This document shows positions 1-64,000 of a DNA stretch of 64,000 bases, in pieces. Numbering within the stretch: position 1 is the first letter of the stretch; every line of letters starts with the position of its first letter. The notes beneath the pieces are model-generated. The model saw only the letters and a list, made by a program, of their open reading frames with translations. It was not told the origin of the DNA and ran no database searches. The position numbers and the translations under genes were made by a program. The DNA is taken from the NCBI GenBank assembly GCA_034620365.1, contig JAQGEQ010000225.1:806001-870000 (forward strand), given 5' to 3'. This DNA is from Pegea sp. RAD2-039 (taxonomy: Eukaryota; Chordata; Thaliacea; Salpida; Salpidae).

Positions 1-22
1 TTTTTCAAACAAATAAACTGAC

Positions 23-656
23 CTGTAGAGATGTTAGAAAATGAACTGTTTTCCACTTGAGGACAATCAGACCAGGGTAGAACGGCTTGGAAGGAATTGA
101 AGAAGTAGAATAATGCCCATGCTATGATCATGTTGTAGTAAAATGCAATCAAAAAGCAAACCTAAAAAACAGTTTCTGAAACATAAGGTTCTTATAATTT
201 ATTTCTTTTCCAACTTACAACCATACTGGCAATACCAACACCACCAAGATACGGATGAATCAGGTTCCAGACACCAACACTACCACGTCGTTTGCGTTGT
301 CCAATTGCAATTTCCAAATAAAAAAGGGGTACCCCTTCAATTAGAAGCATAATTGAGTAAGGGATGAGGAACGCTCCTCCTCCGTTCTTCTGACAAAGAT
401 ACGGGAAGCGCCAGACGTTGCCAAGTCCTACCTTCATTTGTTATTGATTAGTTTGTAGGAATCATTTCATAAACAAATAAATACTTACAGCGAAACCGAT
501 TTGAGCAAGAATGTACTGAATCTTATTATCCCATCCAGATCTTTTTTCGGATTGGATTTCTTCATTTGACGAGTTGGTATCTTCGTTCTGACCATCAACA
601 GCCATCCGGACTAAGGTGATGTTAGAGTCACCGCCCATTTCTTCCAGATCTCCCAT
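23..656 (-). CDS. SLC6A15/17-like Na+-coupled transporter, N-terminal part (partial)
   Basis: Start of a sodium- and chloride-coupled solute carrier of the SLC6 (neurotransmitter/neutral amino-acid) family, a plasma-membrane symporter. Three coding exons read leftwards: 489-656, 219-431 and 23-161; the gene continues beyond position 1. The ATG at 656 gives a 56-residue acidic cytoplasmic N-terminus ending in ILAQIGFA. Exon 2 carries the TM1 signature [11 protein letters not shown] followed by [10 protein letters not shown], then TM2 with [11 protein letters not shown] and RRGSVGVWN. Exon 3 is TM3 ([15 protein letters not shown]) ending in a DCP-type start of the long extracellular loop with N-x-S sites. 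CQKNGGGA and RRGS-GVWN resemble the SLC6A15/A17 (B0AT2/NTT4) branch more than monoamine or GABA carriers. An in-frame ATG upstream at about 743 is possible but adds a non-conserved extension. A 3' splice-like TTTTTCAG lies about 65 nt upstream of the chosen ATG. Substrate cannot be judged from this fragment. Confidence 0.9.
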
Positions 657-3600
657 CTTGTTTGATCGATTTTTTAAAGATTTGTAAATAAAAACAATTT
701 GATAAGGAAATAATTTGCTGAAAAATTTGTTTATTTTATTCAATGAGTTTTATTCACTAGAGAAAAATTTGGTTATTTACTCTACAATGTATTTGAGTAA
801 AAGTAGTTTTTCTCACACGGCCTTCTAAACAAAACACATTTCAATTTTCTCTTTTTTCATTTTTTCCAAGCATCTACTACTACAGCGATGTTTCAGTCAA
901 AACATTATCAGTCTTTTTACTAATACTGTTTTTTGTGCCTCCCGGTAAAAGGGTAATTCTCATCTTCTCTTTTCACTAACACACAGACATATGAATTTTT
1001 TAAACATTTGAAGAAATTGAATGAAATCAGATTTTTTCTGCGCTTAACATAAAATAAATTCGTGGAATTGAAAATCGCTTGAATTACAAAAAAGTTATTT
1101 TTAAACTGAATTTTCTCTTCGAAAAACCACTAGACAATGTTTCACAAAAGTAGACAAATTTTTATCAATTAAATATTCTTCATGTTTCATTAAAATGTTT
1201 AGAACTTAATTAGATAATTACTTAATGACTCACATACTTTTAATCAAATGTTAGACTAGATTTAAAACATATAAACTGATCTTAAATGATACATATCTGA
1301 TGAAGTTCAAATAATTTTCGTTGACATTTATATAATACTTGTTCTTTTTTAAAGTACTTAGATCAGCAATTATGATTTTTCTTATTGAATTAATCCAAAA
1401 TTTGATAAAGTTGAAATTAAAAAAAAACTATTAGAAAAAGATCAGAATTTTTTAAGTTTTGAATAAATGTAGATTTCGATCTATTCATTAAAAAATGACT
1501 TTCAACTTAACACTATCACTTGAACAGTAACAGAAGCCTTTCATCAACAGTAGTAATTCCCTTTCCTTAATTTTAATTCTAGGAACTTTCACCTGTCCAG
1601 TTTTACATTTTGTGGTTGAAAACTTAAATACTAAGAACTAAATTTCTAAATCTTTTTTTTCCTTTAAAATTTATTTCAGTTTTTTACACAACTCTAAAAT
1701 TTTTGAAATTTAGCAAAGGCTTATAATGAGTAAAAAAAAAGCGAATCATTCAAGCAAGAATATTTTTGCGACCCCTAGTGGCTATTTCAATTATCGATTA
1801 CTTCTTTTTTGTTTCTTTTTTATCCGCGCATCTTTTTACGCTAACTATTATAGTAAGACTTTGTTTAATAACAGATAAAATGAAACCAAGCTTAAGAATT
1901 GAAACACAAATATTGATAAATGAATTTTACTCAAAATTTACTTTTTTTTTCCTCTTTTTCTTCTTAACTTCACAGTAACTTTTTAAAACTTTTGTTTACA
2001 TTCAAAAATGGCTTTAGTAGATTTATAAAATAAACATTTGACGTCACATTAGTAGCCTTAAACTTATTGAGCTTATTACTAACTTTTCAATGAAATTTTT
2101 AATATTTTTAATAATGAAGTAACCTGATGTAAAATAAAATATAATAAATTTTTAACTATTAAGTCTCTGCTTAATTTTATACTAAAGTTTTAGAATTAAA
2201 TTTTAGCTGAATTAAACTAAAGGTTTACAAATACAAAACATATTGAGCTATATAAGATAAAAAAAAAACTGCAAAATGTTGTTATACAGATATCACAAAT
2301 GTAAACTAATAGCAGTTGAAACGCCTCTTAAGTTTATTATAAAAATGTTTAAAGCTTTAACTCACTAAACTAACTAAGGAAGTCTATTTAAAACAATTTT
2401 TTAGAAGTTGAGAGAAACGCTTAGTATAGAAAAAAAAAGGTTACACAAAATTGAATGAAGTTAGTAGAATGAAAAATCGTTATTATAGGCTTGGAAAAAG
2501 AAACTTTAATCCTCTCTCTAAAACTATGACGCAGTGATTGTCCCGATAATGTTTTTAACAGCAAAGAATCAATTTTTAGAGGCTGGATTTTTTGTTTACT
2601 TTTGCACACACAGTTGCTGGAAAATTCACTAAAGAAATTGTGGAAGGGCACTTCAATTAAAGCTAAAATAGCTTCTCAAATGAATAAATTATAAGCTTGT
2701 AAATAAATACTCTTTCAATAAAAGTAAAGAAAAATCATTAAATTCAAATGAATAAAAACATATTTTTATTTTAAATGTTATTTACATTTTTATAAAGTTT
2801 TAAATCAAAAGTGATCATGATTGGTTGGTGGAATAGAGATCAAAATAGCATCTAATCATATGACGATTTTACGTTTTGTAAAGAGGAGAGAGCTGCGAAA
2901 CACTAAATTTAGACGAAGAGGCGTTGTCGCTAAAACTAGCCAATCAAAATGTGATCTAAATGAAATATGAAGAGTAATTCAAAGTACTGAATACAAAAAG
3001 TTGATGTTTTTATAAGTAGTTACATCAAAAGTTTTTATTACAACTGATAATCATTTTAACAAAATTTTTATTAATTACTTTTTTTGAGATTGTAATTAAA
3101 CAAACTTTTCGATAATTTCATTAAAGTAGAAAATCTGGAAAGAAAGTTATGATAAAAATGATAAAGTTTCAATTTCAAAAGCTCTGATAATAATAGTGGA
3201 TATCATGATTCAGCAGAAGTAGGAAATATTTTTCAAGTTTTATGATTAACAAAAGAAAAAACGATATAGTATGACTTGTTTAAACAAACTCATATTAACT
3301 TCTAAACAAGCTAAATTTAATTGGCTAGTTCAAAAACAAAGTTCTGTTAGCGTTTGTCATAAGATATGAAAAATTGCAATTCATTTAAATCTTAGTTTTT
3401 AGTAGAATATTTTCAACATTTATTTCTTTTTAAAATAGTTTAACTAAAATATGAAAAAATTGATAAAATCAAAAATACCTTTAAATAAGATAAATATTTG
3501 AAAGTTAGCAAACTTCTAAAAAGTTGAAATTTTTAAATAAGAAATTAAAGCTGTTCCTAGCTACGATAATATCTCAGTCAGCTTTCGATCCAAAAATACA

Positions 3601-6600
3601 AAGTAAAAATTTTTTGTTGAAATCTATTTCAGTCTGAATTGTTGCAATTACTTAAAATCTTTACAAATTGAATAAAATTATTGCATAAGTCAAATATTTG
3701 AGCAGATAGATAATTATTTTTTAACTTGTGTATTTAAATTATTAAAAGAATTAATATATTTAATTTTCTACAACTAACTTCTGTAGTTGTATTATCAACA
3801 CCAAAAATTCACTTACTAATAATCAAAACTTTTTAAAAATAATAAATTTTTAATTAGTTTTTAATATTATTAGATTTTACTGTTTCGCAATTATTTTATG
3901 GATAAGATCACTAAATATATATAAATATATAAATAATTATATATATATAATTATAAATAAATAAGATTACTACTTATACCATAAGTTCAAAAAAGTTGAA
4001 TAAAAATGTGTGATATATTTAAGAATTTTCAAGGAGAAATAAATAGCTATAAAAAGCAAACTTAAAGTATAAACAACTTTTACCATTTTCATCATTGATG
4101 CTGTGTTCGTCAAATCAGGAAATGGTGAGTCATCCTAAAAAGTCAACCTGTTTTAAGATCACTCGTAATAATTTTGATCAGTAAATAAATCAAATATTAA
4201 AAGAAGTGAACTTTTGAACAAAGTTAATTTTACGAAAAGTTACTTTACTTCAAGGAAAATGAATTATTATAATAAAAGTCACATAAGTTGATTTTGCTGA
4301 CTAAGATTAAGTTTTAATTTTTAACCAATTTTGGCTTCCTGAGAAAGCAATAAAATAGATTGATTTCTAAAAGTTCATTTAGATTGAATAATTAAATAGA
4401 ATGTTGTTTGGTTGAGTTAAAACAGATATCTAAAAATTACAATTTTCAAAAAGTTGTATTCAAATTAACAGAATTGTTGTTTTGTGGAAATATTTGAAAA
4501 AATGGTTTAGTAAAAAATATTTCATTATTTTAAATCTTTCTAAACAAATATTTGAAGTTCAGAACAAAAGTTAAAAGTAAATTGCTCAGATATAAAAGAG
4601 AATATTACAGAAAATTAAGTGAATGAACTGATGGAAAATTCTATTTCACATTTCCTATCAAATTGTAAAACCTCTAACAACTCATATTCTAAAATTTACA
4701 TTTCAAATACTATTTTTATTTAAGTAATTTTAAATTTGAGAGTTATCGTTCTTTATTTGAAAGCAGGTGAAAATATAACATGAATCATTTTTAATTGATC
4801 AATTGTTTTTAAGGAACACAAAGATGAAAAGAACTCATTTAAATTGATTAAAATCCTTAAATTAACTAAAGGTTAATTCTTTGTTTAGAATAGTATTTTT
4901 ACTATATTAACGGAATATTCATTTTTATTCTGAACTTAATTTTTTGAGTAAGAGCAACATAAAACAGAGAAGCAGCTAATGATAGAGTACTGTACTGTTA
5001 AGCAAACACAGAGAGGTATAGAGAACTGTACTTTAAAAAGCCACAAGTATTCCGTTGCCACGTTTGCTTCGTCTGTTCATAATGGAGATACCCATAACGA
5101 ACAGATGACGTCTAACAGTCCGCTTCTAAGTGATTTTATATAAAATGTTTTCTAAGAATATAACCATAAGAAAACACACCGTGATAAAAAGTTATTTTTT
5201 GAAAAATCTTCAAAAAAAATGTTTCTTTAAATCGAAATTTTATTTACATAACTTGAACAGTTATAAGATTCATATCATATATAAGAGTTTATATATAAAT
5301 CATCATTTTGATTCTCAAAATGTTTACAATATAAACATTTTGAAACGTTTCATTTATTTTTAAATCGAATCATAAAAGTGGATGCTGATATCTTAGTTTA
5401 GTTGTTTTTGAAAAATGATTTTTTGAATACAGAAGATACTATTTGATATTTGGTTGCTTTCATTAAAACTTTATAAACAATTTAAAGAAGAAATTTATTT
5501 AACAGTGAAAAAAACACTTTAAAATATAAACTTTATCTTCAAAATTAGAATATTTTTGCAAAGAAAGTCTTGAAGTAAATACCAAGTTGTTTTTATTATG
5601 CTAAAGAAAATTTTTAAGATCAAATATAACCTAATATACATTTGTAATTGAGACATTTAAATAGATGGTATTTTGGAATTATATTGGGAAAGTTAGTATT
5701 TGAAAAAATTTGAAGTTTTCATTAAATTTTATTAAAAACAATTTTTGTAATTTTCCTATTAAGTTTCGAAGCAGGAAGTAGTAGCATGATGTTTATAGAA
5801 TGATTAATAATTTCACATATCAATATTTAAAATAAAGTCATATGTTTATTATAGTCATTAACTTCTTTAAAATTGGTTTAATCACATCTTTAATTAGATT
5901 AAAGTTTATGCTTTCAATGTAAAAAAAATTAATTTTAAGAATCGAATAATATTCTAAGACTTAATGACTGTTGTTAAAACGCCTGAAAGATTTAATTACA
6001 CCTCATAGAGAAAATACAATGAGACTGTCAAACAATTAGTTTTAGATTTAAAGTTTGTAACCTTATTATTCAAAGGAGTTAAGACGAACTGAAAGTTTGT
6101 TTACGTTGAAGGTTTTTAATAACATTTTAAATAGGAATAAGATATACTTTTATAACATCATCATCTGTGGAATTTATATTGTTATGGTATTACGTTTATA
6201 ATGATTATAAAGTTTCATTGCTAATAATAAAAGAAAATAGTATTAGAACTTCAAAAATACTATTGAGAAAAGGTTAAGTTTCTTTCAACGTTTTATTAAA
6301 CTTCATTTTTTGAATGAACAATAATTTATGAACTTTTTATTGTTATATTTTTCGCTTCATATATTTGATTTTTACAATTTTTCCAAATATTTGGTTAGTT
6401 TATTAAAATATGTGAAAGTTAAATAAAAACTAAAAGTAAAATTCATAAAGGTTATTATATGCTATTAGAATTTTTATGTTTTCTTAAAAGACCTTTAAAT
6501 ATTTACTTTTATAATAAAATTAAATTATTTAAAATTTGAGTTTAATACAAATAGTAAAATAACTGTTTTAATAGTTTTGTTAATTGTTTTTGTTAAACAA

Positions 6601-9085
6601 ATACAATAATTACAATAATAAGTTTGTTATAATTAATTTGATAAACTACTTTTTAAAATATTTTGTTTTATTTAAGTATAGAGTCACATATGTAAATCAT
6701 TAGACATTATAATAAATATAAAAGCTGTAACAAAATTTCAGACAGAAAATAATGATGCAATGTTACAATGTGTACTTTATTTTAAATTCTATTCAAGTTG
6801 AAAATATTTTCACAAAGATCAAAATTAATAAGGAAAAAATTAAATTAATTTTGAAACAAAGATTTCTTAGTTACAAACTTCAAAACCTTAAACTGTATCA
6901 AACTGGTATTTTGTAAGTAATAAAATCAATTAAATCTTTAACTAAGCTATATTAAAACGATAAATAACAACTTTCTAGATTATTTTAAACATTTTCAAAT
7001 AGATAGTTCAAATTTTTGATATTTTCTAATCTTATAGTCCCTCCTAAGTGAGCTTATGAGAAAGATAAAAAAATTTGAGAAATAGTTTCTTATCTAAACG
7101 TTTTATACCAGAAAATTGACAACAAACACTTTAACTATTCTAAAACAAGAAAATTACAGTTTCATTATATAGTTTACTTTTACTTTTTTATTTATTAAAA
7201 ATTTTGAAAAATCGTTTAAATTTTTTTGCTATAAATAATTTCATTTTTTTGTTGGTATTTTAATTGTATCCATTTATTTTATCTTTTAATCAAATTAAAA
7301 ACAATTTACAAATAAAGAGATTCTTTATAATAAAAAATAAAACTATAGAAATTAATTGATAATAATTGTTATTAAAATAAATGTTAATATAATTTACAAT
7401 AAAAAAATAGAAACATAAGAATTATATTTTAACAATATCTAGTTAATATTTTTGATATAAAAAAGGAAGTAATTATATTTTACTGTTTTCTGTAAATATA
7501 TTTATCGGAAATATTTATTATAAAATTCTTTAAACATATAATGATTATAAATATCGTATATCATAACTTTCATTCTATTTGAACAGTATTAAATTTTTTT
7601 AAAGAGATGACAGTAGGAGACATGAATTTCATGTAATTCAATAACAACAATTGATTTTGTTATCGAATGTCAATTGGTTTCTACTTAGAACACTTAACTT
7701 TGAATAATTGAGCTATTTAGTTTTGATAATCTGTTGCTTTGTGTATTTTTTGACAAGTTAGTTGCTACGCTTAAAAGTAAACAGAAAACTATGTGATTTA
7801 ATAAATAAACTCTAGAAAACTTAACATATTTCACAAAATTTGTAAAATACAAAAAAACAATTTGATTTGGCTATAATAAAATTTAATTTTACATCTGAAG
7901 TAGTTTTTATTATTTAACTGACATCGTTTTTTAATAAAAAGTTTCTCTAGAATGTGAATTGTAAATTGTTTAGAATTTTGATTAAAGAACAAAATTAATT
8001 TTTTAAGTAAGAAAGTTTTTTCTTGAAATATTTCAAAATTTGAAAACTTTCCAATAAAGGAAGGGAGTTGTTTTGAGTTAAAAGCCAAATTATTCCTAAA
8101 AGTTCCAGTAATTGAAAACAGAAAAGGAATTTCATAATAAATATAGAAATTCTTAAACACTCATAAAATTAGAAGAAATAAATTTTCAACAAACACTAGT
8201 TTAAATAATGAAATTACAAAAAGTTTTTTTTGAGTCAACTAAACAGCTAACAATTTCAAAATAAGAACAAAATTTAGTAACTAATTTGTTAAACATCTTT
8301 AAAAAATGTCTTATTTTTTATCTTGCAAAGCTCTACAAACTTTTCTTAATAATTATAGAAAACTAAAAATAAACTTTTTTGAACTTTATACATGAATCAA
8401 AACCTTATGGAGTTAAGATAAGAATATTTTAGTTGAAATCTTGATAATAATTTTATCATTAAATACGATTATTATCTATGGATATTGTGATAACCAATTA
8501 CAAGATACAAACCTCAAACGAATAGAAGATGATATAAATTATCGAAAATATTTCACAATTGTTTTTATGAATTTTTTCAAGTTAGAAATAACAATACTTT
8601 TCACCACCTTCAATTAACCAATGATCTATGTTATAATTTATATAATATTATATAATATCATATGATGTCATCAATAATAATAATAAATACAAAACCAAGA
8701 AAATCCTAAAGAAAGTTTTAGATTATTTCAATAGTATTATAAATGTTAAATTTTTCAAGAAATTTAAGAATTTGAGTTCATTAATCTTTAAACGAGTTAT
8801 TTTGTGAAAGTTTCGATAATAGCAAAAGAAGACAATACTGAAAAAAATTGCAGCCTCTAAAAATGTTTTTATTCTTTCAAGAAAAATAGCTTCATCTCAA
8901 GTTTACTTGGAAGACAGCAAAGGTGAGGTTGTTTGTAAATCACTTCTTGTGTATGTTTGTTAAGCTTGTTAGTTACAAAATTTTGTGATGGTAAATTACG
9001 AAAGTTTATATTAAATTTGAAACAATTTACTTGACTTGATAGAACTGAAGAATGAGGTTTTAGAAATTCATTGGTTTCAGGAAAT
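657..9085. other. Gene-poor AT-rich intergenic DNA between two divergent genes
   Basis: No supported coding exon. The ORFs present are AT-rich Lys/Ile/Phe/Asn-rich frames without family resemblance or splice context. The stretch separates the 5' ends of the SLC6-like gene (minus) and the MUC4-like gene (plus), so both promoters should lie here. Two less AT-rich islands stand out, 2820-2960 (with a CCAATCA box) and 4970-5115. A TATA-rich microsatellite-like stretch lies at 3915-3960. One exact TGACGTCA occurs at 2039-2046. Confidence 0.7.
8880..8921 (+). other. Possible 5' UTR exon end of the MUC4-like gene
   Basis: A good donor, CAAAG|GTGAGG, at 8921/8922 lies 165 nt before a TTTCAG acceptor at 9080 that immediately precedes the ATG at 9086. 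A cis-spliced 5' UTR exon ending at 8921 would explain that acceptor. The alternative is that the acceptor takes a trans-spliced leader. Transcript data would decide. Confidence 0.3.
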
Positions 9086-12000
9086 ATGAATTTGTTTAAA
9101 GTTTACTTTGGAATGGTTTTATTGTTTTATCAATTACAAGCAAGAAGAGGTAATTATAAACCAAATAGTTTTAATTTTGTAGTTGAGCAAAGTTTTAGAT
9201 AAATTACTCAATATTTATATTTAATATAACAAAAATATAAATTTAATGAACCATAACAATTTGTTACAAACAATTTTTTAGTTGATTTTAGAAAAGAAGT
9301 TGGTGCTTGTGGGAAAATCCCTACAGCTGGCAAGTATGCGTCTCTGTTGCAAAACTCTACAACGACACTTGCTTTCTATCAATGTATTCCAAATTATGGT
9401 CCTGCTATAGGGAGTAGTAAGATAGAATGTTTGAATGGTTCTTGGAGTAAAAAACCTCTAACTTGTCAAGGTATCATTTTAAGTAACTTTCATGATTGTT
9501 ACTCGGTTGGAAATGTTATAGATCTGTTAAAATGTTATCTACTTCAACTTTAAAAACTTTACTCTTTTTGTTCAAGACGCTTCAAAATCATGATTTATTT
9601 AAACTTTTCATTTTTATTCAGATTTTTTAACCAGTCATTTTAATGATATAAAAAAACTTTCGAGTTTTTAATTAGATAGAAACAAAATATTTCATTTTTA
9701 TAAACCATAGAGTTAAGATCGATGTTGTGATTACCTTAACAAGTTTACAAGTAAATTATTAAACTCAGATGTTTACAATTGTGAAGATGAACACAAGCCT
9801 TGTAAAAACGGGGGCAAATGCATTGAATATGATCCTAATTTTAGTTGTCAATGTAATGTAGGACGATTAGAAGGTACTCAGACATATTTTGGAGGACTCT
9901 GTGAGGAAGGTGAAGTTTTATTGAAGATGTTTAAGACTTTAATATTTGAATCACAGCGAATGGAGCTTGGAGTAATTGGTTGAGTTGGAATAATTGCACT
10001 TCAACTTGTAATGAAGGTATCCAAATACGTAAACGAACTTGTGATAACCCAAGTCCAACTGCAAAGGGTCAAATGTGCCGAGGATCTTCATTTGAAGTTA
10101 GTTGATACTCATACTACAATCGAATTTAATAATTTTGTTGCAAAGAGTAAATACTGTTTGATGACGTCATGTCCTGTGGGTATGTATGAATGGTGCGAAG
10201 AAGACTTTGATCGTTGTGGCCAGTTGTTTGAAAAAAGTTTCTGCTCCATTAAAGATGGAGCCTACAAATGTACATGTCTTGCTGGAGTGGAAGAAGAACT
10301 CGACGAAAATGGTCGTTTTATAACTTGCACAGGTATCTTTTATTTAACTAATAATGAAAAAAATAATTCTTCTGATTATTTCATACAACTATTCAGTTTG
10401 TTAAGAAAATAGTTTATAATTTCACTTAATACAGATATAGATGAATGCAAAGATAATCAGAACACATGTGACTTGGATAAATCTCTTTGTATTAATACAT
10501 ATGGATCTTATGAATGTGTATGTAAAGTAGGGTATGTTCTTCACGAAGAGAAAGAAGGGTGTAGAGGTAAGTGTTTACAATAATAGTTGTGATAAAAAAC
10601 ATCAAATTATAGAAATAAAAACATAAAAAAAACTTCAATGAAATGATTTCTAAGAAAAAATTTTCTTTGAGAGTTTTTATTATAAAATATAAGTTGTTGT
10701 AAAATAAACTTTTTAGAAAGGAAAATGTTTGAAGATTTTGTTGTTAAAATGTCAAAATGATATTTTGGTTATATCAATTCATGCTTTAATAATATTATTC
10801 AGTTTTCTTTAATCTAAAATCTTTAAGCTTTATGCTAGTTATTCACAAATATTCACACCAATCAAATGTTCATTGTGTAAATAAGTGAAATATTATTCTA
10901 GAATTATTTAGTTAAATAGTTTTAATTATTTATTAGCTTGTTTAATCTTAAATTAATTAATTCTAGATCAATATTTATAAAATTGAGTTTTAATTAAGGG
11001 TTTCAGCAAATTAAAAAATTCTAGAATTAGGTTTCGTTTACAAATACTACTTTGATTATTTCAATTTCATTTAAATCTATTTTGATTTTTAGATCTAGAT
11101 GAGTGTGTCGAAAACTTATCAAACTGTGACGTCAATGCAGAATGTGAAAACTTCCAAGGAAGCTACAAATGTAAATGTAAAGCAGGATACCAAAGTACTA
11201 CAAGCAACAGTACCGCATATGATGGCGAATGTATAGGTAGGAATAAACCAAAGCTAGAAAATTATTTACTCAAAGAATTAAACAAACAAACTGATTAACT
11301 ACTTTTCTAATAGTGTCTAATTCCATTTACTCTAAACATGATATAATTACTAGTACAAGAATTGTGTTGTAGAGACTAGATTACTACCATTTGGAAAAGC
11401 AGTTGGTGACTCAAAAGCAGTTGATGTTTCAACAATTACAGATGAAAGAGTCACTGAATTGATTGAGCTTCCTTCGGGAATTCCCTTTTCTTATCAAACG
11501 TTAAATGACTCTGTTCAGTGTCGGAGCTTATATGTAAATGAAGTTTGAATTTTAGAAACAATTCTTTTTTGTGTTGACTTTTGAAAAGTAAAAAATAGCT
11601 TTAAAGTAGGTTATTTTCCAAAGAAAATTTATTTTATTAAAGTTTTATAAAAATCCTTTGATTTAAAACAAAATTTTTTTATGAACATAAATTTTAAATC
11701 AATTTATTTAGTCGCTTTACTTTCTACTATTTTGGTCAAATTATGTCATACATCTTTATGTAATTAATCAAAATCAATTTTTAAAATCTTGATTCATCAT
11801 CTCTTTCAAAGATTTTAAGTTTTATGATTAAATTTAGCTGATAAAAACAAACATATTTTTATCAGTTGAAAATTGAGTGCATCAAAGTAAAACCAGCTAT
11901 TGTACCATTCGAAAAACGTGTAATTTTTAAAGTTGAGATAAAGAAAGGACTTTAATTTTAAAATCTAAGTATAAATTATTGAAAATATAAACTTTTATTT

Positions 12001-15000
12001 TCATTCTTATGTCATGGTAGATTGTCGGAAGAGTTTATAAATTCAAATTGAAAAAATGTTCAATTATTTATTTAAAGTTAATAATCATTTAGAAATTTAT
12101 TTGAATTAAACTTAAGTTCCTAAAATCACTTCTTGTAAGTTTACAAATTACTAAATTTTATAATCTAATGATTTCAGTTGTTATTATTTGGCAAACGTAA
12201 TACAATTTATGATTTTAGTAAATTTAATATTCTAGTTCCATGAATTTTACTGATTGTAAAATCGAGTGTTTTATATCTAAAGTTTTCAAGTTTTGTTTCA
12301 AGTTTTCGTATCTAGTAAATAACAAGTTCCTTTCTAATTGAAACAATCTATTCGGTTTTACAAGACTTGTATGTTACATATACAGCTAGTAAATTTTAAG
12401 TTGAATAATTCAAGTCTGTTATATCGGAAAGACAAACTTTTCTTTTCACGAAAATGAATTACAAACAAAAAACAAACTTCTTTAAAACTAAAAATAAATA
12501 TAAACACCTTAAAATTGAACTTTTTAATTTGAAGAAGTTATCTATAAAAGCAAAATTTGGTTATAGTTAAATCAAAATTAACTAAAACACTTACTTGCAA
12601 ACTAAACAATATTAAACTCAAATATATTTGGATAAAAATCTTGACTTACAGGCAAGTGAAAATGGAATTATAGTAGTTACCAGGCTTTCAAAAGGTGCAA
12701 CAAATAAACAACTGGCAACTTTCAGAAATGCTGTTCCATTGTCGTCATCATCTACAATTTTAAGTTATTTACAAAGTGATCATATCTGCGGTGTTATTGC
12801 ACCTCTGTGGACAGATACATCAATGGGAGATGAAAGCGAGGTGTAATATCTTTTTGAACATTCTTAATTTTACTTAAAAGCTTATCTTTAAGGTATGGTA
12901 TCAGCTTTATGATCTAGATAACAAACAGATGAATAAAGATGTTAGAGAAAAAGTAAAGGATCTACAAATTCCCTCAAATCTCTCGATTAGATATGTGGTG
13001 AAGATCACGTGGTCTCAGATGATACCGCCCTGGCCTTCTGATCAGCAAGTACGGATCTTATATTATTAAATTGTTATTCCTTATCTCGATTAGCTAATAA
13101 ACTTTTTGGAAATCAGAAAATAAAATCATTTAAATATATCTATTGTTAAAATTCAGCTAAAATAAAATATTTTCAGATAACTACATTTCAAAGTTTAATC
13201 TTGACTAATGGGCTTGAAACGTTTGTATACAACTTTTATGAGCCCACTACAAGTTTCTGGAGACCACTGTTTTATGTACCCAGAGATTTCAAAATGTACC
13301 CAGCATTTTCAGGGTACTTCATATCATTAAATGACAACAAAAACCTTTCTTGGTGGCATGATTTGTCAGGAACATGGAACGAGGAAGCAGCTTCCGTTTA
13401 TAAATTATATAATGTAAATATTGATGAACTTATAAAAGATAAAACAATTTAATATCTGTAACTTATTAAATATTTAGGTTGTGTTTGCGAGTACAAATAA
13501 AACAGGAAAAGATTTCCATAAACTCACAATTCAATCAGAAGAATATGAGAATAGTAGAACTGTTAGTAGCGAGGAATGTGTGAAATGGTACCAAGACCAA
13601 CCAAATGTACCAGTAAAAAGTCAATACCTGGTTAGTACCTGTCCACCATTTCAGGATTATATACTTGGGCATATTGCTTGGTCGAAAGAAACAACAAAAA
13701 TCAATCAGGTTGTTTGTTATAAATGGAATTTTAAAGATGAAAATGGTTTGTGTTTTTGTTGATAAATTTTCAGTTTGTTTTTATTTCTATCATATTTTAG
13801 GAGGTTTATTCGAATGTTGTTATGACGTATCAGAACAAAACTCGTCTCTAATTGAAGGTCTCAATGCAATCTCACGTCGGGTTGGATTTTACTTTATAGA
13901 CAAACAAAAAGATTTTAAGATGCTGAACACTTGTTGCTTAGCAACAAAATCGAACTATTTTTGTCATCTATTCGCACGTAAAAGACCTCTAACTTCCAGT
14001 AAATTATTTACCTCACCACTAACAAGTAAGTTAGATATGAAATGCTAAAAAACAAAATCGATTAGTTATATAAAAGTGAAACACAAATCAATGAAATAGT
14101 TTTTAATAATCTCACAAATTGAAAACCACCTAAAACATTTACAAGCTACTTTATCAGCTGATAAATGATTTTACGAGTTGTAGTTATATGCTCTTAGTTT
14201 ATCTGTTATTAGCTTGAAGTATTATTTGCCTTTTATTGCCGTCTTATAATTTGTAGTTGGTTGATATTCTACAGATAATTCAAAGGCAAAATAATTGTTA
14301 ATCTGTAAAAGTCTATAGCTTTTCAACCAAAGCTTAAGATCTTAAATACCAATTTTATGCTTGCTTGTTATCGATGCAATTTTTAAGGTTTTAATTGACG
14401 GTCTAATGAATTTTAATTGAGCTCATTTTTTAGCAGCCTATACAGCCAAAAATTTAATAATTAGCGTAATATGTTCAATGTTTGAAACAAAATTATTGAT
14501 TTCTTTCCTAAACAGAAGTTCCAACTATCATATTTTTTAAAATCATCAAACTTTTTTGATTATTACAGCTTATGGTAAGTCTGGAGTGTTGCTAACAGAT
14601 GTCTTAAACAGAAGTCTTTTGATTCAAGGCAGCTCATATGTTGAACTGTTAAAAGGAATTAACAAAGACAAAGTCTTGTTTAGTTTTATAGCTCTTGTTA
14701 AAGGTTAGTGAAGTTGATTAAATAACCTCAGGGATTCTAACATTCAAGATCAAACAATAAACCTTTATACAACTTCTACAACAGTGATACCTTTTCAGAA
14801 GACCACATAGCAGCTCTTCAGTTTGATTATGAAGATTTAATTGAAGTTTTTGCTTCAGATAAAAACTCTCCTTTGATATTTATCAATAAAGTAGATGTGA
14901 AAGATTCTCAATCAACAAACTCCATTAAAATTGATTTTAAGAATGACTCGACGACTTTAAGTAGAAAAGGTTATATGAAACAACTGAGACATTGTCATGA

Positions 15001-18000
15001 AAAAAATGTTGAATTTTACAGACTTTTACATGTTGGTAAATACTGATGAGAGTGGGAACCTTCAATTCACAGCATCTATTTTTGGAGAAGCTTTAAAAGA
15101 TGTTGAAAATCTTTCAGGAATTCTGAGTTACAATCGTACATGTTTACAATATCACAACTGGGAGTATAAAGAGAAGTTAAAAGAAGTTGAATGTAAGATA
15201 AAGTTGATTTCTCAAACGTTAATATGAAATCAAAATTGATTTTTAAATAACAAGATCTATAAAGAAATAGATCTTTATCAACTTGTGGACTTATAATATG
15301 ATTGAAAAAATAATAGGTAACTTGGAAGACGACAGTAAGCATCAAAGACTTGATGAAAAACATCACCCGGATGTAAATCCATTAATATATAATTTTGAAG
15401 AAGAAATTGATGAAAAGGAGAAAATCTTGAATAAGCATCAGCAATTACCATTTAAAGGTAATCTTGATCTAAAGTTTAAAATTAAATGACGAAAGTGAAA
15501 ACTATTAGCTACTGAAAAAATACTTATCATTGCCACAAAGCGACCAGACGGCGGCTACAACGCTTTAATCAACACATCAAATATTTACGGAAAGGTGGAA
15601 TTTGAAAATGATTTATGGGAAGAAAAATCAGAGAGTTTGCAACTATTGTAAGTGATTAAATCGTTCATTCATGCGTGAAAGACATCATTAAATCTTAATT
15701 AATAGTGATTATGAGAATCATTATTCAGATCAACAAACTTGTCAAATCTTATTGGAACCAAAATGAGAATTGTAAACGAAGAAACGAAAACTTCTAAATT
15801 GATTTTTCCTTCAATTATTATTTGTAATTGTAAAAATGGTGTTTGTGTAACTGATGTAGAATCTATTGTGAATTCTACGATGGGTCCTTATCCTGTTAAT
15901 GGAGCTTGTCGTTGCCATGACGACTTTGAAGGCATTGATTGCTCACAATTAGTTGTTGGTTGCAGGTTAAAGAAAAGTGTCTTGATAATCAGCTGGTTTG
16001 TAACAAATTATTTGCAGAGATAAACCCTGTTTTGAAGACGTGTCTTGTTCCAATCAATTACCAGCTGGAAATGGGTACAAATGTGATTCATGTCCAATAT
16101 ATTTTGATGGAGGCAATGGCGAAACATGTTACCATGAAAACCCATGCTTGATGAAAAAGGGTTTAGGAGAGGCTAGCTTATGTGAGAATGCCGCGTGTGT
16201 TCATTTGCTGGGTGGTTACGAATGTCAATGCCACGAAGGTTTCGTGAAAAACCTCACAAATCAAAATTCTTGTCATGGTAGTTTATAGATATGATTAAAA
16301 TAAAAAAGATTTAACTTATTGCTTTTGTAGATGAAGATGAATGCTCAGAAGATGATATCAAAGGATGCGATGAAGAAGTAGAAATTTGTGTAAATACTGC
16401 GGGGTCTTTTGAATGTATTTGTCAGCAAGGATTTGTAAAGGTATTACTCACAATATATTAAAATATTTAAACAATATTCAGAGTTGTTGCATTCTCAGTT
16501 GTTAGAAACTTTGAATATAATCTATTTATGTTATTTATTATTATACTATTATACTTATATATTTTTTATATATACAATTTATATTATAATTTATTATTAT
16601 AATTATTTATTTATTTTAGATTTATATATTTCGTTGTAAAATTTCGTGAAGTCACCTTAATAATTTGACTGCTTATCGTCTAAGTGTTTAATTTAATCAT
16701 TTAAACATTATTTATTTAATAACTATGATAAATTATTAATAAGATCAATTGCTCTCATTGACAAACTCTTATTACGCTCATCTACTTATCCATACACTCA
16801 ATTTAAACAGTATAAATATATAATGTAGTAAATAAAAAGGCATACAAGCCATCAGCAGACGTAACTTTACTTTTAAATGAGTAGATTTTGTCTAAAAATA
16901 ATGATTAAAAAATAAAAGCTTTGTTCGGTTTTTGAAAAATAATAATTATATTTTTATATCACTATTTGTCTTGATTTTTTATTTTATTCTAGCTACTATT
17001 GAATGTTCAATTTGTTAGCAAGATATGGTTAGATTAGAATATCAGCTAATATAAAAAACTTTTTCTTGAAATAACTGCAGTAAAAACCACTTGCTTCAGT
17101 TTTATACAAAATATTTTACCTTTAAAACACTTATAGTGAAACTAACTTTGATTGAAATATTTAACTAAAATTTTAATAAAACAAACGATTTTTTTCAACA
17201 AAATATCTTTTATAGCTAGTTGAAAATGGGTCTTGTGTTGATATTGATGAATGCTTAGATAACAAAGCAGGTTGTGAAAGAAGATGTGAAAATACATTTG
17301 GAAGTTTCAAGTGTGTTTGTGAAGTTGGATATAAACTGAACGATGATAGTGTTTCGTGTTATGGTTTGTAAGCAATCACTTTGAATTCAATCATTAAAAA
17401 ACCATTTATCATAAATGGTTTTCAGAGTATGATGAGTGTGATGAATATGCCAACAGTATCTGTCAACAAGTATGTATAGATGTTGATAAAGGTGAACCAT
17501 TCAAGTGCGGTTGTTTCCCAAATTATTATCTTTCAAACAACTACAAGGACTGTATTCTAAATGCTTCGTTCACAACTCATGAAGTAAACTTCACAATTTA
17601 TAATACCTTTCGATTTCAAATTTACAAATATTTTTCAGATTCAAACAACTTCAGTTTTAACAACTCCTCAAGAAACTACAACAGACTCGACAACAGTATT
17701 TGTACGTGAGACAAGTACAAAAGAAACAACAAAAAACACCTTTTTATCTTCTGTACATTCAACTACATATCAACAAACGTCATCTCCATCAGCAGCTTCT
17801 ACTGATACTTTAAGCACAACTACTTCAAAAGGTTTTTAAATAAAATATAATCATTAAAATTGAATTTGAATGAGTTTGAGCAAAAAGAAAAAAGCATTTG
17901 GGCAAATTACGTTTGGTGCTTCACTACCTTTGCTGAAGATTTTTATTTATTCTATATAATTGTTATATACAAGATAAGGTTTTCTTTTAAAAGTTGTTGT

Positions 18001-19164
18001 ATAGCTTAAAATTTAGATTTAAAGCTTTAGTTTCAGTTTGATAAAAAATATAGAAGAGATAATTTCAAGTAGTTGACAATTTCACAAATAATTTATCCAC
18101 TTTTCCAAGAATTGTAGCAAAAAAAATCATTTTAATAAGATGACATTCAAAGTTTAGATATCTTCATCACCTTTCTGTATTCTTTTACCTTAATACTACT
18201 TTTGATAGAACTAACATAAACTGATACAATTTGTTTTAAGGAACAATTCTATTTTCAACAAACTTCAAAACGACAAGAGTTTCATCAACATCACAAACAT
18301 CAGAAACAACGATCTTGATCGCAAATACTTCAACTTCTCTTCCTATGGTTTGAAGATACATCAATCACATCCACAGTTTGAAACTTTTGATCCTTCACAG
18401 AGCCACAATGACGCCATCATGGCGTCACTAACTTTACTGGAGCGACAAAAAGCTGAAAATGTTTTAAAAATGTTGTCAAAGATGCTGAGATTTGCAGATC
18501 CAGATATTTTGGAGTTTTTAGCAAAACTCTTCAGCTTATCTTTAAACTCTACTTGTGAAGATCTGTACAAAAAATTTCGTTCATCTCATCTGAATAATTG
18601 TCAGATTTCGAGTGATCCAAAACTATTTATGATCTTATCTTACCTTCATGAACATCAGAACTCTTCAGTGAGTGTCAGATATAATCTCTTGTGGTGATAT
18701 CTTAATGATCTTATAGATGCTTAAACTGGAGATTAATGTCCCAAGAAGAGCAAAACATATCTTCAGTAATAACCACTTAGCAACTCTTGGAAGGGTCTTT
18801 AAGATGCTGAAGAAAGTGGAAAATTGTCAGAATGAAATCTCACAGATGTGCAATGAAGCAGAACAACATCGATTGGAAATGGAATCTAGAAAGCTCCAAA
18901 CACCATCAGCTGTAGAAACTACATCTTTACATAGTTAGTGTTAAATAATCCGAGGTATTACTAAATAATCATCAAATTGTAACAGTTATTGCAGATAGTA
19001 GCGTTTCATTGTGGGTTGTTATAGTAATATGTATGTCTACCTTCGCGTTTTTCCTTTTTTTGGTATCATTTACTCGTTTGGTTTGCTCCTGGACGAAGAG
19101 AAGAGAAGGAAAGATCAACGAAAGAGCAACTCAAAAGTTTGATAATTTTTGCCAAATCATTTAG
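9086..19164 (+). CDS. MUC4-like multidomain adhesion/mucin transmembrane protein (NIDO-AMOP-VWD-like-EGF)
   Basis: Type I membrane protein of 1618 residues. Exons: 9086-9149, 9282-9470, 9769-9909, 9957-10096, 10146-10332, 10435-10566, 11093-11236, 11373-11533, 12652-12840, 12893-13048, 13177-13413, 13478-13745, 13801-14025, 14569-14703, 14799-14969, 15022-15192, 15317-15457, 15509-15647, 15729-15965, 16018-16277, 16331-16440, 17216-17363, 17426-17583, 17639-17831, 18241-18347, 18401-18667, 18717-18933, 18995-19164. Phases close at 4857 nt. Domains by residue: signal peptide 1-20; Sushi 25-84; EGF 85-131; TSP1 132-190 (WSNW, CTSTC); EGF about 195-240; two cbEGF (DIDEC, DLDEC) 241-332; NIDO 333-580 ([11 protein letters not shown]); AMOP about 590-690 (CVKWY, CCYD); VWD-like to about 997, without GDPH; EGF and cbEGF modules 1020-1300; Ser/Thr-rich stalk 1302-1401; unrecognised 160 residues; TM about 1567-1592; short basic tail. 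NIDO-AMOP-VWD-EGF is the MUC4 order; the Sushi and TSP1 modules are not in human MUC4. Probable role: epithelial surface adhesion or mucin (inference). AATAAA at about 19494. Confidence 0.85.
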
Positions 19165-20039
19165 TAAAAGACTTGATGTTTACAGACTTGGATGTGAATG
19201 GCCACGAGTAATCGAGCGCTGGGAACTATGAAATCATCAAGCAACAATTGTTCAAAACAACTTTCAAGTCATTTACAAGTTTTTGATAACTTTTCAAATC
19301 GTTCCTAATTTTTTATATTTCAAAAAACGTATTTCTAAATATTTCGAAGTCTTCTATCTTTTAGAATTATAGATTAAACTTTTTCATCGAGATTTTATTG
19401 CTTCTATTGTTGCATGAGGTTCGAATTGTGTAGTTTTTTAATGAAATTTTTTACTAAACTTCTTGATACGTTTTATGAATCAGTGTAGTCTCAAATAAAC
19501 AAACAATTAAGTTCGATTTTAGAAAAAAATAGCAAAGTAAAATTGAAATAAGTTATCGAAGCAGTTATTAATCTGGTATGACTCAAACCTAGTTATTTCA
19601 TTTGATCTGATTTAGTTGACAACGGCCATGCATATACATGCCATGGTAAAAGCTATGGATATCCAGTTGTTGCCCATGTAGCAGGACTCCACTCTCCACG
19701 TCAACAAGGTTATACAGCAGAAAAGACAGACTGAGTACAGTGACGAACTGTTACAGGGTTAGGGATAGTGCGAAAGTAAATTCTATACCTTGCGTTATGT
19801 ATGAGCTTAAGGATGGGGTAATGGCTATTGTTTAGGCTGAGTTCTTTTTGAATTTTGATACTTTTCATTGCATCATGATTTAAATGATATGTTTCAGCGT
19901 GTCTGTGTTTCATGTGTTGGGATAGTCTATTTTTTTGTTTTGAATGATGTTGGTTTTCGACAAAGTATGAATGTAAAGTTGCAAATACTTTCAGTGGTCG
20001 AGATGCTTGCTGGTGGTATTGTTGTAGAGGTTCATACTA
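19165..20039. other. Intergenic DNA with a dispersed repeat fragment
   Basis: 3' flank of the MUC4-like gene. The first 450 bases are AT-rich with nothing recognisable beyond the AATAAA at about 19494. Around 19620-19700 lies a fragment (core GTTGCCCATGTAGCAGGACT, then CTCCACTCTCCACGTCA) with an inverted partner at 49935-50010, so it is an interspersed repeat. No coding exon supported. Confidence 0.6.
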
Positions 20040-20310
20040 TATTCTAAAGAAGCTGATCTAAGAAATCTAGAAAGAAAAATATGTAACACATGGCATTTCA
20101 GTAGTCCTAAAAATATATAATTTGAGGGAAGAACCAATGGAAAAGAAAGCATCAAACTTAAAGTCAACTAAATTGTGGATAATTTTGAAATAAGAATTAA
20201 TTTGTATTTAATCCGTCCAATTTCCAAAGTATCTATCTGTAAGAAGCTGAGACGATGTTTAAATTAGGGTATCTAATATTAAATTTCAAGCTTATCAATC
20301 TTATAAATGT
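20040..20310 (-). mobile_element. LINE relic, RT C-terminal fragment
   Basis: Nucleotide sequence at 20110-20310 is a diverged copy of 20755-20945, both on the minus strand. Shared landmarks include TTAAATTGTGGATAATTTTGAAA and the AAGAAGCTGAGA block. It corresponds to the C-terminal end of the reverse-transcriptase ORF of the CR1/jockey-type LINE seen better at 47904-49655. No open frame remains. It stands next to the longer copy at 20366-22480. Confidence 0.6.
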
Positions 20311-20365
20311 TATTATTATTATTATTTTTATAATTGCTAATATTTCACAGAAAATTGTTTGAATT

Positions 20366-22480
20366 ATTTATTTATTTCAATAAATGTCAAAGAGGATACC
20401 TGAAGAGAGCATCTCCCACTAACACATATTCTCACAAATAACATCTGGTAAGTTAGAAATCTAGAAAGTAAAAGATGTAACACATGACATTTCAGTAGTC
20501 ATCAAAGTATATAACAGTGAACAATTACATGAAATTTAAGTTAATAATATTCAAAGAGAAAAAATTCACAATTTAGAAATGGCAATGTTGGTAATAATAT
20601 AATGGTTCAACTTCTGCTTGAACAACGCGAGCGACTTCGACATGACAATGTCTGATGGCATCTGGTTTCAACTACTAATTGTGCAGAATAAGAAAAAAAT
20701 TGATCTGATTAACGTACTAGGTGATATGGGCTTATTAAGATGTAATGTGTGTCGCCTGAGTTGATATAACTTGAAGGAAGGACTAATAGAAAAGAAATCG
20801 TCAAATATAATGTCACTTAAATTGTGGATAATTTTGAAAATAAGAATTAAGCTGTATTTAATCTGTCGAATTTTCAAAGTATCTAAATTCAAGAAGCTGA
20901 GATGATGTTTATAACTATCGTGTTTAATGTTAAGTTTCCTGCATACCAATCTCGTAAATGTAGACTGAACAGATTCAATTTTTTTGATATCACTAACTTT
21001 ATATTGCATCTATGGATTCATAGAAAAGTTTGATGGAGCTTGAATTCAATCATGTTGTGATCGCATGTTAGAGCAAAACGTTCTTTTTGATCAACATAAA
21101 AGATGTTCTCAGGTTTTGATTTGATCCAAAGATCCAAAGTTTATCACTAACTTGGCTTAGAATAGTAATTATCTGAGATAGGTTATTAGCACCGAGAAAG
21201 CTTGCAAAGGCATGACTTAAAATGGCTTGATTAGGATTTTTGCATTTGAAGTTAAACGATTTTCACAGAATGCTGAATTCGGGTTATTCCAATCAATTTT
21301 ACTAAAATTAAAATTAAAAATAAGGCCTTAGCAGTAACCTTGTCATTACTTTTAAAAGGTAGTAGGTACATATTAAATGAAGAATTTGGACTTCGATTAA
21401 TGAAAATCGAAAGCAATAATCTTAAATTCAAGACAATTAATTGGATCGATCTGAATTCTGAAGATCTTAGGTTCAAGGAAAGGTTTGTAAATAATGCAAA
21501 CACTACTGCTTCTATCATACAGTCTTTCACAACGCAAAACATAAAAAAGATTACCGTCAACTAGAAAAGAATCAGGATAAAACGGTTTCAACCAAGTTTC
21601 AGTAATAAAAACAAATGTGAAATCTTGGGATTGCAAAAGAGCTTTCTATTGAAAAATTTTGTTAATAATCGACCTTGCCTTGAAGAACATACCTAATGTG
21701 ATAGAAGAATTGTAATTTTGATTTTTATGAGATTTGATGATGGGCTTCTGTAAATTGATATCTCGAGGTGGAAGAATGTTATTCTCAATTGTGTGCGGAG
21801 AGAATATGAAAAAAGAGAATGTGGGACCAGTGGTTATTTACTATTTCCGTTTTTGAAAAAACCTGGAAAACTCTTAAGGGTTATGGTGGAACTCGAACTT
21901 TGTATTTGTAATCAGTTGGTTGTTCTTTCTGATTTCTGTTATATGCTTCTTTTAGAAGACGCTTATTTTCTAAGTAATCATCTTCACACATATCATGCGC
22001 TATTCTAATTCCCATAAATTTTTTGTCAAGCTTTAGCTAATACAGCTTGACAAGAAGCTTGTGTTTGTCCTAAATTTGCTGAAAGGAAAATTTCAACTGC
22101 CTTTGATGATTGAAGTTCTTTGTTGTAAATCGTTAAATGATAGAGTTGGAACGTCCACAAAATCACGGATTTGAGAACACATTTGATAAAGAAAATTACT
22201 ACGATCATCTATATTAGTTTCACAGATATTAAAGATGATGGCATCCTTTTCTTTGTCTTCAAGGTCCAAATGCTAGAATTTTTGACGGAATCGGAATCAA
22301 TGACAACTGAGGCCCATGTGAGAGGTTTCTTTGTATAGGCATCCGTTTAAACAAACTAATCTTTTTTCGTTGATATTGGCAGCATCGTTACCAATTTCAG
22401 ATTTAAATTTGATGATTTCATCGGATATAATTTTGCTGATGTCGGATAGCAGATTTGAATAAGAATTAAAGGAGCTATAT
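20366..22480 (-). mobile_element. Degraded CR1/jockey-type LINE, internally deleted
   Basis: Reading leftwards from 22480. First comes an ORF1 segment (about 22480-22000) aligning with residues around 150-220 of the 531-codon ORF at 47904: KKPLTWAS-VV, then IIF and FVD-P. Next is an AP-endonuclease segment (about 21660-21010) with FVFITETWLKP and later NTLDL-like and CDHN-type residues. Then the RT C-terminal region (21009-20590), with ESVQSTFTRLVCRKLNIK and FFSISPSF close to the 49.1 kb copy. The element ends in the family 3' tail (20440-20366) with its ATAAATAAATAA run. Frameshifts and stops interrupt it, and the RT catalytic core between endonuclease and C-terminus is missing. Its deletion differs from the one in the 47.9 kb copy. 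Confidence 0.75.
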
Positions 22481-24287
22481 GTTATGTGCTCTTACAGGTT
22501 CTACATTTAATTCAGATAGAATTAAAACCGACTTCCTTCATCTGGTTCCTTCATTAACTACAGGTGAGATGAAACCAAGAGAGATATTTAAAACATTTTT
22601 TCGATGGATCTTAACCAGAGCAAATTTTTTTTGTAGGATTGGCAATTGCCATTGTAAGCTTGTTTTAATGAAATGGTTTCGTCATAATTTTTTTGTATAC
22701 TGGAATGTAAGATCTTGCCACTTGATGTTAGAACTTTATGTTTAAAGTATATAGGATCTGTAATTCAAGCTCTACATAGTATTAGATTTTCTATTTATTT
22801 ATTTATTTATTTATTTTATTAAAATAAAACTAGAGGATAATTGATTGTAAGACGAGCAGTTAGATTGTTGCTAAGAGTGGCTCGCTGGTATAATTAATAA
22901 CTGATAAAATATTTCTATTTCATTAAAGCTATAAAACATTTTATATTTTTCTCTTTACTAGTTGAAGTCACTGAAAAACAAAATACTTTCAAAATCTACT
23001 CGAGCTGAAATAGATTTTACAACTATATTTTAAACAAAATATCAACTCTGAAAGCTCGAAACAGTGACACAATTTAAATCATCAATTTGTAAATTGTGAT
23101 TGATTATCAATTGATTTATAAGAATTTATAGAAACAAAAAATTGTTTTAATCTCTTGTAACTTTCATTTAAAACTAAAATTATTTTCGATCAAAATTAAT
23201 AATGAATTTCAAATTTTAATACCTATTGTAACCATTTGATATCATATTCTGTTTAACTTTTTTGAATTGTATTTCTAACGAAAGATTTTTTGTTTTAGGG
23301 AGTTGTAATTTTAGCAAAAAAAAAATTAAAGAACCAGAAGGACTTTCATACTATTCACAGAAGTCTCTTTTAGAAATCTTCTTTTAATAATTACTTGAAA
23401 ATCTATTCATTGTGGTGTTGATGATAAAAGGTTTTTTACATTTTTTTGTTTTCAGAAACTGGAATACTTCAAATAATGAAAATAAGATCAAAAGATTATG
23501 TATATTAAAGGAAATGATTATTTTCATATTTTAAAGACATAGAACCGTTTTTAAACAATTTTTGCAAGCAAAAATTTTATGACTTGCTCAATTATTATTT
23601 CTAAATGTTTTCTGAGCCTCTCTGAAAGCTAGTTTTATTTACAAAAGAATTTATGATTCATTCTAAAGACTTCCAGCGTATTCTGGCTTACTATTATAAA
23701 TTTGAGTTTATTTCAATATTTCCAGAAGTTCTAATTGAATAAAATAAAAATAGAATATTTTTTAAAGAGTTGAATAAAAATCAGAGATTCTTAAGATTAA
23801 ACTGACAGCAAGTCTTATTTAACTTTGATTTGATAAATAAATTTATTTTTTTAATTATTGAAAACTTGTTAAGATTATTTTAGATCATCTAACAATTTTG
23901 ACTTTGAATTGAAATACCACAAAACCTTTGGTTTAAAAAGTTAGATCACAAAACAGAAATCTGTTGATTTATTTAATCGGTAAAAATTCCCGACCAAAAA
24001 CGCCAAGTCTATGATGACAACAAATTTTTGTGTTTGACAAAAGATACTGAGAACTTGCGTGTTTCTAGCAGCAACTGCTAAAGACCTCTAACAGAAACTT
24101 TAAAGGAAGTACTGATGAGGTTCTAATGAAACCACTCACTACTAAATCATCCTACTTAAGCTTTCAACTTTCACAATTTTCATTAGAAGTTTTTTTATTG
24201 AAAAATCAATTTTATATAAAAATAAAGTTTCAGAAGAAGCAAAGTCCTTTAATCTTCATCCTCAACATCCGACATCTAAAGACATCT
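22481..24287. other. AT-rich intergenic DNA, nothing recognised
   Basis: Contains a TTTA/TATT microsatellite at about 22790-22820, possibly the end of an eroded retroelement. The rest is unassigned. It separates the 3' ends of the convergent MUC4-like and DHX16 genes apart from the retroelements. The DHX16 poly(A) signal is probably the reverse-strand AATAAA near 24195. Confidence 0.5.
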
Positions 24288-28612
<4,325 letters not shown>

Positions 28613-31600
28613 AATTTTTATTTATAAACAAATTTGTTATAGAAAAATAAATCTTTTAAAAAATTCTTAAATTCTAAATAAATACAATTTACGAGGTAAA
28701 AATTTATAATCAAATAAAAAATCATTAATAATTTGAATCTAAGAAAAATATAATGGTAACAGTACAAAGAATTTAAAAGATAAATTAAAAATATGAAATA
28801 AATAAAAGATATAGTTATTTATTAATTTTATTTATCAATAATAATTAATTATAAAAATAACTAGTTTTTGTACCAAGATTAAAAGATACAATAATACAAT
28901 GAAAGCTCTATTAGCAGCTATTTTTAAAATAAAAATAATTTGAAATATTAAAACAACAAAAAGTTTTAACTTTTTAGGTTCTAGTTAAGATAAATTAAAA
29001 ACTCAAACACATTGACTTAGCTACAGATCTAACTAAGTTCGAATCACAATTATTAAAAGATTACAATTTAATACAATACAACATTTTTAAACAAAAATAA
29101 GTTACTGAAATATATTTAAATATTTTCTACGCCAGTATATTAAAATTTGCTTCAGAAAAAGTAAAAAATGGCTTTTTACAGAAATGAAATTTGTAAGTTT
29201 TAGATTAAAACAAATTTTACTGTAGTAAGAAAGAATTGTTTTAAATAGTTTTTTTTTAACTAATTTAAATATTAGAAAATATTATTAAAAATATAAGCAT
29301 TTTTTTACCATAATTTACTTCAATGAATACAAGACAACTAATGATAGAAAGTATGATTTATAATTTTTTTGATAATTTGTACAAATTAATAAGTAAACCT
29401 TTTTTGTGACCTTATGAATTTATTACTATTTTGAACAACAAAATTAGATTTAATTAGACTTTTTTACTGTAATAAACATTTTATTTAAAAAGCTCATTAA
29501 GATTTTTAGTTTCGTAAAACAGATTATTATTTTTGTAGTAAACTATTACTGGGTAAGTAAGTGATGATCTTTCATACAGTAAAATAATTATACCTATAAC
29601 AGTAAAATCTAATAAAAAAATTAAGTTTAATCTATTTATTAGTTTTATTTAACAAATGAATATGGATGAAAAATAACACAGTTCTTATAGTGAACATAAA
29701 ACAATGTGACTGCAGAAAATAACAAATAAGTCTTAAATTAAGTTTATTTATTTATTCAATGCATGACGGCGAATGACAAACTCAATAGTTTATAGCGGAA
29801 AAAAACAAATATTATGAGTAAATAGGTAATTAGAAAGTTCTAAGGTATATCACAATTTAAAATTAATACGGAAGGAATTAAAACACTGTAGAAGTATAGA
29901 TAAAACGTAAATAATAAATGAAAAGTTTGATCTGACAAAATGAAGAGGTTATTACATGTCACTTGATAAGAAAGATACTTAAATCTTCTTAACAAAATAT
30001 AAATGCGATTTCTACTATTTATAAGTTTTTTGTAAGAAAGTAAAGTTATAGGAAGCTAACATTTTATTGTATATGACATCTTATATACTTCTTATTAGGG
30101 TGTTTAAAATATTCTTTTTTCTATACTATTCTTAAATATTGTCACAAAAATAGTCACAAGTTCTTAAAAATCACAAAAATTATGTTATGTAGTTTTATTT
30201 ATTATGGTATTTCCATGATATCATTTCAACTTTCAGAAAATTTTCTAAACTTTCTGATTTTATAATCCACTAAATTCTTTTCAAATATCTGAAAAGTCTT
30301 AATTTCATTTTTTAAATTATATTTTTAACCAATAATTACTTGCTAAACAATTTATTACAAGTTTGATTTGTATGCTTATCTTGTTAAAGGAGTAAATAAA
30401 TTTTACTTTATCATGATATTTCATACTTGTGTACATATTTGAAATTGATACTAATTTATTGAATTATATTTTAAACTTTTTATCAAAATTGATTTGAATT
30501 TAGATGAATTTTTGAAGCAAGAACTTGAATATTTTTGTTTAATTAAATAATACTAAAAGTTTGTTTTTTTAAATTTAACTAGTTTAAAAATGATAACATT
30601 AACCTTAAATAACTAATAAATAAAGAAAAATTTAGATATATTAGTTTTGACATAATAACATTACTAAAAAATTCAACAAAAATTTCAAAATTAAACAAAA
30701 AATTTGATCATAAAACAAATTATGTTTAATTATTTCGATTTAAAAATTTGGGCGAAAACGTAATTCCAAAAATTTTTAATCAAACTTTTTTTAAAGCATA
30801 AACAATTGAATAACTTTTCTTATAATCAATCAGAGACTCAATCAAGTTCTGTTTAAACTGAGTTTGGAAAAAGTAAAAAAGTCGATGTCCCCATAAAGCT
30901 TGAAATGGAAGTCAAATAAGTTTGTCGAAGATCTGAGTTTCTGTTCCAATCTAGTTCACAAAATAATTTTACAATTGATTATTAATTATCAACTGGCGTC
31001 TACGATTTAAAAAATCCAAACGAAACCAAAATAATCAATTCTATATGAGAGCTATATTTATGATAAATTTATTGGATTTGCGGAAAATAGGTTCAGTTCA
31101 GAACATGTAGATACTATATTGATATTAAAATAATTTTTCAGAAGTTGAATTGTTAGGGATCAGCTAAAGTCATAGGAATGTAAAAATTTGGAGTTTTCTT
31201 TTATTCAAGCTCTTACAGTATTTAATTAAAATAAAAATATTTGATTAATTTATGTCAACAAAAACCTTTTAATACAATTTGAAGATATATTTTACTATTT
31301 ACTAAAAATCAGTCATTTAAACAACAGTTTTTTTACAATGATTAAAATCTATAAATAAAAACGTTAATTATACATAAAACTTTAATTCTTAAAAACGTAA
31401 ATAATTTTATTTTTTCCTTGAAACCGAAAATCCTTATTTTAAAATTAACTTTTTAAAAAGTTAAATTATTTTTATCGATAATTTTATAATCAACGAAGTT
31501 TGTATACAAACAAATAGTGGGGTATAAAGTTTAAAAAAATTCTTTAATACTTTTATTTGTTTGTTTTCTAATTAAAGGAACTTTTAAATTAAAAAAATTA

Positions 31601-31945
31601 ATTATTCTAACTTCACCTAAAAAGCGAAAATAAGAATTAATTCTGATGAAAACTTTAAAAATAAAATGTTTATTTTACAAAACAGTAGAAAATGCTGTTA
31701 ACCTCAAAACCTTAACCCATATATTGGCTGAGATTTTAGTTTTAAAACCCAACTTATATATTATTTAGAATGTCGTTAAAAGCGAAAAATCAATTTGAAT
31801 TTGAAACCATTTCGACATTAGTAAAGTTCTAAAAGCTTCTAAAAATAAGTAAAAATTTTAATAGAAATCATAAAACGGCTGAAATAAAAACAGTTTTTTT
31901 CAAAATCCAAACAAATTTCGACCATCAACAACAACTTAAAGCAAA
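28613..31945. other. AT-rich intergenic DNA upstream of DHX16
   Basis: No coding exon, RNA gene or repeat family recognised. Presumably holds the DHX16 promoter near 28.6-28.8 kb and, at the other end, the 3' UTR of the minus-strand membrane-protein gene. Sequence is low-complexity A/T-rich throughout. Confidence 0.5.
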
Positions 31946-32513
31946 TCAAACATCTTCAATTCGTTCATTCTCATCTCCATAACAGCGATGGTAGTTATGA
32001 TCGGTGCTATCTTCACAGTTGAAACTCAAAATCATGTTGTCAGAGCGACTCGCAAAAGTTACGTATTCGTCGATCTGATGATGACTCATTAAATCATTTT
32101 TACAGCTTGCATAGTAAGGAGAAAACGCTGATAAAGGTTCGCTATCTTGAAGTATTCTTTCGTTTTGTAATGAAGATATATTCGAGACCTTGCTATCATC
32201 TTCACTTGAATCACTTCCAATCGTTGAAACATAAGTTATATATAAAATAACAAGAAGCGCGATAATAGCGCAAGATATTAATGTTGTTACCCCAGGATTT
32301 ATTGAAACTAAAACTTGAATTGTTGGTGTTGTAGTAATGTTAATATTTGATACCGTTGTCGACCTTTGAAAACTACAAAAAATATTTTTCAAGAAATAAA
32401 TTGTCTTTTAAGAATTGTTTTTTATTTAAAGTTTAGTATTTATTTATTTTAATTTCAGAAGAAATTGTTGTAAGATTTAGTAAGTTTATATCTTACTTGG
32501 TTTGTTCGTTCAT
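31946..32513 (-). CDS. Unrecognised small single-pass membrane protein, two exons
   Basis: Exon 1 is 32497-32513 (ATG, encoding MNEQT and two bases of the next codon). The donor is AA|GTAAGA and the acceptor TTTTTTGTAG; exon 2 is 31946-32372 with a TGA stop. The joined protein has 147 residues: a 30-residue Thr/Ser-rich N-terminus with two N-x-T/S-type sites (NIT), one strong hydrophobic segment (TLISCAIIALLVILYITYV, about residues 34-52), then an acidic Ser-rich tail with SDSSEDDS and several tyrosines (PYYAS, DEYVTF, NYHRCYGD). There is no signal peptide, so topology is probably signal-anchor with the N-terminus outside. I do not recognise a family. It could be the last part of a longer gene, but the exon-1 ATG with an in-phase donor suggests a complete short gene. 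Codon use and the long ORF in AT-rich DNA favour a real gene. Confidence 0.6.
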
Positions 32514-35500
32514 GGGCGTTCACAATATTTAACTTTAAACAAAATTAAATTGAATTTAAACTGATAATCTAAAATAGAAGATGTTATTCATCAAATATTC
32601 AAATATGAAATCAAAATTGATATAATTTAGATGATGAACAATTTGCTAACAGAATTTTACCTTTTATAAAAAACTTTTCTTTACAACTTCTAAACTAAAT
32701 GCTTATAAATGTCAAATTTTAATTGTAAGGCTTCGATCATTGCTTACAATTAAAAGAAGATTCTACTTTGAATGAAACTGTTACAAACATTAGCAGCCTG
32801 ATATAAATGTTGGCTGAATTTAAAAGTGAAGAATTATTTTATTATCTACAGTATTTACACAAATATAATTATTTTCTCAAATTTTCATTCAGCTATCCCT
32901 TATTGTAAAGTAGGTTAAACTTTTATAATTTAAAAATGGTTTTTATCATGAAGTAGTTTTAAGTATTTAATATTCAAAAAACACGAATGAAAAAAGATTA
33001 TATATCTACTTTAATAATTGTTTTTAAATATTCTCAATCAAAAATATCTGTAAAAATTTGATTAAAAAAAACTCAACTCCAAATTTAACTTAAATTAGGA
33101 AAGGCATCTCCTTTAAAAATAATATTGAGTCTAAAAAAATAATAAATTATTCATGCTGAAAATTATTTCCAATTTTACTTATTCAGGAAATTTATGATAC
33201 TACTTATTATTCTCTGAGTTCAATCTTTACATAAATTAGTATTTTGTCTTCTACAAAATATTTGTTAAAATAGTTTTTAAATTCAGAGCTTTTTAAGAAA
33301 CAAACTTCTTTTGGATATTCTGCACAAAACACACGGCTCCTAAGGAGCCTTTAAGGACTCAAGGAAAATTTTGTTCATAATTTGAAATAAGTCAAAACTT
33401 CAAAATTGTTGTCTCTTTCAAAGAGTTTAAGTGAAACAGATTTCTGTGACACTGGCTTCAATTATGCATCATCTAAATTATTAAAGATTCTATCTCAATA
33501 ATCATTGATAATTAAAGAAGACGAATTTTAAAAACACAAAAATTGAAGAACCAGAAAGAAGAAAATATGGAAAATAATAAATTTTGACTAAATACTTTAA
33601 TAATTAGGAATATTTCTGGAGAAAAACAAAAAGAAATTCTTTATGATAAAACTTAATTAATACGATTTTACATATTTTAATAAGAATGATAAAATACAAA
33701 AACTTTCTGATATTAAATTGTGAAGACTAAGAATTCTAACTTACTTTATCAACAGCTTTTCATACTGAAAGTTTAAAACTACCTTTGCTGAGTGTCATTT
33801 AACAGTTTCCAAAAAATAGATAGATGCGGTTAAAGGAAAATAAAATATTTTTTTGTTGTTGTTTCATTCAAACTATTAACTAATTTCACTTCTGCTAAAT
33901 ACAAACAATCAAAAACTTTTTAATTCAAACTTTTCAAAAAACTTAATTTGAGTTATTAATTAATTATTAAGTTTTTTAATTGATTTGAATTTATTTAACT
34001 CTTTCATCTGACAAGTATTTTATTTTCTTATTATATAATTTTTATAAACTTTTTAAGATACCAAATCAGATTTCTCTTTTAAAAGTCTATAAAATAATTT
34101 AAAGATAATTGGATGGCAAACCTTAAAGCTATTTATAATTCAAACCTTTTGATATAAAAGCTTTTGTTGATTTATTTATTTATTACAATAAACGCGAAGG
34201 AGGGTGTCTACAGAGAGCACCTCTCGCTAACATACATTCTCGCAAATAATACTTTTAGCAAGTTTAGCATTTTTAGTGAAATTTAATAGCACATGTGGAA
34301 AATTTGCAAATTACAATTTTAGTCAAAATGCATTATCAATTATTCATAAAAGGGATACTTTGACAGATTGAAAAAGTTTAATTATCATTTCTTTATTAAT
34401 CGTTTTAAAATGTAATTAGTAAAAAAATGTAATTAGCTAACAGATCAATTAGTAAACTACTTTTTTAAACCTATAAAAGTTTGATAAGAAAAAAATATTC
34501 AGTTAAATGATAACAAAATTGACAGTAGAAAAAACAATCAATTTTAGATATCATTAAAAAAACAGATTTGTTTATACCAAAAGAAAAATTATTTTTTCAC
34601 TTTTGTTAAAATAAAATTAATAAAAAAAACTTTTTAATAAAAAATTAACTAGATCAAAATACTTGTTTCTTCTATTTGTTAAAAACAGCCTAATAAAATA
34701 TTATTTGATCTAAATAATCAGTTTCATTTAATTATCTTGAATAGGCTGTTTGGTGTCACCATAAAAAGTTTTATCAATTCCTTATGAAGCTCAATCAACT
34801 CTTTGTTATTAATCTATAAACTTTTAATACAAAACTCAATTTGATAGCTTTTATGAAGTTAAATACTTTATATATTTTATATTCAAAAACATGAAGTTTG
34901 TAAGGTTTTCAGCATCTAGTTTAACCACAAGCATAATCACTAGTAGTTGACCATAATATTTTCTGCTTTCTAGTTAGCTAGGTTTTCAGTGAATTTTTAA
35001 TTCATAAGTTTTAAACAATTTTTCATCGGTTTTAAAAAATACTGAGACACTGATGAATTTTAAACTATTTTAAGTTTAACCTTTTTATTTGTTTTAAAAT
35101 AACTTAAAACTTTGAAATAAATGTTTTAAAAACAAATCAATCAATATATTTGATCATAAATCAGATTATATTCGTCAGACTTAAATTACTAACTTTTGAA
35201 TTCTTATTTTTCTAACTTTACATTTACAACGAAAAAGTATTAAAAATATAAATATCTAAATTAAAGATTATATTTATAATTGCTTGAGTTGAAATCTTTA
35301 GATATTAATTAAAATGTTAAAGTTATCCGATGAGACTTTATTTATATGATAATTGATAATAATTATGATGAGCGATCAGATACTAATCTGATAATTTAAC
35401 AGTCAAACAACTAAAACATTATTATGAGCTTTAAAAGATTTGTAAAAATATTTCAGCTAAACCTTTTTATGAAGACTTAAATAAATATGTTCATACTAAA

Positions 35501-35640
35501 TCTCTTAGGTAATATTAAAACTAATGTTGAAGGCATTTTACTCTAAGTTATCATAGCTCTTATACTGCGTAAACTTGTGATGCTTAACTAAATTTAAAAC
35601 TTTTCTAACCCCTTTTTTCTAATAATATTGCTGACTTCCA
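32514..35640. other. AT-rich intergenic DNA
   Basis: No gene recognised. Contains a LINE 3' tail at 34170-34250 (listed separately) and a small perfect palindrome GGCTCC-TAA-GGAGCC near 33343. The rest is low-complexity A/T-rich sequence. Confidence 0.5.
34170..34250 (-). mobile_element. Solitary LINE/SINE 3' tail
   Basis: The reverse complement matches the conserved end of the LINE at 49585-49655: GAGAATGT-TGTTAGCGAGAGGTGCTC, then ACACCCTCCTTC and a TAAATAAATAAA run. Nothing recognisable lies upstream, so this is a severely 5'-truncated insertion of the LINE or of the SINE sharing its tail. Confidence 0.75.
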
Positions 35641-36560
35641 CTCTCTAGTGTTATCTACGACTTGTGCATTGTGCCCCAGCTAACCCTTACTACCAAAAAG
35701 CCTTTTTTATTTTATTCACTGTATTTGTGTAAGCCTGAAAACCTAAATCACTTGGTTAGTGACTGGCAAATGGGTTCTCTAAGCGATATAATTATTTTAA
35801 ATCAAAACAACTAATATATCATGAAAAAGATCAAAAAATTATACAAGTTTTAAGAAACACCAGAATCACTTGTAAAGTAAGACATCAAATAACATCTTGC
35901 TCTTAAACAATTTAACTCGAAACTAAAAATTCTGGTGGAACTCCTTTTACTATTTATAGTTTTTCTGGTTAAAAAGTCTTGAAAAGTTTGATATATGAAT
36001 AGCTGTTGAAGGAGAGATAAAAGATTATTTTGATTAGTTAGATTTTTAACTTGATGATTAAATCGGTTAAAGATATTAATTGATAGCTAAAAACTAGTTT
36101 AAATGGGCAAACTAAATTGTGTCGATAAAGAGGAAGTCAAGAATGGTTGCTATAAATAAGTTTCATGATTAAGAAGGTGTCACAGAACACTGGACTTTTA
36201 TGTGAATCACTTGGATCCCATGTTCTCTAGTCTTCTTGTGTGATGATGTTTGCTACTTAATTTTCTAAAAATTTCACAAGTTTAAAAATTAACTAGACAA
36301 ATTGAAGTTTCTAACTTAGCAGAAAATTTACCAGCATTAATTTATCCAAAAAAGATAATTAAAAAAATAAAGTGATTAGTTCCTTGGTATTTTTGCTTCT
36401 CATAAATTAGCTTGCTGATCACTAACCAGGTAACTTAGGCTTGCAAATATAATTAAAAGAAATTAAGAAAGGATAAATACTTAGTGAGACAGTCGCTATA
36501 AACCAATGCATGTAAAAATATAAGCTGGGGCACAATTAGACACAATTTGTCAACATTATT
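35640..36560. repeat. Imperfect long inverted repeat (possible MITE-like element)
   Basis: TTGTGCATTGTGCCCCAGCT near 35663-35682 is matched in inverted orientation by AGCTGGGGCACAATTAGACACAA near 36524-36546. Further in, AAGCCTGAAAACCTAAATCACTTGGTTAGTGA near 35735 faces a diverged inverse near 36415-36450. The arms are interrupted and no transposase ORF or clear target duplication is seen. It could be a decayed non-autonomous DNA transposon or chance-paired repeats. Confidence 0.35.
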
Positions 36561-36689
36561 ATAAAAAAGGGTTTCAACTTCAGTTCAGCATCACAACTTT
36601 ACGTGGTATAAGCGCTGTTACCAAACATCTTTTGAATTATCAGTTCCTTGATTTTCTTCTGGTATTTCTACAATAAAATTTTTGAATTT

Positions 36690-36875
36690 CTTTGATGTTA
36701 TTCCCTAACTGGAAATATTACTTTCCGCTGTTTTCGGATTTCTATTTCTTACTTCTTGAGTTTGGACTTGTTCTTAATTCTCTGATTTTTACAATTGCGC
36801 CGCTTCGTACTACAACGTCTATCAGGAAACACATTTTATTGCTTTTGTCTTCTACAACAATGTCTGGTCTATAGC
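36690..36875 (-). mobile_element. LINE relic, C-terminal fragment of an RTE/RT-type ORF
   Basis: Reverse complement encodes RPDIVVEDKSNKMCFLIDVV, the conserved C-terminal pattern RPDI-V-D----C-IDV of many animal non-LTR retrotransposons, followed by VKIREL. It is a different family from the CR1/jockey-type LINE of this window. Short, and frameshifted further downstream. Confidence 0.6.
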
Positions 36876-37119
36876 TCTAATTTTTCAGTTGATTTTGCCT
36901 CTAAGAATTCGCTAGAAGCTTGTTAAAGATGTTTTTTGAAATATCTTATTCATATTTACAAAGCTCTACTGATTTTTCTTTTTACTTTTTTATGCTTTTG
37001 GACCAGACTAGTCAGAAGATGTTTCCAAGTAAGTGTTCCATCCAATCGTTGCGAGTTTTCTATTTTTATTCTTCTACTCTTTTTATGAAGTAGATGGACG
37101 ACATCTACTTTTGGGTGGT

Positions 37120-37345
37120 CTACTCTTGAAATAGAGTTTTATCTTCGGTAAAACTCTTTGCGGAACTTTCCTTTATTTTTCTGCTTCCTAAATATTGGAA
37201 GTTTGTGTCTTGGTCTAAATCCTTGATTGATACATTTCCGTTAAGAAGAATGTTCTGTTGATTGTTGTCAGTAACTTTTACATATTTTTTAACACCACAA
37301 GTCATTCCTGTCTTTGCTGAATATGTGGGTGATGAACCGACTCTG
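37120..37345 (-). mobile_element. LINE relic, RT thumb-region fragment
   Basis: Minus-strand frame reads SAKTGMTCGVKKYVKV, then ILLNGNVS and FQYLGSRKI. This is the K-T-x-V-M/F-x-YLGS-I pattern found C-terminal to the catalytic loop in non-LTR reverse transcriptases. The fragment faces another relic of the opposite strand at 37346-37615. Confidence 0.6.
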
Positions 37346-37615
37346 GAGATATAACTCTGACAACAGTGTACAGAATAATAAGCGAGCAAAGGCTTCGCTG
37401 ACTCGGACACGTACGTCGGATGGAAGACGGACAGATCCTAAATGATCTGTTATATGGGGAGCTACCAAAAGGCGAACACAATATCAGCCGTTCATATTTT
37501 CTCTGTAAGGTTGCAAGCGCGATATAAAATCGCTCAACATCACTATTAGCAACTGGGAAGATATCGCAGCGGATCGCCCTGAATGGCGCTCTCTACTCCG
37601 CAAATAACTGAAGAA
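37346..37615 (+). mobile_element. LINE relic, RT-ORF C-terminus
   Basis: Plus-strand frame reads SEQRLR, an in-frame TGA where the family has Trp, then LGHVRRMEDGQILNDLLYGEL. In another frame come LRYK-like and KSLNITISNWEDIA, DRPEWRS. This is the LRWLGHV-RM ... W-D-A-DR--WR pattern of RTE-like LINE C-termini. Stop and frameshift show it is dead. It lies just 3' of PCF11. Confidence 0.65.
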
Positions 37616-37969
37616 TAGAAAAGAAAAACCAACTTCAAAGAAATCCTAAACATTATCTTTTGACATCATTTCATACAGTTTCAGATCCGTGCATCTAATA
37701 TTTTCATGAACTTTTTATTTATCTATATTTTAATTCGTCATTCTTATTCTAGTTGAGCTTTTGTAAACTTTTAGAACTTAAAGTAGACACAAAATTAGTG
37801 ATTTTTATTCAATGTAAACAAAAGTCGTATGAGATGGCACGAGAACATGTTGAAAGAAGCAGGCTTCATCTAAATGAAATGAGAAAGTCTGCAGAAAATG
37901 AACACAAAACTCTTGAAGGCACACAACAGACGAGAAAAGAAAATAGTAGAAAAGTGAATAAATATTGTG

Positions 37970-40900
37970 TCAAGTGGTGATGGGATCTTCTTGATGATTC
38001 TGTGGAAGTTCGTGACCTGATAGAGGTTCTTGTTTGATGTTGATAGAATCTAATAAGTCAGATGTAACCGAAGGATCCACTTCTGATTCTATTTTCGGTG
38101 AATCGACAACAGGCTCATTTTTCACAACAACTGAAGAGTTTTCTTCTTCTTTTTCTTGTTTGATCTCAATTGTGTCTTTAATCATTGGAGGTTCTTGCTC
38201 TTTAATAGGAGTCTGAAAAGAAAGATTAGATCTCAACCGTCACTACATCATCACAACTCACCAGCAACGGAGACGAACTGTGGTCACCATGGCAACTTGG
38301 ATGGAAGTTCAATCCTTCTACAGTGATACAATTACCAAATTGCCATTCTTCATCATTGTCGTTGTAAAAAGTGTTGAAGGATTCGTCACAAACGCGACAT
38401 TTCTAGGAGAAGAAAAGATGAAGCGAGAAGGGGGCGAGGGGTTGGGTCACTCACGTCTTCACCCGGCCGACCCGTCAGCGCCACCTGGTGCTTCTTTTCT
38501 TCAACACGTTCATCTACTTGCTCACATTCCATTGGCTGTGAGGTGATTGCGTCTTCTGTGTTTTCCCAATGAATCCAATCCTACAATGAAGACATAAATG
38601 AAGAAACAGATCAGTCACTAGAGGGCGCTTACTGTTGCAGAGCTGTAGAACTGCTGATGAAGCGCGGCGCTTCCGTCTTTACCGCGACGATTGAGCCGGA
38701 AGTGCCAGTCGAGGTGCTGCGCGAAGCGATCGTTGTTCGAACTCAAGTAGCGACTTCCGCAGGTGTTGCACTGCTTGCCGGTGTATAAGCGCTTGATGAC
38801 GTCATCACGTCGACTGTAAACAAGAGTTGGTGAGAAGCGCGTGATTATGACGTCATCGAAACTACAAACATTTTCAAATCGGATTCGAAAGTGATGAGAG
38901 GAATGTCGGTAACTTCAGAGTCGCTGTCGTCTGGCGACTGTGACGTCATCGGGTTGCTTTTTACAGCAGTAGTCTGTTGAAGTAATTGTTAGTTTCAAAT
39001 CAAGTAGCTGAGCAGAAATGTTACTTCTTCGCTCTTTCGCGATGATGACGTCATAGAAGACGCGTTACTGATCATTCCTTTTGAAATAAGATCTTGAAGC
39101 AGCTTGTGAACATCAACCGGTTTTGGTTCGCTAATAGGAGCGCTCTTCGCTTCGATTGATTCATCTGCAAATAGCGATTGAGTGATGACGTCATTTCCGC
39201 ACCAAATCAACTGACCTATGACGATGTCACGACGCGCCATCTCCGGATGTCGGCGTGTTTCGTCACTAGGTGGCAGTACTGAGTGATAGTGTAATACGTC
39301 ATCAGTGCGTGGAGGCGGAAGAGGTCCTAAGTCGCGATGACGTAGGTCGGGGTGGTGGAAGTGGTCGGGGTGATGACGTAATCGCGGCGGGATGACGTCA
39401 GGACGATGAAGTGGATGATCTAAGCGTCGTAGATGAGGTGGCAAGTCAAAATGACGAGAAGCGATGACGTCATGTTGTGAGTGACGTCCCAGGTCAGCGT
39501 GGTGACGTGGTGGGTGATCATGGCGACGATGATGTGGAATTTCGGAATGATGACGTAATGCAGGATGGTCAAGATGATGACGAAGAGGTGGTTCGATATC
39601 AGGAGGATAAGTTGGATGAGGAATAAGATCAGGACTTCCGTGTGGATGTCCACGACGCGAAGGAAAGCGCATTGACGATGACGTCATCGGTGGTTCAGAC
39701 AATTGATTAGATGGTTGATGAAATGGTGATGGTGGTCTTCGACGACTTTTGTGAGCTTCATCCATATAGTGACGTTCCTAGCAACAAGCAAATCGGTTGC
39801 TTAGTAACCAGCAACATCACAACAACATCAACTAACTCTTGCGCGAGGATGTAGACGTCCTCTAATTCCTCTCCGATCACCCCCATACATTTGAAGATTT
39901 CTTTTCCGGTCGTCAAGACAACCACGCGCGATCCCCATCACTGGATGCGGCGGGGAAGTCCCTTTCTCATCCACTCGACGTTTACGCCTGCATATAACAC
40001 ACGATATGAGACGTCATCATTGGTAAAGTTGTCACAAACCTTCGATCTTGATCCCATCGAATTTTACTCTCTATTCGCCAATCTTCGCTGTTTTCCGCAA
40101 CTTTCGACTCTCTGTAGCGAGAAGAGTGTTTTGTGACGTCATGATCATCGAACCACTTACCTTGGATTGAAGCCGACTTTGAGATGGGTTTCATCTGTGG
40201 GTCGTTTAGGGTTCAAGTCATGATCCGTCTGTGGGTCACAATCGGGTCGTTTCGCGATTTCAACGTTTTTAACGACGGCCGAATGGTTGTCATGGTTACG
40301 AGCATCAGAAGACGAAGGACTCAATTTTTGAGATCCAGTTTCATCTTCAACAAGATATCTCTTCTTGAGAGGAAGAGGAGGAGACTTGAGTGGCTCACTA
40401 CTAGTGGTGGTTTCCATGGCAACAGCTGTTTCGTCGTCATGTTTGTTGTCTTTAGAAGTCAGTATAGTAGAACGCTTTAGAGTTCGAACATGCTTCTCGT
40501 AAGCGAGTTGTTGTTGCTGGGCAACGCCGCCATTCATGTTTCTCGATTCCATTTCAGCGATGATAAATTCTTCGGGTTCTTCTGGTTTCCTAGCAACCAT
40601 CGTATCCTTCACATCGCCATTCAACACTTTGTTTTTCACCAAACTCTTCTTACTAATCTTATCAGATCGCGCGGCTAGTTGCTTAGCAACCAGAGGCGGA
40701 GGTGGGTTCATTCGACGGACTTCATTCTTAATGGCGCGATTATTAGTTGGTCTAGAAGGTGGAAAGGCGTTTGGAACGCGAGAAACGCGATTGTTTGCGG
40801 TGGATTTAGGGTAAGGGTAAGGTCTCATCGGTTTCATCGAAGTCTCATCTCGTCTTCGAATCGGTCGTATCTTGTTGGTGTCTAAAGAAGATGAAAGAAG

Positions 40901-43900
40901 ATAAAAGACGCGCGCGAATGGAGGAGAGAGGAGCACCTGTTGATGTTGAAGATGAACATCGAGTAGCGAGCTTTCTCATCACTTCGCGATGTTCAGATGA
41001 CGACAAAATGCCTTTGCGTAGCAACCGATCAGCCTGGTTACGATCGCAAGCGTCAGATACACATCGCGAAATCATGACATCATCGCTCACTTTCTTTGTG
41101 ATTTGTTGTCGCTTAGCGTCGTTAATCACAACTGCTGGTGTCGCGGTTGTGACGTCAACAACGCGACGCCTTTTTCGCTCTGATAATTGCTTGGCATCCA
41201 CAATGACGTCATCATCAGGCTGAGGGGAGAAGCGCGCTTCTTCACCATTCGACGATCTACAAATTGAGACGAAACAGGTGATGATGACGTCATAAACGTG
41301 ATGACACTTACCCTGGTGATGAAGAGTCCTGGTTACTAGTAGCAACGAGATCAACAACAGGTTTGCGCGCGAGTCTTGGATCCTTCTGTAAGCAGATATT
41401 AACAAACTGGTTGCTACTAGCAACAAGCGCGCGACTTACAGCTTGTGGAGGGGTAACGGTTCGTTCTCTCTTCACGCCTTTCACTTCGCGTTTAATCGCG
41501 GAATTTTTGTGGATTTTGTTGGAATTGGTTTTAGCATGGAATTGTTGGGAGGTTGATGCTTTTAATTTGTTGTTAGTAGCTTGTACTTGCTTCGGAGGAT
41601 GTGATCGAGATGATATGACGTCACCGTCAGTTGGATTTGTTCCGATCACAGGATGTCGGATTGTTTTAAGTTTTTTAACTGTTGGTTGGGGTTCCTGAAG
41701 AGAATAATTTGTTGATGAAACTTCATGATGTCAAATATTGATTTGAAAACTTACAGATGATGAAGTGGTTCCTTGGATGGGGGGTTTCTCATCTGTAACA
41801 TCAAATTAGAAATGAATATTTATGTTTCGAGTAAATAGTTTTAGTTACAAACCTGTAGATAATGTTTCTTGTATTTTACTATCTGAATTTACAGAAATAT
41901 TTCCACTCTGCAAAAAGCAATTTCAAATAATTAACAAATTCTAATTGATTGGTTATCAGGTTTTGAAAAGTTACCAATTCATCTAGTTGCTGCTTCATTT
42001 TATCCATTTCTCGAAGTAGTTTATCTCGACGAAGTTCCAGAAGCTCATGTTCTTTTTGTTTAATTATAGTTTCAATTACATTGGAGTCATTACTCTATAA
42101 AGAAACATTGAAATGTTAGAGAAGTAGGAAATTGAGACTAGCACCTCAAAATCAGATTTAAAATTGAATAAATAATTTAGGTAAAAAGTGAATGTAGTTA
42201 AATGAAACTCACATTTACTGTTTTTGAAACAGAACTTGTAGAAACTGGTTCTTTGGTCTTACTCTGAAATTAGAAAAGATGTAATTAATATTTAAAAATC
42301 TTATAAATAATTAATTAGGTAGAAAATACAGTTATATAATTACTAAGTAAAATATAATATCATACTTTATCCCAAAATTTAGGATTGATATAGATCTTTG
42401 GTTTGGAGTTATCAATGAGTTGAGATGAAGCTTGTCTAACAGGCCAGTTTGGATCTAGTGAATTGATCACAACATCTAACTCATGAAGAATTGCTTGATC
42501 AATATGAGTGTCCCAAGTATTTCTTAGTTTAAATAAATGTGTTTTGACGTTGTCATCACTCTAAAAAATAAATTATTATTTTGTTGTTTTATAAATAAAA
42601 TTCAAATAAATTATCATCAAAATGAATTTAAAGTTTGAACTTTTAATAAATATTTTCTTTTACTTACTTCTTGAAATGTTTGTTTAAAATTATTGACAAG
42701 ATTTGAGCTAAACTGAGTTTTGTAAGCAGCACCAACGTTTTTGATAATTGAGTCAATCAAATAGAAAATGAGAAGTTTCTTCTTGGCTCTAACCTACATT
42801 AAAATGTTTCATAGTTTCTTATTACTTACACGAAATCTCCAACGGCTGTACATGATGAATTCACCATAAGTACAATTTTTAAGTTTAAATAAGTTATTTA
42901 AAAAACTAGACACTCACAAAACGAAACATGTGAGTGTCTAGGAAAATGCTTTTTAGATGAAAATTTAAAACAATTTCAAGTTTTATAACCATCTTTAGCT
43001 CCCATGTTTGAATTGTTGAAGCCAAGAAAGCGGTGATAAAATTTACAAACAAATGTAGCAAACGAAAATGATTAAAGTTTTTAAAACGTTGTACACAAAA
43101 CACGTTGACGGTTTAATTAAAGTTTAAATCAGCATGAAAATAATCTCAGAAAGTTTATTGATTGTTTTGATGTAGAAATAAATTAAAGAAACATAATACA
43201 ATATTGAAGTATCCATAAGTTTTTATTTTATTAAATTGAAAAAAATCTTTCTAGAAACCCCAAAATATAACTCATCAAATTTGCCTCTAAATCTTTTAGA
43301 AATCAATAACTTGATGTAAAAAAAAACAAAACAAAGCTGCATCTTTACTAAAAAATAGAAAAAATATATATATTTTCTTCTTCATAATTCACTAAAATTC
43401 TATCTATGCCTCTTTGTGCTACCTTAACTATTAGTCTATCTACAAAACATTTAATAAATTGCTGAAAACTCCAAAATAAAAACAAATATTATAAAAATAC
43501 AATATAATATATCGATGTTATAGTAATTTTACTGAAGTCTTTTTACTCTTAACAACTTATAAGCACTCTTGAAAACCAAGCACAACATGTGTCTATAAGG
43601 ACATGTTTTTCAGGCTCAGTTTTGCTGGTTGTTCAAGAATTTTTTAAAGGTCATGGTGCTAACTTGAAGCAACTAGCTTTGTGTCCACACAAAACATTTA
43701 GTCAGATGTCCTAAAAACTTGAAAATCAAAGTTTAAACACATTGCTAGATTGGATAATCTATTAATGAAAAGGTTTTTCTTGAAGTTTAAAATAATTTCT
43801 GATATAATCTTATGTTATAATTCCAAGTGTAGTTTCTTTCTTTATATTTCCAGCTACTTATATTCTCTATACTTTTTATGATTGTTGAAACTATATTTCT

Positions 43901-44678
43901 AATCTTTTTGCTGTGATACTTCAGTTAAACATAAAATGCTTAATTGAAGTCTGAAATAACAAGCTATCTGTCTAATACAACATGCACATATACAATATTG
44001 ATTTTAATATAAACTGACTTCTTGATAAAAGCAAAACATTAAGTAATTGAAAGATAATCATGCAAAGATTATAAAGAATTTGTTATTCATCAAAAACAGT
44101 ACACAGTATAGTTCAACAAAGAAATATGATTAGAATAAATTAATATAAATAAGATTTATATAAAAACTAAACAGGGTTTAATACAAATTAAGCCTAATAT
44201 AGTAATATAAAAAAATTAAACTAACTACATAAAATTTTATTGCTTCAACTATTAGTAATGGTCATAAAAATATTTATAAAAATTATTTTAGAGTAAAAAA
44301 TATTCATAATTACTCTTTAAGATCATTTTCAAATTTATAATTTGTGAAGTAAGATTTTTATTTTAAACTTCATTAGGCAAGAAATAAAAAATCTTTATGA
44401 TGGAAAATCTTATGCATCAATGTTTATTATTAAAAACTTTAGGTAATAAGTTAAGATAGAAGCATGGAATTTTAGTCTAAATAATATAGTTAAATGCAAG
44501 AATATAAAAAATAAATAAAAATAGTGACCTCAAGTAACCGTGTTTCAATCAAAGAAACTATTCTATCAGCATACTGATTATTTTCTTGTGCCAGAATGGT
44601 GAGCATGTCAATAAGTGGCTTAGAGTTGACACTAAGCTCTTGAAGAGAACGACGATATTCTTCTATAACTCCTTCCAT
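37970..44678 (-). CDS. PCF11: Pre-mRNA cleavage and transcription-termination factor PCF11
   Basis: Subunit of cleavage factor II; its CID binds the Pol II C-terminal domain and couples 3'-end cleavage to termination (family knowledge). Nineteen exons: 44529-44678, 42668-42793, 42366-42560, 42213-42263, 41975-42094, 41853-41907, 41755-41792, 41440-41694, 41312-41385, 40937-41256, 40161-40881, 40040-40111, 39837-39987, 39025-39777, 38870-38973, 38633-38813, 38455-38580, 38262-38402, 37970-38212. Total 3876 nt, 1291 residues (human 1555). CID: residues 1-135 (NSKPLIDMLTILAQEN, YLIDSIIKNVG, LFKLRNTWD), then NPKFWDK. A coiled coil ELLELRRDKLL is in exon 5. Residues about 480-1030 are low-complexity, with an extreme His/Arg/Pro tract in exon 14. 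The C-terminal zinc fingers are clear: CNTC...HLDWHFRLNRR, DWIHWE, CRVCDESF...NFHPSC. Intron 1 is about 1.7 kb, while most 3' introns are 44-57 nt. Start is the first ATG after an in-frame stop; a TTTTTCAG acceptor lies about 48 nt upstream. Poly(A) signal probably near 37804. Confidence 0.95.
38477..39277. promoter_or_regulatory. CTCF-like words in PCF11 exons and intron
   Basis: AGCGCCACCTGGTGC at 38477-38491 (reverse complement GCACCAGGTGGCGCT, exon 17), TCACTAGAGGGCGCT at 38615-38629 (most of the 52-nt intron 16) and TCACTAGGTGGCAGT at 39263-39277 (exon 14) all fit the CTCF core CCA(C/G)YAG(R/K)KGGCRS. Related words are at 24884-24898 (DHX16 intron) and 53430-53442 (SACM1L intron). Binding is inferred only from the motif. 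Confidence 0.4.
38797..41623. promoter_or_regulatory. Dense array of CRE octamers TGACGTCA across PCF11
   Basis: Exact TGACGTCA starts at 38797, 38848, 38941, 39046, 39186, 39393, 39465, 39679, 40134, 41150, 41204, 41285 and 41616. Several are embedded in TGATGACGTCATCA. They occur in coding exons (read as DVI, MTS or DVT according to frame) and in short introns (38848, 40134, 41285). Well under one is expected in 3 kb at this base composition. The octamer is the CREB/ATF site; function here is unproven. Confidence 0.45.
39796..41424. promoter_or_regulatory. RFX/X-box-like palindromes in PCF11
   Basis: GTTGC-N3-GCAAC or near variants at 39796-39808 (intron), 40513-40525, 40585-40597 and 40678-40690 (exon 11), 41332-41346 (exon 9) and 41410-41424 (intron 8, perfect GTTGCT-ACT-AGCAAC). 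The spacing fits RFX-family dimer sites. Further examples are at 13933-13945, 52936-52949 and 53160-53172 in other genes. Function is not shown. Confidence 0.4.
42906..42941. repeat. Perfect 12-bp inverted repeat in PCF11 intron 1
   Basis: CTAGACACTCAC at 42906-42917 and GTGAGTGTCTAG at 42930-42941 form a perfect 12-bp stem around a 12-nt loop, in the 1.7-kb intron between exons 1 and 2. It stands out in AT-rich surroundings. Too short for an ordinary miRNA precursor; role unknown. Confidence 0.6.
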
Positions 44679-47560
44679 GTCAGAGTAGTTGATGTTATCA
44701 CACAATTTCAATCAAAGAAAATAATATACCCTAACAATCTGAAAAACTTATACCTAGTATTGTTTTAAATCAATTATAAATTTCACATAAAAAACTGTAA
44801 GATAATAAACTAATTTAGAAACTTATCATATATTTTTGAAGATATATATAAATAACTAAAATAATATGTTAGGGTTTATAAAAATGTGCTGTTGAAAACA
44901 AAGTAAAAAACAGTGAACAGTAAATAATTACAGTTTTTAAGGGTTTCTTTCTTTTCTTTAATGTTAGATCTACAATAAAATAATAAATATTATAATTATA
45001 AATATAATAAATCAATATACTAAATTAATTTACTAAATTAATATAATATATAAACATAATTATAACCTTGGAGGTATTAATAAATAAAAGTTTATATAAA
45101 TAAGTAGTTACACAGAAATTAACCTTAATAACTAAAGCTAATCATCAAATAAATACATAAAATAAAAAACTAAATAAAATTATGCTTCTAATTTACAGAT
45201 TAATCATATCTCTTCATCATGACCTGGTATAACTTTTTGTTCAATATAATAAATCTTAAAGAATAATATTACTTTGACCAATAACTTACTAGTTTTATTG
45301 TAAATATATGGAGATAATTAATGAGAAAAATGATCAGACTTATAAATAAAATCAAATATTACAAGTCATAAATTGATTACTCCAACAATTTTAAATTAGG
45401 TTTATAACAATATATAATTTATGTTATAGATAATACAGTTCTATAATAAAGAAAATTAAGATGAAGCTATAAACAAACACATGAATAATATTATATACTT
45501 AATACACTACATATGATATAGAAATAAAACATTTATGAAATAATAAGAGATAACTTTTTATATAAAAATATTTAATTCATAAATGGCAAAAAATAAAGCA
45601 TTTTCAAATAAATAATCAAAATAAGTTTCATCAGAAAACATCTAACTATTTTTCTTCAGAAAGTTTTTTTTTTCTAAATAAAAATTTAATAAGCTTAAAA
45701 TACAAGTATATACATTCTAGTAAAATGCATAATACTAACAAAAAATGCAATTGATCAAAAATTCATTAGTTATAAACCAAACAATTTATTATAATAAATA
45801 ATTTCAGATAAAAATAAAAGAAGTATATGCTCTTTTACACCATAATGTAAAATTTTCTTAGTAATAATAGCACTACAAATAATTTGTTAACAAAATGTAA
45901 AATAAATATTAATATACATAATATAATTAACACAAAAGAAAACTTATGTTTATTCCTATGTTTTTATATATGCATAAGTACTATAATTATAACTAAATAT
46001 CATATATTATCAACTAGAGATAATAAACCAATTATTTCAAAACTAAAAAACCAATAAAATATTTTCTAACATTAATTGCTTATTACTAGTAATTTTATAT
46101 TTGAAATAATCAAATCAATATCTTTAAAAACTAATAGTTCAACTTACACATATACTTACATATATGCACATCTATTTCAAAAAACCAACAATTTTTAACT
46201 AGTTTTAAAACAAATTTTATAGCTTATATTCTAAAGTATAAAAAATATATAATAAAAAATCACAGCTTCTGTCATTTCAAATTGGAAGTTGTGAGAATAT
46301 TTAAATCTTATTAGATTTATTTATAATAAATGTGAAGGAGGGTGCCTGAAAAGAGTACCTCTCCCTAACACACATTCTCACAAATAAAATTATATAAAAT
46401 GATAAATTATACAAATAAATATTTTTAAAATAACATACAAAGAAAAATTAAATTATTGATTTCTGTTATAAAAAATATCAGTTCTTCATAAACACAAAAT
46501 ATAATTCAATATACCAGCTTACCACTAGTTTAAAAACTGAATTGAAATGGACTTTTCAATTTTCAATAAATAAATAAGTATAAATTAAATTAAATAGAAA
46601 TAAACATTCACTTTCAACCTTGTAAATAAAAATTCATCTAAGGAAGATAAAAGAGGTCACATAAATGCATCTTTAAAATTTTATTGATGTTCAACATAAA
46701 ACACAGCTAAAGTCACAATACTTCCTAACAGTTTACTAAATTACAAGTTTAAATCTGATCATATTTTAGTATATAAGCTAATTTTTTAGTAGTTTTCTTA
46801 ACGGGTGAAGAATAGAGAAATTAAAAAAGAATTTTAAAAGTAGTAAAGTATTGTTTCGTTTGGAAAAACTTTTAATGTTGAATAAAAAACGAAACTCTGC
46901 ATTACAGTAAAATAAATGATTTTAAAACAATAATAGTAAAATAGCGATAAACTCAGATTGATAAGCAGCTATTTAAAAACCCATCACAATACACTTAACA
47001 GTCTACTACTTTGAAACAAAAAACCATTAAAGTATACCAAAACGACCAGAACTAGCCACTCCATTCAGCAATGGAAACAGAAGGGGAAGTAAATACACGA
47101 AGGAGGGTGAGGACTACAAAAGTCTGAAGGCCTAGAAACCCGATTGGTTTGTTTTAGTCTTATGACAAAACTACATCACGTGACAAATTTTTTGACCAAT
47201 TAAAATGTTTTCCTATATTGCGAAGCATTTTGTATAAATATATGAAATTAAAAATATTAAAATTATATTACAAAACAAAATTAAATAAAAACTCTTAAAA
47301 AATAGTGTCATAATCGTTATACATTTAACAATACAGGTATAAGGCTGTTAGATTACTTTATTTTTCAACTTTGAGATAGCGAAATAAATTAAACAAAAAT
47401 AATGTCAATATATTAGAGAACATAATATAATCGTTTAATCTATTTCTTTTACAGGGATTTTTAGGTGAATGGAAAAATGGGTGAAAGAGTTGGATAAAAT
47501 GCATCTAAAATATAAAAAAGGTTAGAGCTGAAACCAAAGTAACATCAGTCTGGTTTTAAT
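44679..47560. other. AT-rich intergenic DNA upstream of PCF11
   Basis: No gene recognised. Includes a LINE 3' tail at 46315-46388. A less AT-rich stretch at 47040-47215 has CCAAT-type boxes (CGATTGG, GACCAATT) and an E-box CACGTG at about 47177, and is a plausible promoter. Whether it serves PCF11, 2.4 kb away, is unknown. Confidence 0.45.
46315..46388 (-). mobile_element. Solitary LINE/SINE 3' tail
   Basis: Reverse complement matches the family tail: GAGAATGTGTGTTAGGGAGAGGTACTC, then GGCACCCTCCTTCACATTTAT, ending in an A/T-rich run. No recognisable LINE or SINE body upstream, so it is a very short 5'-truncated copy. Confidence 0.75.
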
Positions 47561-47562
47561 TC

Positions 47563-47608
47563 ATTCTATTTGAATAAGGTTATTCAGGTTATAGGTTATT
47601 AGGATAAC
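47563..47608 (+). ncRNA. Candidate spliced-leader RNA gene or SL-derived sequence
   Basis: 47563-47578 reads ATTCTATTTGAATAAG, identical to the 16-nt trans-spliced leader reported for the ascidian Ciona. It is followed at once by GT, as a functional SL RNA must be (AAG|GTTATTCAGG). The Ciona SL RNA is known to be unusually short, about 46 nt; that length is used here for the end coordinate. I see no obvious Sm-site in those 46 nt and cannot check the promoter. Related degraded copies at about 47746-47780 and 56362-56470 suggest a dispersed repeat, so this may be an SL-derived pseudogene or a coincidence. Confidence 0.35.
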
Positions 47609-47903
47609 AAATTTATTCTGATACTGCTTATAAGCTTTGATAAAACTGTTTTCAGTAAAGGATTTGTATATTTTTTGTGATCATATCTGGATTAGAAATC
47701 AATTTGGACTTTTTATCATCTTCAATTTCTATATACTCTATTTGAATAACTGCTAATAAGCTGTGATTAAGTTTTGTGGTGTATTTATTTATTATATATT
47801 ATTAACTTGGTATATTTATTTATATATTTATTTATATACATATCACATACATTTATCTGACTTATAAATTTCATACTTTGGTGGGAGTTACTAAAAATCT
47901 ATC

Positions 47904-49655
47904 ATGGAAACTATGGTAGATACAAATGGCAGGACCTTGCGGTCAAAAGCTCCAAAAAACCCAAGCAAACCAAGTTCTTCAAAACAAGCTTGCAATGGCA
48001 ATTGCCAAGCTTGTAACAAAACTTGCTCTGGTGAAGATATGGCTATAGATTGCATCAAATGCCTCTCTAGGTTTCACCTCACTTGTAGTGATGGGAATAA
48101 AAAATTATATGATATATTTGAAAATAATAAAATGCAGCAAGTGGGATTTTGTTGGTCCTGCATTAAATGTAGATCTATGGACAAAACAACTACCTCGTCC
48201 AACACTAACAAAAGCCTATTGTCCGACATCAGCAATACCATATCCACTGAATTGGCCAAATTAAAATCCGAAATTGGCAACGATGTTGCCAAAATCAATG
48301 AAAAGATTTCTATCTTATCCAAATCTATGGGTGAACTGGATGCCTCCACAAAGAAGCCTCTCACATGGGCCTCAGTTGTTGGTAATTCTGGATCCGAAAA
48401 AAATACTAGCGTGGTGCAACTTCTTGCCAAAAAGGTTACTGACACGCACAAAAAACTTACTCTGGACCGGGAGGATAGAGAAAACAATGTCATCATCTTT
48501 GGTGTCTCTGAGACTGATAAAGACGATGACATCAAGACTTTTAATCAAATGAGCACTCAAAGCCTTGGTTTTGTGGACGCTCCAAAAGTTTCAATGACCA
48601 GACTCATTTTCATTGAAGACCTCATCAGAAGACTAATAACAGTAGACAATGTCAGTGTGTTTGTGTATGCAGACGACATCAAGCTATTATCTGGTTCTCA
48701 CTCAAAACTCCAAACTACACCAAATATTGTAGAAAACTGGTCTGCGAATTGGCAACTTAAAATCCAGCCAACAAAGTCTGAAGTTATAACATTCTCCCGT
48801 AAGCCAGCTGCCAACTTCAGCAACCAATACTACATCAATGGATCTATTATTGAACGAGTATCCTCAGTCATAGACCTCGGCATTACTCTGACATCTGACT
48901 TCAAATGGCACAGTTATGTTTCCAGAATCTTTGGAAAATCTATCAAGCTTGTCCACCTCATCATAAAGACTTTTAATTCTAAAGATCCATGGTTTTACGT
49001 CAACCTTTTCAAACTGTACATACGCCCTATTCTTGAATACAATGTCAGTGCATGGATGCCATATCAAGTTGGAGATATCAGAAAAATGGAATCTGTTCAG
49101 GCAACATTTACGAGATTGGTTTGCAAGAAACTTAATATCAAATACGAGAGTTATAAGCATCGTCTCAGCTTCTTCAATCTAGATACTTTGGAAATCCGAA
49201 GAATTAAATACGACCTTATTCTGATTTTTAAAATTATTCACAGCCTAATTGATCTTCAGTTTGATGACTTTTTCTCCATTAGTCCCTCCCTCAATTTATA
49301 TCAACTTAGAAGACATAAATTACATCTTAATAGGCCCACTCCACCAGCTACGTTAACCAGATTAAGTTTTTTCTCATACCGCACAATCAGTACATGGAAC
49401 AATCTGCCATCAGAGATTGTCATGTCAAAATCACTTGTGTTGTTCAAGAAAAAGCTGAATTTTTATAATATCGCCAACATTGCCATTTCTAAACTGTGAA
49501 TTTTTCTCTTTTACAATACTATGATTCTGTGCAATTCTTCACTGTCATATGCTTTTTCGTTTACACGTCAAATAGATCTAATTTGTGAGAATGTGTGTTA
49601 GCGAGAGGTGCTCTCTTTAGGCACCCTCCTTCACATTTATTGTAATAAATAAATA
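47904..49655 (+). mobile_element. Internally deleted CR1/jockey-type LINE with a single fused ORF (47904-49499)
   Basis: One open frame of 531 codons. The N-terminal half is a LINE ORF1 with a PHD-type zinc finger (residues about 33-90: CNGNCQACNK, CIKC...FHLTC, CWSCIKC) and a helical region (about 105-140). At about residue 232-235 it passes in frame into the end of the reverse transcriptase, with the catalytic loop FVYADD (about 252-257), KPTK/QPTKSEV, LG-TL, RPILEYN and the C-terminal region to residue 531. The endonuclease and the first RT motifs are missing, so it cannot encode an active RT although the YADD loop is present. After the stop comes the family 3' tail (49585-49655) with hairpin GGTGC...GCACC and ATAAATAAATAA. 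The lack of stops means a young copy or one spread in trans by a full-length relative. Confidence 0.85.
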
Positions 49656-49840
49656 ATATAAATGAAGATAATAGCATCCCAGTAAAATGTTCTTTATAAA
49701 GCTTTTGTAAAAGAATTACAAGATATTCAGATAAACGTCAAAACCACAAACAAATTCTAAATAATCTTAAGAAAGGGCTGGTAATTACGACCATTGAACT
49801 TATAGCTGGACAAAACATATTTCTATATTATTACAAAAAA

Positions 49841-49900
49841 AGCAAAAGAGGGTGCTTGAAAAGAGCATCCCTCGCTAGCACGCATTCTCACAAATAATAT
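49841..49900 (-). mobile_element. LINE/SINE 3' tail fragment
   Basis: Reverse complement has GAGAATGCGTGCTAGCGAGGGATGCTC then AGCACCCTC, a diverged copy of the tail at 49585-49655. It lies 190 bp away in opposite orientation. Confidence 0.7.
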
Positions 49901-49934
49901 TATGTATAACAGGTTGTATATTTTATTCAAATAG

Positions 49935-50010
49935 GCTGACGTGGAGAGTGGAATGCTGCTGTATTGGTAACAACTGGATCTCCATAACTTCTGCCCTAGC
50001 ATATATATGC
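49935..50010 (-). repeat. Interspersed repeat fragment, inverted partner of 19620-19700
   Basis: Reverse complement shares ATCCAGTTGTT and the CCACTCTCCACGTCA end with 19620-19700, with CATATA-rich sequence at the other side. Family not recognised. It adjoins the LINE tail at 49841-49900. Confidence 0.5.
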
Positions 50011-50469
50011 ATTCATATATGAGGTATATATATATATCTGTTAGCTGACACAGGCCACAAATAAATTAACAGTTCGTACTATTGTAAATCGCATGTTCTT
50101 CAGTTCTACAGATAACTTCCATACATATGGTCCTTGAAACTGGCTTGTAGTTAAGTGCAGTGTGTGTAGGACCGTTTTTCTGAATAGGATTAATGATAGC
50201 TTTCTTCCTAACGTTTAGTAGCTCCTATTTGCCTTGATATTAAAGGGAAGAGATAAAGGTAGTAGGGGTGTTAGAAACTGATGATTAAAAAAAGATAAGG
50301 CCTTAGTTATCATATCGACCGTTAAGTCAAGATGTATCAACTTAGATACATTTATAAGAATGTTGGAGTAGGAAAGGGAAGTATTTGGGATCTCGGCTTA
50401 AGCTTGTGATTTATGAAGCTAAAAAACGTTTTCTTGATAGGTGAAGATAAGACTGCACTTTCTCTTCCT
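50011..50469. other. Unassigned DNA between retroelement fragments
   Basis: Less AT-rich than the flanks but with no recognised ORF, RNA gene or family. It lies between the repeat at 49935-50010 and the LINE relic starting near 50470, so may itself be old retroelement sequence. Confidence 0.4.
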
Positions 50470-51190
50470 AAATGGAAATTGGAAATATTTTTCTTGTAAA
50501 CTATACAAAGATCTTTGTACAGAGATTTTATGAAAAAGCTTTAGTTTGTTTGTTTAAGAGGTTTTGCAAATGTTTTAAATTCTTTAAATATTTGGGCAAA
50601 TGTGGTTTCTTGTTGACTAGAAAAAAAGGTATGAACTTTTCAATCGAATCTTTAACGATGTTAATAAGTCTTGAGTTAATAGTAATGATGTCTTCAATAG
50701 AGTTGAAAACAGAAATCAAGTCAACATCTGATAGAAACTTGTTGGTACCATTAGTGGCGAAGCGGTTGCTACACCTACCTTCTAGCTAGGAAGTACCGGG
50801 TTCGACCCCAGGTGGAGACATATAAAACTCCTGAGAAAAACCATAAAAAACTCATGAGAATGTGTGTTAGTGAGATGTGCTCTCTTTAGGCACCCTCCTT
50901 CGCATTTATATATATATATAAATAAATAAATTATAATTTCCACAGTAAAAATTCCTTTTGTTTGAAGTTTTGAAGTTCATAGAAAAAGTTTGATGAAACT
51001 TGAATTCAATCATGTTATGATCGCATGTCGGAGCAAAAGGTTCTTTTTGATCAATATGAAAAATATTCTCAGGTTTTGATGTCATAAGAAGATCCAAAGT
51101 ATTACCACTAACTTGGGTTAAAAAAGTAATCATCTGAGATAGATTATTGGTATTGAGGAAGCTTACAAAGGCATGACTTAAAATTATTAA
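50470..51190 (-). mobile_element. LINE relic (endonuclease to RT linker), split by a SINE
   Basis: Reading leftwards: 51190-50940 encodes the endonuclease end (GNTLDLLMTSKPENIF, CDHNMIEFKFH), nearly collinear in nucleotides with 21010-21230. It breaks at NFYCGNYN, and the frame resumes at 50735-50528 with KFLSDVDLISVFNSIEDI and P-LPKYLKNLKHLQN, the linker before the RT domain. The 50740-50930 SINE occupies the break. Confidence 0.7.
50740..50930 (+). mobile_element. tRNA-derived SINE with LINE-type 3' tail
   Basis: tRNA-like head: Pol III A box AGTGGCGAAGCGG (50753-50765) and B box GGTTCGACCCC (50799-50809), with a degenerate anticodon arm between. A short body follows, then GAGAATGTGTGTTAGTGAGATGTGCTC...GGCACCCTCCTTCGCATTTAT (50856-50908) and a TATAAATAAATAAA end. 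The tail is the same as that of the 47904-49655 LINE, the usual arrangement of a SINE mobilised by its partner LINE. It is inserted in a LINE relic of opposite strand, without an obvious target duplication. Confidence 0.8.
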
Positions 51191-51449
51191 TTTTAAATTA
51201 TTAAAAAAAGTAATAAATAAAATGATTATTAGGTGAAGCTTACATTTCGTAGCATGAAAACTTTTATCTAGAATAAAGTTTTTTTTATTAGCAGGTTATT
51301 ACAGCTATTAGAAAATTGTTAAATTGTTTTCTTAAAACCTTTGAAGTGTTTTATAGATTATTTACACAAAAACAGATGTTACTAACGAGTAGGGCTTCAG
51401 ATATATAAAAAAACTTAGGCAACAGTATAAAAATATATTAGGAAATCAA

Positions 51450-51523
51450 AGGCACCACCGAGAGTCGAACTCGGGATCTCCTGTTTACTAGACAGGCGCT
51501 TTAACCAACTAAGCCATGGCGCC
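51450..51523 (-). tRNA. tRNA-Thr (AGT)
   Basis: Cloverleaf folds cleanly: acceptor GGCGCCA/TGGTGCC, D-arm GGCTTAGTTGGTTAAAGC, anticodon stem CCTGT/ACAGG with loop CTAGTAA (anticodon AGT), T-arm CCGAGTTCGACTCTCGG, discriminator T. A and B boxes match Pol III consensus and there is no intron. Identical to the copy at 51780-51853. The nearest T5 terminator is about 16 nt downstream. Confidence 0.95.
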
Positions 51524-51779
51524 GGTGAAAGAGGCCTTCAAAACCATATTTGTAAATTTGATATAAAAGCAAATTATAAAAGTAAAAGGGACTGCTTCAG
51601 CTGAGAAAGGTCCTGCTGAATGTAGTATGAATGATGATGTTAAAAACGAAGCAAGATGCAGTGAGATACAAAATAAACTTTTTTAGGGTTTATTCTTTTT
51701 CCTATAGCTGTTTGTTTAGTAGAGAGTGCCATTTGGAGCAATTGTAGTAAAAATTAATAAACAGAAAGTATATAAAAAG
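51524..51779. repeat. Spacer between tRNA-Thr genes with a dispersed repeat
   Basis: Contains 51648-51710 (AAGCAAGATGCAGTGAGATAC ... TTTTAGGGTTT-TTCTTTT--TATAG), which recurs in diverged form at 55993-56054. Nothing else recognised. Confidence 0.5.
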
Positions 51780-51853
51780 AGGCACCACCGAGAGTCGAAC
51801 TCGGGATCTCCTGTTTACTAGACAGGCGCTTTAACCAACTAAGCCATGGCGCC
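51780..51853 (-). tRNA. tRNA-Thr (AGT)
   Basis: Base-for-base the same 74-nt tRNA as at 51450-51523, with anticodon AGT and intact A and B boxes, 256 bp upstream of it on the same strand. The 3' end runs directly into CTTTTTAT, a good Pol III terminator. A local tandem pair without similar flanks, which suggests gene conversion or selection on the tRNA body. Confidence 0.95.
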
Positions 51854-52392
51854 ACGTGTTCGTAACTCAGTCTCAATAATGATATTATATATTTAAAATT
51901 GTTATTTCGTAATATAAACAAACCGATTTTATTTCACAGATGTAAGTTTAACTATTTTCTAGTTCCAATTATTTTCTTAACTTTAAAATCTTTAAAAATT
52001 AAATGAAATAAGAATAATCAAATGATGATTATAGAAACGTTAATATACTCAAATAGCTGTTGTCATCAAAAATCCTCTCATAATTGTTTAGTTGTTAAAA
52101 TTTTTTATAAAACCTATTGTAAAATGTCATAGAAATTGTAAATATTTTATCTGAAATCTAAAACTGTTTGAAATGATTTAAATTTAAACATCCTGTTTGA
52201 TGTAAGAGGTAGAAAATTGACTTTTTGAGACTTAACGACAAAATATTTCTCGTATAGTTTAGTTTATTGCTTGTAAATAATTGAGTAAAAATCAGTCTTT
52301 TGTCTTTAGCTTTAATTAGTGCAACAATTTCTAGAAGTTAAATTATGCTCTAATCGGTTCTAAACACAACAAGTTACTGTATAATAAGTAGG
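51854..52392. other. 3' flank of the SAC1 gene
   Basis: AT-rich. Holds the probable 3' UTR and poly(A) signal of the minus-strand SACM1L gene (reverse-strand AATAAA near 52263). Nothing else recognised before the tRNA pair. Confidence 0.5.
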
Positions 52393-55069
52393 CTAGTCTT
52401 GCTTGGGTTTGACATGGAATAGAAGAGGAACGTTTACAAACTCACTACCGTTTTGAATGACATATCTTGCCATGGAAACAGTTACACAACCCCACAGACC
52501 AACTAATGACATTTGCTTCGCGAAGCCAGCAGCTGATTGAAAATAAAACATAATAAAAAGAGAAAAAATCAAATAGGATAGTCCAATGATTGGTAATCGA
52601 TGCTGAGGCTTCGCGAATGGTGAATTAGTTTGGTCCACAACTACATAGTTGCCCAGCAGCAAGTCGATGGAATCCTGTAGACGATAGAAGTTAGTGATGA
52701 GAATTAGTAGAAAAATAACAAACTTGTCGAAAGCCATCGTGGAAATTATTCTTCCAATATCTAATAGCGGAGTTGTAACCATCTCGAAGCATACCACGGA
52801 ATGTTCGTTTACCAGTTCGGGTGAAATCGGTTTTCAGCGCGCCTGTACCAGCGTATTGAATCGAACAGAAATCAGCATTATCAGCCCACATGTTCTTCAT
52901 CGTCAGATCCAATTCATACTAACAACAAAGAAGCTGTTGCTAGGGAAACGATGATGGTTGCTAAGTAGTACCTGGTCCTCTATGTGCTCATAAGTGCTGA
53001 TAATTCCCAATTGAACCAGTTGGCTGAGTAAGGACTTACGGGCAATTAGTGATTGGACCACATTAGTTCTGTCTAAGCAGTCCATACAATTGGTCCGAAA
53101 CACACCAGTCTGTCTCATCAAAACCTTCGAACCTCTTGCCTGTCATTGAACATCGAGTAGTTGCTAAGCAACAAGCTACATCTTCAACTTACCATCATGA
53201 AATATGCAAATTCTGATTGAGCAAGTTCAATCTTATCCATGAGAATATGCAAATTATGCCACTTGTTCCTTCCACAGTGATGATGAAAATCAAAAGCTTC
53301 GTAGCCTACTTTACTTCCATCTCTCATCGAATTTACAGCGTTCTGAAACTCGCGCGCTAACACGTTCTCACTCCCGTGTTGATTCACCAAATTCAGAGCA
53401 TACTAGATGAAGATCGTGATAAGATTTTACCACCTGGTGGCGTTCTCACCTGTTTTCCATAAATTAAAGATTGTGAATCAAAATGTCTTTCAAATAATTG
53501 CAGATGTTTAGAAGGATCTTCATCTAATTGAAGAGCTGGCTTGTATCTAAAATAGTTGATTAAATCAAAAATATCTGATCAAGTGATGAAACTAACTTGA
53601 TGTTGGGTCGTTGTGACCAAATAAGTGGTATAGAACCTCTGGTTTGGACCACACTACAAGTGTACTGACCATAAGTAACAATTTGTTCAGTTTCCACAAA
53701 GTTAGCCACGTTTCCTGATTGGTCCACACCCCTCACGTTGTATCGCGTTCCCGCGCGATGAGTAGAACGCCGTGAGATAAGAGCAAGGTCGAAAGTGCGA
53801 CCGTTCACGAAGCAAGAGACAATTTTGATGAAACCATGCATAATTGGTAAAGTAAACAGTTGAAGTTGAGGCTGTTCAATGAAACTCTGTAATCCAAATA
53901 AGTTCCATACAAATCTGAAATTTGGCGGGCTTACAACACTTTCAAGTCCGCCAATTCAGAGTTTACCTCTGATCTGCTCGAGCACATAAACCATCGTTAA
54001 AGAATTCACTATCAACAGTTTCCAACCTCTGCATGGTATGAGTAAGATCGAATGAAGTGGAATAGTAGAAGCTTTCAGTATTCAAACTCTCTTGTAACAT
54101 CGATTGAAATGTTTCTAAATCAAATTTCTGTAAATTCAAAATGTTATTACTTTATGAACAAGTTGAAATTATTCAACCTGGCTTTGAGTAAGATGAATTA
54201 AGGACTTCTGGTAAGGAATCACTTCAAATTTGAGAACTTTCCAAATTGAATGTCCATTTAGAACGCCCACAAGAGACCTATCAGTCACTACAATCAGGTT
54301 TGGTCCATTTATGAGACTGATTATACCAAAAATGCCAAAAATTTCCTTTTAAATATAATATTTAATAAGTTTAAATAAAAATGTTTAAAATAGATATACC
54401 AGAAAGAAATAAAAAAGAATATTTAATGAAAGTTATGATTGATATGAAGTACATCTATTATTTACATATTTGAATTTATTCAATGATATTCTATCTATAA
54501 ACAGTAATTATAATTATCTATTTTATTTAATACTTTATGGTTACAGCTCTTAAAGCTAACATATAACAATATAACTGCAAAAAAAAAGTCTCATATAATA
54601 TAGTTCAAAATATAAAAAGTAAATGAAAGTTTTAAAATTATATAATTATTTATTTGTATTTCTTAAATCAAACTAAATAATAAATCATTTTTAAACATAA
54701 TTGTTAATTAATTAAAAAGCAATTCAAGTGATTCTAATAGATAAATAAAAATATATAACAAACCTTTTTAGGTATAAGACATTAAAAGTTATACAAACTA
54801 TAAAAATAATTAAATAATTACTAAAATATATCAAACTAACAATAGTAAACCTTTATAATAAGTAGAAATACTAATTATACCTTGCATTCGGTTATGGATG
54901 GTGGAATATCAAACTTATTATTCTTTAATTGAATATCAAAATTAATTCTATTTATAAGCAACAAATTGTTTAAATTTCCAGTTAAAGGCTCAAAATAAAA
55001 ACAATCATTTGTAATATGCAATCGAATGTGATCACAAACCAGACTCATGCTTTCATATTTTTCAGCCAT
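52393..55069 (-). CDS. SACM1L: Phosphatidylinositol-4-phosphate phosphatase SAC1
   Basis: ER/Golgi membrane phosphoinositide phosphatase that mainly removes PI4P (family knowledge). Nine exons: 54881-55069, 54178-54345, 53967-54127, 53597-53914, 53450-53546, 53193-53402, 52972-53139, 52724-52918, 52393-52674. Total 1788 nt, 595 residues (human 587). Sac domain landmarks: [68 protein letters not shown]. The catalytic CX5R(T) loop CMDCLDRT is intact at about residue 395, followed by WADNAD and [18 protein letters not shown]. The C-terminus has the two hydrophobic spans expected for hairpin membrane anchoring, then a Lys-containing tail ending KPKQD. The ATG at 55069 directly follows TTTTTAG, a 3' splice site with no upstream exon seen, consistent with leader trans-splicing or a distant 5' UTR exon. 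The intron at 53403-53449 is 47 nt and contains a CTCF-like word. Confidence 0.97.
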
Positions 55070-56590
55070 CTAAAAACAAATATTTTTAAAAGATTAAAAG
55101 CTAGAAAAAAAAGGATTAAAATAATCAAAAACTTATAAACTGATATCTGTTTCAAAAAATGGTAATAATTTTTTTGATTATAACTTCACTGAACAAAGTT
55201 TTAGTAAAATAATATTATATCAACTTTGGTAAAAAAATTAATACACAACAAGTTTTAGAAAGTTTAATAATTAATTTCGCTTTACATTATTTCAAAAATT
55301 TAATATTATTTTTTTATATTTTTTAAAATTTTAAGATAAGATTAGTAAAAAAATGAAAAGACAACTAACTATATTAACCATAAATCAAAGTATCAAATCT
55401 AAAAAAATATGTTTTCAAATAACCTTCAAATTTATAATGTATTCATAACAATGTACATTTAGCAAAAAAATAAGACTTTCTATGAAAACTTTTTATTTCA
55501 TAATTAAACAAATTAAATAATTTTTATTAGGAATTAGAAACTTATTCAAAAGGAAATTAATTTCCAAAAGAAAATAATTTCTTTTTAAGTTTTCAAATTC
55601 AAAATATTTTAATAAAGTCGCAAAAAATCAATAATAACAATAACATCAAATAACAGAGCTTTATAATATTTAAAGAAATTTTTGGCTTTTCTGTAATGAG
55701 ACTATAAAAGTACTTAATAAAACAAGGTTTTAAAATTTACTAAAATTATTTTGTTTAATAAATAAAAAAACAAATATGCAAATTAGTGAAGAGAAATAAA
55801 GCTGAGCATTTTATTGTTTTACTTTTCAGAAAATTGTTCTATGTGGCAGCAATTATGTAAAAAAAAAGAATTTTTGGGTTGATAGAAATTATTTCATATA
55901 TTATTATATAAAATGTTCACCTTATGTTGTAGCGTAAGAATAACTTTGATTTGTAGACCAATAACCCTGGCTATCACTAAAAGGGGAACTAATAAAGCAA
56001 GACACAGTGAAATGCAAAAGAAAAACATTTTAGGGTTTCCTTCTTCTTTTATAGATGCACTGACATTGTATTCAAGAACTGGACGTATGCACAATTTGAA
56101 GAGGTAAAACCATTTTTACCATTACAGTAGAATGAAACACCGGAGTATTTATTTATTGATATCAAAATAGATACTAAACTTTTTATTTTCACTAATGTTG
56201 TATAAGATAATTCTTTCAACGTTAAAACTTATATGAAAGTAAAAGTTTTCCAGCTTGCATCTTCAAGAATACTATTTCAATTGTTTCTAAAATAAATCAC
56301 CACTAATGATCAAGTAATGTTATATTTGAATTTTGATTTTACAATTCAGCTAAATATAACATTTTATTCAAATAAAGTTATTAATTATTGGAACACTGCT
56401 TATAAGTTGTGATAAAATGATTATTAGTAAGTCATTTGTATATTATTTGCGATAGATTATTCTATCTGGACAAGAAATCGTTTCAAACTTTTTTAGTTTG
56501 GTTACATTAAAATTTTTTCATAAAATTAAAAATTATAGTGATGCTAAATAAAAGTGAAAAAATCTTACGTTCCAGTATACAGAAAACAGC
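55070..56590. other. AT-rich intergenic DNA with retroelement scraps
   Basis: No gene. 55993-56054 is the dispersed repeat shared with 51648-51710. 56055-56105 is a 50-bp LINE scrap on the minus strand (encodes LCIRPVLEYNVSA, cf. the LINE at about 49003). 56362-56470 is a degraded relative of the SL-like sequence region at 47563-47700. Confidence 0.55.
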
Positions 56591-57096
56591 GTATCAAGCT
56601 GTAATATTTTTATAATTTGACCACAAAAGCTTTTACTTCTTGAATACCTAATAGAGCCCAAGATCTTTTTGATTTAGGTTGTTTATATATGTAACAATCT
56701 AGCTAAATTGAGTCTTAATTGTTTACAAAATTTCCAGTTTTATTGGATAAAATTTAGATATAAAATGTTAAAATAAATAAATAAATAAATATAAATAAAT
56801 ATGTGAAATAATGTTAAGAACAGTATCAACAATTTATCTGAAACTTTTTCTAGAATTGTTTTTACCTTCAGTGATGAAGTCAAAAAAAGTTTTAAAATCT
56901 TCATCAGTTTAAACAGATAATTTCAAAACTTCAATCCTAAACAAATTAAGTGATCTAGATATCTTTCTAACAGTTTAAATAACAAAACTTTAAGAAGTCA
57001 CAGATAAAAATACATTTGATGAGTTTTGCTCTTAAGCTAGTTTATTCTTTGATGATTAAAGCATGAAGTATCTAAATAGAAGCATCTTTAAATAAT

Positions 57097-57624
57097 CTAG
57101 AACATGCTGCTGAAGAGATAAGCAAGAGATGCTGACAATCCAATCAAAAGAAGACTAGATTTGGCTCCAGTACTTCCGTTGCAGTAATCTGAAAATAAGG
57201 ATAATGATTATCAATGAGTAAGATTTTCAAGGATTTTTTTTAAATCTTACTTGAACTACAGCAGCTTTGACTAACAGCTCCTTCAATCTCAGGTATGTAG
57301 TCGCATTCATCTTTAGTTGCACATCTCTTTGTCGGTACATCATTAACTATGAAAATATTTGATGTTGAAGATGCTGTTTTGGATAACTACAAAAAAATGT
57401 TAGTTTGATTTACCAGATACAGTAAGACAAACATTCTGGTTGCTTGAGCAAGTAGTGGTTTCCATGTTTTTACAACTGTCTCCTTCACAAGTATAACATT
57501 TCAATGAAGAAACTGAAATAAAGATTTGTTACCTGCAAGATTTATTTCTACAAACGTAGTTTACATTCATACCTTCATTGATGATTAAAGCAGAAGTCAA
57601 AACCAAAATGAAAATATTTTTCAT
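57097..57624 (-). CDS. GPI-anchored LY6/uPAR (three-finger) protein, copy A
   Basis: Small secreted, membrane-anchored LY6-type protein, 112 residues. Exons 57573-57624, 57414-57512, 57251-57346, 57097-57188; 339 nt in phase. Signal peptide MKNIFILVLTSALIINEG. The LY6 domain starts LKCYTCEG and ends SCCSSNYCN, with ten cysteines in the family spacing including the CC...CN terminal motif. A GPI-type end follows: small residues GSTGAKSS, then LLLIGLSASLAYLF with no charged tail. Exon-3 acceptor: only the second AG (57347-57348) keeps phase; the upstream one hits a stop. A TTTTTACAG acceptor lies 13 nt before the ATG, so the 5' UTR is spliced (cis or trans). AATAAA on this strand near 57044. LY6 functions are diverse; ligand unknown. 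Toxin-type secretion is not suggested because of the GPI signal. Confidence 0.85.
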
Positions 57625-60456
57625 ATTCTTTAGTAAACTGTAAAAATAACTTGACAAGAAAATCTAAAAACAGTATTTTGAGATAGCAGCAAAATTATAA
57701 AAGCTATGTTTGGTATAATTAGTTTAAAAAAGAAGCTCTTACTGATATGATAAAAAAATTCTCTTATCTATTGTACAATTGAAAAATTGATTTATATAAA
57801 CAAATGATAATAAAATGTTTAATATATCATAAAGGATTTTATAGATCAATACATACTCTTCGTCTGATTTTATTATTCTTTTACTTGTTATTTTAAAACA
57901 TGCATAAGTAATATTTAACTTGTTCAAATAATTTTTATCTCATATGAGATCTATAGTTTCTATCTATCTTTCCAATTAGTTATTTTATGTTTGGTAAATT
58001 AGTTTAATCAACTGACACTTTTTTATGACTACAATGGGTTAAAAATAAAATTTAGTATTTAGAATCACTTTCTAGGCCTAAACTAATAATTACCTGCTAA
58101 AATGTAACCAATAAATCCTACCCTTTTCTTTCTAACAAGTTTATCCTTGCAAATTTGTAGTTAATGAAAAAAATGTTTTTAAATAGGGTTCTTAAACTTA
58201 AAAACATAATAATAGAAAATAACATATAAAGCAACCAATTTTGAAATCATCTTATAACCTATTTAATTTAAAAATGGTAAGTAAATCTACATAATAAATA
58301 ATCTAACTCATCATAGCTAACACTAAACTTAAAACTCATTACAATATAAAAACTTTTTCTTATGAATATCCTTTTTTTGAATGACATCATAAATTGAAGA
58401 AAACATTACCATATTTGGGCAACAGGGAAAATTTTGCAACTTGTTACCAATAATAAAACCTTATCAAAGCTATTAAAATTGAAATGGTAATTGTAAAGTT
58501 TAACAAGAATATCTTGAACACTTTTGAAGTTATTAAGGTAATGTCCTACAACACTTTTTTCTTAATTGTTAGAAATTAACCCTGATAATTATAAGAAATC
58601 ATTTTTCATCTCAATGTTTACCTATTGTATATCATACATTATGCATAATATCAAACACATTTATTTGTTAATTAGATTATATTACTAATTGTTAAAATAT
58701 CTATTTAAAATATATATATTGATGCCATTATAAAATAATGCCGATAAAAAATCACCAATCACTGTCCTTTTTTGTTGCTAACCGTCATTAACTAAACGTC
58801 AATATCTCGAGATGTATAGGTACTCTACAAACAAGAAGAGGCGACGAAGAGTTAATATAAAAATCCTTACTAAGAGCAGGGTGCAGGTGCTCCAAGACTT
58901 TTGTCAACTATAACTTTAAAAGTTCTTAAAATCTCTAAGGAACGTTTTTAATCAAAAATACTCTTAATAACAGAAATTGACTTCAGTTTAACCTAAAGTT
59001 TTCTTAAAGGAAAACTGCTAAGATATGAATAAAATATTTTATCAAGATTTTGAAGTTTAAAGTTTAGAAATAAAAACTGTTTTTGAATAATACTTATTTC
59101 ATTGATAATCTTATTTGGTTAGAAGCGATAAATAAATCTAACAAAATTGTTACTGATCTAAATTATCTTGTTGCAATAAACTTTAAGTTTAACTTTTAAC
59201 ATGAAATATTTGATAGGTATTTTTATACTAAACATACGAATTACTTTGTAAAATTGACTTAGTCAATAATACATCAGTTTTAAAAGACAAACTTGATAAA
59301 GAAACTGTTTTATCTATCAGCTGTTGGATAATTTTCTGGAAATTATTTTAATAATTTTTAGTTATCATCGTGTTTAAAAATTCATTGATACTATTTTTAA
59401 TTCGTAAAATAGTTAAATACATTATTATTATACAAAATTATTATTTTAATAATGAAAAAGAATGAAATTTGATGAAAACGATTGAATAATTTAAAACCTA
59501 AATCTAAGAAATCAATTGAATGTTTTGTATTTTTTGAAAATTATTCGAAGAAGCTTTATGTTATCAATTAACTCAAAGTAAAATTGAAGACAAAAAATAT
59601 TTCTTAAAATTTGCAAATTTGACTAAAATTGCAAAGCATGGTATGTGATAAAACAAATCAGTTTGTTTGAAACTCAAAGTTTGTAAACTTATTTTTCAAC
59701 AAGTTAGATTTTAGGCATCGTACACTTAAACATTTTTCAGTCACAACATTACTCTCTGTTAACAATTGGATATATTTTGACAATTTTTTATTCAGGTTTA
59801 TCAAAAGATAAGTCTTATGTACATGATTTCATAACTATATAATATTTAAACTATATTATAAAATTATCATTTTTACTATATAATAAAGTTATAATTTATA
59901 CTATACTATAATATTACAAAATCTTATAAACTATCTACACCACACATAAATATTTAGATCTATCTGTATAAAAAAGTCATGACTATATAATTTTGATATT
60001 TTATATAATATAAATAATATTTTATATTAAATAATGTATTTCCTTTAACTAAATTATATCAAAGTTTTAATGGTTGAAGTATAACAAGTTAATGGTTACA
60101 ACAAATATCAACCGAATAAAAAACTATGTATACTGAATACTTCAATTTGATTTAAAAAATCTTTTAACAACTGAAAAATTCAAACATAAATTGGCAATTA
60201 TATCACAATTCATTCTTATGCAAGTTCTTAAAATAACTTAAATGATAATTGTGACAAAAATATCATATTAAAGACTGAAAAAAATTGAATTAAATCAAAC
60301 CTAAAAATACAATTCCAATTTCAAATAATTTAACTGTAATCAAATTAAATTAACTAGCTTTTAAGTATGATAAAATAAGAATTTGGTTCAAATTGATCTA
60401 ATATTCTAATTCATATACAACTTTGAATATACAAACTTGATAAGAAATTATTCAAG
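57625..60456. other. Noncoding part of duplication unit 1
   Basis: Upstream flank of LY6 copy A; no further exon recognised. A less AT-rich block at 58760-58880 (GTTGCTAACCGTCATTAAC ... CTCGAGATGTATAGGTACTC) is conserved in unit 2 at about 62620-62740 and may be regulatory or an old repeat. Confidence 0.5.
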
Positions 60457-60956
60457 CTTATCATGCTGAAATAATTTTATAATTTGACCACAAAAGCTTT
60501 TACTTCTTGGATATCTAATAGTGCCAAAGACCTTTTTGATTTAGGTTGTTTATATATGTAACAATCTAGCTAAATTGGGTCTTAATTGTTTACAAAATTT
60601 CCAGATTTATTGGATAAAATTTGGATATAAAATATTAATATAAATAAATATAAATAAATATGTGAAATAATATTTAAGAACAGTATCAACAATTTATCTG
60701 AAACTTTTTCTAGAATTGTTTTTACCTTCAGTGATGAAGTCAAAAAAAGTTTTAAAATCTTCATCAGTTTAAACAGATAATTTCAAAACTTCAATCCTAA
60801 ACAAATTAAGTGATCTAGATATCTTTCTAACAGTTTAAATAACAAAACTTTAAGAAGTCACAGATAAAAATACATTTGATGAGTTTTGCTCTTAGGCTAG
60901 TTTATTCTTTGATGATTAAAGCATGAAGTATCTAAATAGAAGCATCTTTAAATAAT

Positions 60957-61484
60957 CTAGAACATGCTGCTGAAGAGATAAGCAAGAGATGCTGACAATC
61001 CAATCAAAAGTAGACTAGATTTGGCTCCAGTACTTCCGTTGCAGTAATCTGAAAATAAGGATAATAATTACCAATGAATAAGATTTTCAAGGATTTTTTT
61101 TAAATCTTACTTGAACTACAGCAGCTTTGACTAACAGCTCCTTCAATCTCAGGTATGTAGTCGCATTCATCTTTAGTTGCACATCTCTTTTTCGGTACAT
61201 CATTAACTATGAAAATATTTGATGTTGAAGATGCTGTTTTGGATAACTACAAAAAAATGTTAGTTTGATTTACCAGATCTAGTAAGACAAACATTCTGGG
61301 TGCTTGAGCAAGTAGTAGTTTCCATGTTTTTACAACTGTCTCCTTCACAAGTATAACATTTCAATGAAGAAACTGAAATAAAGATTTGTTACCTGCAAGA
61401 TTTATTTCTACAAATGTAGTTTACATTCATACCTTCATTGATGATTAAAGCAGAAGTCAAAACCAAAATGAAAATATTTTTCAT
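60957..61484 (-). CDS. GPI-anchored LY6/uPAR (three-finger) protein, copy B
   Basis: Duplicate of copy A, shifted by exactly 3860 bp: exons 61433-61484, 61274-61372, 61111-61206, 60957-61048, same splice sites and phases, 112 residues. All ten cysteines, the signal peptide and the GPI signal are kept. Coding differences I can see: Asn to Thr and Val to Arg in exon 2, Thr to Lys in exon 3, plus two synonymous changes. No stop or frameshift, so both copies look functional. Expression and ligand unknown. Confidence 0.85.
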
Positions 61485-64000
61485 ATTCTTTAGTAAACTG
61501 TAAAAATAACTTGACAAGAAAATCTAAAAACAGTATTTTGAGATAGCAGCAAAATTATAAAAGCTTTGTTTGGTATAATTAGTTTAAATAAGAAACTCTT
61601 ACTGATATGATAAAAAAATTCTCTTATCTATTGTACAATTGAAAAATTGATCTATATAAACAAATGATAATAAAATGTTAAATATATTATAAAGGATTTT
61701 ATAGATCAATACATACTCTTCGTCTGAATTTATTATTCTTTTACTTGTTATTTTAAAACATGCATAAGTAATATTTAACTTGTTCAAATAATTTTTATCT
61801 CATATGAGATCTATAGTTTCTATCTATCTTTCCAATTAGTTATTTTATGTTTGGTAAATTAGTTTAATCAACTGACACTTTTTTATGACTACAATGGATT
61901 AAAATTTAGTATTTAGAATTAGTTTCTAGGCCTAAACTAATAATTACCTGCTAAAATGTAACCAATAAATCCTACCCTTTTCTTTCTAACAAGTTTATCC
62001 TTGCAAAGTTGTAGTTAATGAAAAAAAAGTTTTTAAATAGGTTTCTTAAACTTAAAAACATAATAATAGAAAATAACATATAAAGCAACCAATTTTGAAA
62101 TCATCTTATAACCTATTTAATTTAAAAATGGTAAGTAAATCTACATAATAAATAATCTAACTCATCACAGCTAACACTAAACTTAAAACTCATTACAATA
62201 TAAAAACTTTTTCTTATGAATATCCTTTTTTTGAATGACATCATAAATTGAAGAAAATATTACCATATTTGGGCAACAGGGAAAATTTTGCAACTTGTTA
62301 CCAATAATAAAACCTTATCAAAGCTATTAAAATTGAAATGGTAATTGTAAAGTTTAACTAAAAGATCTTGAACACTTTTGAAGTTATTAAGGTAATGTCC
62401 TACAACACTTTTTTCTTAATTGTTAGAAATTAACCCTGATAATTATAAGAAATCATTTTTCATCTCAATGTTTACCTATTGTATATCATACATTATACAT
62501 AATATCAAACACATTTATTTGTTAATTAGATTATATTACTAATTGTTAAAAGATATATTTAAAATATATACATTGATGTTATTATAAAATAATGCAGATA
62601 AAAAATCACCAATCACTGTCCTTTTTTGTTGCTAACCGTCATTAACTAAACGTCAATATCTCGAGATGTATAGGTACTCTACAAACAAGAAGAGGCAAAG
62701 AAGAGTTAATATAAAAATCCTTACTAAGAGCAGGGTGCAGGTGCTCCAAGACTTTTGTCAACTATAACTTTAAAAGTTCTTAAAATCTCTAAGGAAAGTT
62801 TTTAATCAAAAATACTTTTAATAACAGAAATTGGCTTCAGTTTAACCTAAAGTTTTCTTAAAGGAAAACTGCTAAGATATGAATAAAATATTTTAACAAG
62901 TTTTTGAAGTTTAAAGTTTAGAAATAAAAACTGTTTTTGAATAATACTTATTTCATTGATAATCTTATTTGGTTAGAAGCGATAAATAAATCTAACAAAA
63001 TTGTTACTGATCTAAATTATCTTGTTGCAATAAACTTTAAGTTTAACTTTTAACATGAAATATTTGAAAGGTATTTTTATACTAAACATACGAATTACTT
63101 TGTAAAATTGACTTAGTCAATAATACATCAGTTTTAAAAGACAAACTTGATAAAGAAACTGTTTTATCTATCAGCTGTTGGATAATTTTGTGGAAATTAT
63201 TTTAATAATTTTTAGTTATCATCTTGTTTAAAAATTCATTGATACTATTTTTAATTCGTAAAATAGTTAAATACATTATTATTATACAAAATTATTATTT
63301 TAATAATGAAAAAGAATGAAATTTGATGAAAACGATTGAATAATTTAAAACCTAAATCTAAGAAATCAATTGAATGTTTTGTATTTTTTGAAAATTATTC
63401 GAAGAAGCTTTATGTTATCAATTAACTCAAAGTAAAATTGAAGACAAAAAATATTTCTTAAAATTTGCAAAATTTGACTAAAATTGCAAAGCATGGTATG
63501 TGATAAAACAAATCAGTTTATTTGAAACTCAAAGTTTGTAAACCTATTTTTCAACAAGTTAGATTTTAGGCATCGTACACTTAAACATTTTTCAGTCACA
63601 ACATTACTCTCTGTTAACAATTGGATATATTTTGACAATTTTTTATTCAGGTTTATCAAAAGATAAGTCTTATGTACATGATTTCATAACTATATAATAT
63701 TTAAACTATATTATAAAATTATCATTTTTACTATATAATAAAGTTATAATTTATACTATACTATAATATTACAAAATCTTATAAACTATCTACACCACAC
63801 ATAAATATTTAGATCTATCTGTATAAAAAAGTCATGACTATATAATTTTGATATTTTATATAATATAAATAATATTTTATATTAAATAATGTATTTCCTT
63901 TAACTAAATTATATCAAAGTTTTAATGGTTGAAGTATAACAAGTTAATGGTTACAACAAATATCAACCGAATAAAAAACTATGTATACTGAATACTTCAA
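61485..64000. other. Noncoding part of duplication unit 2
   Basis: Mirror of 57625-60149; no additional gene seen. Sequence is AT-rich throughout and ends inside the repeat unit. Confidence 0.5.

Follow-up and report, generated by a model that had tools for sequence, protein, structure and literature searches.

A CRE-type palindromic octamer over-represented in the gene bodies of an animal genome

Genes and octamers of the window

The palindromic octamer TGACGTCA occurs 20 times as an exact match in the window, that is, the whole 64-kb stretch of DNA analysed here. An earlier note on this DNA had tallied 13 copies in 38797-41623, four in 24468-25857, two at 10162 and 11127 and one at 2039, and every one of them was recovered at its position. 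In 100 dinucleotide shuffles of the window, the mean was 0.48 octamers and the maximum 3, with none of the 100 as high as 20. By gene models, 12 of the 20 copies are exonic, 7 intronic and 1 between genes, in keeping with the earlier remark that they disregard the exon/intron border. The octamers and the genes that carry them are as follows.

2039..2046, lone octamer with a local GC of 0.20, not within any predicted gene
9052..11548, + strand, gene with EGF and TSP1 domains, earlier named 'MUC4-like'
10162..11134, two exonic octamers of the EGF/TSP1-domain gene, starting at 10162 and 11127
24288..28612, - strand, DHX16-like DEAH helicase gene, with an AT-rich 5' part without octamer and a GC-rich 3' part with four
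24468..25857, the four octamers of the DHX16-like gene (24468, 24674 and 25850 within introns of 46-52 bp; 24779 exonic)
37970..43005, - strand, PCF11-like gene, with a CID domain near 42.4-42.8 kb and a Pcf11_C domain near 38.3-38.4 kb
38797..41623, no strand, cluster of 13 octamers within the PCF11-like gene, in its GC-rich 3' part (38797, 38848, 38941, 39046, 39186, 39393, 39465, 39679, 40134, 41150, 41204, 41285, 41616), 9 exonic and 4 intronic by gene models
41285..41292, octamer in a PCF11-like gene intron 55 bp long that has clear GTAAGT and TTTGTAG ends

The presence of both the CID and Pcf11_C domains upholds the earlier assignment to PCF11. The gene finder extends this gene too far, to 37120, into retroelement-like sequence, and the exon/intron status of octamer 38848 is uncertain, as it would become exonic under an alternative choice of splice sites. 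A search for another copy of the PCF11 region, as a comparison, matched only the region itself. For the second gene, the helicase, HA2 and OB domains identify a DEAH helicase, while the more specific name DHX16 rests on inspection.

Excess and distribution across the genome

Genome-wide, TGACGTCA is over-represented, with 27,792 copies (about 28,000) compared with 969, 694 and 2,917 for three control palindromes of the same composition, which bears out the earlier suggestion that the word is over-represented in this genome. Local base or CpG composition was considered as a cause and ruled out by order-2 and order-3 expectations for each sequence class and by these same-composition palindromes. 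The 14-mer TGATGACGTCATCA is present in 1,972 copies and the reversed 14-mer in none; in viral contigs the 14-mer was found at at least 120 loci, none of which had more than one copy among the matches listed. The earlier note had stated that many octamers are extended. In the window, 12 of 20 copies have the ATGACGTCAT context and 3 of 20 the full TGATGACGTCATCA, and for the window the statement was too strong. Since the window was chosen for its octamer cluster, 16 ten-kb stretches picked by coordinate (160 kb) were counted as well, and they contained 23 octamers. A single 10-kb stretch of the genome can hold as many as 45, some of them exonic, a number hard to reconcile with individually selected sites.

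The octamer is far denser within a subset of genes than between genes, in introns and exons alike. Gene bodies held 37 copies in 95.9 kb, compared with 6 in 128.1 kb between genes (about 8-fold), by gene models predicted from the genome sequence, in which GC-rich DNA may get called coding. In the coordinate-picked stretches, the counts were 18 in 69.2 kb of gene bodies and 5 in 90.8 kb of intergenic DNA (about 5-fold, p 0.001), a comparison calculated both with and without locus L009. The impression that only one copy lay in the long intergenic stretches was sound in that the word is rare there, yet the 6 intergenic octamers exceed the 0.27 expected. Where genes are of low complexity (L009, L030, plus the L029 repeat), exon calls are doubtful, and loci L001-L004, L021-L023, L029 and L030 had been picked for their octamers. 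L009, which contains two satellites, was excluded from gene-finder training, from word counts including those of one-mismatch words, G-U variants and other factor words, from intergenic and class expectations, and from the intergenic and GC-by-distance rows of the GC analysis; it was included in coordinate-stretch counts, gene-model densities, flank frequencies, the intron and flank-pair analysis and factor-word positions. GC and CpG were high close to octamers and dropped with distance (0.41 to 0.26). In 27 genes, neither GC3 nor the GC of introns nor exon CpG correlated significantly with octamer density.

The 32 exonic copies in the loci analysed occupy two reading frames, 22 encoding DV and 10 TS, and none lies in the frame in which TGA would be a stop. 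Because two frames are used and many copies are intronic, protein coding is ruled out as the cause of the octamers, as the earlier note had argued. An RNA-level element, in which the self-complementary word would pair introns in the pre-mRNA or bind a splicing factor, is consistent with the confinement of octamers to gene bodies and with their frequency in minimal introns (10 of 83 well-supported introns shorter than 60 bp contain one). However, there are exonic copies too, the flanks show symmetry when read along the sense strand, and variants tolerated by G-U pairing were not clearly above their mirror images (17 vs 12, small numbers), and we regard such an element as very unlikely.

The position of the octamers within genes, the raised GC and CpG around them and the change in their density across hundreds of kilobases would also be expected of meiotic hotspots of the M26 type, at which an ATF/CREB protein bound to ATGACGT within genes opens chromatin and draws breaks, with conversion producing GC-rich tracts. 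Break-promoting words tend to be lost rather than amplified through conversion, which counts against this explanation. M26 of fission yeast is a CRE-like word too, and one that acts inside an open reading frame through an ATF/CREB protein: ATGACGT, created in the reading frame, is bound by Atf1-Pcr1 (PMC9775316). In the available text of that paper, M26 is a single created site with no report of genome-wide accumulation, unlike the octamer here, and the full CRE TGACGTCA in ade6 was neither bound nor a hotspot (PMC9775316). An M26-type origin seems to us quite unlikely.

Core, flanks and companion words

In motif-bearing genes, 76 exact octamers were observed where 1.0 was expected, against 35 for the 24 one-mismatch words combined (23 expected), an exact to one-mismatch excess ratio of 50 (ln 3.9). 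Unselected gene bodies gave 31 exact octamers against 43 one-mismatch words (26 expected), a ratio of 23 (ln 3.1). The product of the central CpG transition, TGACATCA/TGATGTCA, was raised in unselected gene bodies (16 vs 5.5) and numbers 11,070 genome-wide; some decay of octamers is visible from this excess, which counts against sites kept by selection.

The flanks show a graded and symmetric TGA/TCA preference (A.68, G.54 and T.55 at -1, -2 and -3 in 91 sites) that ends at 3 bp, with base frequencies at background from 4 bp outward. This abrupt return to background speaks against an origin from dispersed repeats, introners or the footprints of transposons. Octamer-carrying local duplications at L016 and L022, a 20-bp array at C8:368 kb and a 36-bp unit at C1:2050 kb are what such an origin would leave, but among 90 flanks 44 pairs matched at E 0.01, of which 35 were within a locus (overlap or local duplication). 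The other 9 crossed loci over just 15-18 bp, and 7 of these involve flanks with a neighbouring octamer. One dispersed repeat family is ruled out, as copies at different loci share no sequence beyond the word apart from these short matches, and a repeat origin in any of these forms is extremely improbable.

The core TGACGTCA and its extended context GATGACGTCATC, with symmetric flanks, are those of the cAMP response element (CRE), the site to which bZIP dimers of the CREB/ATF/JUN type bind. The CRE is chiefly familiar from promoters; here the octamer is found in thousands through introns and exons, with few copies between genes. The flanks agree with GGATGACGTCATCC, which is listed for ATF4 in the available text of PMC9930257, and with AGATGACGTCATCT, which served as CREB test DNA in that of PMC11514473. 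The genome encodes bZIP domains, with 12 matches over the cut-off, none of which was assigned to CREB or ATF. Judged by sequence, the assignment of the octamers as candidate bZIP sites of the CREB/ATF/JUN type is fairly well supported.

CTCF-like, X-box and E-box words, counted as consensus words, are also enriched in octamer-bearing genes, and one of these word classes is non-palindromic; few control words were available as comparison for this enrichment. The 16 coordinate-picked stretches contained no CTCF-like word, all of these coming from the window or from loci chosen for octamers. Those of the window are listed below.

24885..24895, + strand, CTCF-like word CACTAGAGGGC, octamer 106 bp away
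38616..38626, + strand, CTCF-like word CACTAGAGGGC, octamer 181 bp away
39264..39274, + strand, CTCF-like word CACTAGGTGGC, octamer 78 bp away
39796..41424, X-box-like words in the PCF11-like gene, at 39796, 40513 and 40678, with less strict matches at 41332 and 41410

These words bear on the chief rival of selected bZIP sites, a HIP1-like process in which biased mismatch repair or gene conversion would make and keep one palindrome, more strongly in transcribed DNA, with the sites themselves functionless. HIP1 of cyanobacteria is likewise one exact palindromic octamer far over expectation, coding DNA included, in the available text of PMC4390886. Here too a single exact palindrome stands far above composition-matched words genome-wide, exonic copies use any open frame and reach very high local numbers, as would a drive tolerated by the protein, GC and CpG fall with distance from octamers as expected under GC-biased conversion, and conversion bias at a scaled strength of 3 to 4 would yield word counts identical to those of selection. 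However, one-off words are many in the HIP1 genomes described in the same text (PMC4390886) and few here, with no general excess biased to word ends and one clear excess, that of the central CpG transition. The present case also differs in being an animal genome, with gene-body preference, clustering and other factor words. Single-palindrome copying bias would not give an enrichment of unrelated words, one of them non-palindromic, within the same genes, and the flank preference is limited to 3 bp in agreement with bZIP data. We consider a HIP1-like bias rather unlikely. With regard to a sequence-specific DNA methyltransferase that would match the palindrome, the genome contains C5 methyltransferase genes, some as intronless open reading frames containing a BAH domain. 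Of the two inferences offered earlier, CREB/ATF-type sites in transcribed regions fit better, given the extended bZIP-type flanks and the other factor words in the same gene bodies, and a mutational or conversion bias fits less well.

A possible gene-body mark

The explanation to which we give about an even chance is that the octamers are bound by bZIP proteins in gene bodies, are under weak selection at each site and jointly mark a subset of genes. At the DNA level they would be putative binding sites of a CREB/ATF/JUN-type dimer; new copies would come from point mutation and then be retained through weak selection. Read as selection, the surplus of exact words relative to one-mismatch words would correspond to about 3 to 4 as a scaled coefficient. 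Through their density, the octamers may jointly mark gene bodies by way of chromatin, for example by holding it open or by sparing the gene from silencing. This mark would be shared with the CTCF-like, X-box and E-box words, unlike ordinary promoter CREs. The function as a mark is one that we infer from the arrangement of the words. In the available text of PMC7725773, the PATCs of C. elegans (An/Tn clusters) are another non-coding signal distributed through the DNA of genes, whose effect could depend on density; they are periodic A/T runs, whereas the octamer is a CpG-containing palindrome with a presumed function.

A broader version is possible but doubtful: a dense gene-body code of protein-binding words, comprising chiefly about 28,000 CRE palindromes with the CTCF-like, X-box and E-box words, might flag a subset of genes, along with domains about 200 kb in size, as open or self. 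We hold equally tentatively that such a code, over genes and domains of that size, would be independent of exon, intron, strand and frame despite some protein cost.

In the literature covered, with most subscription papers outside it, no description was found of TGACGTCA iteration or of an iterated palindrome in a eukaryote, and the available text of glass-sponge genome papers does not mention the octamer. If the octamers are selected, tens of thousands of transcription-factor sites are maintained in genes, and gene bodies would be a substrate for regulation or chromatin marking to an extent that we did not find in this literature for an animal. If they reflect bias, they would be a eukaryotic counterpart to cyanobacterial HIP1, which is itself still debated. 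Either way, one genome offers thousands of replicate sites with which to separate selection, conversion bias and factor binding.

The octamers are also clustered among themselves, with 5,280 close pairs compared with 226 at random. A spacing of 20 bp is 2.7 times commoner than uniform, in part through plain tandem duplication, as in the array at C8:368 kb.

Abundance in the window and across the assembly

The palindromic octamer TGACGTCA, which the earlier note had described as enriched in gene bodies, was found at the claimed positions: the window contains 20 copies, including 13 in 38797-41623, whereas dinucleotide-preserving shuffles of the window gave a mean of 0.48 and a maximum of 3. The two genes dense in octamers, one PCF11-like and the other DHX16-like, lie on the minus strand. 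In 1-kb bins, the two octamer-dense stretches (24-27 and 38-42 kb) are the highest in GC (0.40-0.49) and have a CpG observed/expected ratio (o/e) of 0.92-1.29, compared with GC of 0.17-0.40 and mostly lower CpG o/e in the remaining bins, with exceptions near 31-33 kb. The following features were also observed in this very AT-rich genome:

38001-42000, minus strand: GC and CpG climb toward the 3' part of the PCF11-like gene
24001-27000, minus strand: the same in the DHX16-like gene
37120-37620 and 47904-53850, plus stretches L006 and L011: putative non-LTR retroelement pieces, judged from translations

The assembly containing the window comprises 105.7 Mb in 387 contigs, with short introns and predicted genes that include tankyrase-, formin- and RABGAP1-like genes and EGF/TSP1 proteins, features that point to an animal. 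The over-representation that the earlier note had envisaged holds genome-wide, with 27,792 copies of TGACGTCA versus 969, 694 and 2,917 of the same-composition palindromes ACTGCAGT, AGTCGACT and TCAGCTGA. The 14-mer formed by the octamer and its TGA/TCA flanks, present at only 3 of the 20 window copies, occurs 1,972 times genome-wide where base composition alone predicts 0.25, and its reversal has 0 occurrences. In a 224-kb sample consisting of the window and 16 stretches chosen by coordinate, TGACGTCA had the top z among 256 palindromic octamers under an order-3 model (43 versus 3.45 expected, z 21), followed by ACGTACGT (5 versus 0.18, z 11).

Octamer pairs 8-38 bp apart number 5,280 genome-wide versus 226 at random. 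The most frequent spacing is 20 bp (10/56 among the pairs listed), found 466 times genome-wide, or 2.7 times uniform, part of which is tandem duplication. On contig C1, the initial 1.56 Mb holds 100 octamers, one quarter of the genome mean, and 37/56 of the close pairs listed lie at 2.01-2.22 Mb of this contig. C1:2.01-2.22 Mb and 3.59-3.74 Mb are domains of ~150-200 kb crowded with close pairs and adjoining poor megabase-scale stretches.

Distribution over introns, exons and intergenic sequence

Gene models came from a small gene finder trained on this assembly's own sampled sequences, whose trusted introns have a median of ~54 bp and clear splice signals. The 224 kb contain 20 octamers in introns (46.4 kb), 17 in exons (49.5 kb) and 6 between genes (128.1 kb), a gene-body density per base 8-fold the intergenic one. 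Without the window, the 16 stretches have 13 in introns (33.3 kb), 5 in exons (35.9 kb) and 5 in intergenic sequence (90.8 kb; p 0.001), and 9, 3 and 5 when satellite-bearing L009 is also left out (p 0.02). Under an order-2 model without L009, 0.32, 0.50 and 0.27 copies were expected and 16, 15 and 6 observed in introns, exons and intergenic sequence, therefore the excess also exists between genes. An octamer lies inside 10/83 well-supported introns shorter than 60 bp. Octamers are scarcer toward the 5' ends of predicted genes (5/56 in the first two tenths), and their number varies from none in some genes to 14 in the formin-like and 18 each in the tankyrase-like and RABGAP1-like genes. Stretch L030 (10 kb) carries 45; its predicted gene gave no Pfam match within the 282 residues scanned. 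Other loci are as follows:

L022:3321-3370 and 4838-4887: identical introns of 49 bp, each carrying the 14-mer, where the tankyrase-like gene is internally duplicated
L029:1740-3830: long minisatellite of ~19-bp units within a RABGAP1-like gene, probably intronic
L009:5266-7029 and 7703-9830: neighbouring satellites, with 88 copies of a 20-bp unit and 97 copies of a 22-bp unit
C57:819728-826344, C249:1740707-1742050, C32:10146-38173 and C52:9209-10639 (L024-L027): intronless ORFs of ~830-870 aa with a C5 DNA methyltransferase domain

L024-L027 contain 0 octamers. The L024 ORF has BAH domains as well, the L027 copy lacks the usual catalytic PCQ stretch, and two of the intronless ORFs are inverted relative to each other, ~4 kb apart.

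Anatomy of the site and its possible binding protein

The octamer core is a textbook element, and iterated palindromes are known from cyanobacteria (HIP1; PMC4390886). In the accessible literature, which included few subscription papers, neither the 14-mer nor a eukaryotic iterated palindrome was found described.

Among 91 sites, the flank carries A at -1 (0.68), G at -2 (0.54) and T at -3 (0.55), with the complements on the opposite side and background frequencies beyond; a mild association joins the left flank to the right one (p 0.018). On the sense strand the pattern is close to symmetric, and we regard an RNA-level role of the octamer as less likely. Motif-bearing genes have 76 exact octamers versus 1.0 expected, and 35 versus 23 for the 24 one-mismatch words pooled; in unselected gene bodies the counts are 31 versus 0.8 and 43 versus 26, the CpG-transition pair TGACATCA/TGATGTCA being prominent (16 versus 5.5; 11,070 genome-wide). 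Therefore, there is little halo around the octamer apart from some CpG decay. Read as mutation-selection balance, the exact to one-mismatch ratios, 50-fold and 23-fold over expectation respectively, would correspond to scaled coefficients of 3.9 and 3.1. Intergenic DNA is CpG-depleted (o/e 0.62), and GC drops from 0.41 within 30 bp of an octamer to 0.26 at distances above 2 kb.

A dimeric DNA-binding protein, the reading we favour, would leave such a trace: a core that is exact and symmetric, bordered by short, graded flanks, on both sides of splice sites and at thousands of places that otherwise share nothing. The flanks agree with the ATF4 motif GGATGACGTCATCC (PMC9930257) and the CREB test DNA AGATGACGTCATCT (PMC11514473), and a search showed that the genome encodes bZIP domains. 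The gene-body preference, the numbers per gene and the scarcity near 5' ends point away from ordinary promoter CREs and towards a candidate density-dependent chromatin role, in which many octamers per gene body would act jointly on chromatin. The logic would be comparable to that of the PATCs of C. elegans (PMC7725773). An M26-like role in recombination (M26, a fission-yeast hotspot word; PMC9775316) is less likely.

Other factor words in the same genes

The strongest rival to the bound-protein reading is a HIP1-like bias that itself produces the copies (PMC4390886), since they are very numerous in one gene, exons included, which can equally be drive tolerated by the proteins; against a bias for one palindrome, unrelated words are also enriched in the same genes. 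Their counts, compared with an order-2 model, cover 68 kb in 15 motif-bearing gene bodies, excluding L009. Factor names follow consensus words, which we take to represent putative CTCF, X-box, E-box, ETS, AP-1, YY1, NRF1 and Kaiso sites. Excesses were found for the CTCF-core-like CACTAGRKGGC (6 versus 0.02 expected), the X-box word GTTRCYNNGYAAC (10 versus 0.10), the E-box word GTCACGTG (21 versus 1.31), the ETS word CCGGAAGT (4 versus 0.52) and TGACGTAA (11 versus 2.7). In these gene bodies the AP-1 word (11 versus 15.5) and the TTGCGCAA and YY1 words showed no excess, and NRF1 and Kaiso words were too rare for comparison. X-boxes are also in excess in genes without octamers (4 versus 0.10), as are E-boxes between genes (5 versus 0.15).

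In the sampled loci, where 21% would be expected within 500 bp of an octamer, 5/7 X-boxes, 12/28 E-boxes and 6/6 CTCF-like words lie that close, all six of the latter coming from the window or octamer-chosen loci and 0 from the 16 stretches by coordinate. GGTTGCTA is not drawn to octamers (24/130), and the few control words gave 2/2, 2/7 and 3/5. Genome-wide, the CTCF-like word occurs at 570 places and its reversal at 14; the X-box pattern occurs 1,001 times on one strand and 969 on the other, mostly at shared places, versus 78 and 86, part of this count being a single tandem array. At C3:165672-165968, X-box-like words GTTACCAAGCAAC form a tandem array with a spacing of mostly 24 bp.
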